Shown here piece after piece: positions 1 through 64,000 of a stretch of 64,000 bases of DNA. The stretch is from Daphnia pulex. Taxonomy: Eukaryota; Arthropoda; Branchiopoda; Diplostraca; Daphniidae. Under the pieces are notes generated by a model. The model did no database searches, was not told where the DNA came from, and worked only from the letters and a program-made list of their open reading frames with translations. The position numbers and the translations under genes were made by a program. How positions within the stretch are numbered: position 1 is the first letter of the stretch; each line of letters begins with the position of its first letter. The stretch covers positions 124,001-188,000 of the forward strand of contig NC_060017.1 in assembly GCF_021134715.1 (NCBI RefSeq), given 5' to 3'.

Positions 1-293
1 CCGGTTAGAGGAAGATGAACTAATGTGCGACAAATTTATGGTGAGTAATTATGCAAAGATGTCAGACCTCATGAATGTTTTACTATGAAATAATACATCG
101 GAAAAACTTTCACTCTCTTCCCAGATGGATCGAATGTAGAGATGTAGAGATAGAGATAACAACCCGGTAAACCAGCCAACTCTGGAACCTCCACCTTACG
201 TCCTACCTCCTTCTTATTCATCGTCCAACAATATTTTTATAGAAATATTTTTCCGTATTGAGATTATTTTAAAAGAATTAATCGATTCGATAG

Positions 294-1075
294 CCGCCAC
301 CTCCTCCACTTCCAATAACGGGTGGACCACCACCCCATCCGGTTATGGGAGGGCCGCCTCCTCCTTCTGGTAATTAATAAATAGCTAAATATAATAAATT
401 AAAAAATAAATTAAATAATAATGTAAAAAATTCAATAATTAGTGAAGGTTAACTTATTTCCCCGAAAAGAAAATAATTTTCCTTCATTTAGTTTCAAACG
501 GTCCCGGCGGGTCCCGGAGGCCTTGCTTCTCCTCCGTCACTTCCAGACTCCTGGGTATCATTCTTGCGCTAGGAAATTATATATGAACGGAGGCAACCGT
601 CAGCGTGGACAAGCAAATGGTTTTGCTATCGTTATTCTTTCAAAAGACAATACGCTCAATTTGATTTTCTGCGTTGTTAAAGTTTACATTCAGGTAATGT
701 TTTACATGAGTTAAAATTTTAATAATTGTCAAATAATGACTATCGTGCTGTGAGAATAGAAATTTGATGAAAAAGCTGGAAAGAGTGATGGTCGCATGCC
801 GCTGCCAGAGCCGACTGACTTGGATAAAGCTGGCCACTAATAAATTTGAAGAGCTAGAAGCTAGTCTCAGACAGCTAAATAAAGAAATTGGAGGTAACAC
901 CTTTTTTTTAATATATCAGGTAGTTTATTAGAATCGCAATTATTTATTGAAATTTTGTGCAGGTGTTGTAGCTTATCAGAGTTCGACCCAAAGGATTTTT
1001 TGGGTTTGTGGTCTGCGTTTGCGTCAGATTTTAAAGATATTTGGAATCCTGAACAGCAACGTATTTTCTAAGAAA
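294..1075 (+). pseudogene. Decayed formin (FH1-FH2) gene fragment
   Basis: Plus-strand pieces of a formin, an actin nucleator/elongator, in correct order. An exon at 294-369 after a TAG acceptor encodes a proline-rich FH1 stretch (PPPPPLPITGGPPPHP) and ends at a GT donor. At 490-690 a second FH1 piece runs into the FH2 core ILALGNY, then a 2-base insertion (ATATATG) shifts frame into MNGGNRQRGQANGF, the most conserved FH2 motif, followed by KDNTLNLIFCVVKVYIQ and a GT donor. At 797-893 PLPEPTDLDKAGH meets a stop and resumes in another frame as NKFEELEASLRQLNKEIGG. At 963-1068 the FH2 C-terminal motif EFDPKDFLGLWSAFASDFKD appears, ending in a stop. About 10 residues expected after NGF are missing. 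The sequence style is closest to the FMN/cappuccino class by memory. Lesions (frameshift, stops, deletion) show it is a pseudogene. Confidence 0.8.
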
Positions 1076-1277
1076 AGTAAGCTTTTTTAATTTTTAATTC
1101 ATTTTATTTTGTTCACTCTGTAAAAGCATTGGAATTTTCAATTTTAACTACTCATTTTAAGGGCGTGAGAGATTCTTGCAAGTAAGTCGTAATCAAATTC
1201 AACACAAAACAAATTTGATACTTTCACGAGACGTTTATAAGTCTTTTGTTACGAGACTATTAATGCCGCGTCTATTA

Positions 1278-1914
1278 TTAGGTACTTTCAGTAGCACCTG
1301 TTTCTACCGAATCTTCGCTTTCACATCCATTTTCAATCAATGAATTTAGTTCATCCTTCGAGAAAAAAAAAATTTTTGATTTAGGATAAAGTAAAAAAAA
1401 AAGTTATCACTTAAATACCTTCCAACCAAGTTTTTCTGCAAATAGAAAGCATCCTTCGTCACAATCACCAAGCCAAGCAACGTCACGGAAATTGTCAGCT
1501 CCTAAAATTTATCATAATAAAGAATAAAATATCTTAGATGATAATGATAACCAATCAATCAATTGACTCACCATGAAACTGCAACCCACAACTGAAACCA
1601 AGAACAACCATAACAGGGTCTTCATTTCCCGCTTCCTCGAAATTTATAAGAAGACGCGGGCATCTAGGCGGAACACTAAAAATAATTCAAACATTTAGTT
1701 AGAATCAATACCGACCATAGAACACGTGCGACGTTTGTTTATACCGATCGACAAGAGATGCAAAGGGCTGAACAACTAGTGAAGTTCCTAATATAATCAG
1801 TAGATCACAATTCGGAAAATCTTCTTCCACCAATCGAAAGCGTTCAGGAAGCGGTTCGCCAAAAAACACTGCATCTGGCTTTACAACAGCTTTACATTGT
1901 TCACAGCGAGGCAC
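1278..1914 (-). pseudogene. SIRT2-type sirtuin, 3' exons only (5' truncated)
   Basis: Four minus-strand exons with matching GT-AG borders and phases: 1914-1745, 1675-1572, 1501-1419, 1355-1278 (TAA). They encode the C-terminal half of an NAD-dependent protein deacetylase of the SIRT2 type: second half of the zinc ribbon ([12 protein letters not shown]), [11 protein letters not shown], the NAD-binding [28 protein letters not shown], and the SIRT2-like tail FRDVAWLGDCDEGC and LFAEKLGWKDELNSL, then an acidic end. The Rossmann GAGxSxxxGIPDFR part, the catalytic HG motif and the first two zinc cysteines are absent. Upstream of 1914 the frame reaches a stop with no AG acceptor between, so the exon appears cut at about 1915-1926. 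All surviving exons are open, so truncation is recent, or the rest was lost in assembly. It cannot be an active deacetylase as it stands. Confidence 0.8.
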
Positions 1915-1926
1915 AACATCAGTGGA

Positions 1927-2281
1927 ATCAGTGGAATGTCAGTTTTTAGCACTGTTACATATTTTGAAACTAAAAGAGATTTTTGCGGTTAGTGTAAAAA
2001 CAAAAAAATCAAAATGTCTTGACTTTTCTTGTTAAAAAAATCATTTTTCAGTCTATAGTGTCAGGCAGTCAGTCCTCACCTTATTAATAATAAAAAAGAA
2101 AATAAGTATTATGTTTTCGATCAGTTTTCATAGCCTTTTCAGATTAAAAAACGGAATATCTTTCGCTTCGCGGTCGGTGGGGATCAAAGAACAAGGGAGA
2201 AGACAAAAAAGAAGACCAAAAGACAGATGAAGGATAGAAAAAGAAAATAGAAGAGAAAGTTGAGAAGATAAGTCAACTCAC
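1927..2281. other. No gene seen; purine-rich spacer
   Basis: Between the sirtuin fragment and the Spire-like fragment. Around 2180-2270 the plus strand is almost pure purine (GAA/AAG runs). I see no open frame with splice sites and no recognisable motif. Confidence 0.5.
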
Positions 2282-2718
2282 CTGTGATTGACACTCGGCT
2301 ACCGTCCGCTTTTCAGCTGTAAAAGCGGAACAAGAGAAAAACACAAATGAATAAATCAATTCGACCAAAAAAACCATTTCTTTTCTTTTTTAAATAATAA
2401 TATGGACGGAGTGTGGTAGGAGGAGAAGAGCAGACGACAGTTGACACTCACCTTCGATGGAATCGGCGGCCTCCTGGAACGAGTCCATGTGAACGTGACC
2501 GTCGCGATGAATCCAAAGGTGAGAAGCTTTATCGACGACGACGCATTTCACTTTTATCCGTTAAGTTGTGAATGTTGTTGTTGGCCTGCGCTGTTGGTGA
2601 GGCTGCTGGTTGTTGTTGTTGTGATGAGAAGTCGTCGTAGGAGGAGGATTGGCACTGGTGAAACACTGGAGGCCCATCTTGGCCGACTGGAAGAGAATGG
2701 CCCAGGCTTGTTTCTGAA
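2282..2718 (-). pseudogene. Spire-like KIND domain, N-terminal part, with in-frame stop
   Basis: Two minus-strand exons: 2718-2452 (acceptor TTCTTCAG, donor GTGAGT) and 2316-2282 (acceptor TTTACAG, donor GTGAGT), whose phases join. The first begins KQAWAILFQSAKMGLQCF, matching the start of the KIND domain of Spire (consensus EEQAWAVCYQ), then a His/Asn/Gln-rich linker, then LWIHRDGHVHMDSF, which fits the Spire W-[KR]-DG-x-V-H-L strand. The second exon adds AEKRTVAECQSQ. A TAA at 2563-2561 lies in frame in the linker. Spire nucleates actin with formins; its KIND domain binds the formin tail. No WH2 or other exon is nearby. The C-terminal part of a KIND domain lies 28 kb away at 30517-30638. 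I call it a pseudogene fragment, unless the linker stop is spliced out. Confidence 0.55.
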
Positions 2719-2759
2719 CTGAAGAACAAGCCTGGGCAATCCTCTACCAGTCAGCTCAG
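2679..2759. repeat. Inverted duplication of the KIND 'QAWAIL' segment
   Basis: Left arm 2679-2716 and right arm 2721-2759 are inverted copies about 80% identical around the shared core AACAAGCCTGGGC. Read on the minus strand the left arm gives KQAWAILFQSAK; read on the plus strand the right arm gives EEQAWAILYQSA, the form nearer to the KIND consensus. So the same protein-coding segment exists in opposite orientations four bases apart. Confidence 0.8.
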
Positions 2760-3002
2760 AGTTGACGACTTCATGCAGCTGGCCGCCACAAACTGAAAGA
2801 AGAAGATGTGATAAGTAAAAGACAAACAAAAAAATATTTGTAAATAAAACAAAACACCTGAATAGCGCATTTCACGCAACACGTGCAATAGGCTATTACA
2901 CGAGTTGCGGGGCCAGTTACGGATGTTGCAATTCCTCAACCTGCTCAGCCTTCTTTTCGATATCGGTCGACCATACCTCGTGCAACGCTTCGTCCAACTA
3001 TT
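2760..3002. other. No gene called
   Basis: A short plus-strand open stretch near 2908-3005 reads VTDVAIPQPAQPSFRYRS and ends in a stop; I cannot assign it. The minus strand shows a possible acceptor (TTTCAG) near 2794. Nothing else is recognisable. Confidence 0.3.
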
Positions 3003-4722
3003 TTATAGGATGTTATGTAAAAGTGGTAAAAAATTGTAAACAAAATTGTCTTTAAAGATTCTTTCACAATTGGCATCGTAATAGCTGGAAGGAGAGTAAT
3101 AAGCGGGAGCTTGGGCGTAGTAATTCGGCTGAGCATACGAAGAGTAGTAATGGGAATCAAAATAGTAAGACGGAGCAACCGTGTAATTATTCTGAGCAGA
3201 ATATTTCGGCGCCTCGGTGTAGTAAGTCGGTTCAGAGTACGAAGGGTAGTATGCTGGTGCTGCAGTTTCATGGTGGCTCACGGCTGAGTAGTGAATCGGA
3301 GTTTCAGAGGTCGGATCGACGTAATAAGACGGAGCAGAGGTGGTGTAGTAAGTTGGGGCAACGTAATATTTAGGCTCTTCAGTGGTGTAGTAAGGAGCCG
3401 CTGTGGTGGTGTAACTCGGGGCAGAGTAGTACTTGGGGGCCTTAGGGTAGTAGCTCGGAGCGGCGTATGTCGTGGTGTAGTACTCTGGCGCTTCGGTGTA
3501 GTAAACTGCCTCAGTATAGGTGTAGTGATCTGGAACGGCGGTCTCGTAGTGGCTCAGGGCTGAATAGTATTGAGGTGCCTCGGTGTAGTAAGTCAGCTCT
3601 GCGTAGTAAGTTGGGGCAGCTGTGGTGTAGTAAGTTGGCGCAACGTGATACTTGAAAGCTTCAGAGGTGTAGCTTGGAGCCGAGTAATATTTCGGGGACT
3701 CAGTGAAATACTCTGCAGCCTGGGTGGTGTAGTAGAAGGCAGTTCTGTAGTACTCAGCAGCTTTTGTTGTGTAGTAGGAGGCATTGGTGTAATATTCTGA
3801 AGCCTTGGTGGTGTAGTAAGCAGCAGTGGTGTAGGATTCTGGAGCCTTGGTGGTGTAGTAAACAGCAGTGGTGCAGTATTCTGGAGCCTTGGTGGTGTAG
3901 TGGGAAGCCGTTGTGTAGTACTCGGGAGCCTTGTTGGTGTAGTAGGAGGCTGCAGTGGTGTAGTACTCCGGAGCCTTGGTGGTGCAATACTTTGTAGCCT
4001 CGGTGTAGTACTCAGGGGCCTTTGTCGTGTAATAGGGGGCAGCGGTGTAGTATTCTGGAAACTTGGTGGTGTAGTAAGCAGCAGTGTTGTAGGATTCTGG
4101 AGCCTTGGTGGTGTAGTAGGAAGCCGTTGTGTAGTACTCGGGAGCCTTGGTGGTGTAGTAGGAAGCCGTTGTGTAGTACTCGGGAGCCTTGGTGGTGTAG
4201 TAGGAGGCTGCAGTGGTGTAGTACTCCGGAGCCTTGGTGGTGCAATACTTTGTAGCCTCGGTGTAGTACTCAGGGGCCTTTGTCGTGTAATAGGGGGCAG
4301 CGGTGTAGTACTCAGCTGCTTGCTGGTGTAGTAGGAAGCCGTTGTGTAGTACTCGGGAGTCTTGGTGGTGTAGTAGGAGGCTGCAGTGGTGTAGTAGGAG
4401 GCTGCAGTGGTGTAGTACTCGGGAGCCTTGGTGGTGTAGTAGGAGGCTGCAGTGGTGTAGTAGGATGCCGTTGTATACTACTCAAGAGCTTTTGTGGTGT
4501 AGTACTTTGGAGCCTCGGTGGCGTACTCTGCCTTCTTGGGGGCGTAAACAGGAGACGGGCCAACAGGTCCTCCCTTGGTCGATCCGGTCATCATTGATGC
4601 AACCGCCAACAGCAGCATGACGCCGTAGTTAGCTAAAGAAAACAAAATAAAAGAGAAAATAAACAATAACATAAACAAAATAAAGTCTACTGAACTAGAA
4701 TTAAAGTTTAATAATTACCCAT
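3003..4722 (-). pseudogene. Secreted Tyr/Thr-rich tandem-repeat protein, broken by a stop and a frameshift
   Basis: Minus-strand gene. Exon 1 codes only ATGG (4722-4719), then an 85 bp intron, then exon 2 from 4632, giving MANYGVMLLLAVASMMTG, a signal peptide. The mature part is built from units such as YYTTKAPEYYTTASYYTTK, changing toward the C terminus to YYTEAPKYYSAPSY forms. It resembles arthropod structural or cuticle-type Tyr-rich proteins; no catalytic motif is seen. Two lesions interrupt it: a TAG where neighbouring repeats have TAC (4480-4478), so the intact reading frame ends after ATEAPKYYTTKALE, and a one-base loss near 4318-4324 (SK|AAE). Downstream of those the frame is open for over 400 residues to the TAA at 3003. 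The gene is either a recent pseudogene or has sequence errors in the repeat. A good promoter lies upstream. Confidence 0.65.
3754..4470. repeat. Tandem repeats of the YYTTKAPE coding unit, with a 258 bp higher-order copy
   Basis: The region is made of short units coding YYTTKAPE and YYTTAAS on the minus strand. On top of that, about 230 bp starting near 3754 recur 258 bp further on (near 4012) almost unchanged, a sign of recent unequal crossing over or slippage within the coding array. Confidence 0.8.
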
Positions 4723-4813
4723 AGTAGCGAGCTGAAAGTACTCTGATCTAGATGATACAGCGGATGACAAACTGAAGTGCTGCTGGTGATGTCGTGTGGA
4801 GGAGACACACTCG

Positions 4814-4847
4814 ACTGATTAAATTTGTCTCTTTCTCCCTTTTTATA
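4814..4847 (-). promoter_or_regulatory. TATA box and TCAGT initiator of the Tyr-rich gene
   Basis: On the minus strand TATAAAAAG starts at 4847 and the arthropod initiator TCAGT lies at 4818-4814, its A 31 bases downstream of the first TATA base. The start codon follows at 4722, leaving a 5' leader of about 95 bases. Spacing and order are those of a classical arthropod core promoter. Confidence 0.75.
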
Positions 4848-5652
4848 TGTGTCCAATAAAGCACATCATCCGTCTGAAGCGGGAAAAAACGGCCTTGGGC
4901 ATGCTTTAGGCTATTCACGTGCGACGTATGAGGTAAGAGTCTAGATTTTCTAACCCTACCTCTAGGGCGTGACGTATTTGGCTTTGGGCGTCACGTTGGT
5001 TATCGTTCTCGTGGACCTTTTGATGTATTAGAAATTTACATCTGGCATTGTGGCTTGCGGTGGAGAACTTTATTAAATTAAATCTTATGACATAATAACT
5101 GGCCCTTTTCGCTTCTCGAATCATCTGGTCAAATTGTTTTATTGTATATGTGATAAGATTTTGTAAGATGGTTACAGGCTTAAGACGATGAACGCGTTAT
5201 TTTTTAATTAGATTGGATTATACAAAAAGCGGAAAAATGTGTATGCTTGTTAAATTGCTGAAGTATATGTGTATTTGTGTGATAAGCAAGAAAAATCTAA
5301 TGATTAAAGACATTATCGGGCAGAGATTGACAGATCAATTACCGCTGAAATATGGAATAGACTTCTAGATTCTATTTCTATCTAAATGTTTTCAAATCAT
5401 TAAAAAACAAAGTTCAGCTTGACACTATCTCAGACAAGATTATTTGAATCTTTTGTTTAAAAGGGTGTGTCCTTGCGACAGTTGGAATTGAAGTCGTTTG
5501 GTAAATCGCACGTTGGATAATACGGATATTAATAGCTGTCGGTTAAAACAGTCCAGCACAATCCGCCAGGGCGCCAGGGCATTTCATACGAATCGGAACA
5601 CCATTGGAGCATTGATGGTAATATCTGAGATTTCAAAAATGTCGCTGTATTG
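4848..5652. other. Intergenic; mostly no gene seen
   Basis: AT-rich spacer upstream of the Tyr-rich gene. On the minus strand, an open stretch at 5529-5690 in another frame (ending GGLCWTVLTDSY) may continue the small secreted protein to its right through a frameshift or intron. Confidence 0.4.
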
Positions 5653-5895
5653 TTATAAAGACACATAGTTGCTGCATAGTTGTATGTAAAGTTTATTTTC
5701 TCTATACATATACCCACAGTAAAATGCGTCAGACAGGAATACTGTATTGTAACTATATTCTGGACATGTTCCGACGGGAGTTGGCAATGGCGCCTCCCCG
5801 GGATTGCCCATATTTCTGTCAAGTTGCGGAAGAGCGGAGCAGCTGACAACCATAAGTGCAACCAAGAGGTAACTCCAAGCAAAATCCATTCTCAT
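5653..5895 (-). CDS. Small secreted protein, not recognised
   Basis: An 80-residue minus-strand frame. The start is set at ATG 5895 because it opens a typical signal peptide, MRMDFAWSYLLVALMVVSC, cleaved near SA-LP. The mature part is Pro/Gly-containing (NMGNPGEAPLPTPVGTCPEY) with a few cysteines and ends at 5653. Another frame overlapping its end stays open to 5529 and holds further Cys and Trp residues, so the real protein may be longer through a frameshift. A 5' leader exon is suggested by a GTAAGT donor near 6001 on the same strand, with a TATAAAA at 6052-6046 upstream. I do not recognise the family. Confidence 0.45.
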   Translation of the reverse strand: MRMDFAWSYLLVALMVVSCSALPQLDRNMGNPGEAPLPTPVGTCPEYSYNTVFLSDAFYCGYMYRENKLYIQLCSNYVSL

Positions 5896-6045
5896 TTCCA
5901 AAATTGGTTTTATTATTCTTCAAATGTCTATTTCAAATTTTAAAAAGAAGGTTTACATGTATTGAGACTACAATTTGAATAATAAAAGTCAACAAAACTT
6001 ACCTTTTTCAACAATCGCAAGAAAGTAACTGCTTCGCGACTAGTG

Positions 6046-6052
6046 TTTTATA
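6046..6052 (-). promoter_or_regulatory. Possible TATA box of the small secreted gene
   Basis: TATAAAA on the minus strand, 22 bases before GCAGTT (a weak initiator) and upstream of a GTAAGT donor near 6001. Spacing to the initiator is short, so the call is tentative. Confidence 0.35.
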
Positions 6053-6659
6053 AAAAATGCTTATCAATTCAATTTGTTGCAATGCGTTTATAGCTTCCGT
6101 TGCTAAGCTAATTCAAGTCTTATATTATGTTGAATTAAGATAATGACGTCACAAAAACAGTAAATTTCTTTCTTAACCGCACCAAAAAAGAGCGCATAAA
6201 TAAAAAAATTTGACTGCATCGTCATTTTGCTGCGCCATTTGGCTCGGTCATATCATATCGCTATCTTACGTGCCCTACTAATACTTCGGCGCTATATTAC
6301 GTTATTCTGGTACATGACTACATCACAACGTATAGGCTGCTCCAAGAATTGGTACATCAAAGCTTTTCACTCTTAACTAAATCTATCACAATATCGTTTG
6401 GGGCGCTTTAGGAAAGAATAGGGGATATGATCTTGAACAGACAATTCCAACACAGAATAAGTAAACATAATGTTTGATTTCTTTTATATTGTGCTTTTAA
6501 ACTCTACCGATAATATCTCAAGATGCAGTTAACATTGAACACCAATAAAAACTAACGCAATACATGCCATTTGAGTGAACAATGCAATGAGCTGAATCAT
6601 TAAATATATTGATTTTAGAGCGAAACGAATAATATATAAATATTCTCTTTACATGAAAT
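6053..6659. other. AT-rich intergenic, nothing recognised
   Basis: No coding frame, RNA gene or repeat could be supported here. Confidence 0.4.
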
Positions 6660-6800
6660 ATTAACAACATCCAGTATGCTGGCGCAGAATAATATTTGGG
6701 AACCTCAGTGTAGTATTCAGTTTTCTTGGTTGTGTAGTAGCCTACTCAGGTGCCTTTGTAGTGTAGTAAGAAGCCGTGTTGTAGTACTCGGGAGCCTTGA
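6660..6800 (-). pseudogene. Fragment of the Tyr/Thr-rich repeat gene
   Basis: Minus-strand sequence encodes APEYYNTASYYTTKAPE, then a stop, and after a frame change YYTTKKTEYYTEVPKYYS. This is the repeat of the broken gene at 3003-4722. It is about 140 bp long and ends close to the left end of the 4.3 kb foldback element, so the element may have inserted into or beside an old gene copy. Confidence 0.7.
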
Positions 6801-7336
6801 CGCCATGGTTGCACCTAATAGTCTGGGAGCTGGTCCCCAAAAACATGACATTGATTTAGCAAAAGGTTTGAGGCTAAAATATGGTAAGCGGGGGTATGAC
6901 ACACACGAAAAGCCACGTCTGTCGACTGGCGGCCGGGGCGTTCAAGCGTGACGCGATCCCGAAGTCGGCGTGAACGGTAAAAAAAATTAACTTTGTTTAG
7001 CAAGCCCAAATTTTCTCTAGGAAGCAAGCTAACATTATGTTGATCAATAATCCCACAAGAAAGACGTCGAATTACGGGACTATAATATCAACAGACCATC
7101 TCAAAAATTTAAAAACCGGTAAATTTTTACACTTTGTTTGGAAAATACACTTTTTGCATTAAAAAATAGAGCAACATTTGATTTATAATAATCCCGGTAG
7201 ACAGACGTCGATATCTGAGCCCTTGGGGGCACCAGACGTCGGTGTGTAACGGTTTTTCACGAACTGTCAGTCGTTATTTGATATCGGCAACGCTGTTTCG
7301 GACCGGCAATGCTGTATCCAAGGCGCTTATTTTTAA

Positions 7337-8303
7337 CAAGCGATCTCCCACTCAACCGGACCGAAATGGTGGGAGTACTTTTCGGATCGTAATCCGGAAA
7401 AGGACTTTAAAAATCCGGACTAGGTCTATTCTGTTCAGAATCGCAAGGCGATTCCAACGGAATTAAGTCCGGATTTTTATCTTTTCCCGTTCACGAGATA
7501 ATCACGGTTGAAAATCGTGAAATATCACGAAAACCCAAAGTCTCCCCGTTCGACTACATCGCTTTTAGCCGTATATTCGGCTTGTAAAAAAAAACTAATT
7601 GATACAAAATGTAGCCCTTTCATCCCTCTTTCAGAATCCAAAAGGATTTTTTATAATTCTTTGAGATGTTTGAGATATCACGATTTTCGTGATACCCCCA
7701 TTTCGACACATTTTTCAGGCATTTCATTCGGCGTTGCCGATTGCCGTATATGTGACTTCGCCCCCACTCCTTCGCTTTTTCCATTGTTTCCTATGTATCA
7801 AGTCCCATCTGTATCGATATACAAGGCCTTGATACATAGGAAACAGGGAAAAAGCGAAGGAGTGGACAGGAAAGGGGGCGAAAAGCACATATACGGCAAT
7901 CGGCAACGCCGAATGAAATGCCTGAAAAATTTGTCGAAATGGGGGTATCACGAAAATCGTGATATCTCAAACATCTCAAAGAATTATAAAAAATCCTTTT
8001 GGATTCTGAAAGAGGGATGAAAGGGCTACATTTTGTATCAATTAGTTTTTTTTTACAAGCCGAATATACGGCTAAAAGCGATGTAGTCGAACGGGGAGAC
8101 TTTGGGTTTTCGTGATATTTCACGATTTTCAACCGTGATTATCTCGTGAACGGGAAAAGATAAAAATCCGGACTTAATTCCGTTGGAATCGCCTTGCGAT
8201 TCTGAACAGATTAGACCTAGTCCGGATTTGTAAAGTTCTTTTCCGGATTACGATCCGAAAAGTACCCCCACCATTTCGGTCCGGTTGAGTGGGAGATCGC
8301 TTG
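7337..8303. mobile_element. Nested palindromic TTAA-type (piggyBac-like) element
   Basis: Almost the whole 967 bp is one inverted repeat, with its centre near 7825, starting CAAGCGATCTCCCACTC and ending in its complement. It is flanked by TTAA on both sides (7333-7336, 8304-8307). The right arm of the host foldback element preserves the empty site (CATTTTTAAATAACTG near 10615), which proves insertion with TTAA duplication, the hallmark of piggyBac transposition. Because of the palindrome the same spurious peptide can be read from both strands. No transposase is present. Confidence 0.85.
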
Positions 8304-8510
8304 TTAAATAACTGGCGTTTCTTGGGGAATATAATGACTAGGAATTCATTAAAACTGGTTATTTAACACTTATAAATCAATTTAGTAATTGGATTATATG
8401 TTTTATTAATAATTAGCTGCTAAGGCAACATACAGACGATATGGTGGCAGCTTTTTTAACGTCCAACGACGGACCGATCCTCTATCCTCTCTTCGTCGAC
8501 CGAAATGATC

Positions 8511-10410
8511 TCCCATTTTCGTTTTCTCTCTCGTCACACGCGTACACACGAGAATGTCGAAAAAGAATTTTCCCCTCAGTCCGGCATCGCCAATTCCCGT
8601 CAGTTTGGCATCGCCAGAGTGTCTCTGTAAATAGTCAATTTCTCATCATATCCCAAACGAAACAATTATTTAACTTAATCATCCCTCATTTATTTCTCGC
8701 TCTCTTTATCTGCTCTGTGTGTGTGTGTGTAGCTGTGGCTGTGTCAACAAGTGCAAGTGTGATTGAGTGTCAAGTGAATTTCCATAATCAATTGCTGTCG
8801 TGGGTTCTAGGGTTCTAAAGCGACTAGGTGCGACTAGGTTTACGTTTGCAGTTTATTTTTCTTTCACGCCGGAATTTTTGGTTTGTGTTCTGAACGGCGG
8901 AAGCGAAGAAAGAAAAAAGGCCAGCTGATGCCGTGGAACAGATGCGCATTGGTCAGAGAGGACAGTTGGTATGTTGCTGCCCCATCTCGTTTCAATCTTA
9001 AGTTCTGGCGGTTGTTGGACTTGTCTAGCCCCACATCCGGCAGCATCCAAGAGACGATGACTGTGACCCGATCCGGTGCCAATCAACACGTATCTAACAA
9101 ACTAGAAAAAGGAGAAGATTTGGGCTGTCTGCCGTGCGTGCGTTTGTGTTTCTGTGTGCTTTTCTTTTTCTTTGTTCAATGTTTTTCATTCAACCCGCCG
9201 TTTTTTTTTGTAATGTTGTCATTTCTTGTCACGCCGTGGCGGCGGCCGCGGCCATTGTGACGATGACGATGGGACTGTTAACCGTCTGGGATAGTGTGAG
9301 GCGTTATCAGGGGCGTCCGCAGTGGTTGCGGCGGGAACGGGATCGCATAAAATCCAGTCCCGGCCACCGGTAGAAACGACCCACCAGCAGCTGTTGCGCT
9401 CGTCGTCGACTGGACTAAGCGCAATAGCAACAATAATTGGCAGGAAATTAATATCGCGGGCTTTTTGGCGCTGAGCGAACACGAGATCAAACCCCACTAT
9501 ATTAGAAAGAAAAAAATGCAACACTATAACGAGAATGAAAGGCTGTACATGAAATTCCGCCGAGACGAATTCCTTTCAGAGACGATTCCCTTCAGAGTCG
9601 TTGGTCAATTCGACCGGTTTGTATTTTCTCGGGGACCAGCCAATAAAAAATAACCATTTCATTTTTTTAATCAGCCGATCTATCTCATCTCTTTTCCCCT
9701 ATATCCCTAGTAGTAATACCTTGCGCAATAATAAAAAGAAGAAGAGCCAGCCAGCCAACGTGTTGATCATTGTTATTAGATGGATGCTGCAACAAAATAA
9801 GCGTTCGCAACCTTTGGCACCCGTTCCGACTATTTTGATGGTCTGATTTTATCGTGCGCCACTCGCAAATCTGACAATTAGGAGCGATGACACGTCAACT
9901 CGTTTAGTACCACACTGTCGGTCCGCTTGTCCCTCCCAATTGCCAACTTACCAATAGACCAGCATGTAGTCCTCCTCCTCTTTCCTATTTTGCGAGCTTT
10001 GACAATACAGACAGACGGACAAAATGAGCCCGGCCATAACATTACAGTAACATAGCAGAGATCCGGTCGGGATATATACTGAAAAGAAAAAAAAAGGGTT
10101 TCCCTTCTCTTTAGATATCTATCCCCAGCGACTTTGTAGACGCCATGTATTTTTCCTTTTTTTTTCAATGAAGATGGTCGTTGTTGTTGCTGCCATAATG
10201 TAGACGTACTGGAGAACTTAGACTAGGAATCTGATGCGCGAGTTATATATGCCGGCAGCAACTTTCACCAGCATCACTCACGACGACGATGGCGATACAT
10301 TTTTTATTTCCCGCGTATTGAAATAGGGACGTCATTGTGAGGGTCGACTGGTGCTGTCACTAATTATGTATCGAATAGATTCTCTCCCCATAAAAATAAT
10401 TTATAATAAA
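8511..10410. other. Unique interior of the foldback element; no gene supported
   Basis: About 1.9 kb between the inverted arms. It is more GC-rich than the arms, with a (TG)n run at 8717-8731 and pyrimidine tracts, in the style of 5' regions of host genes in this window. Short open frames occur on both strands, but none has a recognisable domain, codon pattern or splice frame I would defend. It could be captured host DNA. Confidence 0.4.
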
Positions 10411-11162
10411 GATCATTTCGGTCGACGAAGAGAGGATAGAGGATCGGTCCGTCGTTGGACGTTAAAAAAGCTGCCATCATATCGTTTTTATGCTGCCTTA
10501 GCAGCTAATTATTAATAAAACATATCATTTAATCACTAAATTGACTTATAAGTGTTAAATAACCAGTTTTAATGAATTCCTAGTCATTATATTCCCCAAG
10601 AAACGTCAGTTATTTAAAAATGAGCGCCTTGGATACAGCATTGCCGGTATCCGAAACAGCGTTGCCGGTATCAAATAACGACTGACAGTTCGTGAAAAAC
10701 CGTTACACACCGACGTCTGGTGCCCCCAAGGGCTCAGATATCGACGTCTGTCTACCGGAAATATTATAAATCAAATGTTGCTCTATTTTTTAATGCAAAA
10801 AGTGTATTTTCCAAACAAAGTGTAAAAATTTACCGGTTTTTAAATTTTTGAGATGGTCTGTTGATATTATAGTCCCGTAATTCGACGTCTGTCTTGCGGG
10901 ATTATTGATCAACATAATGTTAGCTTGCTTCCTAGAGAAAATTTGGGCTTGCTAAACAAAGTTGATTTTTTTTACCGTTCACGCCGACTTCGGGATCGCG
11001 TCACGCTTGAACGCCCCGGCCGCCAGTCGACAGACGAGGCTTTTCGTGTGTGTCATACCCCCCCCCCCTTACCATATTTTAGCCTCAAACCTTTTGCTAA
11101 ATCATTGTCATGTTTTTTGGGCCCAGCTCCCAGACTAGAATCAAGCAAGGTTTTGGCGTAAC

Positions 11163-11191
11163 ACTCGTATTTTATTTCGTAATACGAGTGC
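11163..11191. repeat. Short perfect-like palindrome
   Basis: CACTCGTATT and AATACGAGTG face each other across about nine bases just right of the foldback element. It may mark the end of another small element; no partner copy was found in the window. Confidence 0.5.
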
Positions 11192-11444
11192 TACAATCAG
11201 CGAAAAACCAAAATAGTTTTTTCGAGCCTCGCGGCATTAATCAAATCGGCCATTGTTCCGTTTCCCCCCGTCAAGTAGCCGAAGGCTTCTTTACCATAGG
11301 TTAAGGGGTTTGGGATGGCCAGATGCCTATCAGAGACCCAGAGGCCAGATCGGTCTATGATCCGTTTTTCCCCCGATAGAGGATCCGTTTTAAGGAACAT
11401 CGAGATGGGACCATTGTCCGTTCTCGGTCGAAGTTTGTGTTCAT

Positions 11445-11999
11445 TCCTCATTGCCTTTAGGGTCTGTTGGGGTGACCACCCCCCGTCCCCTCGATAGGTG
11501 TAGACTGACGTTATGAGGGAGACCACCCCAAGAGACCCTAAAGGCAAAGAGGGGAAAATGTTGTTTTCGCGAGCGCTAGGTGGCTTATAGGATGAAGCCC
11601 GGCATGAAAAAAAAAAACAAAGAAATTTTGGGAAATTTTGTCCAAAATTTCAATCATTAATATCTCGGCTTCGAAGTCGAGTATTTAACAAATATTAAAA
11701 TGATTTGAAGAGACGGGCTATTCCATCATTTTAAACTAATTATAATATTTTTAGTTGTAGCAGTTGACGAGGAAACTGCTGCACAAAAACAAAAAAAAGT
11801 CGAAATTTTGGCTACCCCCTCTCCGTTTTTTTCAAATATCTCCTAAATAAAAAAAGGTAAGCCATTGCGATTTTTAGCAATCGACTAAGCAAAACAAATT
11901 TCACAAAACCCTTATATTTTTTTATTTTAGGACCCCCAGGGATGGTTTCCACAAAATCGAAAACCCCCAAACAGATCTCTTTGAGTCGTAGACGGCTTG
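11445..11999. mobile_element. Right half of a second-type TTAA palindromic element
   Basis: This matches the right half of the complete element at 42635-43632 (TTTAGGGTCTGTTG, the GCGAGCGCTAGGTGGCTTAT block, and the end CTCTTTGAGTCG...GGCTTG). It ends at TTAA (12000-12003). The left half is reduced to the centre, so it is truncated. Confidence 0.7.
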
Positions 12000-12003
12000 T
12001 TAA

Positions 12004-12128
12004 TAATAATTTTTAAAGAAGGATCAATCGATAGAGCTTAAAAAAGCGATTCTAAGTCTCCAAAGCACCTTTCTAGTAAAGATAAGAAATTAAAAGATAT
12101 TTGCGTTTAATTTTTAGAGGACGGGATA
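12004..12128. other. Spacer, nothing recognised
   Basis: Short AT-rich stretch between two mobile elements. Confidence 0.3.
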
Positions 12129-12354
12129 GGTGTTCGTTGGTTGTCTCCACCTAACGCTAAGAATTCCAAACTTTTCTATGGTTTTTAGAAAGAAAGCATA
12201 GCAGAATGCAAATCACAAACACAGGAATCCAGAGAGTTAACCAGAGAATCACAGATAGCAGACGCACCTAATCATACCAAACCAAACCAAAACCAGAGAA
12301 TCACAGGGTGGTCAACTAAAAATCACCGCTAGGCGGGGACAACCAACGAACACC
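12129..12354. mobile_element. Small inverted-repeat element (MITE)
   Basis: The ends GGTGTTCGTTGGTTGTC (12129) and GACAACCAACGAACACC (to 12354) are perfect inverted repeats 226 bp apart. The interior has no frame and contains AGAGAATCACAG twice. Size and structure fit a miniature inverted-repeat element; no clear target duplication was seen. Confidence 0.7.
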
Positions 12355-12779
12355 AACGCAATTTCTAATTAAAATATCGCCGAAATGAAATATTTCCTGC
12401 ATTTTTTAATAGACTCCAGCTGATTTTTGAAGCTCGATTCATTAAAGCAAAAAAAAAAAAAAAAAAATGGTAGCCGACATGGGAATTGTCAAAGTGACCC
12501 GTCCTCTAGCTTAAGTAGTTCATGGCCGAGATCAAAGTGGTCCGAAATTTAGATGGGGTCTGAGATTGGCACACATTTCGGCCCACTCGGATCTCGGATC
12601 TCGGCCCACTCGGTTCTTTTAAGAGCCAAAAAAAAAGAGAAAGGCTTCTTCTTGTACACAATGGGAGTTGCAATTTTTATAAAAATCTTTAAATCAGCAT
12701 TTTATCAAAGAAATTTTGAATATTAGATCTTAGTAGAAGATTTTCTAGTAACGAAAAATTAATCGAGGAAATAATTGCA

Positions 12780-13733
12780 TTATGCCAAGGGGTTGTTGGG
12801 AACAAATAAATTCAAATGGTTAGAACGAATTGCAGCCCGACTTATTGGAAGGGTTTCTTTAAGAGCCGCCCGAAGTCTAACACCATCCGCGTCGTCCACC
12901 CAATAGTTCCAAATCTGAAAAAGAATTGAACTATCGATACATTTTGTGGATAAAACACATTTAGAATTCCAAAAAGAACTGCTGCTGAACAGCCCACCAC
13001 GAGCAGCCGCTGCTCGCAGTAAGGAAACAAATACCAGTCCGAAACTGGAGTTGGTGTAATTTCTCAACGTCTGTCGCTACATAGCCTGCAGTCATCTTCA
13101 TAAATTTGAGAGTTTGGATCCTTGATGGCTAATGCATGATCCAAAATTATCCGGGAAAATTTTGTTTGAAACAGTTTAGATGGTCAAGACAGAGCAGCTT
13201 CTTCTCAAACCCTCTTTTAGTAAGTAAATATAAAATGTTAATTCAGAAAAAAAGACACATATAGGGCATTATTACCTTATACGTTGCGATTACGACATCG
13301 TAATTATCGGCACCCGCACGCATGGGACCGTCGAAGCATAACAACTTAAGTGATCCTATCTTGCAAACTTGTTTGATCATGTTCTTCATTTTCCCTGGAA
13401 AATAAAACACATATTGATAGATGACGAAATTTTTGAAGGCTTAAAAATTGTTTAGGTTAAACGGCCCTAAAAAGACCCCTCCCCCCCCCCCAAAAAAAAC
13501 ACACACACACAAAAGAAAGGCACTCATGATATATACTTTTTTGGGGGAAACAGAAACAGTGCGAACCACTTACCGGATTTTCCAGAGCAAACAGTTAAGG
13601 TCGCCGAAGTAAAAAATTCTTCCCATGGATAGGTTGGAATACAGAAATGCTTGTGATGTAGTATGAGGGATGCGATGCATTGCTCTTTGTTTAAACATTG
13701 GTAGGCAAATAATCCGCCTATAAACAAAAACAG
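12780..13733 (-). pseudogene. SNF2-family ATPase pseudogene, copy 1
   Basis: Minus-strand exons in the order of an SNF2/RAD5-type helicase. 13733-13574: GGLFAYQCLNKEQCIASLIL, where a working motif I would read GGLLADEMGLGKT, then TLTVCSGKSG and a GTAAGT donor. 13398-13281: MIKQVCKIGSLKLLCFDG then NYDVVIATYK and GTAATA. About 13200-13075: FSRIILDHALAIKDPNS, where motif II should be DE[AS]H. 12920-12780: IWNYWVDDADGVRLRAALKE. Motif I has lost the GK[ST] core and motif II the DE, and there is a stop after CRLCSDRR, so this copy cannot hydrolyse ATP. Related pieces lie on the plus strand at 19283 and 20373-21043. The exact subfamily (HLTF/TTF2-like) is uncertain. Confidence 0.7.
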
Positions 13734-13904
13734 ATTTAATGAAACTTTTTGTTAAACAAGAAATAAAATAAACTCCCCGGCAGGATCCTCTGACTCACGC
13801 CACAATAAAGACCTTAAACATCACCTCTCATGTAGTAAGAGAGGATTGGCCAGATTGGGTGGAGTTGCTTCAATTTCGGTGACCAATGGTGATCGAGCTA
13901 AAAC

Positions 13905-14180
13905 ATTTATGAATACCTCCACGTGAAATCCATAATCTTCTTCATAGAAATCCTCGTCGGACGGATGAAGAGGCAGAGGAGGAGGACGAAGACGAACTGG
14001 ACGACGAAGACGAACTGGACGACGAAGACGAACTGGACGACGAAAACGAACTGGACAACGAAGACGAACTGGACGACGAAGACGAACTGGACAAGGACTA
14101 CGAAGACAATGAAGCAATCTCTCCACAAGGAGCTTTGGAACCTATTAACTGGAAGTTGTTCGACTCTTCGAATCCTAGCT
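13905..14180 (+). pseudogene. Acidic-repeat exon remnant, not recognised
   Basis: The plus-strand frame reads DEEAEEEDEDELDD, then further DELDDE units, then DYEDNEAISPQGALEPINWK and a stop. It has no start codon in frame and no clear acceptor. A shorter diverged copy lies at 16090-16330, which suggests both are pieces of a duplicated gene. The function is unknown. Confidence 0.4.
13981..14098. repeat. 18 bp acidic minisatellite
   Basis: About six tandem copies of the unit GACGAAGACGAACTGGAC with a few changes, coding DEDELD on the plus strand. Confidence 0.85.
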
Positions 14181-14758
14181 AGTAAAGAAAATGATGATGA
14201 AAGTAATGGAACAGTCCCCAAAACGTAGATGATGTTTACCGCTATAACCCCTTCTGTATTTAACTCCAACAATGAAACATCCGGGTTTTTGGACGTAACT
14301 ATCCCATCAGCCAGATCACAGGCACCAATGTTATACTCGGCAGAATAATCTTCTTCACTGGTTGTTTTACTTCAATATTCTTCACAGCAAAATTCTTCGA
14401 AAGAACTCCTACTTTCCAAATCAACATATTCCTCACTAACGCCCTCCGACAATAGTTCCTTGTTGACACATTCACCACAATCACCAGAAGTGGTGAATTT
14501 AAAAAAAAACAATGAATCAAAGAGAAAACTCAAACTTATACGCAATAATGCGAAAAAACGAAAAAGATTGAATAGAGAAACATTCATGAGCGAAGCTCGG
14601 ATTAAATTTAACGACCCAGAAATGAAAGCGATATCCATGACCATAATTCATCTAAGGGAATTCGTTTGGATCCAAATTAAAAAAAAATAATAATTAAATT
14701 AATTAAACCATAATGTTTTTTTTTTACTTCATTTACCTTCAGTACGGGAAAAATATAT
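14181..14758. other. No gene called
   Basis: A plus-strand stretch at 14510-14690 reads as a Lys/Arg-rich peptide (ESKRKLKLIRNNAKKRKR). It has no splice partner that I can support. Confidence 0.3.
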
Positions 14759-15795
14759 CTAGAAACGAAGGGAAAGTCGTTCTACATTGAATGGAATTCC
14801 ATGCAGGATTGCAGGACAAAGGCAACAAAGAGGAAACACAACATTGACCAGTGATTTAAAATATGGGTGATGAGCAATGCATCTGCTCTTTAAGACATTC
14901 AGGACTGTGTCGCCGTTTCCATCTGCAATGTGAAGATTACTGCCTGTTTTTAGCAGAAACTTGAATAAATGGACTTCTTCAACCAAACAAGTGTATTGCA
15001 TTTGGGCCAAAATGTGAAGCGGGGTTCGGCAGTCCTCGTCGATGGCGTTGGGATCAGCTCTAAGTTTAAGGATCAGCTTAATGTCCTTGTAACTTGTAAA
15101 GAATTGTTTGAAGCCAGTCATCATTCTATTCTGAGCAGCTGCGTGTACAACGGTGTTCGTGCGTCCTGGAAACAAGTCTCTAATATAATTTGAGTAATAT
15201 TTTTTCAACTGCTCCTTCTCCTGACTGTTCAACCAGGGGGAAATGGACTGCAAAATAATCACGAAAGACAACACCAATTCCGCTAAGTTATCACACTCCT
15301 TGCGAAAATCCTTCTGGTCGATCGGAGACATCATTGCTGGTTCTGGCAAAAACTTTGCGATGGTTCCGATGAATTTTGTGGGCTGGAATAAATTAGCATA
15401 GGAGAGTTCTTCTCTGTCTGTAATCCTGCAGATCGGGTAGCACGCTGATGAAGAAGCTTTACATGTTGGGAAGAGTGCACTGGAAAAAATTAAATTATTG
15501 ATGGGAAAACATTTGTTGGTTGAACTCCGTCGTTAGTTCTAGGATTAGCAAGTGTTGATGAAAGTTGCACTATTGCCTGTGTTACTTTCATCCAAGTCAT
15601 AACCGAAATGAAGCACATTTTTGAGATAAAGCCAATGGGGATGTTCAAGGTTCATCTGGCTGGCAATTAAGAGTGGCTCTTTAAATGCGATACCACCACG
15701 CCACTACAGTTATATATATTATTTATCAGTTTTAGTAGAGCAGTTTTTTACCTTGTTCATTGATGAGAAATCGCTTATAATCACACATTTGTAAG
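14759..15795 (-). CDS. FEM-1-like ankyrin-repeat protein, partly decayed
   Basis: The main minus-strand exon 15479-14759 (acceptor TTTTTTCCAG) encodes CYPICRITDREELSY, a helical region, then ankyrin units (TVVHAAAQNR; ADPNAIDEDCRTPLHILAQM; GSNLHIADGNGDTVLNVLKS) and a tail in the FEM-1 style (FPLCCLCPAILHGIPF) to a stop at 14759. FEM-1 proteins are substrate receptors of CUL2 ubiquitin ligases. Upstream, 15791-15755 reads MCDYKRFLINEQ with a GTAAAA donor and may be the first exon. The piece between (about 15718-15570, IASQMNLEHPHWLYLKNVLH) is open but runs into several stops before the next acceptor, so the middle is damaged or the splicing is not resolved. Ankyrin assignment is firm; FEM-1 is likely. 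Confidence 0.55.
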
Positions 15796-16080
15796 GTTAA
15801 CGTGCACATACAAATTTCTCTTCTAGTTTTTGGTGTTATTTAACTTTAAACTCTTTAAGTGGGTTGTTATGTAAAATATTGGGGTACCTATTTTAAAATA
15901 TACTTTTTAAATGATAGGTAACTGTCATACAAATTAACAGTTGAAGTGCAAATTCCTTATTTACGTACAAAAGTAGCGTGTTTTCTAATATACTTCTGAC
16001 AAAGGATCTTTCCAAGGAATTTTTCCCAGTTGCTAAATGAAAACTATTACATTATTGATTTATACATTATACATTACGTA
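15796..16080. other. AT-rich spacer, nothing recognised
   Basis: No frame, repeat or signal could be supported. Confidence 0.3.
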
Positions 16081-16330
16081 CGTTATTACATTTCTGAACG
16101 CCCCAACGTGAAATCCGTTATCTTCTTCTTTATAGAAATTCCGTCTAATGATGGGAGGCAGAGGAGGATGACGAAGACGATGTGAATGAAGTTATCTCTA
16201 TACGCAGCTTTAAAAGCTCTTAACTGGAATTTGTACGATTTCTTCTGATCCTAGCCAATTTCCGTCTATACAAAAAAGTAAAGAAAACGACGATGACGGA
16301 AATAGATGAAAAAGTCCCCAAAACTAAGAT
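16081..16330 (+). repeat. Diverged second copy of the 13905-14240 segment
   Basis: It shares with 13915-14240 the blocks CGTGAAATCC, TCTTCTTC, GAGGCAGAGGAGGA(T/G)GACGAAGACGA, GCTTTRRAAVCTMTTAACTGGAA, GATCCTAGC and AGTCCCCAAAAC in the same order, but with a much shorter acidic run. A further short piece of it may be at 17060-17110. Confidence 0.65.
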
Positions 16331-17689
16331 GATACTGGTTGATACGTCTACCTTAACCTATCTCCCCTACAGAATATCCGGCTCTGGGTTCTCTGAACTG
16401 GGAATTTCACATCCAAAATCAACAAATTTATCTTCAGTTGTAGTATACCTAAATCAGGGTCGCGTCCAAAGTAGAAAATAGTTAGGGTAATCTTTTTTGC
16501 ATGTTAAGAAAGCTGAGTTAGTTAGTTCCCACGACAGTATGTTCATTGGCTGACTTTAAAATTCTTGAGCCGCATAGTTAAGAGAACTTAGCAGCTTGTG
16601 CTAAAAGCAGAGAAAATCAGAATAGACAAACCTGTCATTCCTTTGTTCCTTCCCCTTTTCCTATATGGTAAATAACCTACCCTCGAAGCTAACCACCCTA
16701 TATTTTTCTAATTTGGACGCGACCCAGCATTTATCATAGAAGAAGACTGTGGTCGGTTTCTTATCCTTGGTCTTTATCTGCGATTTTATCGTTTTATCAT
16801 GGTAGAAGAGTTCAATGATTTCATATAATATATTTCATTTCAAAAATTTATATTATTTAAACGTGCAGTACTGCAGTCAACAATTAAACGAACTGTAAGA
16901 TTTTTAATGCATAAATTTTACACGCTTTTTACATTTCGACTTTTATAGCAATGAATGGAGAGAAAATAATTGCATCTCATGACAAGGGTTTGATGGGTGA
17001 CTAATGGAATGTTCAGCTTAGGGATCTCTGCACTCTGAATTAGCTAGAAGAATAATAAAATAATCTCTTAACAAGAAGTTTTACAATTCTTCGGATCCTA
17101 GCCGATTTACGTCTGCAAGAAAGGATTTTGATCGCACAGCTTTATTTTCAGATTCTGGCACAGCAGCTGTTTCAGATTTAGCAGTATTCTAATGGTGTGA
17201 GAGACGGATTCGTACTCGGTGCTACCGTGTTAAACTGGAAGTCCAGCGTGGTCCAGCGGCGAAGTTTCAACCCTTCAATTTTTGCTTCGAACGCTTCGCG
17301 CTGGTCTCCGCTAGTCTCTCGCTTCTTTTTCCGTGTATCTTACTCGAGGCTTATCTTCGCTTCCGCCTTTCTCTTTTTATTTGCGTAAAGCTTCTTTCGT
17401 TGAACCTTCGTCGCTTCTGCTTCGCGTAGGATCGTGGCATCGCCCTCTTCATACTGGGCTCACACCTCCAGTGATTCGTCGGCCTTGTATAAATGGCGGC
17501 AGAACAACCTTAAGGAAATAAAATTTAAAACGAAAAGGCATCGCATTTCCATCAATTACCACGTTGACAACTTAAATCAAATTAAACATTGACGTTGCCA
17601 TCCGTCATCATCTCCTCTACAATCTAGAATTATTTTTTTTGTTTGATTCAAACGATGGTACTTTTTACAATGGTGACGTATGAATGCAA
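16331..17689. other. No gene supported
   Basis: Includes a stretch rich in TTCGCTTC-type pyrimidines at 17270-17430. Short frames exist but show no domain or splice context. Confidence 0.35.
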
Positions 17690-18200
17690 GATCACGCTTT
17701 ATCTGAAGGTCCACTTACCTTTCCTATGATGGATTGGTCTTATTATGTCAGAAATTTCCCAAAAGAACTGTGTTTTAATGATTTATTGTGTGGTAAAGGT
17801 GCAGATGAAACTGACAATTCACAACAAGTAGCAAACACTATACGACAATGCGTAAAAATTGGAGCGAAAACAGAAAAATTAGAGCAGTTTTCATGAAAAG
17901 TAACGGAACATTTTCCTTATATTTCCCATTGTCCATACAAAAGGGATTTATCTATAAGTAAAAAAGCAGTTGCAAATATCTCATTGTGCAATTATTCATG
18001 TTCTCCCTTTCCAAATTGTATGAAGGAAATATCAAATTGATTTGGTTATCAAAGGAACTTTTGATTTGGATTATACCGCACCAAAAGATTTTCAATCAAT
18101 GAAAGCGCCACGTTATTAAGAAGAGGTATGGGATGACACAACAGACCCAGTCCAGTGTTTTTTTTGTGGATATGGTATGAAGAACTATTCCATAATTATG
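17690..18200 (+). pseudogene. Possible decayed BIR/IAP-like region
   Basis: A weak call. A frame at 17684-17896 is unassigned. It is followed by EHFPYISHCPYK, which resembles the end of a BIR domain (H-x-x-x-F-P-x-C-P), and near 18140 by DTTDPVQCFFCGYGMKNY, which resembles the CxxC part of the BIR zinc site. Stops and frame changes separate the two. IAP proteins bind caspases or act as ubiquitin ligases. The similarity is short and could be chance. Confidence 0.25.
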
Positions 18201-18217
18201 GTTCAATAGAGCAATAG

Positions 18218-18313
18218 AGTCCGGATTTTTAGAGTCCTTTTCCGGATTACGATCCGAAAAGTACCTCCACCAGAAAGGGGGAATTTCGGTCCGCTTGAGT
18301 AGGAGATCGCTTG
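18218..18313. mobile_element. Solo end of the first-type TTAA element
   Basis: It matches the last about 95 bases of the palindromic element at 7337-8303 (TCCGGATTACGATCCGAAAA to GGAGATCGCTTG) and ends at TTAA (18314-18317). A 12-base insertion (AGAAAGGGGGAA) distinguishes it. The rest of the element is missing. Confidence 0.8.
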
Positions 18314-18317
18314 TTAA

Positions 18318-18785
18318 ATGGTTTAATTGTCGATTCCAAATAAGCTAATGATAAAATATTCAAATTTTCATTCATGGAAAACAATTCCCTTTCCCTTCTT
18401 GAAGTAAATCCTCTCGGATTTATCACATTAATTATTGCTTTTAAATCTGCGAAAAATGTATATTTTTCTTTTCCATTCAGCACTAAAAACTTATTTAGCC
18501 AAATACCTGAAATCAAAACACAAATTCAACATCATCAATTGTAGTAAGTAGTGCTGCTCAAGTGCTTATGGTGAATTCGTTGTATGTTTTCCTAACGTTT
18601 AGAACTTTCTTGTTTTCCAAATTGGAATTTTGAGATTAGAATCGAAACAAATTCCTAATTTTAACCATTCCATATTTAGTTTACTAAATAGTTGTCTAGC
18701 TTCTTCATTATTTCCCGAAATAAGATTTCTTTCTTAAATATAACTTCTTTCACATAAAAGGAAAGCATGGATTTGCTTGTTAAAA
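18318..18785. other. AT-rich, no gene supported
   Basis: Nothing recognised beyond short chance frames. Confidence 0.3.
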
Positions 18786-19240
18786 ACCAGAATTTTCACA
18801 TATCGTTAGCAGAATTACAGAATAAAAAATAACCTGATGTTGAATAAATGCAGTAATTTTGTCCATGAGGAACTTTCGATTGAAGCAGCTCATTATTTTG
18901 AATCAGCTGCAGTGCCAAGATAGGAGAGTGAGCTGTGTGAACAAAGATCTTGAAAAACAACTTCACATACCGTAAATATAATAACAGAATCAAAATTCAC
19001 CTGATAGTGATTTTGTCCATAGGGAACTTTTGACGAAGGAAGCTCATCCTGAATTAGCTTTTGTCCCTAGATCGGAAAGTTAGCTGTGTTAACAAAATTC
19101 TTCAAGTGTTTGTGGTGTGCTTGCCCATAGGGGACTTTGTCCGAGGGCACTACAACTGAAGATAAATAAGTTAATATTGGATGTGCTGAGAACCCAGTTG
19201 AGAGAACCCAAAGTGGGTTTACTGTTTTTGTGTAAATGCC
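18786..19240 (-). pseudogene. Duplicated unrecognised exon pieces
   Basis: The minus strand carries related segments: HTAHSPILALQLIQNNELL then SKVPHGQNYC near 18930-18830; NTANFPI (stop) GQKLIQDELPSSKVPYGQNH near 19085-19000 with a GTGAAT donor; and DKVPYGQAHHKH near 19140. The repeated core SKVPxGQN shows tandem duplication of one exon of a gene I cannot name. The stop in the second copy indicates decay. Confidence 0.4.
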
Positions 19241-19282
19241 GTGCGGAAATTTCGTCATTTATGCAGATATATTTTATTTTTT

Positions 19283-19390
19283 AGGGAAATTGATAAAATA
19301 AATTGTGAAGACAGATCGCTTACGTTCAAATGCTTTCATGGTCGTGGGCGTCAAAGATTTGATTTGCTTGACTACGATATTGTCAAGCAA
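19283..19390 (+). pseudogene. SNF2-family ATPase fragment, copy 2
   Basis: One exon-sized piece: EIDKINCEDRSLTFKCFHG then RQRFDLLDYDIVKQ. The copy at 20373-20492 has the same exon ending in the expected LTTYQ before its donor. Here homology stops just before that point and sequence resembling a CDK9 intron begins. Confidence 0.65.
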
Positions 19391-19550
19391 GGGACAAAAG
19401 ACATTTCTAAGTCATATAAGAAAAAAACATTTGTTACCAATAAATATTAGCACTCAACCCCCTTTCTCATTTTTATAAGCACTTTATTAGAGCTAATTTT
19501 TTTCGAGCTTTTAACACTTCCCCAAAGGTACCCTAGGTCCTATTATACGG
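19391..19550 (-). pseudogene. CDK9 fragment (intron plus part of exon 1)
   Basis: This matches 46435-46595 of the intact CDK9 gene: GACATTTC, the intron block AACATTT(T/G)GTTACCAA, the splice-site region TAGCACTCA, and exon 1 sequence through CTTTAAACACTTCCCCAAAGG (here CTTTTAACACTTCCCCAAAGG). Intron sequence is included, so it is a genomic copy and not a retrocopy. It is joined directly to the SNF2 fragment. Confidence 0.75.
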
Positions 19551-19699
19551 TATACTAAATCAAAAAACAAGATTAGGCCGGGTGATTCGTTGGTGTCAAA
19601 CTATAGCTAGAACACGCCTCAGTACAGAGAGTTGACGCAACAATGAAAAAAAAAATTCTTATAGTTTTTACAGATCAGCCATAATCATTCTACACTCGA

Positions 19700-20108
19700 A
19701 ACATACGATGTTGTCGATCTTAAGAATGGAACGGATGGTTTTCGAAGCCAAAGTGATCGCAATGGTGGTCAATAGAACAGGCTGTACAGCTCCTTCGTCC
19801 AGCATGTTAGTATTAGCATCTTAAATAACATAAACATTTAACATCTTTCAAGCATTTAAATGGAAAAGAATCATTATTCCATAATACCATGTGACCTTCA
19901 ATACCAGATGACTTGAACCCGCAGGCGTCTTTGTTCCTCAAATCAGTCACGGTTGTGATAGGGATAAGATCTGCGTTTTTGGCCAACGTCATAGGAATCA
20001 CTTCCAGACAGAACATCCTGAAGAGATCACGCAGCCTCTTCTAAGACACGATTGTTGCTACCTCGGACGATGACCGGTATTGTTTTGGCAACACGATAGA
20101 ATACCCAT
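19700..20108 (-). pseudogene. CCT4 (chaperonin delta subunit) pseudogene fragment
   Basis: On the minus strand: [19 protein letters not shown], then TGA (an Arg in CCT4) and SLQDV; then in another frame [18 protein letters not shown] and [12 protein letters not shown]; then after non-coding sequence MLDEGAVQPVLLTTIAITLA and KTIRSILKIDNIV. These are the apical/intermediate/equatorial motifs of the CCT delta subunit in order (V-RGSN, LEVIP-TLAENAGL-PI, TVTELR, RSILKIDD). A part between SLQDV and CLEVIP is deleted. CCT is the cytosolic chaperonin for actin and tubulin. Stops, frame changes and deletion make it a pseudogene. Confidence 0.8.
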
Positions 20109-20372
20109 AATCTTTCCAATTAAACAACAAGTCCTAAAAAAATGAAATTGCGAGTTATGTATTATCTCACCAACTCACAATTAACCCAAAGTGGATGTAC
20201 TGTTTTCGTGTTTAAAAAATGAAGCAAAGATGTGTAAGGGACGTAAGACGGCCCATAAGCTGTAACCAGTGGCAACAAGCCATGGCCACCGGCGCCTACT
20301 TTATCAAACTCAAACTTTTTTTTTTGTTTATGCCGAGGAGGAATTTCGTCATTAATATTGATATAATTTATT

Positions 20373-21043
20373 TTTCAGGGAAATTTATGAAAGAATTTGT
20401 GAATACAAATCGCTTACAGTCAAATGCTTACATGGTCGGGGGCGTCAAAGATTTGATTTGCTTAACCACGATATTGTATTAACAACATACCAGGTAATAA
20501 TGTTGTAATGTGAGTTTATTTCTTTTCGGATTATTTTTTTTAAGAAGAAGCTACTAGGGCTAGACAGCCTAGACTATCCAACTTGTTTCAGGCAAAATTT
20601 TCTCGCATTATCATAGATGATGCAAAGAAGATCATGGATCCTAACTTGAAGATTTCAGAAGATTTCTGCATGCTTCGTGGTGACCAGCGTTGGACAATTA
20701 CTGCCACACAAGTTCCGGATTCATATTTGTTTTCTTACTTCCGTTTTATGCAATCTGCCCCTTTGAACGACGTGGCGATACTTCTATTTCAAATTTTAAA
20801 TGCATTTTACCCACAGATTTGATCATTAGTTCAATTTTTTCAGATGTGGAATTATTGGGTAGACGACGCGGATGGGGATAGACTTTGGACGGCTCTTCAC
20901 GAAAATCTTGTAATACGTTGGGGTCCAATTCGTACCGACCATTTAGATCCACTTGGTCGTCCTCCTCGGAGTTCCAACAAGGATGACTGTCAAGTCGAAT
21001 ATTTTGATTTTCATATAGAGGCACTTGTAAATGAATTAGTTTG
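20373..21043 (+). pseudogene. SNF2-family ATPase pseudogene, copy 3
   Basis: Plus-strand exons: 20379-20492 (acceptor TTTTTCAG; EIYERICEYKSLTVKCLHG, then RQRFDLLNHDIVLTTYQ and donor GTAATA); 20592-20810 (acceptor TTTCAG; AKFSRIIIDDAKKIMDPN, where motif II should read DE[AS]H, then MLRGDQRWTITATQ for the usual RWxLTGTP, then LFSYFRFMQSAPLNDV); 20843-21043 (acceptor TTTTTTCAG; MWNYWVDDADGDRLWTAL, VEYFDFHIEALVNELV, stop). It is better preserved than copy 1, and its splice sites are good, but motif II and the TGTP motif are changed and the C-terminal helicase lobe is absent. Confidence 0.7.
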
Positions 21044-22095
21044 ATCAACGCTGATAAACGAAATGGACACCATTCCTACAAATATTGCCGAGCCTCTTTT
21101 ATCCCATGAGAGATGGATTCTGAGGTTTTTTTTTTACCTCAGTTTAAATAATTTCTATGTTAATTTTATGTTTCGATTAACAAATGGCATTTCCTTCTTA
21201 AACTCAAAATTTCATTGGTGTTAGTCTAAAATTTCCCAAAACAGAGCTAGGTGCAATAGCACTACCAAAATTTAGAAGTAACACCAGTTATCACTTATTA
21301 CTACTATCAGGGCCATCATAGCTTGGCCCTGCAGTGATCCCGATATAGTATACGATATCTACTATCTTAAAAAATTTGAGGAGTATTAATAAAAGAAAAT
21401 TGCATCATTGACTTGAAATCTAATTCCCCCTAGCTGATTTTAAGCGTTTTATGTTATCTTCTTGAATTTCAACAAAAAACAGCAGGTTCCGGTGTGACGG
21501 CAGGTCCTCCTTGTTGTTTGTGTATTTTTGCGTGGGTGTTTGTGTGAAGTCTGCCTCACGATTGAACAAAAAAGTAAAATTATGCGGAGGGATGGGAGAT
21601 TTTGAAGACACAGTTGCTGATTATGTTTCCAATGATGATGGCTGTCCCTCTGATATTGCATGGCTTGATTTTGCTTGGGATATGCTGGATTGGCTAGAGA
21701 AATTTATCTTAGGTAATGTTTAAATTATTTGTGCTATTAATGATTTTCTAATTATTGTGTTTTTTTCGTTTTTTTCAGGCAATCTTAAATAAGACCCTTC
21801 AGAAGCTTTTTAAGAGAATCTTTACCAATTTTATGCAGGAAATTGATCAAAATTACGATGGAAAAGTTAGGGGAAGGTCGCAAGCTCATTCGTTCAGACA
21901 CTGAATGTTAAACACCTCGATTACTTCTTTCGTTTTCGTTCTTAACTGAAAAACTGATCCATGTTCTCTCTTCCCCTTCCATGCTTCCCTCCTTTCGTCG
22001 TCTGCCTCTTGGCCGTTGCCAGATTTTACCCTTTATTTTTACCTTTGACGCCGGTGCGCCACAGTCCCGGCCAGCGCCAGCGATGGCACGGTTGT
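21044..22095. other. No gene supported
   Basis: Includes a plus-strand frame at 21511-21723 followed by GTAATG, then TTTCAG at 21779; this could be two exons, but the peptide (DFEDTVADYVSNDDGCP) is unknown to me. Confidence 0.3.
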
Positions 22096-22310
22096 CATAA
22101 GCTTGGTCTGCGGATGGTCTGATTCATGGTTAAATTAGGTGTGTCGACAACCGGGCCCAGGAAGGCGGTTCTTGCTTTAGCCATCAAAGAAATTCGATCG
22201 AATAAGGCAAACACTTGCGAAAGCTGTTGACGAATCGGATACACACCACCCTCTGGCCAGTTTACGCGATATTCTTCCAGACCTGGACGTATTTTTTTAT
22301 CATGTAAGAA
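22096..22310 (-). CDS. Unrecognised open exon
   Basis: A minus-strand frame of about 70 residues with amino acid use like real coding sequence: WSRFLHDKKIRPGLEEYRV, then NWPEGGVYPIRQQLSQVFAL, then SLMAKARTAFLGPVVDTPN, to a stop at 22096. There is no start codon and I could not find its neighbours with confidence. RPGL followed by W is seen near the stem of dynein heavy chains, but this is too little to name it. Confidence 0.35.
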
Positions 22311-23139
22311 TCGAGACCAGATGAGGGTTCACCACAAAACAGCACTAAGGGATAAAAGGCAGCAGCAGTGAAACTGTCAAAACGGAGGCCGTCAAAATGG
22401 TCCACTCGCAAACAAATTTTGTCGCAATGGACTCACTCGTCAGTGAATTAAGAATTCTTATTCATCTCGCATTCAAATGTAGCAACCTTGGGGCTGGCAG
22501 CGTGCAGTAAAAGATTAGCAAAGGCAAACCATCAAAATATATTCCATGTCCAACAAGAAATGAATTTCCTTTACAGGTCGGCTTTTGATAATTTTCGAGT
22601 GTAGCCTATACTATCGATATGGTAACCAACAAACGTATCTGTCAAAACATCGAAACAGCTTCATTAGTCTGCTGGACAATAGCAGATGGTGTGTCGCGGA
22701 TCTATGAGAAAAAGGGGTCAGTAATCAAGCGAGACTCAGGACCGAATGTTTATGTTAGGTTTTGAAAAGTTGTCAACGTGAATTCTGCAAAACCAAAACG
22801 TTTGGCCAGTCATTTTTAACATCTTTAGCGTGGCAGAAGCCACATGGTATTGACAACTTTTCAAAATTTAACGAAATAAAAATTTAAAAAAAGTTTCAAT
22901 GTTATTAAATTAGTACACCACCAGTTTTTTTAAAAGACATAAAACCTAACCTGCACTTTCTGTGAGCGACATATGGACCTGCATTTTACCCACCAACCGC
23001 ACGCCGCACCCTGCACTCCAGACTCCGCACTTTACCCCCCGTCCAACCTGCACCTGCACCCTGCACTTTACCGACACCCCATGTTAAACCGTCATTCTGT
23101 CTAATAATTTCAACAATACTAAAGTTAAATTCAACACAG
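22311..23139. other. Spacer; C-rich low-complexity run near 22980-23085
   Basis: CCTGCACCCTGCACTT-type imperfect repeats occur before WASH1. No first WASH1 exon was found here, although TTCAACACAG at 23130-23139 could serve as an acceptor. Confidence 0.4.
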
Positions 23140-25337
23140 ATGGCGTCCGCAGATAATTTGGAGTTTCTGGATCGGATATCTGGTGATATTTTTTCCGAAG
23201 TTGCACAACGAATCCAGGAAAGCCGAACGGAAATCAGCAACATTCACAAGAGAGTTGAAGTTGCACAGTCCAAGCTTGATGGACTCAAGGGCAGCCGCAA
23301 GGTCACCAAGATATTTTCAAGTTCAATTCAAGTTGATGCAGAATCTATTGTGGATGGAGACATGGTTTTCTATCCCACACATCAACAAAATGGAGCAAGA
23401 CGTAAAACACCTGCTCTTCCGAGTTCTGTGTCAAAACTGGGTCTTTTGATTTTCGACACCTGTGATTTTCGAACCCCCCAGAGACAGTCAAATTCAGATA
23501 AATCTTCTAAATCAACTCTGCGTCGTAAACACGATTCCGAAATCTCTACCGACACTTCAATCGGAGAAGCCGATACTTTGCCGTATCAAGATCATTCTGA
23601 TTGTCCTTGGTCCATCAGTAGTCAAAGAGATCAACTAGAACGAAGCAATCCTCTCAATTTTTCCTACATGCCCGGTAAATTTTAAACGTTACATTAACTG
23701 AATTTTTTAGAAAATTATCTTTAATACCTTTACAGGACTGGGAGACATTCCGGAATTGGATCTTCCTTTGGCCCTTCCAGACTTGCCAGGTGTTGCGGAT
23801 AATTTGGCCTACAACGAAGACATTGGCCCAGTTGGTTCAGAATCTATTGTGGATGGAGACATGGTTTTCTATCCCACACATCAACAAAATGGAGCAAGAC
23901 GTAAAACACCTGCTCTTCCGAGTTCTGTGTCAAAACTGGGTCTTTTGATTTTCGACACCTTTGATTTTCGAACCCCCCAGAGACAGTCAAATTCAGATAA
24001 ATCTTCTAAATCAACTCTGCGTCGTAAACACGATTCCGAAATCTCTACCGACACTTCAATCGGAGAAGCCGATACTTTGCCGTATCAAGATCATTCTGAT
24101 TGTCCTTGGTCCATCAGTAGTCAAAGAGATCAACTAGAACGAAGCAATCCTCTCAATTTTTCCTACATGCCCGGTAAATTTTAAACGTTACATTAACTGA
24201 ATTTTTTAGAAAATTATCTTTAATACCTTTACAGGACTGGGAGACATTCCGGAATTGGATCTTCCTTTGGCCCTTCCAGACTTGCCAGGTGTTGCGGATA
24301 ATTTGGCCTACAACGAAGACGTTGGCCCAGTTGGTTCAGAATCTATTGTGGATGGAGACATGGTTTTCTATCCCACACATCAACAAAATGGAGCAAGACG
24401 TAAAACACCTGCTCTTCCGAGTTCTGTGTCAAAACTGGGTCTTTTGATTTTCGACACCTGTGATTTTCGAACCCCCCAGAGACAGTCAAATTCAGATAAA
24501 ACTTCTAAATCAACTCTGCGTCGTAAACACGATTCCGAAATCTCTACCGACACTTCAATCGGAGAAGCCGATACTTTGCCGTATCAAGATCATTCTGATT
24601 GTCCTTGGTCCATCAGTAGTCAAAGAAATCAACTAGAACGAAGCAATCCTATCAATTTTTCCTACATGCCCGGTAAATTTTAAACGTTACATTAACTGAA
24701 CTTTTTAGAAAATTATCTTTAATACCTTTACAGGACTGGGAGACATTCCGAAATTGGATCTTCCTTTGGCCCTTCCAGACTTGCCAGGTGTTGCGGATGA
24801 TTTGGCCTACAACGAAGACGTTGGCCCAGCGATCGCACCTTCACTGATAGCGGCCCTTCCCGATTTATCTCAACTAACTGAAAACATCAAAACTGTTAAA
24901 CATTTCCCTGTTCCACCACCACCTCCGCCGTTCATTCCTGATCCAGCTCCGAGCACCAAGCCCAGCGCTGCGTCTCTGGATCGTTCTAACCTTTTTTCGG
25001 ACATTCGGGAAAGGGGTGGATTGAATAAACTAAAATCCTCTGCTGGTCTTAAATCTTCGGCTTCAACATCTCATCAAGCTCCGGCGGGCGACTTGAGGGC
25101 CGATCTCTTTAACCAGCTTTCCATGGGGCGAAAGGTCAGTTATCTTTTTCGAGTGTTTCGTTATTTGAAAAGGAGAATGAGTATTAAACTTTACCCGATT
25201 TGGTTGAACAGCGACTTTCTAGTGAGAATCAAGAGGTGGTTTGGTGGATGAGAGGAATTTCCGTCATGATTTCACCTCCTCCTCATTCAGCAGGCGCCAA
25301 CGTCTCCAGTTCAGATGAAGATGAAGATTGGAAATGA
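23140..25337 (+). CDS. WASHC1: WASH complex subunit 1 with internal tandem triplication
   Basis: WASH1 activates Arp2/3 on endosomes. Exons 23140-23674, 23736-24173, 24235-24672, 24734-25134 and probably 25236-25337 join with consistent phases to 637 aa. The N-terminal WAHD1 part is visible ([31 protein letters not shown]); the usual extreme N terminus with IQPDLRREE is missing, so a first exon may lie upstream or be lost (AG precedes the ATG). Then comes a 146-residue module ([14 protein letters not shown] to the conserved [16 protein letters not shown]) present three times. After the last copy are [12 protein letters not shown], a polyproline run, the WH2 segment [26 protein letters not shown] and the acidic end [10 protein letters not shown], which bind actin and Arp2/3. 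The last acceptor is the least certain. A single-module protein would be about 345 aa. Confidence 0.85.
23339..24829 (+). repeat. Three tandem 499 bp units inside WASH1
   Basis: Units 23339-23837, 23838-24336 and 24337-24829. Each holds the end of one exon, a 61 bp intron and the start of the next exon. Junctions read [11 protein letters not shown]. Units differ at only a handful of bases (for example TGT/TTT at the DTCDF position), so the event is recent. 499 minus 61 is 438, divisible by 3, so each added unit keeps the frame. Confidence 0.95.
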
Positions 25338-25479
25338 TATATATTTTTTTGTCGATTGAAATTACAAAGAAATACAATCGCGAGCCTCAGAAACAACACA
25401 CAAGAACGAATAAATAAATATAGAAAATCGCAAATTTTCAAGCTCAAATTTTCTTTCTGTCGTTTTTTTCGTCGTCGTT

Positions 25480-25827
25480 CTAAGATTGTGCTTCCGTCAA
25501 TTGAATTGTCTCAAATGGACTGCCAGATTCGCTCTAGAACATGAAAACAAATTCAGTTATTTGATTAAAGAAGGTAAAGATTGAAACTTACTTTGTAAGC
25601 GGTCATCGAACGTATTTTGTTGACTAGACCAAAGCTTTTCATAGGAACAGTCACCAATACTTCGCCCTCCTCATCTTCGTCGTCATCCAGAGCGCAGCTC
25701 TCGGCTGTCGCCAATTCCGTTTCACATTCGTTACTGCCATTGTCTTTGAGACTGGAGGTCGTATCGTTGCCACCGCTACTGTTGCTCGGTGTAGAGGAGC
25801 GCCACTTCCTCCGTGAAACTAAATCCC
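25480..25827 (-). CDS. 3' exons of an unrecognised acidic protein
   Basis: Two joined minus-strand exons: 25827-25592 (acceptor ACTTTAG, donor GTAAGT) and 25533-25480 (acceptor TTCTAG, stop TAG). They encode GDLVSRRKWRSSTPSN, a Ser/Thr-rich linker, an acidic run DDDEDEEGEVLVTVPMKSFG, LVNKIRSMTAYK and the end FETIQLTEAQS. Phases agree. Upstream exons are not visible up to the next gene's stop at 26018, so this gene may start far upstream or be truncated. It lies tail-to-tail with WASH1, with only about 140 bp between stops. No family is recognised. Confidence 0.55.
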
Positions 25828-26017
25828 CTAAAGTGATAAAAAAGTGCAAAACAAATAAGTGCATGAAAGAACGAAATTTAACCTAACAAAATCATTTTCT
25901 TAGATAAACCCCAAAAATGTATTAAAAAAACAGCAATTTCATTCAACTTCATGATCAACCACTAAAAACATTTCGTAATCACATCGCATCGCATCGCATA
26001 AGGAAGGGAAAAAAAAC

Positions 26018-26857
26018 TTAATTCCAACGGGGTTTTGCGCACTTGGGTGGAGCATATCTTGGTCCATGCATGGCACGAGCAGTGGGCTGAGGATGGGCAA
26101 CTGTTGTTGCGGTCAAAAGATTCACTCCGACAGTGGAAGGACGAACAGAAGGAGGAGGAGCAGTTAGACGAATCCTTGAACCAGTTATGGACGACCGAGG
26201 TCGAACCGAAGGCTGTGCAGCTTGAAAGATTGCAACATGTCTAACTACATCCACAACACGTGCATTAGCTGGATCAGGAGACACTAACGACAAATAAGGG
26301 CGTGGAATCACAAGGGGAATGACCAAGTAAACTAAAAACTATACCTGATCGTCCACGTCCAAGCGTAACGTGTGGAACACGAATATAATCATCCATGTCA
26401 ACCACAATATTTGCAATATTTTGGATGTCTTGTCCTTGGTGAAGGAGTTGAGTTGCTTCGTTCTCAAGGCCGATGGCGGCACGACTCTAAAACTTTGTAT
26501 GCTAAAGCTCTTAACTATACGTATAGTATCTATAAATATACCTGAATTCCTGCAAATTCTCTTTCTCTGGTATTCAATCGTTGCTCACGCACAGCCAGAT
26601 CTTCTTGAATCTGTCGAAGTCTCATTTCTTCCTCTTGAACTGTCCGACGTGCTGCCGCCAAGTTTTTTTCAAGCAATTGTTGGGATCGCCCAATGTGTTC
26701 CCGCTGCGTGTTGAGCTGTTTAAAAAAAATCGATTGCTTCTTCGTGTAGCATCTGGGAAAACACAAAAGATTAACAAATATTTATACAATATTTTAACCC
26801 AAATTATTTTAATACTTACTTGTACAATGTTTTTTTCCGGTATGAAATGCTGCCCAT
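26018..26857 (-). CDS. Coiled-coil protein of 234 residues, not recognised
   Basis: Four minus-strand exons, 26857-26820, 26752-26542, 26486-26345 and 26331-26018, all with GT-AG borders and closing phases, give 234 aa from ATG (MGSISYRKKTLYK) to TAA. Residues about 20-85 form a strong coiled coil (QLLEKNLAAARRTVQEEEMR, RLRQIQEDLAVREQRL). The middle part (DIQNIANIVVDMDDYIRV) leads to a Pro/Arg-rich basic tail (PPKCAKPRWN). No signal peptide or membrane segment is seen. It sits between the Spire exons and the acidic gene on the same strand. Complete phase agreement argues for a real gene; its function is unknown. Confidence 0.65.
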
Positions 26858-27696
26858 CTAATTCAAATAGGATAGGTTAACTGAGTATGTGTAAAAAGTA
26901 TTATACGGCTATTAAGAAGTTTTTGTATGGTATAACATTGCAAAAGATTTACACCAACACGATAATGCTAGGGAGATCATTTTAAAACCTAAAATTGAAT
27001 GCAAGTGTATCTTGATACAACTCATTAATGATATTTGTTAAAATAAGCGGGGGACCCAAATAAGCGTATTTGAATTATCTCTTTCGATGACAAAATCAGC
27101 AAGACGAAGGGTTGATTGCAAATGGATAAAAGCAAACATTTCAAAATTATAAATATGGTACCTTTGTTCATGATTTCTTGCTGTATTGAGATGAAGCCTT
27201 TCGTTTAACCCCACAAAATCATCAGTTAATTGCCTTTCAATATGCAATAAAAAAAGTGTATGGCTAATCAGTACGACAAGCAGACTACAAGCGAAATATT
27301 GTCAGGGCTGCCTCTTTTCATTACCATGTTGCCAAGTATGTCTTTACGTTACAAGATGGCATGAGAATCTTAATTTAGTCCTGTCAGCTAGCTATTCCCC
27401 CATCAGCTTCTGCATTCTGTATTTTTATTTATTATTTATTATTTCATGATCATGATCCATTTCACCACCAGCTAGCTACCCACCTCTTCGTTTATTTATT
27501 TGTTTTCGTTCGCTTGATGCTGCTGTTATTGCCATGCCCTGCGGAGAAATTTCTAAAAAAACTATTGCCCTTCTTTCTTACTTTTCTAACATTTTTTTTC
27601 CTTTTCTTTTACACCCCTCTCGTAATTTCGCGCCTTAACAAATAAAATAAAATCGATCGTTCGATCTCTCTTATTTTTTTTTTTTTTTTGACTCAC
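26858..27696. other. Spacer or intron sequence
   Basis: AT-rich, with a pyrimidine-rich part at 27480-27690 just before the Spire exon donor. No further Spire exon (other WH2 units, Spire box, FYVE-like finger) was found here. Confidence 0.4.
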
Positions 27697-30638
27697 CTGT
27701 TCGGTTGACCAGGAGGCATAGAGTGGGCCTCAATTCCTTGGAATCGTGCTGCCGGATCGACTCCATGGGCAACTCGACCGGCGTAGAAACACGACGAGCC
27801 AGCGGCCCCAGCTTCCTCTCCGACGCCGACTTCAACTTTACCCCGTTACGCAGCTGACGGATCACCTGCACCCACAATTTTGCCTGTCGTCCCAATGACA
27901 AAGAAAAAGATTAGAACTCGGAGGCAAAAGAAACAAAACGGCCGCCCACCTCCATCACTTTCAAAAAGTCTAAACTGGCCTCGTGTGTCGTGTGCGACGG
28001 TCTACGTGTCGGCCGTGATGTGTCTATTTGCGGCCAGTGACGTGACCGTTTTCCATCCTCTCGCGTTTTGTTATTCTCAATCATGACATCACCCAACACA
28101 CCGACGTTTTATTTTTTCCCAAAAAAGTAAAGTTCTTTTTTTCTCTCTTTTTCTTCTTCTCTTTGTTCGGATATACGATCGAATAAACGAGCACGTTCAT
28201 GACCGGCCATTTCCACCACCTACTCGAATTTCCCAACTTTTGGACCTGCCACGGCCGCTGGACTGTGGTCCGTCTGACTTCAGAAACGAACCTGTGTTGC
28301 CGCCGTTTGAGTCTTTTCCATTCAAAATGAACCCCACGCCGGAGATGAATCATGCGGGCGCTCGGCTCGCGCCTCATTCAAATTTCTTCATCTCGGGGAA
28401 AATAAAAAGTGCGTCATGTTCTCTCTCCCCCCATTCCAGCACCGTCGCTTTTTAGGAATCTTTTTTTTGCCGCGCTTCTGGTGATGGATGATGCGAGATG
28501 TCTTTTATTCTCTCCATCTTTTTTGATTATTTCTACGTGTGTGTGTGTGGCTCTCGTTTGGATAAAGGGGCGATAAAGAAAAGAAGGAAATCAAGAACAA
28601 AAGGCTGTGAGACTCTACGATGGCATCGGTTGGAAGATGCCCAGTGCACCTAGCCAGATGCGCGCCTTTCGACTTGTTCTAGCAGCGACTGGGGCTGCAA
28701 GCAACAAGATGGACGGCAGGGTGTTTTGTACGGCACCTGAGGACGACATTCCTCCACTTCTCGCTTATTTTTCTTTCTTCCAGGCTGTTGCCAACATCAG
28801 ACCTCCCACCCTTCCCTATTGAATATCCATTTCAATAACCATAAAAGAAGATGGCCATAAAACACCCGAAGAAAAAGCGGCCCAAAGTGAGAACAAGTTT
28901 ACGGCTTCGACTTCCAATATAGTCCACAAGGCGATTTCCCGTTTAATCTCCAATCTCCTCCAAGGAACCGACGATCGTAATTACTTTAACGGGGTAGGGG
29001 GGAGGCAACTCGACATTTTCATTGCTGGAAACGGACCTTCTATTTTTATTATTTTGTCGCTCAATTGAGAGAGAAAGAGACAGCCGCAACGACGAAACAA
29101 CAAAGAGAGAGAGAGAGGGGGCCAAAGACTCGGCCAAAGAGTCATCACGGAACAACAACAACCCAAAAAAGAATTTAAAAAAAGCACACAGAGAGTTTGT
29201 GATTTAATTTTTTGTTCGTTGGTTGGCTCATTCGTTCGAATGCGATCTCGACCCCCGCGTGACCCAACCAACTCCACCCTTTTCCGGCCATTCCGATTTT
29301 CTATTCAAAATCCCCCCCGCCGTCTCTCTCTCTCCCCTCTCTTTCTGTCTGCCTCGCGACTGTTTGATCCTACCGAGGGAAACTCGTTTTTTTTTTCTAT
29401 TCTATTCCCGGTTTATTTTCGGAAATTAACTCTGTGACATCATCAAAAACTGACACACAAGAGGACAAATAGACACAGAGGAACGGGGTTCAATGTCCCC
29501 TGGCAACGACGAGTTCCTTTTTCTCACAACACAAACATATGGGACAACGACTGGAACAACAACAACAACTACTGGCAATGATAATCATAATCATTATTAT
29601 CCTTACGATCCCCCCCCCCCTTTTTTTTTCTTCTCTGTAGAAACGTATACTGCGACTGCCACTATTTTATCTTCCTGCCCATAAGTTCCACCCACCCACC
29701 TACCCCCGGTCGCCTATAAGAGAAATCTCGGGCCCAAATCGACGACAAAGATTTCCCCTCGATTGTGACTTGTGCACACCAGCTACACATTGTACGCAGG
29801 AGAGACACACCAAGGGTACACACGTTGGTTGCGGGTTAAATGTCAACCGAATATTTTTTTTCTTATTTCTCCCCCCGTCACCTTTTTATTCGATTATTTC
29901 CCTTGAAAAAAAAGGAAAAAGAAGAAAAAAGGAAAAACTGTTTCAAAAGACTTGCACTGCAACATCGGCGAGGGTAAACCTCTGGTGCTCCGCGTGCCTT
30001 TTGGCGCTGCCAAAAGGTTAACCGCATCCACACGCTCCCGCGGCGCGCGTGAGACGCTGGCAACCTTTTATTACTTTCCATCCCTCTCTCTCTCCCCCAA
30101 TCATGTTTCTCCGTCTCTCCTTTCTTCTCCTCATTTTCCCATTTTTATTTTATTTTCTTGTTTTGTTTTGTTTGTCGGGTCTTCGATTTAAACATGTTTG
30201 TTCTGATGTACACATTCTCCTCCTCCCCCTTTTGCATCTGCGCCATCGTCGTCTTCGGCCACCAGTTTCTTAATCATCGCCAGAGTTACTTACCCAGTCG
30301 GCCAGATGGAGTTCCGTCAGCTCATGCGAATGGGTCTCGGATTTGTTGTTTCTCAGTTCCCGCCAATCCTCGGGTGCTGCCGTTCCAGAAGAGTAAAAGA
30401 AAAAAGAAGAAGATTGTAGGTCAAATAATCAAAGTGGGAGTGGAACATGAGGAGCCATGAATAAAACATGAAACGAGATAATGGGAGGAGGAGGAGGATG
30501 ATGATGGTGATGATACCTGATAAGACTTTGACGATATAGTCTGAATGCAAGAGCGTCTCGGCGACGAGTTTGCGGCAAATGGTTCCAAAAATGGAATCCG
30601 CCTGACGAAGCTGTGCTGCTGATTTGATTGCGACACCG
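27697..30638 (-). CDS. spir: Spire actin nucleator, three internal exons
   Basis: Minus-strand exons 30638-30517, 30376-30294 and 27883-27697 join in phase. They encode the end of the KIND domain (QLRQADSIFGTICRKLVAET), a linker (APEDWRELRNNK, then ELTELHLADW) and AKLWVQVIRQLRNGVKLK, which matches the Spire segment ADW-x-x-LWVxVMRDLRNGVKLK before the first WH2 motif. After this the usual LTPYExLMDDIR motif is only partly kept (TPVELPMESIRQ), so the first WH2 looks shortened. Spire has tandem WH2 motifs that line up actin monomers and works with formins. The first part of KIND and all later exons are missing here; the N-terminal KIND part found in this window is at 2282-2718, in the wrong order for one gene. 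The 2.4 kb intron is large for this genome. Confidence 0.65.
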
Positions 30639-31734
30639 CTGGGCAACATCACATGGAAAAAGAAAAAAAGACAACAAACAGACGAGCAAAAAAATAATGG
30701 TTAAAAGAAACTCAACAAAATCAAACAGACTTTTTATGTCAATCTACCGAGTCAGAATTTTCTCCGACAAGAATAGAAAAAGAAGAAACAAACATGAAAA
30801 GGTAGCCCAAATAAGTCGAGCGCAAGTCAAGTCGAATCTCCTCGGGTTGTGTAATTTTTGGGCTGCCTTTGATGCTGGACCACATCCGGATTAGAAAGAA
30901 AAAAAACAGCGGGCGGTTCTATAACCCACACTCGACAGACAGAGATGGACGAGGTCCACATCAAAAGCCAAGCTATAACGTGCGTCGACAAAGAATGCGC
31001 GAGCAGCTGCTGCTGCCACACGGCCGATCTTCTTCTTCTTCTAATGCGGCAATTTTTGGTTCTTCTTTCCTTTCCATTTTTCTATTTTTTGCCCTTAGAA
31101 AGTTGTAGAATGTAAATGACTCGGCCAGACAGCAGAGTCAGAAAGAGAAGAAGAGAGCAACGCACTTGAACCCCGAGAAACATTAACTGGCCCTGTGCTC
31201 CGTGCCATCTGGGCACCGAGGGATATAACTTTAACTAACTATCTGGTAAACTTGGCAAGGGCTTCTTCTTTCATCTTCTCTCTCTCTCTCTCTCCCGGAT
31301 GGACAATCACTATGGCGCTTTGTCTCTTTATCTACTTCACCAGACGATTAAGATTATGGGGGAGACCTGCTAATTCTTCTTTTCTTTCTTTTTTTTTTAA
31401 AAATGAGACGCACGTCGCACCTGTTACACTTTTGAACTTCACCTTCACGTCGCCCCCCTGGAGTTGCAGGCACACACTCACGCCGGAATTTTGGGCAGCC
31501 CATTTGAATTAAGCGAAACGGGAGATGAGGTGGGCAAAGATGACATCACCCACACACACGAGGATCTTGTTCCTTCTCCCCTCGGTTTGTTGTTGGTTCA
31601 TTTGAATTCTCTCGTGAGCCAAAGAAAAATGACGCCACCGCACGGATTCATTGACAAACCAAAAGGGAAAACGCGCAACGATTTTGCGCTGCCGAAAGAT
31701 GAAAAAGAAAAGTCGATTGTGGTGGTACGGTGAT
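30639..31734. other. No gene supported; pyrimidine- and purine-rich
   Basis: Likely upstream intron or 5' region of Spire. It contains (CT)n at 31278-31294 and GAA-rich runs. I looked here for the first half of the KIND domain and did not find it. Confidence 0.4.
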
Positions 31735-31965
31735 GGCTCTCCCGCGGTTAGTTGAAGAAAGTAACTACGTCTCTCATGCCCTAACGTCGTCTGGTAGTGA
31801 ATCTGAGTGGCGCCAAGAATCGACAGTAGATGGCGTTAAAGTTAACTTCAAGCCACATGCAAAATTCTGCCGTATGAGTCATTGGCTTAGCTGCCCAAAA
31901 CACGCCGCTGTCTTCGCCCTGGACCCATTTTTCGCAGTTATCGTTCACAAGATGGCCTCTTACGA

Positions 31966-32920
31966 GTGCTAGGATTGCACACAGCCAAAGTGGTTCAAAG
32001 AGGCGCTTTATTTGTTATCGACTTTGTCGTGGTAGACGAGCCTGGCCAGCCACCCCTTCTAGGACTCCCGTCTTGCGATAAGCTGAACTTGATTCGGCGA
32101 GTCGATGCTGTTCAGTTGCCAGTCGAAGCTCCGATGCCGCCAATCGTCGCGGAATTTATGGACGTCTTTACGGGAATAGGTAAATTACCTGTCGAACATG
32201 ACATTAGGCTGCTGTCAGGTGCTCATCGCGTGGATCCTGTTGTGTGTGCAGCCAGTCGACTTCCGTTCCGACTGGAGGATCACGTTTTCAAGAAGTTGGA
32301 CGAAATGGTCAACGACAAAGTCCTCACCCCCGTGCAAGAGCCAACTGAGTGGGTCAGCCGCATGATGGTGGTGGGAAAGCCGGACGGCGATGTCCGTATT
32401 TGTCTGAACCCATTTGAACTAAACAAGACCAACCAACGTAAACATTTTGCCGTCCCCACCGTTGAGCAGCTGTTCAGCAAGTTGGGTAAGGCTCGATATT
32501 TTTGCAGCCTTGATGCTGCGTCTGGTTTCTATAACATTCCTTTGTCTAATGCAGCTAATGGCCACTCCGAAAGGCCGTTATCGCTTCCTCCGGCTGCCGT
32601 TTGGGTTGAAGTCAGCCCCTGAAATTTATCTTCAGACAATGAACGACTTGTTTGGAGACCTGCCCGGTGTGCTCATCTATTTTGATGATTTCCTTGTAAC
32701 GGGTGAAACGGAGGAGGAACATCTCACCAACCTTACGTTGCCGTCTCCATTACTTGAAGCTTCAGTTAAAGAAGTGCAAGTTCTTTCTCCAGGAGCTCCC
32801 GTGGCTAGGCCATGTCATTGGCCAAGGAACTTTAAAGCCGGACCCTCTCAAAATTTCAGCAATTGTGATTCAAATCACCTGATGCCTGATCAGGTGATCA
32901 GGCATGATCACCATGCCTGA
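31966..32920 (+). pseudogene. Gypsy protease end and reverse transcriptase
   Basis: The frame at 31966-32622 starts in the protease C-terminal part (LLGLPSCDKLNLI) and enters the RT fingers and palm (KPDGDVRICLNPFELN, YFCSLDAASGFYNIPL). A frameshift near 32550-32560 moves the rest to the next frame (PKGRYRFLRLPFGLKSAPEI), which holds the catalytic YxDD box as YFDD. Coding is lost again near 32710-32900, where an inserted palindromic stretch built from TGCCTGATCA interrupts it. The protease DTG region upstream, near 31830, is damaged. RT copies element RNA; here it is broken. Confidence 0.85.
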
Positions 32921-33065
32921 TCCAACTTTTCCGGCAGATCTTGTCCGTCTCCTGGGCATGGTGACATACCTGGACAAGTTCTGCCAAAATCTCGCGGGTC
33001 TGACACGAACCTTACGTAACTTTCTCAAAGCAGACGCAGCGTGGGTGTAGGAAGAGCCCCAGAAG

Positions 33066-34685
33066 ATGGCCCTTGGTCAGCTAAAAAGTGCATTGCCATC
33101 TCTTCCAGTGCTCCGACTGTTTGACCACTCGCTGCCCTTGGTCGTGTCAGTTGATACGTCTCCCGTCGGCATCGGTGCAGTGTTGCTTCAAAATAACCAA
33201 CCGATCGCGTACTCATCAACGTCGTTAACCGAAACTCAAAAACGGTACTTTCAGATCGAAAAGAAGCTGTTGGCGGTCCAGTTTGGACTCATGCGCTTCC
33301 GGCAGTACGTCTATGGCCAAATGGTGGTGGTTGAAACCGATCACAAGCCGTTGATTGGCCTCCTGGACAATCCCATTGCTTCTTGTTCCCCGAGAATCCA
33401 GCGGATGCGTCTACAACTCCAACGATTTGATTTCAAGCTAATCTACAAGCCGGGCAAGGAGCTGTTTATCGCCGACACACTTAGGCGGGCTCCGTCGCCC
33501 CGCCTTTTTACCGATGACGTCACTCAAGACTGTGAGGAGCAGGTTCGTGCTGTTCTTGACCTGGTAATTCCTCATGATTGAACTCGTGTCAAGTTTGCTG
33601 CAGCAACGACAGCAGATCCAACTCTCCGTATCCTGAAAGAAGTCCTTCGTCGTGGATGGCCTGATCACAAGGCCCAGTGTCCGGTGTCCGTAAAACCGTT
33701 CTGGCCAGTACGCCACCACTTGTCTGAAGCTGATGGTCTGCTACTCAATGGCAGCCGGTTGGTGGTTCCGATTTCGCTTCGGCAGGAAGTGTTGGCCGGA
33801 ATCCACGACGACCATTTTGGAGAGGTGAAGTGCATCTTACGGGCAAAATCGGCCGTTTATTGGCCCGGGTGTGACGAGAAAATTTGCAACATGGTGGCCA
33901 GCTGTTCGACCTGCCAAACGCATTGCCATCGAAACCCAGTGCAGCCTCTTCGTCCAGTGCCGTTGCCGGTTCATGCCTTTCAGTGGGTGTCGGCTGACAT
34001 TTTTCTGCATGGTGGCGTTCACTACCTCCTGGTTGTTGACGCATATAGCAAGTGGCCAGCATGCGTTCCATTGCGCAGTTTATCGTCGTCGTCCGTCGTC
34101 GCCGAAATGGAACGCATATTTAGTGACTTTGGCGTTCCGGAAATCGTCATGTCAGACAATGGCTCTCAGTTTGATTGCGCCGAATTTCGAGAGTTCTGCG
34201 AGGGCCGTGCAGTTCGGTCAGTGACGTCCAGCCCAACCTACGCACAGTCCAATGGTCTGGTGGAGCGCCACATACAGACAGTGAAAAAGACGCTCCTAAA
34301 AATGTTTACGGATGGCCGGTCTCTATGGGAGGCCTTGGCGGCCATTCGGTCAACTCCAATATCGTCGGAACTGCCGTCTCCAGCAGTGTTGTTGCAGGGA
34401 CGCCACCTTCGTGACAGCTTGCCGTTTTTGCAGGATCGTCTGGTTCCACAGTTTGTACCTGCCAAGTTCGTTCACGGCCAGCTCCAGCGTCGTCAGGCTA
34501 CGGCTTGTTTTAATCACAGCGGTCGTCCGGATGTTCGTGGGTTGGCGCTCATTATCGGTCAACGTGTCCGGGCGTTCGTCTCTGGATTGTGGTTACCAGG
34601 TGCCGTCGAAGCTGTTTGCAGCGAGTCTGACTCATACGTCGTTCGGCTGGCAGACGGGCAAGCTTTTCGGTCGGACGCGCCGTGA
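33066..34685 (+). pseudogene. Gypsy RNase H and integrase, one internal stop
   Basis: RNase H (33066-33581) shows VVSVDTSPVGIGAVL, YFQIEKKLLAVQFG and VVETDHKPLIGLL. A single TGA at 33579-33581 separates it from the integrase, which continues in the same frame. The integrase has an HHCC zinc finger (HDDHFG, then CSTCQ), and the DDE core residues at SADIF, SDNGSQF and LVERHIQT, with a C-terminal domain ending in RLADGQAFRSDAP. A second stop lies upstream of 33066. Integrase joins element DNA into the host; this copy is interrupted, but the domain is nearly full length. Confidence 0.85.
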
Positions 34686-34815
34686 CATCAATCTTGACAA
34701 CTCACCATCGGTAGGATTGGCCGTCGGTCAACAGAGTGGCGGTGCTGCTGTAATCCCGTCTGCTGTTCGCGGTTATCGCCCCGCCCCGACTTATCATCTG
34801 CTGCCGGCCCTGTCT

Positions 34816-35109
34816 TAGTCTCCACTTGGTCCGCCTGCCCGCGCTGTGAATGGTCCAGTTGCCCAGCCGCTTCCGGTAGCTCTGGGTCAACCGTCAATGG
34901 TGCCACAGCCTCCGCCAGTAGTTATTAACCCGTCACCCGGCCCGGCAACCCCTGCAAGACCACGTGCGGCGCCCGTCTCAACCGAAAAGCGTGCTGCCGT
35001 CCAGCTGCCCTCTCTCCAGTCGCCCCTGACTGAGTCAAGTCCGCTGGCCGTCGCGCCGCATCGTCCGGGCTCGACTCGCTCTGGTCGCCCTTACCTCAAG
35101 CTGTGTTAA
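34816..35109 (+). pseudogene. Proline-rich tail of the gypsy polyprotein
   Basis: Open frame rich in Pro, Ala and Ser (PPPVVINPSPGPATPA) ending GSTRSGRPYLKLC. This low-complexity end is common after the integrase in arthropod gypsy elements. A TGA at 34683-34685 and a TAG at 34816-34818 region separate it from the integrase. Confidence 0.5.
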
Positions 35110-35253
35110 TTGTCTGTATGTGATTCATTGTCTGTTGTCCTGGCTGCTTTGCTAGTGACACTTTTGGCCGTTTTGCTCTACTTTCACTCAGTTTTGGGGT
35201 CGCTTATGCAATTCGTCATCTAATTCTCATTCCTTTTTTTTCTTCCTGTGTCT

Positions 35254-35396
35254 CGTCCCATTGTTCATGTCATAGCGTGTTCTTGTCTCATTATTCATTT
35301 CATTGTGTTTGTTCTCTTGTTTTCGTCCCATTGTTCATGTCATACCATGTTCTTGTCTCAGTGTTCATTTCATTGTGTTTGTTCTCTTGTTCGGCA
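35254..35396. repeat. Two tandem copies of a 71 bp unit
   Basis: CGTCCCATTGTTCATGTCAT starts one copy near 35255 and another about 71 bases later; both continue with TTCATTTCATTGTGTTTG. It lies in the 3' untranslated part of the gypsy element. Confidence 0.8.
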
Positions 35397-35554
35397 TGTT
35401 AGTTCTTGTCGTTCGTTTGTGTAATCAGTGTGCGAGGGTGAGATGTTGTAGAATCTAGCGCTGGCCGCTAGATGTCGTGCCACCTAGAGTGAGCATATCC
35501 CCGCTATGCAGAGCCCCAATACATCAGTCTTAGACACGCACTTGTCTTTATAAC

Positions 35555-35841
35555 ACTATGCCGACTTCAAGAAGATTTCACCGGTGTTGAACAACTAAAG
35601 ATTCCAATTACGTGCGACAATCAAAGCGCAGTACGGCTGTCTTACAACCCTGAATACCACCAGCGAAAAAAACACATCCTTGTCAAATACCACTACACAC
35701 GCCAGAAGGTCAACGAAGGTAAAATTGAAATAAAGTACATCCCACTGAAGATAAACTCGCCGATATACTGACCAAACCCCTTCCTGGCCCAAAGTTCACC
35801 AAACTGCGCTACAGAATTGGAGTTAGAAAATTCACCGATTG
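35555..35841 (+). pseudogene. Ty1/copia RNase H C-terminal remnant
   Basis: Encodes ITCDNQSAVRLSYNPEYHQR, KKHILVKYHYTR and, after a one-base loss near 35743, EDKLADILTKPLPG, the signature end of the copia RNase H domain. A second frame change lies near 35580. The upstream part of the element is missing. Confidence 0.85.
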
Positions 35842-35914
35842 AGTAGCAACATCTCGACCCCCCTTTTTCCTTTTTGAATAAGTCCATCTTCCGTTTGTTT
35901 GTTTTGAGGGAGAG

Positions 35915-36123
35915 TGTTGAGCGGCAAAACCCACACCCGTAAGTTGAGATGCTGTTTAGCATCCACCTCAAACATTTCCTCGTCTATGTCAAGCTCGCTA
36001 CTAGCTTCTGTAGCGAGCTCTCTCTGTCTCTCCTGTCATTAAAGTACCATGTATAATCGAGTGTAATAATAGTATATTGTATTGCCTAAACGTGTGGTGT
36101 GGAATAAATTTTGTTTAGCAACA
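35915..36123 (+). mobile_element. Copia 3' long terminal repeat
   Basis: Starts TGTTGAGCGG directly after the purine tract TTGAGGGAGAG and ends TTTAGCAACA, a TG...CA bordered 209 bp sequence placed as expected downstream of the RNase H remnant. No 5' partner is in the window. Confidence 0.75.
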
Positions 36124-37031
36124 TGTGAAACTCTCTCATTCAAACTCAACAAATTAGTTGAAATAGGACGATTCATTAATTTTGCTACAAATTCTTAACT
36201 TTACGTCACAATTCTCTGATGATGATGCACAGCCATGAGTGTAGATGACTAGCATAGCGCTATTCCTTAATTTCCAAGTGAATCGCAGTTAGCGGGCAGG
36301 GAGAAACAAACTCCACAAGAGAAATTAAAAAGTGAGAATGAAGGGATATGGAGCAGCACGATCTAGTAAACCAACTCCAACCACAAAATCAACAGTAAAC
36401 GGCCGAGGTATAGTGATGACGCTACTGATCCCGCGCTCATCGCAAGGTGCGCTCCTATAGGAAAGTCTTGTATCTCTCTTACTTCTACAACCGCACTCCC
36501 CTCACTCCTACCCATGCTATGCGTGCACCTTTTTTCCATCTCTCGTTTTTTCTTCTTCTCCGTTTGCCTTTACAACTTGACGCCTTTTACCCTCCTTTGA
36601 ACAATTTTATGTCCCCCCCTTATAAAGCTTTTATGTTTATTGAAATTCTTAACTTCCAATCTTTTTTCGAGGAATCTGTCAAGAAAAATCTAAGAGTGAT
36701 GTCGTCTTGCTCGTCGTTGAATGAAAAATAAACTTTGAGAGAGAAGTAATAAATTTTAACAACAAAAAAATAAATATAACAAATTAAAAAAGGCACATAT
36801 CAGATCCCAAGGAAAAGTCAATGGCTGTCAACGTTGTGATATTACGGTGCTGATCGGTGTAAGAATCACTGAAAGTGGAGTGGTTTACTTCCGACCGCCG
36901 CAAAATAATCTTCGTCACAAATAGTCGTATTTGGATTAGTCGGAGCAAGTCGGAAATTTTCAATTCGTTTTTTCCCTCTTGTTTACTTTGTGATCCATCA
37001 ATAACTGGTTCGATTGTTGCAAAACGGAAAA
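36124..37031. other. No gene supported
   Basis: A plus-strand frame at 36447-36731 is pyrimidine-rich and has no domain. Nothing else is recognised. Confidence 0.35.
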
Positions 37032-37066
37032 GTTAGGCTAATTTGTTTAAAACAAATTAGCCTAAC
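37032..37066. repeat. Near-perfect 35 bp palindrome
   Basis: GTTAGGCTAATTTGTTT and AAACAAATTAGCCTAAC face each other with one base between. It lies ten bases left of the hAT element end. Confidence 0.85.
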
Positions 37067-37075
37067 CTAACTATG

Positions 37076-37937
37076 CAGTGTTTGCTGAATCAAATTTGAT
37101 TTTAAATTGTTTTCATGAATTAAATCAAAAATTAAATCATTTTTAATTTAATTATTCAAATTAAATCAAAATTGGGATTTTAATTTGATTTGTGATTTAA
37201 ATTATTATAAAAACGGTAAATTTTAAATCGAATCAAGAAATTTTTTTTCAAGAAAATGTTTCCTCCACGAGATACTGGCAGTGAGCCGGAGACAGATAGT
37301 GATGATGAAGGTAAATGTTATTTAATATTTGCGGTATTATTTACACTTATCTTTTTTCACACTTGTCTTTAAATAATAGTGTCTTTAAGCCAAGCTGCAG
37401 CTGCTGCTTTGTTAAATTTAGAGGAAGAACAGAATCTATATGCCGATATTGACGAGAACGAAACCGAGGCTGTTTTTAATATATTAAAACAAGGCGAGAA
37501 AAGTGATAAAGTAACAACCTCAAATTTCCTTGACTTGGATTCGGTGTTCATTGAAGAAGATTTTTCTGCTTCCTCTGCCTTGAAACAAAGCATTAGAGAA
37601 ACCAAGCCTTTTTCGTTGCCAAAGCATTTTAGGGGTGCATCGCACACAATGAACCTTGTAGCCAAGAATGATGCAAACAAATTAGTGGCGAAAGTAGATG
37701 ATCCGATGTTTAAACTTCTTTTTCGCCGAGTGTTCAGCAAACTAAAAGGATTTTGGAACAAGATAGGAAGAAGTGTTGTTATTGTTATTTTTTGATTTAA
37801 TTTTTGATTTTAATTCATGAATTAAATCCAAAAAAAATTTGATTTTTGATTTGATTTTTGATTTCCCTAAAACTAAAGAAAAATGATTCATGATTTTGAT
37901 TCATGAATCACAAAACACCGTGATTCAGCAAACACTG
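37076..37937 (+). mobile_element. hAT-type DNA transposon remnant
   Basis: The 862 bp is bordered by inverted ends CAGTGTTTGCTGAATCA (37076) and its complement (to 37937), with subterminal GATTTAATT-type repeats. CAGTG ends are typical of hAT elements. No 8 bp target duplication is visible. Inside are a short exon (MFPPRDTGSEPETDSDDEG, 37257-37311, donor GTAAAT) and the frame at 37379-37795. Confidence 0.7.
37379..37795 (+). pseudogene. hAT transposase middle fragment
   Basis: 138-residue open frame following a TAATAG acceptor. Acidic N-terminal part, then LPKHFRGASHTMNLVAKNDA and FSKLKGFWNKIGRS. These fit the hAT transposase segment LPxHxRCAxHTLNLxA followed by CxALWNKxxRS, just after the first catalytic Asp region. 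The BED finger and the C-terminal dimerisation part are absent, so it is not active. It is unusually open for a fragment. Confidence 0.65.
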
Positions 37938-37978
37938 TTTGTTTTACATTTGTGTCTGTTTTTTCTTATTATTACAGG

Positions 37979-39240
37979 CTCAGCAAGTTGGCCTAGCTTC
38001 GGTGAGCATCAGGTTTTCCGATGAAGTTGCATCTTTGGTTCTGGTCGCTCCAGGCACAGATCATTACAGTTTGGATTTTTGGCCGGCCCAGGTTCGTACA
38101 ATACATTCCCAAGGTGAGAAAACCAATATTACATGTTATTTTATTACCCAGGTCCCCTAACTGTTCATAACTTGACAGCCTCTCTTCCTTCTACTACAAC
38201 TGAGGCGAACTGAGGGTGTAACATCTGTACCGGATTTAGTTCTCGCTTGATCTCCTGATGTTCACTCTCAACAAGATGCCTACCGGATAGCATATCAAGA
38301 GGTTGTTGAGGTAGATAGTAACCCTCCTTCTGCCGGCGATGTGACAGCTCTGAACGCTGCCGATACAAGTGGCGTTCTAGTTACCTCCGCTAATCCATTG
38401 GTCACGTCTCTTTTACCGGGTCGCAATTATTCTCTATCCATAATTGCCTTAGTAATGGTTGGAATAGAAAGTGACTCCATTGCCGTTTATCAAGCTACAA
38501 GTATAATGTATTCATAAATTTTATTCTCGAATAAATCGCCATTATTAATTTTATTCAGATCCTTGTGCCGAACGGTTTGAATGTCTCTGCTTGGAAATTT
38601 GATGTCATTTCCAAACAAGACAGATATACTGTGGTTTACATTCGGAATGATACCTGTATAAAAACCTTAACAAAATCAAGAGGTTTCCCCTTTATTCAAA
38701 TGAATATTAATTTAGGCGATTCTAAGACCCGTGAAGTAACGGAACCGCGGATCCTGTCGGAAAACCTTTAACCTGGCAGTTATCAAATCAGGGTTTTTGA
38801 TATACGCCATGGTCTGTGGAGTGAGCCGAACACTAACTTTCAAGTTGTCTGTAAGTAAATTATTTCATGCGGTGAAATCTGAAAGCCTTAAAATTATTTA
38901 TTTGATATGCAGATAAACGAAAGTTCAGCACGTAACTTCAGTGTGGTGGCTACCAGATCATCTTACGTGGTCTGCCCCATTTGATTCTATCTACACCAAT
39001 TACGTCACTCGGCGGTATAACATTATTAATCTAATATATTAATTACTTCAAATTGTCATTTCTTATTCTTTCATATATCGTGCGGCTGATAATGTCATTT
39101 GGAGTGAATTGAGTTCAGTCATCAGTACGGATAAAGAAAAGAAACAACTGACTGTTGGCGAACGTTACGTCGTTTTAATTAATTCTGCTAGTCTCTCAGT
39201 AGAGAGTGCTTCATCCATCAAAGAAAGCCAATCCAGGTAT
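37979..39240 (+). pseudogene. Fibronectin-III region of a Ptp10D-like receptor phosphatase, decayed
   Basis: Exon pieces on the plus strand: 37979-38092 (SVSIRFSDEVASLVLVAPG); 38255-38511 (DAYRIAYQEVVEVDSN, TSLLPGRNYSLSIIALV, ESDSIAVYQAT, donor GTATAA); 38558-38850 (DRYTVVYIRND, PGSYQIRVF, HGLWSEPNTNF); 38965-39025 (HLTWSAPFDSIYTNYV); 39085-39235 (LTVGERYVVLINSASLSVES). LxPGxxYxxxI is the fibronectin-III F strand. The YxIxYxExE and GERYVxxINTxS style is that of Ptp10D/Ptp4E-type receptor tyrosine phosphatases by memory. Stops and frameshifts occur in most pieces, and no membrane or phosphatase part is present. Confidence 0.55.
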
Positions 39241-39420
39241 CAGTCAGGGTCGGTGGAACTAAAATCGGCGATTGATTGACTTCATTGAGCGGTAGCATTC
39301 GCAGCTGCCAACTGAAGTAATTACTCATTTTATTTTGTGAGTGCGTATGAATTGTCTTGATGACGCGTTGTCTTTTGACTTTAACATTAGGGTGGAATTT
39401 CAAAAATTTTGTTCTGTTAC

Positions 39421-39540
39421 TTATGTATGAGTTTTTTGTATGCTTGAGTCGTTGTATCCTACTAATGCATTGTTCGGTTGGTATGCACCTACTTAGGTGG
39501 ATACCACGACTCAAACATATAAAAAACTCATGCATAACAA
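39421..39540. mobile_element. Small hairpin element
   Basis: Left arm 39421-39462 (TTATGTATGAGTTTTTTGTA, then GCTTGAGTCGTTGTATCC) and right arm 39497-39540 are inverted copies with few mismatches, around a 34 bp loop. It fits a MITE; boundaries are uncertain. Confidence 0.65.
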
Positions 39541-39677
39541 ATTTTTTAGGCCACTGTGGAGCGCATTGGCGTAAGCTGCGCACCACTTTTGCTTTTCACG
39601 TTTTTCACAAAACAAAATATTAGCTGCTAAAATACTGATGATCAACATATGTTTACTGTCGAGTTTACTAAATTAAA

Positions 39678-41015
39678 ATGTTTATTTTAAATTATATTAG
39701 ATCTCATGAAAAAATAAAAAATAATGCTTCCCCAGTCAAAGTTGTGAAAAAGATCATCGTGGGCTTAAAGAGTGTTCAAATTGAGGAATTTTCACGAAAA
39801 CAGGAGAGTTTTGAATTGAATGACCTCGCCGATTCCAGTTTAGGGGAGCAAATGATAGACTTTTTCTCAACGGATAACTACGGTATAGTTTTACGCAAAA
39901 TAATCCGGTGACATATTAAATAACTATTAAATTAACTGTTTCTTAAAACTCATATTTTACTTTTTGCTCCATCAGTGTTTTCAAACCCTATATTGCATTG
40001 AAAGGGGGCTTGCAGATGTTCGTGCAAGCTGAACGTGGGGATTGCCAATTTCTAAAGAGATGCGTGCAGCCACTTCTCAGTGGTTCAAAGTTACAGGTAA
40101 TTTTAGGTTGCGTCTCACAATTATTTACTTTCAGTAAATTGTTGAAAAAAATTACGATCGAAAAATATCGATAGTATTTTTTTAAAATAAATAGTACTTT
40201 TCATAGTAATTCGATAGTAATTTTTTCAATGAAAAAGTACTATCGACATAAAGTTTTTAACACGCAAGTTTCTAAAAAGTTACTTGTGGTAACCATTCTA
40301 CTGAGAATAAATATTTTTTTTATTTTTTATATTTCATGTCAGCGCAAAACACAATGTATTTTTTTATTTTATATAAAAAAATTTCAGACACAGCATACCA
40401 AAGTTTATGTAGCGCCACTGCAGGATGAAACCATTCCCATTAAAAACGCTCAACAAGCATCTTACAATGTCGAATGCCTCGAATGCGGAACAACTATTGA
40501 TGCACTGGAGCTGGCGGCTCATCATTCTATATGTTAAGACAGACTTTACGAGTAAGGATGAGGTAAAAGAAACTTTTGATATTGTACTGTCTTCCTAGCA
40601 GTCCGCAACTGCATCAGAAGACGCAGACAGCGGTCCAGACGAAGGAGAGATGACTGCTTTATCCAAGAAAACTTGGGTCAACGTCTTTTTTCATTTGGAC
40701 TATTTTGCGGTATATTTAAGCAGCTTTAACTATTTAAGTAATTTTTTTATAAACATAAACATTTTTCGTACAATTCAGGTATAACAATTATCCAAATTGG
40801 GCCGCTGGGGTCTTTTTTTCTAAGTGCATTAAAAAAAGTGTCTGGTGCTGTACAAGACCATCCATTTCTTAGAGGTTTGAATGTACAGAAGATCGCTGAT
40901 CTGTTGGCTCAGTACAAAAGTGTGCGCTCCCTTTTCGATGACAAAGTTTTGACTTCTGAAGATTATCTGAAATGCGCTTCGTTCGACCCGTACACGAAGA
41001 TCTCGCAACGTCGAT
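39678..41015 (+). pseudogene. Decayed multi-exon gene, family not recognised
   Basis: A series of short coding-like plus-strand pieces separated by intron-like AT-rich DNA: 39678-39908 (KIIVGLKSVQIEEFSRKQ); 39975-40098 (PYIALKGGLQMFVQAERG, then in another frame LPISKEMRAATSQWFKVTG, donor GTAATT); 40386-40537 (KVYVAPLQDETIPIKNAQ, NVECLECGTTIDALEL); 40600-40708 (SGPDEGEMTALSKKTWVN, donor GTATAT); 40779-41015 (FLSALKKVSGAVQDHPFL, LTSEDYLKCASFDPY, stop). The CxxC pair suggests a zinc site. Frame changes within pieces show decay. I cannot name the family. Confidence 0.4.
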
Positions 41016-42634
41016 GATTCAGCTGTCTTGCCAGAACCACTTTGAAACTTTCATTTAAAATGTTGAAGTGGCACTGTTGATTTTCCAACAAAAGGTAGGA
41101 AATTGAAATTAGAAGGTGTTTTCCAGTTTTGAACTGGGGACCGTCAACCAGGGCGGGATCTAGAAAGCGAAAAAAAAAATGTTGTTTCCTTTCAACTGAG
41201 CCCATTGCGCAGCTTTCCAAGACCACAAGTTAGGACTTGTTTCAGTAAATTGATTTTGTCCCTGACGACTTCTGCAGAGTCGATGGAAAAATTACTCATG
41301 AAATAATCTGTAACGGAGGTTCATTTTCGATTGCATGAATTAAATCACATTCATTTCGCATCAATACTTTCGCGGCTTCAGCCAATAGACCTTATTGGCC
41401 TGAGGATTTTTTTCTTTTTAAAACTTAATCGAACTTAATAATACTTTCGAATTTTAAAATGTTGTATTGTCTAACTGTACTGTTGAATAATTGCACTGAT
41501 TTACGTTAAACACAGAATATCATACACAGAATATCGTACACCGAAAGTCAAACTCGGAATAAATACATGGCTAGCAGCCATTCTTGACAAAGTTATCGAT
41601 TGTAGTTTGTTTTCCTTTTATTGCAATCTTTAGTTTTCAAATAATTCTTGTCAGTAATAAATTGAGCTACAAAAATTTATGAATCAATCAATTATATAAT
41701 CCGTTGATCCGTCCATTTCGTCAGCTTCAGAGACCGTTCAGACATTCAGTATTCAGTCATGATTCATGCAGTCATTCAGTGGTGAAATGAATATCTCACA
41801 GACTCGCAGATAGAAATACGCCAATCTGGCAACGGCCAAAGGATAGGATTACCAAACGATTCAATCCAAAAGAGCGATTACTGAAAAAAGTGGTGCTTCA
41901 AAAAAGTGGTTACTGAGTTTTGACTGATGACTTACTTTTTCAAAACCTAAAAATAATTTGTTTTATAACGTGTGCTGTATTGAATGCCCTGAATCTTTAC
42001 TTCGTTTTTGATGAAGAATGTACAAGTTCAATTGTACAACAAGTATGCAAAGTGAAAGATGGAGTAAATGACTTGCATTTGCTGTTGTATTCTGCTGTGC
42101 TGTGCTGTGCTGTGCTCTATGAATTTATTGATTCAATAGACTTTAAATGGTCGTGTCGCCGTGTGTACTACGTAAAAGGGCCTTTATCCATGATGCATAT
42201 TTGATTGATACCACGGCCTCACAAGGTTATTTTGTTTAGTTTAATGACGTTGACTAATAATATATTATTATGTATAATTACTTTCACTAGATGGCGATTT
42301 GTAGTACGGGTTTGGGGTCTTCTCGTTCGAGTCCGGTTAGTAATTACGGATTATCTCTTTATTTTCGTAGGAATAATGGATTCATTACGTAAAAAAAATA
42401 TTTAATATAGATCTGACAAGAGAACGGAGAATGTTGGGGTATGTGATTTTATGTTGGCAGCTCGGCCTTCAAATGCATTCATCACTGGGCGTTCGATTCA
42501 CAATCAACGATTTGAGAGGGCGTGGCGCGTTGTATTCCAGAATTGCGTTGTGCCCTTCTACAATACTTTTCAATAGTGATTACAATTATGAAAAGTTTAC
42601 TTTTCTATTACATTCATTAATGCAATACATTTAA
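41016..42634. other. No gene supported
   Basis: AT-rich. It contains a (GCTGT)n-like run at 42092-42113 and short chance frames. It ends in TTAA at 42631-42634, which begins the next element. Confidence 0.35.
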
Positions 42635-43632
42635 CAAGCGAATCGCCACTCAAAGAGACCGTTTTGGGGGTTTTTGATTTAGCGGAAATCGTCGCTGGGG
42701 GTTCTAAAAATTTAGAAGTAGATGGGTTTTGTGCAAAATTTTTCGCTAAGTCGATTGGTGAAAACCGCAATCGCCTAGCTTTTGTAGTTTTGGAGATATT
42801 TAAAAAAAACTGAGAGGGGGTAGCCGAAATTTGAACTTTTTTTTTTGGTTTTTGTGCAGCAGTTTTCTCGTCAACTGCTGCACCTAGAAATATTCTAATT
42901 GTTTGAAAATGATAAGATAGCCCACCTCTTCAAACTGTTTTCATGTTTTTTCGATGCTCGGCTCAGAGGCCGAGATATTAACGATTGAAATTTTGGAAAA
43001 AATTCCTAAAAATTTCTTCGTTTTTCGGCCATGCGGGCTTCATCCTATAAGCCACCTAGCGCTCGCGAAAACAACATTTCCCCCTCTTTGCCTTTAGGGT
43101 CTGTTGAGGTGACCACCCCCTCTCGATAGGTGTAGGCTGACGTTATGAGGGAGACCACCCCGACAGACCCTAAAGGCAAAGAGGGGGAAATGTTGTTTTC
43201 GCGAGCGCTAGGTGGCTTATAGGATGAAGCCCGGCATGGCCGAAAAACGAAGAAATTTTTAGGAATTTTTTCCAAAATTTCAATCGTTAATATCTCGGCT
43301 TCTGAGCTGAGCATCGAAAAAACATGAAAACAGTTTGAAGAGGTGGGCTATCCCATCATTTTCCAACAATTAGAATATTTCTAGGTGCAGTAGTTGACGA
43401 GAAAACTGCTGCACAAAAACCGAAAAAAAAGTTCAAATTTCGGCTACCCCCTCACAGTTTTTTTTAAATATCTCCCAAACTGCAAAAGCTAGGCGATTGC
43501 AGTTTTCACCATTCAACTTAGCAAAAAATTTTGCACAAAACCTATCTACTTCTAAATTTTTAGAACCCCCAGCGACGATTTCCGCTAAATCAAAAAACCC
43601 CAAAACGGTCTCTTTGAGTGGCGATTCTCTTG
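42635..43632. mobile_element. Second-type palindromic TTAA element, complete
   Basis: 998 bp, nearly all one inverted repeat centred near 43133. The left end CAAGCGAATCGCCACTCAAA and right end TTTGAGTGGCGATTCTCTTG are flanked by TTAA (42631-42634, 43633-43636). It contains the GCGAGCGCTAGGTGGCTTAT block once in each arm. Terminal bases CAAGCG are shared with the first-type element at 7337, so both probably use the same piggyBac-like transposase. No frame of its own. Confidence 0.85.
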
Positions 43633-43636
43633 TTAA

Positions 43637-45149
43637 GAATTACATTCATTAATGTAATACACGTTATTACACAGCCACTGTGTAATTGATCCCTGATCTG
43701 ATCCCAAAATGGCAAAATCTCTTTCTTCCCTTGGACGGAAGAGGGAGAAAGAGAAAGGGTAAATATTTTTTGATATGGCAACACTGGTGATGGGGAATCG
43801 AGAAGAAAACGGAAAACTTGTAATTCGTGTTTTCATTTTTGATTTCATTACTATAAATGAAACTTAAAAAATGTGATCTTATGACCACAGATAGAGCTAA
43901 TGCAGCTCTTTTTTTTAAGAAATTTCCCACCCTATAATATTACGTAGTTACTGAATAACAGGCCTCCAAAGTAAGCCCATTCGGGCATTCCCTACTGGGC
44001 CTCTCGGCCGTACGGATACTTACGCAACGCGATGAAAACCACCTATCGCGTTGTTGAAAAATTCCCAAAAAATATCACATGATATATGTCTTAATATTAA
44101 CCTTCGAAAAAAAATGTATTGAATTCCACCGAGAATTCTATTTTTGGGAGCGTTTTGAAAAACGCGTTTTCCCTGCTGATCCTCTCAGCCGTACGGATAC
44201 TTTCGGTACCCACTGTAGGTATGCTAATTTCCAGTGTATTTCAAGCAGGAAGCTTCCAACTCCAAATGTTTTTTTTTTTTCAAAAACTATCGCTTCAAAA
44301 TGTAAAACCATCCAGTTTAAACAGTATGATTAAAGATTATTGGCGAAAAGATGACGTTATCGGTTAGGGGTCTTCCGTTCCGTATAGTTACTTATAGAAA
44401 GGTTTGATACATGGGGAATTTATATGCAGTCACCATATCTAACTTTTGCGCAAAAATTGAGGACACCAAGAACTGGTTACGGTAACTACGATCTAGATAT
44501 CACGAGCTCTGAAGAAATCCAATCTTGTCTGTTAATTAAATAAACGATAAATTCAAGCCCACGTCACTGCCATACGCCAAGAGCAAAGTTTGACCGTTTG
44601 ACTGAACTCGAGTAACTTCATTGGATTTTCGGAGCTTCAATATTGCCCAGCAACCCTATCTTCCAAGTTCTGAAAGACCAAAGTTTTGATTCAGTAGTTG
44701 TCCCCCCCCCCCAATGTTTTTAGGATAGAAAAGTATTATTTAACGTGGCCTATGTCCTCATGTCATAAAGATTACAAGCAATGGAATTGTGTGCCTCTTA
44801 TTATCTTGTTAGAAGAAGTTGGAAAGCCCAAACTTCTGGCCCATCTAGTCAACGAATGCTCTACTTTAGGGAATAAGGAAAAAGGAATTGATGTCCAGTA
44901 ACATCGCCCTCGATAATTAAAAGATTTAAAAAAAAGTTGTGTTTTTTTTTTCTTTCTTCTTCACATTTTTCATTGGCAACACGTTCAATAATTTTATATT
45001 CAAGTCGATTCTCATCGAAAGTCAAATTGAAAGAGCGAGCCAGCGTCATTACCCCACTAGAAATTTCGTTCCATTCGAGGGAATAGAAGCAGGAAGAGAA
45101 CATAAAGGAAAACAAAATTTTTTTCACTGATGGATTGCCATTCAATCAA
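43637..45149. other. No gene supported; downstream of CDK9
   Basis: Contains two related motifs, CTCTCGGCCGTACGGATACTTACG near 44011 in part and CTCAGCCGTACGGATACTTTCG near 44187 in part, suggesting another dispersed repeat. The part from about 44870 to 45149 is probably the CDK9 3' untranslated region. Confidence 0.4.
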
Positions 45150-46706
<1,557 letters not shown>

Positions 46707-49700
46707 GTTCTGGGGAGATTTGTTCGGATGATTTCTCACCCTGGAATCTGCTGAAATTCACCAGTACAAAAAAGAAGAGTACCAAGCACTTGGTGATGGA
46801 GAAAGATGTTAAAGTAAAAGAGGAGGAAACAAGTTTTTTTGAGCGAAAAATAACAAAAAAAAAAACAACTAAGGGCTATGGAAAAAATGTTTCTCCCAGA
46901 ACTGATGGGTAAGGCTAAACAGCAACCCAATATTGCGCTTTGCGTTCGATTTTGTATCTGGCCGAAATCACGACGAGTCTCAGACTCTCAGTGAGTTTTA
47001 GTCTTTTAGAACCTATGAACACTGCTGTTGTTGTCTTTTTGTTAGCAGCCAAGTGTTTCTAACCACACAAAACACTCTCGTTCGAGTATGCGACGTCATT
47101 TTCGCTTGCGTTTGAAGGTCCAATTACAACTGACATAATATACCGTGCGCACGGCATGAATTATAAATTGATTCTGGTCTTGAGTTCGATCCTTGATGAG
47201 AATATTGACATTCGGTTCGTTGTTAATTGGACCGGCGAATGATGAATGAGGCAAATTACTCGATGCATGACCTCACTTAACTTACAATCTCCATCTCATA
47301 ATAAAGAAACCTAATAAAGGGGTTGTGTTCGGTACGAAAGTAATTAAAAAATGAAGAAGAGGCGCAACTTCTATACATCTCCCGTGCGAGAACCGATCAA
47401 TATCCGTGCACTGAAGCACTGCTGCGCGCCGACCTTTTGGTGATCGTGTGTGTGTATGTGATGTGTTGCTGCGTGCGTACTATACATGTGCAGTTATATC
47501 GCACTAATCGATGAAACTAATTATTGGCGGGGGTCGCTCAATCATCTACCAATGCAATAATGTAGACGGCAGAAGAGCTTTTTTCTTTATTACCATCAGC
47601 CAACAAATCATACTGAGATATGTAGCTACTAAAATCGTCCATTATTTCCAATCTGATTGGAATTCAGTTGTCGGCAATATTGTTCAACAATTGATATTGA
47701 AAGTTTCAAATGACGTCGGTACGACTTTGCATTATTTAAGCCCGGAGAACGGAGTAAAGGAAAAAAGGGGTGGCAAAGATGGCCCTGTTCACTTATTGAA
47801 AAAGTCAAAAGCTGGCTGCCGATGCATCCGCCCAACACACACACACGGAGGGAAAACAAAAAAGCACACACATTTTATTAATGTGGTATAGTGCAATATA
47901 GGGAGCGTGCTGGCCTTTTGTTGACTTGAGCGTTGCGTTGTGCGTATATAGTAATAGTATAGGATAGGATAGTGGCATCGTCTATGTTTGTTTTAGAACA
48001 ATATTCGTTGTTGCCATTATTGTCCGTTTTCATTACCATCGCCGGCAAACAAAAGCCGGAATGCAGCAGCAGCTGACAAACAACCATTTCCAGCTCCGGC
48101 TAAGTTCCCGGTAAAAATGTTTAGTGAAATCCTCGGGGGAAAAGGGGAAAGGAGGAAAAAAAAATAGCTCATTTCTCCCATTTTGTTTTCATTCGCTTTC
48201 ATTTTCGCCAAAGAAAACGGGAATATAATAAAAAGGCAAACAAGGATGCAGTGCGGCATCCGAATTTCTCCCCTGCGTCACCGTGTCGGCGCAGCTGGAA
48301 CGGCGAAAGAAACGCTTGATGAAATTGCCTCTCCCGAGACGACGACGACGAAAAGAAAAAGGAAACAGCCAACTGAATCAAAGCGAGATAGTAGATAAAA
48401 AGAAACTCGTTTTAGTAGTTGACGGACGGCAAATCTCATAACATTCCGACGGTGTGTTATCGTCGTTGAGTGTCGTGCAGTTCAAAGAGAACCGGGCCAC
48501 GGTCAATTCGTCGTCCTTCACACGTTCCTTCTTGCTGGATAATTCACGTAAAATTGCAGATAGATATTGTAGGAAATCATTTGCCCGACCGAACGGAAAT
48601 GTATCCACAAGAAAAACCTCTACCTCCCGACGACACGACCAATCTTGGATTGAACAACAGTTGAGCGGAGAGATTTTCCAATCGATTCCGACTGCCAATG
48701 TTTGAACTGTTTCATGGTGGCTGCTCTATCTGGAATCCGTTGCTGCTGCTGTCGACTCCAGGTGGCTGAAAAGAAGCGCCATTGAAATATTGCCATCCAG
48801 TTCGTGTCTTGAATAATGCAATCCTAAGACAATCGACCTACTATAGTTCCAAATCTCCTCATCGAAAATGGATGAATAAGAGAATATCTTCATGGCGGCC
48901 CTGACGACGCCAACCGTAATATTGATCGTCCTTTACAAGATTCGTTTAGCTCGGCGAAAATGGAAAAAAAAAGAAGCCAGTCTATTAGTAGAGTCGACGG
49001 TGGAAAGAGACTGGCGATATCTATACATTGTCGACAAGTCAAGCGCTCTGCTGCTGCTGCTGTTGGCTGAGGAAAAATAGGCACAGAAGAAAAGCCACTA
49101 CGATATTGAAGGAAAAAGGACGTTGGAGGTCTGATGACGTCGTGCGCTATCGATTCGCGGCTTAACGTCGTCGTCTCTCCCGTTTCCTGCCTTGCGTATT
49201 GTTGGGACAATTTTAGGGACCTTGTCGATCCGTTGTGTGTGGTTTGTACAAAAGAAAATTGTAGATAAACGAGAATAATATTTTTTTTAAAAAAAGCAAA
49301 CCCGCATGAGAAAATGATTATCAAAGAGCGCGGGGGGAAATGGGCGCACACGCCGAGCAACCGCCATCGTCGTTACAACACGATTGTTTTAGCGACAGCC
49401 CGAAAACCGGCAGTTTGGCTTTGTCACACGCATCGTTCGTTTCGCTCCGAAAAGACGTCAGGTATACGTATATGTATCTATAATGTGTGTTGATCCATTC
49501 ACTGGGAGCCACTCTGCTGGGCCAGTGCAGCAGCAACTCGTCGTATTGATCGTGATTTCAGCCCAGCAGCAGCAGTGAGTTGGAAACACACACACACACA
49601 CACAGAGGGAAAAAGTGAAACGCCTACACGAACGCCCGCGTTTGGCTTCTGCGCCGAACCCGCTCGCCTTTCTACCGACCCTGGGCAACTCTTTCCCCCC

Positions 49701-49981
49701 ACCATCTACGTGCAGTTTAGTAGCGGCCGTCGACGGTCTACATATCGTCCCCAAAAATTTCCCTTCTTCGATTCGTGCCGTGCCAAATAATGGCCACTTG
49801 AAACTTTTCAGTGATTGCGACATTGCTGATTCGAGTCTAGTCTTCATTATTGTGTCGTGTGTGTCATTTTGACTCGTTGCACACGTTGAGTTGGGGGCTG
49901 GGGGAGAAGGGATTACAGTGGTGGCAGTGGTGATTGGCTATTGCATCGTCAGTTGTGACCCCACGGCCGTTTGATAAGGCG
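46707..49981. other. Shared 5' region of CDK9 and NPDC1; no gene supported
   Basis: Divergent intergenic region of 3.3 kb. CDK9 5' sequence is at the left. The right half, 47.4-49.98 kb, is rich in CA/TG runs, GACGAC and GCAGCA stretches, as in 5' regulatory and leader DNA here. Several open frames of 60-156 codons occur, but they overlap on opposite strands and show no domain. A leader exon for NPDC1 may lie near 49.5-49.9 kb. Confidence 0.4.
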
Positions 49982-52739
49982 ATGGTCAACCGTTGGTGGT
50001 GGTGGTTGCTGGCCTTCCTGCTGGTCGCGACGCAGCATTGCCTCGTCATCGCCAGCAGTCAGCATCGCAGTTATCTAGGTTCGTCTCTTTCATTTCTTTT
50101 TGTCCTCTATTCGGTCGCAGCACTCGACGACATTCTCATTTCGATTGTTTCCCCCCCCCCCCCTGAACCGATAACTCGGAGCCCTGCGTTTGCTGGTCGA
50201 CCAGCTGTGCCCGCACACACCAACGACATCTGTTACGACGTCATCGTCAAGTTGGTTATATAAAAAAGGACACATGACTAATCTGCTATAATATACCTTA
50301 GACATTCAAGTTTTAGGTCACTAGCTATAATAATGGCATATGTAACCTTTCTTTTGTTTTTTCGATGGTTGTTGTGTAGATGCGGTGGAAGATACGAATA
50401 ACGGGCCGGAGGATCTCTTTTTAGACGAACTGGTCCGCAATCTGAAATGGAAGGCCGCCCAGCAGCAGAAAACCGCTCACATTCGTCAACGACTGCCGCA
50501 ATTGACAGACATTCGATTAATGGATGAAGACGATTATGCTGAACAAGATGGGGATAACATGTCGTTGCAGCCGAAAATGGAGCAGCAGCAAGAGCCGCAG
50601 CAGGAGCCAAAGAATTTTGCATATCGACCCCATGACGACCGATTCCGTAATCAGCGTCCACCCCACCAACCTGTCCGACAAATTAAGACCTTTAATCCTC
50701 TTATCCAGCCGGCTGGTACGAATCTTGGTTCGATATTTGAATCCTCATTTCACTTTTATTTTCTCTTGTGTCCCCTCGCTCGGACAAGAGAAGCCATTTT
50801 GCGAAATACTAACACGATCGGTGAACGAGTCCAGCCGTTATAATCTAATGTGTCCGGTCGTCCTTTCCATTCTTTACAGCCGTACCGTCGACCATTCCTC
50901 TTCAAATGAGCTCTAATGATATCCGCATGGCCGGCCAAAAGGAGACAGACATCTTCGACGAAGGGCCCGTAACAATGTCTCAGCAGCAGCAGCAGCAGCC
51001 GGCCCCTGGAATGGGCAAGTTTATGGAAAGTTCTCCCGCCGTTGCTAGCCAGGAAGAGGCGGATGAAAGTGTTGAATCGCGAATTTCACGAGATCCCGTC
51101 GCCCACGCCATCGTCAGCCCTGCGAAAACTGAGCGCATTCACGACTCCCTGGCCGACATTTACCTCACAGGTATTGCAACAAATTTAGAGCCAATCAACT
51201 CGAGATGGCGTCAGCACAGGGGAAGAAAAAAAATAACCTTTTTTTAAAAAATGTTTTGTAAATGATTTCCTTATTCCGGGCGTCGTCAACTTATTGTGCG
51301 CGCACGGGCTTAATTGATTGCAGCTCTGGTGGCCGGATGCACTGCGTCGGTTGTAGCAGCCCTCTTGGCCCTGGGAGTCTGCTTCTATAGGTGAGTTCCA
51401 ATTTCCTTCCTCGATCAATGCGAGGTCCTTGTGAAAGGATTCGCCATTGGCAGGTCTTCCAAAACATCAGACGGGAGGGTTCAGACTCCTCCCTGCACCA
51501 AGCCTAAGGCTTGGCCTAAGGAGACGTCACGTTCAATCTCTAAGACGTAAATAGACGAGGATTAGGGGCACGACGACGCTGAAAAGGGTCGATTAAAAGC
51601 CCAGCCAAGAAAAATAAACAGGGGCGGTGCTTGAATAACACAAATTTGAGCTTCATCCTCGTCGTTCCTCGGGTTTTGACTTTCAGTCGACTTGTTCCGT
51701 AAAAGTATGTAATAAGGCCGACTCAGGCGTAGGATTCACAGCATGCACTCGGGAAGAAATAGTGAGCACCTCAAACTATATTTCTTTCCGGGCCATTTTA
51801 TTCTATCGATCGAGCAGACGAACCTATTAGAGAAATGTTTCCTTTTTGATCTCTTTAAGTTTGTTTGCCTGACGGGAGTTTTCTCGGCACGGATCACGCG
51901 TTATTCGACATAATCTGATTACCTTTAGAGCTTTATTTTACTGTAAATATCAGTCAGCAATAGAGTGCAATCAAAAGCCAAAGTGATCCATCATGGCAAA
52001 ACAAATCAATGAAAACGTCACAGTCTATCGATTAATTAACCGACAACAGATGGCAGAGAAGAGCCAAAGCGGCACAAGAAGTTGAATATCCAGCCTACGG
52101 GATCACCGGCCCAGGTCCGTCACCGAGTGGTAAATCGTCACTGAAATCCTCTCCGTCTTCGACGACTCCCGGCGGAGGGATTGGCAGCTGGGCTCTGGGT
52201 AAAACGCCAAAGTCGATGGCCAGCAGTGGTGACAAGAAACTGGCTCACTCTGCCCACATGTTCCACTTCCAGCACCAGAAACAGCAAGTCATAGCGCTCG
52301 AAAGGTTCGTTATCTCCTTGCTTTTATACAGTGCAGCGCTCCGCACGTGCATCACGTGGCGGAATAAAAACAGATGCGGAATCATTTCATGCGAATTTCT
52401 TTTCTTTTCTTTGCCGCCCACCAACGTCCACTCGGCAGTCATTCCGGATGCGATAGACGCGGCTCCAATTCGGGTGGAGAAAGCGACGAAGATAACGAAG
52501 AAGGAGACTACACTGTTTACGAGTGTCCTGGACTAGCGCCGGTAATCACATGATCCTTTTACTCGTAGCCCTTCAAGTCACGAGCTAACGATGTTTCTTT
52601 TTTTTTCTTTTGTCTTTTGTATTTTATTTGATATTCTTTTGTTTCTTGACAGACGGGCGAAATGGAAGTCAAGAACCCGCTCTTCCTTGACGACCCCACT
52701 CCGGCCACGCCAGCAGCCGTGAAACGTCAATCCAAATAG
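49982..52739 (+). CDS. NPDC1: NPDC1/CAB-1 family membrane protein
   Basis: Seven plus-strand exons, 49982-50078, 50380-50715, 50880-51170, 51324-51390, 52050-52304, 52439-52541 and 52653-52739, close in phase to 411 aa. NPDC1 (CAB-1 in worms) is a neural single-pass membrane protein linked to vesicle and synaptic trafficking. Order: signal peptide (WWWWLLAFLLVATQHCL), a long Gln/Pro-rich acidic outer part (residues about 33-240), the conserved stem IHDSLADIYLT, the membrane helix LVAGCTASVVAALLALGVCF, then the conserved inner tail: VEYPAYGITGPG, KKLAHSAHMFHFQHQKQQ, acidic SDEDNEEGDYTVYECPGLAP and TGEMEVKNPLF. The inner tail is the family signature and is intact. The gene is tail-to-tail with GPCPD1. 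Confidence 0.95.
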
Positions 52740-53575
52740 ACTTGAGTTGAATAGAACGAAGAAATGATCCATCTTATTATTATTAACTGAAAACCCGAAT
52801 TCATCAAACCAAAAGGCGCCAGAAAAATGTACTACCCTACAAATGTACCCGACGAGAACAGATTCCCCCAAAAAGAAGAAAAAACAAAAGAAAGAAAAAA
52901 TTCATTTCAAATATTAACAAAAATGGTGGTTGAATTTTTAAACCTGGAGTCGTCAATGTCCTGTGTTTTACACGTACGTGTTCCAACAACTACTATATAT
53001 ATTACTCTATCTTCTAACCTTAAATGTCTATTAAACGCCATCCTCTAATTAAGCAGCAAAGAAAAATGCCGTCGTCAACTCTTTCTCTATCCACCACCTC
53101 TTTCAATCTTTCTTAATTATCAATCATTCTCTTATATGGGTTCTACTTTTACCGACTTCTAAAGATACATGATTATATATTATATATATATATTAAAAAA
53201 TAGAGTAACGATATTCATCATCTCCGGCACCCTCTTATTTTTATTGTTATTAAACATTGGGTTTTGACATTATTAATACACTATTTTGATGTTGCCACGC
53301 CACGAAATAACAGGAAGCTATTGTTTATTGTTTTTTGTTTTGTTGGTTTCTGAAAACACACACACACTGAAAACATAAACCGGGACGCACAAACTTTCCT
53401 CATTTTAATTTTGTTTTTCTTGCACCCGGAATGCACTAGAATTTTCTTTTTGGAAAAGAACTTTGTTAATTAAAGAAGAAGAAGAAGAAAAAAGTAGAAG
53501 ACTAATAACGAGTGAAAACGCAAGCCGAACGATGCAAACGCGACGGTATTGAAGGAAGCCAAATCTAAATAGAAT
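52740..53575. other. Convergent 3' untranslated regions
   Basis: The NPDC1 3' end (from the left) and GPCPD1 3' end (from the right) share 836 bp. It holds a TATATA run at 53174-53192 and a (CA)n run near 53360. Plus-strand ATTAAA occurs near 53030 and minus-strand AATAAA-like signals near 53240-53330; the exact ends are not determined. Confidence 0.5.
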
Positions 53576-56348
53576 TTAGGAACTGGATGAAGTCGACGAC
53601 GCAATTTTGATCAATTCTTTTTGCTCCTGTCTGGCCTCGACGAGGAAAATAGACTCTTTCGTTTCTTTGGCGCTGTGCACGTCGATTTTGTCGTAGATGA
53701 TGCCGTTGAGGCCCAAGTTCTTCAAGTAGCGAATAGTGGCCTGGTCGTTGTTATCCTCTCCCCAGCAGAACAGGATCAATCCTCGACTTTGAACTAAAGC
53801 CACTTGGGTAGGATCGCGCAGAATATCTTCAGAATGAACGCACAAACCCTGCGGGGGAAATAAGTCGATCGATTTGTTAAGACAACTTGACTTTGGGCAT
53901 CATTTGACGGCTAAGCTTGGTGTACCAGTATTCCTATGGATAAAACAAAGTGCACGCCCGTCGGGATGTTGTGGGTACGCGGATCGTGGTAGTCGGCAAA
54001 TTTCGCCGTGATACCCTGAGTGAGGAACATAACTGGATATTTGTTCTGCTTCATTCTTAACCTTTACCGAAGGGGGAAAAAAGGTTATTACATCAATGCC
54101 TACTTTCAGGCCAGACTTTACAAGCGAAACTTACACGGTGCAAATGTCCGGATGGAAACACGAAAAGATAATTTTTCGAGACCCACCGTACATCAAAACT
54201 GGTTTCAGGATCGTATCCAGGTACACATTGAGTTCGAACGGATTGTTGAGCTCAAACGATCCATCCTAGATATTAAAAAAAAAATCATCCCCTCAAAAGT
54301 TAATGAAGAGAAAATCAATGAGGTGAAAATGGTCCAACCTTAAGTTGCATAGTCCACTTGATTTCAACATTGAATCCGACATGTGGATCCAAATGCTCCA
54401 AGGCACGCTGCAGCGTAGGGAATGGCTGATGATCATCGAAATCGTCGTCATTGAGCTTGGGTACGCGACTGTTTTCTTTGACGTGATAAATTTTAAGTTT
54501 CTGCAACTGAGCTAACGTCAGCTCCTTGATGGGCAGGTGAAGCATATCAAAAGGACCTTCACTGGCGCCGTTACCACATTCATCTTTGCCTAATTTCCTC
54601 ATCATGGCCGTATAGACGTAGAAATCATGGTAAATTACAGGTACCATGTCCTTGGACAGCTGGACGTCAAACTCTATCATGTCAGCTCCATGTTCGGCAG
54701 CGTGAGCTAACGAAGCTATGGTATTCTCACGAATTGAGGAACAACTATACATTCGTTAACAAATGCCAAGGACCAAAATTTTTTTTAAATGTCAAAGCTT
54801 TCATGTCATAAATAGATGGCTTGTCAATCACCTTTTTAAGGCCTCCTTGAAGGAGCTACCGGCACCACGGTGTCCAACTTCCAGGCCGCGCCACGAATGC
54901 TTCCAATGACGAGCAAACGAGATGGACATGTCGCATTCGAATCCGTTCATGGGCCGCACGATCAGATAATCCACTATAATTTCAAAGGTATTTTGACAAC
55001 GCCACAGTGACGCTGCTGGCCAGGGCAGGTACCTTTAAGTTGGCCGATAGCTAGGTGCTTCGGACTGGTAATGGGCACCGTGGCACTGCCTTCACTCTGG
55101 GTCATGTTGTTCTGCAGGACGTAACAAAATCCAATATGCTCCGACGAATCCAATCCGGATGAGTTATGGGCGTAAAAGTCCACTAGAAATGTCTGCCAAG
55201 CACAAGAGAAATAAACCATATTGCATACGCGTTCCATTAAAAAATGCGTCAACTTACCACCGACTCGGGTCTAGTAACTTGAGCTTGAAAAATGAGGTAG
55301 GAACCGCGATCCATCAACTCGCCAAATTGTTGTTGACGCTGGAACTCGCAATCGGCACTACTCATTGACTGAAAAATAAGGCAAATCATCAAATTATTCG
55401 AATTTTGGAATTGGCAAATGAATACAGATTGCATAAAAACACTCTTACAGCAACTTCAATCAGTGGCCAGGATTTCACAGCATTACGGACGTCTTGCACA
55501 TCCCAACTTTCATCGACACCACCGTCTCGTACTGTATTGTTGCAAGGAAAGTCAACGTCAACAGGGGTTACTTTCACTCGAAACTGTAGATTCAAATAAC
55601 AAAAGCAAAAGAGCATAGATATAGATTTGTTTTTAACACAAATATAAAAAAATAAAAAAAAAAAGATTACAGATTTCCCATGAAGAGACTTCTTCCACAT
55701 GCGAATGGGGTCGTTGTATAACTTGAGTTGAACAACAGTCTCTTTCGTTAGCCAGCCTCGATCCACTCGTGTTTCTCCATTGTAAGTTCCAAAGAGATCA
55801 ATATGAATAAGATCATTTTGAGAACCTTAATAAGCAAAGCAAACAAACCATTTATTCAAAAATTAATTTGACTCAATTAATTTAGTTTTAATACTGTTAA
55901 TTTTGATGATCCTTGGTGAGATGTTAGTCTCCCATCTCCTCATAATCAAAACCCTTCCATTTACTTCATTTTCTTCTAAATGATGATCCAACACGATGCA
56001 AGTAAAGTAGCGAAAGTGCACTTCCTGATCGACTGGTAGTTGAGTGGTTCCCTGCCAAATCTCATTTCTATATGTTAAACAAGGGTAAATTAAAATATCA
56101 TAATCAAATTATATATTAAAATATCAGGGATGATTATTATATAATATACTTCAGTTAAAAATGTTGTTTTAAGTTACACGTATATATATTTTGGCTTACC
56201 CGTCAGACGAGTTGATTATACTTTTAGTCAAGAGAATTCCATTTTGATGGTTCCAATTTCCTAGCTGATGGCAGTTGCCCACCACACCAACACATTCACC
56301 CGGAGTAGTCCTTAAGGTCACACGAAAATTCCATTCCCTTCCAAACAT
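53576..56348 (-). CDS. GPCPD1: Glycerophosphocholine phosphodiesterase GPCPD1 (GDE5)
   Basis: Eleven minus-strand exons, 56348-56200, 56067-55895, 55825-55671, 55583-55449, 55368-55258, 55192-55033, 54973-54832, 54744-54339, 54265-54135, 54055-53926 and 53848-53576, close in phase to 654 aa (vertebrate form about 670). The enzyme splits glycerophosphocholine to glycerol-3-phosphate and choline in the cytosol. Residues about 1-120 are a starch-binding CBM20 module (VTLRTTPGECVGVVGNC, LGNWNHQNG). The GDPD barrel begins with GHRGAGSSFKEAL, then ENTIASLAHAAEHGADMIEF, the metal-site EFDVQLSKD and VPVIYHDF, NVEIKW, IIFSCFHPDIC, KYPVMFLTQG and LILFCWGEDNND. Catalytic His of HRGAG and HD pair are present. 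The gene looks intact. A short Ser-rich end follows. Confidence 0.97.
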
Positions 56349-57507
56349 CTAATTGTAAGTAAAGCAATGTTGAATTAGTTTGAAAAGTTGCAGTTTGTGG
56401 ATTAGTATTTCATACCTTATTACTCTTAGAGCTATGTTCCACTATGTGAGACAATTAAATTTGTTATAATTTCTAACCCTTTTTTATGCGAACATTTCGC
56501 TTCTTGCCCTAGTAGACTTCGGATATTGAACTAAGAAAATCGTGACTATTTTGACATGGTTACCTCTATTGTACCACGTCCAATTTTTCTTTCTTTTCTT
56601 TCTTTTTACAGTTAAGTATCGATAAAAAGATAGATGGCTTGATTGATCGATACTTTGTTTTCGAGATCCAATTTCGAATTAAGATTTTTCAATTGAATCT
56701 TGCGTCGTACTTCGTTGACTTGTTATAGCTGGTTTCCTTATTTTCAAGCGTGAAACGTTATCTTCCAATAAATCAGTGATTACCCGTGGACTGCTTTTTG
56801 GACTCTGTAACTCCGCTTTTATTTAATTAAAGATTTTCAGTAATAAAACTGACTCCCCTTCCCAACCCTTTTGTTTATGGACGCAACACTCGTACAGCAC
56901 ATATATGTGGGCCGCTCTAGCTTTTTTTTTAACATAGAGAAAGTTGTTTTAAGTTCTCATTAATATGCTAAAATTTCAAAGAGTGTTCTGTAATTTTTTC
57001 CTCCATACTCAGTCAATCCTTTCATATGTGGCTACGTGTTTCGAAAGGAAATTGTATCCGGGATTAAAAACAAAATAAGCTCGGGCCAAGCGAGAAGTCA
57101 AAGATCAATAAAATAGTGAATTCGTAAAAGAAAAAAAAAAGAAAAAACTTATCAGGAACACTCTTTTAATCAACGTCACATCGTCTAATACAAATTAAAG
57201 ATAGCTGTATAACTGTTATCTTGACTTCATATTTTAAAACCAAACGCATCAGAATATTTACTATTGTTTATATATTGACAGGGATAAAATTGTTAAATAA
57301 CTCGACTAGACTATGCGATAAGCGCAAATCACATACAATAAGGAGAGACAACACGTACACAAAATTGACCTGTCTCTTTCATCTGTTTGCCTTCAGTAGG
57401 TAATAACTTAACTTATAGATTCATTAAAAAAGTTTATGACCCTTTCACGCTTTTAGCAAACTTCAAAAACCAAGAAACAAAATTTCCAACTGCTAGAACT
57501 TTAGAGA
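56349..57507. other. Intergenic, divergent 5' region of GPCPD1 and SERHL
   Basis: AT-rich 1.16 kb between two divergently transcribed genes. No other gene or repeat is seen. The core promoters could not be fixed with confidence. Confidence 0.4.
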
Positions 57508-58743
57508 ATGGCGAATGAAGACGAAAAAAAATTATTGTTTCGAATGCAGCACATAATCCCGCGCGGTTTGTCATCTCCAACCATTTCAAATAATCCCAAT
57601 ACAAATATATCTTCATCTTCTTCTCCTGAAGAAATCGAGATTCAAATGACTTGGGGAAAAGTAGCAGGTGAAACACAATAAAGCTGATTAAATTCTAACG
57701 TTAAGTAAATTTGTTATCTTGCCCTACTTTTCTTTTGCTGGGTATGGAACATCATTGAAGCCAAAGTTTGGGGTCCTGCAAACGGTCGACCAGTCATTGC
57801 TATCCACGGTTGGTTAGACAACTCTGGGACATTCGACACTTTAATACCTCTTCTTCCAAAAGATTTAAGGATTGTCGCTGTAGACATGTAAATAATCCCG
57901 AATAATGAAATCATTTCCATTAATTAACATATTTTTTCTTTGATTCATTTCTACAGCCCAGGTCACGGACTTAGTGATCACTTCCCACCCGACATCGCTT
58001 ATAATTATATCGACACTCTTGTGGCGGTGGAAAGATTAATGAAACGTTTTCAATGGCAAAAGGTTTCCTTTCTAGTCCACAGTTTGGGTGGCGCGACAGC
58101 GATGCTTTACGCAGGAGTGGTAACAATCAGTATATATTGAAGTGAAATTTGAATATCCGCAAAATGCGTAACGGCACAATTCGAAATGCAGTTTCCAGAG
58201 AAAGTGGAAAAAGTTGTCTGCTTGGATATCATCCGTGCTACACCAACGATTCCGGCAACCGTCGATGTACGTTTGCGCAAAACGATCGGAAAGTTACTCA
58301 AGTACGAAGACGCCATCATCTCTGGACCGGAACAACCCATAAGCTACGAGTCAGCAGTGGAGCGATGGGTTAGTGGTACGTTCGGCTCGCTCGATGACAA
58401 AGCCTGTCGAATCCTGTGTAAGAGAGGCTTGAAAAAATTCGAGGATGGCTACGTTTTCAGTCGGGATCGACGTATTCTCGCGGCCCCATTGGCTTTTATT
58501 CCCAAGGAAGATCAAGTTATTTTAGCGCGTAAAGTCACGGCCGATGTTCTGATCATTAAATTCAGCGAAGGTCCGTATTACGAACCCGCAGAGAACTACC
58601 GAGAACATGTCGAAGCTCTTCGAACTCAATCAAAATGTGTCCGCTACGTCGAAATGGAAGGGAAACATCACACACATTTGACGCATCCGGAGCTTGTTGC
58701 TCCAATTATCAACGAATTTCTAAATTTTCAGAGTTCAGTCTAA
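57508..58743 (+). CDS. SERHL/kraken-type alpha/beta hydrolase
   Basis: Four plus-strand exons, 57508-57667, 57761-57887, 57957-58119 and 58192-58743, close in phase to 333 aa. Serine hydrolase-like proteins (kraken in flies) are alpha/beta-fold hydrolases, probably peroxisomal or cytosolic, with unclear substrates. Order: a Ser-rich N-terminal stretch, EIQMTWGKVAG strand, oxyanion turn IAIHGWLDNSGTF, PGHGLSDHFPPD, nucleophile elbow VHSLGG (usual GHSMGG, so the base before His is changed but Ser is kept), a lid region, VLIIKFSEGPYYEP, and the catalytic His segment EGKHHTHLTHPE. No C-terminal SKL-type peroxisomal signal is seen (end FQSSV). The exon 2 acceptor (CATTGAAG) is weak but needed for the frame. 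Confidence 0.92.
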
Positions 58744-59597
58744 GATTCATGAAATTTAAAAACCGGTACGTTTTCTAACAATTCGGGTTTCTATATTTCT
58801 CCCTTCTCTTCTTCAAGGATTTCTGATTTTGTGCACTAGTGTACCGTCAACTATGATGCTGCTAGTGTAAATTACCGATTCAGACTCGGAAATATATACT
58901 GGAATGTATAACGAATATTGTGAACTTGTGCAGGTATTTTTTATTTTGACTCGTGCAGCCGCCATCATTTACTGAGTAGGTTTACTCATTTGCTAATTGC
59001 TCATTGCTAAAGTAATAATTAATATTAAATAGCTTTAGAAGCTGACACATTAATTATTTAAGCGCAACGGATATTCTCAGGGACATAGATTTAGGTAAAA
59101 AATTCCCATATTACATTTTTTTTTCTGTCCCAGTTATTTGTTATATTGTCACGATCGTTTCAGCCCTCTATCGATTGTGGGGTTAATGGTTTAATTACTT
59201 AACCCTAGGTGGCCTAATGTAGTTTGTCACCTTGTTTAACCTTGCTTCTTGGCCTTCTTCTCTTTAACCTTGCTCCCCCTCTCGGACTCTCGGTGACGGT
59301 CAGTCTAGTTCGGAGTGTTAACCTAGCACCATGTTTTCGTCCGTTGTTGCTACGTGTCCTTAATTCGGTGTAGTTAATGGACGCTGTTGGTGTAGTAAGG
59401 TTAGATAGGCACCAACAGTGACAGTTTATCATTCTGTACCGGCTCTTGTGTAAAAGGGAGTCGGCAGAGTGATCGATTTCATTTATAGTGACCTCACTTC
59501 AAGTGTGAATTAGGCCATATGCTGATTTGAGCGTAACAATATTCTTTTATCGGTCGCTTAAAAATCCTGTAATTGTACAGCGAATTTCATTCGCTTC
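58744..59597. other. No gene supported
   Basis: SERHL 3' region, then AT-rich spacer. An open frame leading into the DIRS element starts at 59527, but its first part is probably leader. Confidence 0.35.
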
Positions 59598-59787
59598 AGA
59601 CCCTAAGGGTGTAGACATATTTTATTTCTACCAAATTAGCTTATTTAAAGAACAAAACAAAAAAAGACAAGGACACATAGACAAAGGGAAGACAAGGTCT
59701 GGAAGGTTACCGCACCTCTTTCGCACCTTTCTTCTGTCCTTTCCACCCTATTTCCTACAGACTTATTTTAGCTACCACCAAGTAAAG

Positions 59788-61707
59788 ATGTCTAGAAATA
59801 GGGGTTTTTTCGGGCCACGTGGCCGCCCTAACGATTTTCGTGGTTTTCAAGAACAGAATTTTCTTGAGTATCAGTACGGACCAGTCGATAGATTCCCAGC
59901 TGTTAGGGAAAGATCGCCGATCCGCCGGGACCCCAGGTATCAGTACGATTTTGGTGATTATCAGGAAGGGTACTTTAGGGAACGAGAGTTGAGGCGTGAG
60001 TATTTTGAGCCTGGCTTCCGTCAGGAAGAGCAGTTCGTTCCAAGAGAAGAGCAGTACCGTCCAGAAGAGCAGTACCGTCCAGAAGAGCAGTACCGTCCAG
60101 AAGAGCAGTACCGTCCAGAAGAGCAGTACCGTCCAGAAGTAGAACCTCAGTTTTATCAGGAGAGAGAGGAGGATTTCTATGAGTATAGATCGGAAGATGA
60201 AGGAGGCTTGGAGAATGATCAGAGAGAAAATAATCGGCCATGGAGGCCACCTCGTCGTGAAGAGGCATTGGGTGAAGCTCTTCCCCAACAGCAGCCAATT
60301 CAGCGTGAAACTCCTCCGCCTCAACCGAGTCCGCGTCATCCGCCGCCGCAGCAGCAGCCACATCAGCCACGTCCGGCCTCTCCCTCCCAAGATGCGCCGT
60401 ATACAGTTTCAGCCCAGATTTGCGACGAACTTACTGCATGGTTGACAAAAGGTATGTCAGGAGAGGAGTCGAAAGCAATCTCGAAGCGTTTTCCCTTGAA
60501 ATTTGCGGAGGAATCATTTGAGATTCGGCCCCCCAAGTTAGATAATTTCATGCAGCGGCGAGCGAAGGACAAGGAGGTGCTAAGGAATGTGAATTGTGCG
60601 GAAGAAGTTTTAGTGGCGTTGCAGCATAAGATTTGTGACGTGGCTCCGCCACTTATTGACTTGTATGCGCGTGTATCGGCTCTAGAAGAGGGAGAGATCG
60701 CGGTTGAAGCAGCAAAAGATTCAGTCAGGTCAGCACTGCGCCAATGGGCGAGAGCATGGCTGTATGTGACGAAAGAAAGAAGAAAGTCGGTGGTGAGCCT
60801 CGTGGAGCCGTCCTTTCAGTTTCTTCTGGCTGGGCCGGAAGCGTTCGCGGTTGGTCCAGAGGCTAGGGAGAAACTGTTCACTGGAAAGTTTCTTGATGCC
60901 ATGTTGAAGGAGGCCACTCAGGACGCGACGTTGGCACAGAAGGATGCGGCAGTGCGATCAGCAGGTCGTGCATTGCCGTCTCATAGGCCAGCTGGTCGAG
61001 GACGATTGGTTAGAGAGCCAGCCCCATTCCAACACCCCTACCAGCGTCAAAGAGAACCAGCAAGCAGCAATGGCGGTAGACGAGGTCGGTTCAGAGGAGC
61101 GAGAGGAGCGGGCGATAGCTGGTCACGCATCGGTCAAAGGTATGATTTAGTGTTAAATTCTTTCCCCGACCAGTCTATTGCATCTAGTATTAATGTGGGG
61201 GCTAGGTTGTTAAAATTTGCAAGTAGCTGGGAATTAATTACGGACGATAAATGGGTTTTGAATTCGGTGGCTACAGGGGTGACGTTAGATTTTCTTAAGC
61301 AGCCGCGGCAAAATTCCATACCTTCTCCGATTCCTATGTCCAAAGAAATGGAAGCAGTATGCGATCAGGAAGTAAAAGATTTGGTTTTGAAAGGGGCCAT
61401 CAAGGAAGTAACAGACGACTCGGAGGGTTTTATTTGTTCTCTTTTTGTTATCCCTAAAAAGATGGGGGGTTTCAGGCCCATTTTAAACCTCAAGCCTTTA
61501 AACAAATTTATCAGATACGAACATTTTAAGATGGAAAATTTGCAGTCGGTCCGTTTTCTGCTGAGGGAGGGGGACTGGATGGTAAAATTAGACCTCAAGG
61601 ATGCCTATCTTACAGTTCCGATCCATTCCTGGAGAGCGGAACTGGCGGGCTCTACACTCGTTGAAGAATTAGTTGGTCTCAATTCTTTTAATAACCCATC
61701 GGAGTAG
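59788..61707 (+). CDS. DIRS gag-like protein fused to the start of its reverse transcriptase
   Basis: One uninterrupted plus-strand frame. The likely start is ATG 59788 (MSRNRGFFGPRGRPND) because earlier codons lie in the terminal repeat; 639 aa. Residues 1-120 are Arg/Gly/Tyr-rich with five copies of EEQYRP; then a Pro/Gln-rich linker; then a helical gag-like core (about 205-400, ICDELTAWLTKGMSGEESK) and a basic Gly/Arg box (GGRRGRFRGARGAG) that may bind RNA. From about residue 500 the RT starts: LVLKGAIKEVTDD, FVIPKKMGGFRPILNLKPLN, WMVKLDLKDAYLTVPI, which is typical of DIRS elements. Homology stops just after VPI, before the YxDD site, and about 27 unrelated residues follow, so the enzyme is cut off. 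Confidence 0.8.
   Translation: MSRNRGFFGPRGRPNDFRGFQEQNFLEYQYGPVDRFPAVRERSPIRRDPRYQYDFGDYQEGYFRERELRREYFEPGFRQEEQFVPREEQYRPEEQYRPEEQYRPEEQYRPEEQYRPEVEPQFYQEREEDFYEYRSEDEGGLENDQRENNRPWRPPRREEALGEALPQQQPIQRETPPPQPSPRHPPPQQQPHQPRPASPSQDAPYTVSAQICDELTAWLTKGMSGEESKAISKRFPLKFAEESFEIRPPKLDNFMQRRAKDKEVLRNVNCAEEVLVALQHKICDVAPPLIDLYARVSALEEGEIAVEAAKDSVRSALRQWARAWLYVTKERRKSVVSLVEPSFQFLLAGPEAFAVGPEAREKLFTGKFLDAMLKEATQDATLAQKDAAVRSAGRALPSHRPAGRGRLVREPAPFQHPYQRQREPASSNGGRRGRFRGARGAGDSWSRIGQRYDLVLNSFPDQSIASSINVGARLLKFASSWELITDDKWVLNSVATGVTLDFLKQPRQNSIPSPIPMSKEMEAVCDQEVKDLVLKGAIKEVTDDSEGFICSLFVIPKKMGGFRPILNLKPLNKFIRYEHFKMENLQSVRFLLREGDWMVKLDLKDAYLTVPIHSWRAELAGSTLVEELVGLNSFNNPSE
60056..60128 (+). repeat. 18 bp coding minisatellite (EEQYRP)
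   Basis: Tandem near-identical units of CCAGAAGAGCAGTACCGT, read in frame as PEEQYR, with a degenerate first unit. It lies in the gag-like frame. Confidence 0.9.
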
Positions 61708-61939
61708 TTTGTCAAACTAACAACATTTTAAAAACTGCTTAAGTATCATTGTATATTCGACGAAGAATTAAATTGAATGAAAATACTTCAGAAAAATCAA
61801 ATTTGTTTCGGACGGATTTATGTTTTAGTAGCCTATCGCAAAGGTATGGAAAGAGTTTAACTAAAAAAAAAAGTGCTATTGGTTTCTTAACATCCTGTAC
61901 AATTGAGAATTACCAGAGGGATCACGTAGTGATCCCGAT

Positions 61940-62560
61940 GGGTAATTAGAATTGTACTTAGATGAATGAGAGAAGACCCTAAGGGTGTAGACATATTTTA
62001 TTTCTACCAAATTAGCTTATTTAAAGAACAAAACAAAAAAAGACAAGGACACATAGACAAAGGGAAGACAAGGTCTGGAAGGTTACCGCACCTCTTTCGC
62101 ACCTTTCTTCTGTCCTTTCCACCCTATTTCCTTCAGACTTATTTCCAAAACAAATTTCTCTAGGGTGGTTGGGTGGGAAAAATATAACAAACTGAACACA
62201 ACAGATATTTCTTTACACATGAGTCAGAGATTGCGAAAAAAACCTGAGAACCAGGAAAAAACAGACAATCATAAAGCCAAGGAATTCCGAATGACAACAT
62301 GTGAAACATAAACAAACCAGGTATAATTGTTGATGCGATGGACCTCTCCCAGCCTTTAGCGAAACTCGAGCCAAACTATCATTTCTGCCCGTAACGCCTG
62401 TTAGAATCCTTAGCGTTTCTAGGCGGCTGGATTCTGAATACAAAAAATTAAAAACATAAAGAAAAAACCAATTGAATGTTTGGGAGGGATCCAAAAAAGA
62501 AGGGCGGGGAGAAGACCCTTAGGGTCTTCTCTCATTCATCTAAGTACAATTCTAATTACC
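61940..62560. repeat. Inverted arms bracketing the right DIRS repeat
   Basis: GGGTAATTAGAATTGTACTT at 61940 onward (to about 61985) recurs inverted at 62512-62560. Together with the direct repeats this gives the mix of direct and inverted termini known for DIRS elements, although the exact layout is not resolved. Confidence 0.75.
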
Positions 62561-62562
62561 CC

Positions 62563-62715
62563 CCATCATGCGGCCTTCGCGGAAACAACGACAAATCAAT
62601 CCCCGCAAAAACTTGAAGAGGTTGAAGAACTTGAAGATGGGATGGGTAGGAGACGGACCAGATGTTCGAGACGACAGACTGATTTGTCGTTGTTTCCGCT
62701 AAGTCCGCATGATGG
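62563..62715. mobile_element. Small hairpin element (153 bp)
   Basis: The left arm CCATCATGCGGCCTTCGCGG, continuing AAACAACGACAAATCA, and the inverted right arm at 62680-62715 match with a few differences, around an 80 bp loop rich in GAAGAACTTGAAGATG. It abuts the DIRS inverted arm. Confidence 0.7.
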
Positions 62716-62849
62716 CGCTGATTCTTTTTCTATTGTGTCTCTACGATAGAATATTACAGAGAGAAAGAGTGGGAAAATAATAATAGACGGGAAAAAAAGA
62801 AACGCTTAAAAGAAATCAAGACAAGAAAAGCAAAAGCAAGAATAGGATA

Positions 62850-63888
62850 AAAAATCGCTTCGAAGCTCTGGTCCGTCTCCGGCGATGTTGCCGAGAGCAC
62901 AAACAGCTGGCTCGGCCACAACTGGACGAGGTGACCCCAACGGGGGAATGACGCCAGCAACAGCCCCAGCACTGACGACAGCGTTTGTCTGGTCAGATGT
63001 GCCTGAAGCACTGTTTGTGAGAGCCCAGGCTGACTCAAACTGAAGATCGGGGCTGAAACATAGAAACACCATTAGGAAATGTTCAGAAACCAAGACAGAC
63101 ACTAGACATACTTGTTACGATTGAACAACTCCACCAGCTTCGGAAAATTTGCATTGATGAGGATGTCAATGGGTGGATTACGGGCAGCGTGGGTTGCAGT
63201 GATTTCCTTGTTCTCGTCACCACTGTCGATACCTGAATGATAATGAAATGCAAGTGAAAAGAAGCAATTTTGAAAAAAAAAACTGTCAACACATACCATT
63301 CACTATGTCCTCAATGTTCATGTTGGCTGCAGCCATGCGATTTTGTTCTTGGAGAGGGCTGAGGGGCTCATCATCACTCTTAAGGTTTCGTCTCTTCAGC
63401 AAGTGATCTTCCTTCTTGGCTTTCCTTACCGTTCTTAGAGTGGGGATGATCACGGCTACCTTAACGTGGTCCAGCAAAGCGACAGGCCGCGAGACGACCC
63501 CGGCGTCAACAACCTCCTGAATCGGAACAACATTAGCATTGATGGGGATGTCAATGGGTGGATTACGTTCCCTGCTGAAGATTTTACGGGCAACGTGGGT
63601 TATTGCAGTGATTTCCTTGTTCTCGTCACCACTGTTGATACCTGCATGATAATGAAATACACGTGAGAAGAAGCAATTTTGAAAACAAATCTGTCCACAC
63701 ATACCATTCACTATGTCCTCAATGTTCATGTTGGCTGCAGCCATGCGATTTGGTTCTTGGAGAGGGCAAAGGGGCTCATCATCACTCTTAAGGTTTCGTC
63801 TCTTCAGCAAGTGATCTTCCTTCTTGGCTCTATCAAGAATTTTTCGCAACTCAGCATACACCTCAGTACGTTTCCTCTTCTTTATTTC
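62850..63888 (-). pseudogene. Importin-alpha (karyopherin alpha), rearranged and duplicated exons
   Basis: Minus-strand exons with good splice borders and joining phases. 63888-63705: importin-beta-binding end KRTEVYAELRKILDRAKKED and HLLKRRNLKSDDEPL. 63641-63297: ARM 1 start GINSGDENKEITAITH and RERNPPIDIPINANVVP, then a jump to a later ARM piece (VVDAGVVSRPVALLDHVKVA), then the IBB end again (KKEDHLLKRRNLKSDDEPL). 63232-63112: ARM 1 again with a gap (THAARNPPID). 63052-62850: ARM 2 [19 protein letters not shown] and [15 protein letters not shown], then no donor. Importin alpha carries nuclear-localisation cargo to importin beta. The order, repetition and truncated end show an exon-shuffled, probably non-functional copy; a working gene may lie nearby. 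Confidence 0.8.
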
Positions 63889-63905
63889 CTGTGCAAGTAA
63901 GATGA

Positions 63906-64000
63906 AAAAATATTAGATTTGAGATGAGGTGACCCCAACAGGGAAATGGAGCCAGCAACAGCCCCAGCACTGACGACAGCCTTTGTCAGGACATTATTCT
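63906..64000 (-). pseudogene. Further importin-alpha ARM fragment at the window end
   Basis: The minus strand reads [20 protein letters not shown], the same segment as [18 protein letters not shown] at about 62975-62925. It lies upstream of the exon series and continues beyond the window, so at least one more tandem copy is present. Confidence 0.7.

What the first reader, a model, noticed from the sequence alone, without database searches (positions are those of the whole stretch)
23339..24829. Recent in-frame tandem triplication inside WASH1
Three 499 bp units, each with the same 61 bp intron, follow each other with very few base differences. The added coding length (146 codons per unit) keeps the frame, so the predicted protein has three copies of the segment that links the WAHD1 region to the conserved [12 protein letters not shown] strand, with a single VCA end. 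Known WASH1 proteins have one copy. This is either a new protein architecture, a copy-number polymorphism, or an assembly artefact.
Basis: partly seen in the sequence, partly recalled or inferred. Interest (0 to 1): 0.75.

Follow-up and report, generated by a model that had tools for sequence, protein, structure and literature searches.

The report
Tripled segment in second WASH1 copy
The threefold repeat is really in the assembled sequence, but it sits in a shortened, fast-changing spare copy of the WASH1 gene, while an ordinary full-length WASH1 with one unit lies on another chromosome, so it is more likely a gene copy in decline or in flux than a new design of WASH1.

Summary
In detail: three 499-bp units (23331-24829), 98.2-99.2% identical, each with the same 61-bp GT-AG intron and 438 in-frame coding bases. 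The reading "inside WASH1" needs correcting. The assembly holds a second, full-length, single-unit WASH1 (450 aa, 3 exons) on contig C7, about 232 kb from a contig end that is a TTAGG array. The window gene is a partial copy of that locus. It lacks the first 21 residues, a 26-residue linker and 51 residues of the polyproline stretch. It lies in a patchwork of duplicated fragments 147 kb from the start of contig C1. Against C7, dN/dS is about 0.9 (1.4 in the C-terminal part), and the coding differences between units are all nonsynonymous: little sign of purifying selection. Yet the frame is open, splice sites are intact, and coding indels net to multiples of three. The units are probably real: ten variant sites, no indels. 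They are young enough to be polymorphic. Skipping internal exons would give one-, two- or three-unit proteins in frame. Expression is untested. The closest parallel is the 5'-truncated subtelomeric WASH copies of primates.

The parts
23140..23674 (+). Exon 1 of the window WASH1-like gene (C1 copy); ATG at 23140 aligns in DNA with internal Met22 of the C7 WASH1
   Evidence: open frame, codon alignment with C7; 178 codons plus 1 nt. The six-frame WAHD match starts 30 nt before this ATG, so the start is not certain
23331..23829 (+). Repeat unit 1 (499 bp)
23830..24328 (+). Repeat unit 2 (499 bp)
24329..24827 (+). Repeat unit 3 (499 bp); keeps the C7 base at the site equivalent to 23801, where units 1 and 2 share another base
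23675..23735 (+). Intron in unit 1, 61 bp, GT-AG, homologous to the 63-bp intron of C7 WASH1
23736..24173 (+). Exon 2, 438 nt, symmetric phase: can be included or skipped in frame
24174..24234 (+). Intron in unit 2, 61 bp
24235..24672 (+). Exon 3, 438 nt, symmetric phase
24673..24733 (+). Intron in unit 3, 61 bp
24734..25134 (+). Exon 4: last [12 protein letters not shown] strand, shortened polyproline stretch, WH2-like and central motif
25135..25211 (+). Last intron, GT-AG, chosen among candidate sites by agreement with the C7 last intron (78 bp there)
25212..25337 (+). Exon 5 with acidic tail SSDEDEDWK and the single stop codon (25335-25337)
25409..25414 (+). AATAAA, 72 nt after the stop; C7 has none in the roughly 300 nt scanned after its stop
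23149..25802 (.). Segment homologous to C7:12050834-12048941 (WASH1 minus its 5' end, plus the last exon of the neighbouring opposite-strand gene)
22745..23082 (.). Dispersed repeat with a short inverted arm, copies on several contigs, just upstream of the truncated gene

Best explanation
The window gene is a second, partial copy of WASH1. A segment of about 1.9 kb (WASH1 except its 5' end, plus the last exon of the neighbour) was copied from near the telomere-bearing end of contig C7 to near the start of contig C1, next to a dispersed repeat. Later, a 499-bp stretch spanning the end of one exon, its intron and the start of the next was duplicated in tandem and raised to three units, most simply by unequal crossing over (inferred). 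Since the unit holds one intron and 146 codons, the two added internal exons are symmetric and the reading frame survives; skipping one or both would also stay in frame. The copy is changing fast and keeps WASH features only in part, so I read it as a WASH1 duplicate under relaxed constraint, perhaps transcribed, that does not replace the C7 gene. Shown: triplication in the assembly, the C7 parent-like gene, truncation, open frame, splice sites, divergence pattern. Inferred: direction and order of events, unequal crossing over, lack of complex function, expression.
For: Own-genome searches found WASH1-like sequence at two loci: the 12 protein matches (7 window locus, 5 C7) and the 6 WASH_WAHD matches (4 window locus, 2 C7) all fall there (every first-look candidate was scored, but the tool is six-frame and may miss short exons). 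C7 encodes 450 aa with an almost complete WASH_WAHD match (profile 2-281 of 292, 193.9 bits). The C1 copy lacks 21 N-terminal residues by DNA alignment, 26 linker residues, 51 of the polyproline stretch and 15 before the central motif. dN/dS against C7: 0.87-0.91 overall, 0.82 N-terminal part, 0.57-0.67 unit, 1.37 C-terminal part; codon differences between units 4, 8 and 6 by pair, all nonsynonymous. WH2 is found weakly in C7 (E 0.018, under the cut-off) and not at E 0.1 in C1. The segment's edges abut other duplicated DNA: repeat 22745-23082, a gene family from 25802, C5-like DNA from 27380. SWIP (WASH-7), CCDC53 and strumpellin models each hit one locus.
Against: The frame is open over 645 codons; four of four introns have GT-AG ends; coding indels against C7 net to multiples of three in 8 of 8 hand-grouped events, while the five 3'-flank gaps are 1-2 nt. 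This suggests that the copy was translated for much of its life. Neutral simulation gives a 4.6-21% chance of no stop, so the open frame alone proves little either way. In the unit dN/dS is 0.57-0.67, some sign of constraint there. The acidic tail with its tryptophan is kept, and an AATAAA follows the stop.
Confidence: 0.72

Rival explanations
1. The C1 gene is a working, expressed WASH1 paralogue that has gained a new architecture: three copies of the mid region (with three [12 protein letters not shown] strands) ahead of one VCA-like end, with unit number adjustable by exon skipping. It could act outside the WASH complex, or compete with the C7 protein for its partners.
For: Open 645-codon frame, splice sites intact, coding indels in frame; exon skipping gives 645-, 499-, 499- and 353-aa products without internal stops; acidic tail kept; the first 213 nt of exon 4 differ from C7 at 8 sites; dN/dS 0.57-0.67 in the unit.
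Against: dN/dS near 1 overall and no synonymous difference between units; N-terminus lost; WH2 not detected at E 0.1; no match of the C7 upstream DNA held (to C7:12063999) in window 18000-36000, so its promoter is unknown; no expression data.
Confidence: 0.19
2. The three units are an assembly error: one or two real units were repeated in the assembly.
For: No reads or coverage could be examined; young tandem repeats are classic places for such errors. The tree-like signal among units rests on one clear site and one ambiguous one.
Against: The units differ at ten sites by substitutions only, with no indel in 3 x 499 bp, homopolymers included; at 23801 unit 3 keeps the C7 base while units 1 and 2 share another; 1.5 kb is short for long reads.
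Confidence: 0.07
3. The unit number is polymorphic: the triplicated state is one allele among one-, two- and three-unit alleles in the species. (Not exclusive of the explanations above; its odds are separate.)
For: Unit divergence 0.8-1.8% is of the same order as synonymous diversity reported for Daphnia obtusa (0.012 and 0.017, PMC12926508, passage); 499-bp tandem units at 98-99% identity are good substrates for unequal crossing over.
Against: No population data.
Confidence: 0.4

Closest known systems
WASH1 (WASHC1), the Arp2/3 activator of the WASH complex; here the C7 gene
   Same: Same order of parts (WAHD region, [12 protein letters not shown] strand, polyproline, VCA-like end), same intron positions, 92 of 1017 aligned coding sites different
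   Different: C7 has one unit and the full N-terminus; C1 has three units, a truncated N-terminus and a shortened polyproline stretch
Subtelomeric WASH copies of humans and other primates (PMC10924726: passages; PMC3298513: passages and section 8)
   Same: Interchromosomal duplicates of WASH1 near chromosome ends; two (WASH4P, WASH6P) lost their 5' ends; part of a neighbouring gene travels along
   Different: Most of the nine copies in GRCh38 are said to be not full length or to carry stops or frameshifts; the C1 copy has an open frame and an internal triplication. The first 10 kb of contig C1 shows no telomere run
Stramenopile WASH with two VCA domains in tandem (PMC3298513, section 8)
   Same: A WASH protein with an internally repeated part
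   Different: There the VCA is doubled; here the part before the polyproline stretch is tripled and the VCA-like end is single

Membership tests
WASH1 (WASH complex subunit 1) | WAHD domain at the N-terminus | tested here: inconclusive
   Pfam WASH_WAHD over its cut-off (217.5 bits, 4 stretches), but the first 21 residues and a 26-residue part are absent and the match is broken up
WASH1 (WASH complex subunit 1) | One mid region between WAHD and polyproline stretch | tested here: not met
   Three units in the C1 gene; one in C7
WASH1 (WASH complex subunit 1) | C-terminal VCA: WH2, central, acidic with tryptophan | tested here: inconclusive
   Acidic tail DEDEDWK present; WH2 model finds C7 at E 0.018, under its cut-off, and not C1 at E 0.1
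WASH1 (WASH complex subunit 1) | Assembles with SWIP, strumpellin, FAM21, CCDC53 | not testable with these tools
   SWIP, CCDC53 and strumpellin models match the genome; binding cannot be tested; FAM21 was not searched
Primate-type WASH pseudogene | Stops or frameshifts in the coding region | tested here: not met
   645 codons open, splice sites intact
Primate-type WASH pseudogene | Loss of 5' coding sequence | tested here: met
   First 21 residues of C7 absent by DNA alignment (the protein alignment places the gap as 19); blastn homology with C7 starts at 23149
Primate-type WASH pseudogene | Subtelomeric location | tested here: inconclusive
   C7 gene is about 232 kb from a contig end that carries a TTAGG run of 1,169 units; C1 copy is 147 kb from the contig start, but the first 10 kb of C1 has no such run

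The most novel reading that the evidence does not exclude
The C1 gene is a young, expressed WASH1 paralogue under positive selection whose copy number of the pre-polyproline module is set both by unequal crossing over and by exon skipping, giving a family of Arp2/3-activator isoforms with one to three modules and no N-terminal complex-assembly part.
Probability: 0.1. Interest if true: 0.6.

Novelty: new variant of a known kind. Interest (0 to 1): 0.3.

Why it matters
A 2012 survey with 165 WASH sequences reports one functional WASH in almost all species and one domain layout with two exceptions (PMC3298513, section 8 and Table 1 passage). A second WASH copy in what is probably a water flea, copied between chromosomes and carrying a young triplication, would be an independent parallel to the primate subtelomeric WASH copies and a tractable case of a gene copy caught between decay and new use. 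If not expressed, it is one more gene duplicate in decline.

Tried and rejected
Rejected: that the triplicated gene is the only WASH1 of the genome. Rejected as likely: plain assembly noise. Considered: gene conversion from C7 as the source of the low 3'-flank divergence (17 of 462 aligned sites, against 92 of 1017 coding sites; Fisher p 0.00015). Synonymous sites exceed the flank as well (p 0.003) and the excess comes from clumps of differences (27 windows of 60 sites, variance/mean 3.9; 0 of 100000 multinomial draws reached it), so I do not claim positive selection; the clumps are unexplained. Considered: capture of the segment by a mobile element; both sides abut duplicated DNA, but no element with transposition features was identified there. 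Led nowhere: Rfam over 18000-30000 (0 matches); a bacterial promoter/terminator scan (5 found against 6.3 expected, and 0 against 3.1; not suited to this genome); solved-structure search of the C7 protein (one weak match, N-WASP, E 0.0058, through the proline-rich/VCA part). Paper searches: Daphnia with WASH complex (1 paper, listing only, unrelated); Daphnia pulex with segmental duplication and intragenic (1 paper, listing only); WASH1/internal duplication/tandem/Daphnia/paralog (386 papers hold at least 3 of 5 terms, 15 listed, none of the 15 with WASH1); Daphnia pulex duplication-rate terms (74 papers, 12 listed, none opened); WASH complex with strumpellin, WAHD1, tubulin, VCA (0 papers). 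No structure was predicted: too few relatives for an alignment. None of the viral, metagenome, bacterial genome, phage, plasmid or E. coli collections was searched, as they hold no animal genomes by their descriptions.

The codon alignment behind dN/dS is a MAFFT alignment of C7 and three single-unit C1 versions; gap columns were left out. The eight-event indel list was grouped by hand: the raw DNA alignment has pieces of 10, 7, 59 and 13 nt that cancel within the same short regions, and the 6-nt item at the start lies beside the truncation. The 27 window counts were copied by hand. In one search the window protein also had three chance-like Pfam matches under their cut-offs (crAss_MUZ_C, Kunitz_legume, CUB).

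Full report
Tandem Repeats Finder reports 23331-24829, period 499, 3.0 copies, 98% matches and no indels, and a second repeat finder gives a 300-nt stretch in three copies at spacing 499 and 499. The units differ from one another at 4 (units 1-2), 9 (1-3) and 7 (2-3) of 499 positions, with no indel in register. Each has a 61-bp intron from GT to AG. Each unit adds 438 coding nucleotides, or 146 codons. The whole model has five exons (23140-23674, 23736-24173, 24235-24672, 24734-25134, 25212-25337) and reads 645 amino acids to one stop. The last intron was chosen among candidate sites by agreement with C7. The [12 protein letters not shown] strand is inside the unit and so occurs three times, a small correction to the finding.

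The window lies in an assembly of 133,188,837 bases in 13 contigs, as C1:124001-188000. The size agrees with the 133.2 Mb given for Daphnia pulex (PMC12926508, passages, which also names its KAP4 assembly), and one contig end carries the TTAGG repeat (that TTAGG is the usual arthropod type is recalled). I take it to be Daphnia pulex or a close relative; this is inference, no record names it.

The main correction is that this gene is not the only WASH1. A DNA search with exon 1 gave 5 matches: 3 in the window and 2 on contig C7. A protein search gave 12 matches, 7 in the window locus and 5 on C7. The Pfam model WASH_WAHD gave 6 matches, 4 in the window locus and 2 on C7. The C7 gene (C7:12050900-12049407, minus strand) has three exons and encodes 450 amino acids with a nearly complete WASH_WAHD match (profile 2-281 of 292). 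It has one unit. Other subunits of the complex are in the genome, each model hitting one locus: SWIP (2 matches, C10), CCDC53 (2, C9) and strumpellin (10, C1 at 7.25 Mb). FAM21 was not searched.

The window gene is a partial copy of the C7 locus. Homology runs from window 23149 to 25802 against C7:12050834-12048941 and includes the last exon of the neighbouring gene on the other strand. The 5' end of WASH1 is missing: in the DNA alignment the window ATG falls on Met22 of the C7 protein. The six-frame WAHD match begins 30 nt before this ATG, so an upstream start or exon is not excluded. Also missing against C7 are 26 residues after the FSSS motif, 51 residues of the polyproline stretch and 15 before the central motif, while 14 residues in three places are present only in C1. 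Which of these are losses or gains on which branch cannot be said without an outgroup. Upstream of the copy is a dispersed repeat (22745-23082), downstream a fragment of a gene family found on C6 and elsewhere on C1, starting exactly at 25802, and from 27380 DNA like contig C5. The locus is thus a patchwork of duplicated pieces 147 kb from the start of contig C1. The C7 gene is about 232 kb from the end of C7, whose last 10 kb holds a run of 1,169 TTAGG units; the first 10 kb of C1 holds no such run, so C1 is near a contig end but not shown to be near a telomere.

Order of events. With C7 as outgroup, unit 3 keeps the C7 base at the site equivalent to 23801, where units 1 and 2 share a change. 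The intron site 23703 points the same way if the run of T is aligned by eye, but the MAFFT alignment reads it as a change in unit 3. Unit 3 carries four further private changes (23503, 23629, 23653, 23753 equivalents). The simplest tree is units 1 and 2 as sisters, resting on one or two sites. Units 2 and 3 keep GGTTCAGAATC as in C7, whereas unit 1 reads GATGCAGAATC, as if three bases had been lost there. Taking 7 differences in 499 and the published Daphnia pulex rates of 2.30e-9 to 4.53e-9 per site and generation (PMC12926508, passage), the older split is about 1.5 to 3 million generations old by my own arithmetic. The 3' flank differs from C7 at 17 of 462 aligned sites, under the silent divergence of 0.134 between D. 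pulex and D. obtusa given in the same paper; silent divergence of the coding part (0.10) is also under it. So the copy itself is probably younger than that species split, unless gene conversion has reset it.

Is it working? Against purifying selection: dN/dS with C7 is 0.87-0.91 overall, 0.82 in the N-terminal part, 0.57-0.67 in the unit and 1.37 in the C-terminal part, and codon differences between units (4, 8 and 6 by pair) are nonsynonymous without exception. The latter is weak, since 7 of 7 would come about with probability 0.15 without selection. The WH2 model finds C7 at E 0.018, under its cut-off, and does not find the window protein at E 0.1. For coding use: the frame is open, four of four introns have GT-AG ends, the acidic tail with tryptophan is kept, an AATAAA lies 72 nt after the stop, and coding indels against C7 net to multiples of three in 8 of 8 hand-grouped events, whereas the five flank gaps are of 1-2 nt. 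A neutral simulation from the C7 sequence kept the frame free of stops in 21%, 9.8% and 4.6% of runs with 46, 69 and 92 substitutions, so the open frame alone is weak evidence. Differences are strongly clumped, which raises the coding divergence above the flank; I leave the cause open.

Mechanism, as far as supported: a segment copy between chromosomes (shown by homology; direction C7 to C1 inferred from the truncation and the partial neighbour gene), then tandem duplication and a rise to three units, most simply by unequal crossing over (inferred). Because exons 2 and 3 are both 438 nt and in the same phase, leaving out either or both gives 499-, 499- or 353-residue proteins without internal stops. 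If the gene is expressed at all, unit number could therefore vary by splicing and by allele. Loss of the N-terminus should weaken assembly into the WASH complex (inference; the complex's make-up is from PMC8047104, passages; binding was not tested).

Against the literature: a survey of WASP-family proteins (PMC3298513, section 8 read, passages) states that almost all species analysed have one functional WASH, that mammals and especially primates carry WASH pseudogenes in subtelomeric regions, and that the domain layout is uniform but for Trypanosoma and Stramenopiles. Its main text does not mention Daphnia (0 occurrences). [quoted passage not shown] The window gene resembles the truncated human copies in origin and differs in its open frame and its triplication. 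My searches of the open-access library showed no paper on a Daphnia WASH copy (one search listed 15 of 386).

Verdict: the repeat is in the assembly and very probably real, but it sits in a truncated second copy of WASH1 with little sign of constraint. It is more likely a gene duplicate in flux than a new architecture of WASH1. Interest 0.3.

Noticed in passing
window 25450-25840, minus strand: The last exon of the C7 neighbour gene (a transmembrane protein by eye; name not tested) reads on in frame into new sequence at the 25802 breakpoint; could be a chimeric gene.
   Followed up: partly
window 25802-27379 and 27380-30774: Patchwork of duplicated DNA: first part 73-98% like pieces of C6:677672-681686 and C1:425313-428278, second part 89-94% like C5:6082688-6086500, with sharp edges.
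   Followed up: partly
window 23140-23199, 24444-24506, 24960-25019, 25201-25260: Differences between C1 and C7 WASH are strongly clumped, far above chance; cause unknown.
   Followed up: partly
window 33684-34682: ORF with integrase zinc-binding and integrase core domains; the neighbouring ORF 31966-32619 looks like a retroelement part by eye but gave no Pfam match.
   Followed up: partly
window 3709-4504: Long array of 42-bp and related repeats (TRF).
   Followed up: no
window 60045-60139 and 13981-14092: Two 18-bp repeat arrays, 5.3 and 6.2 copies; the first lies in a 726-aa ORF without a Pfam match at E 0.001.
   Followed up: no
window 54318-54752 and 14762-15349, minus strand: ORFs with a glycerophosphodiester phosphodiesterase domain and with ankyrin repeats, ordinary gene pieces.
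   Followed up: no
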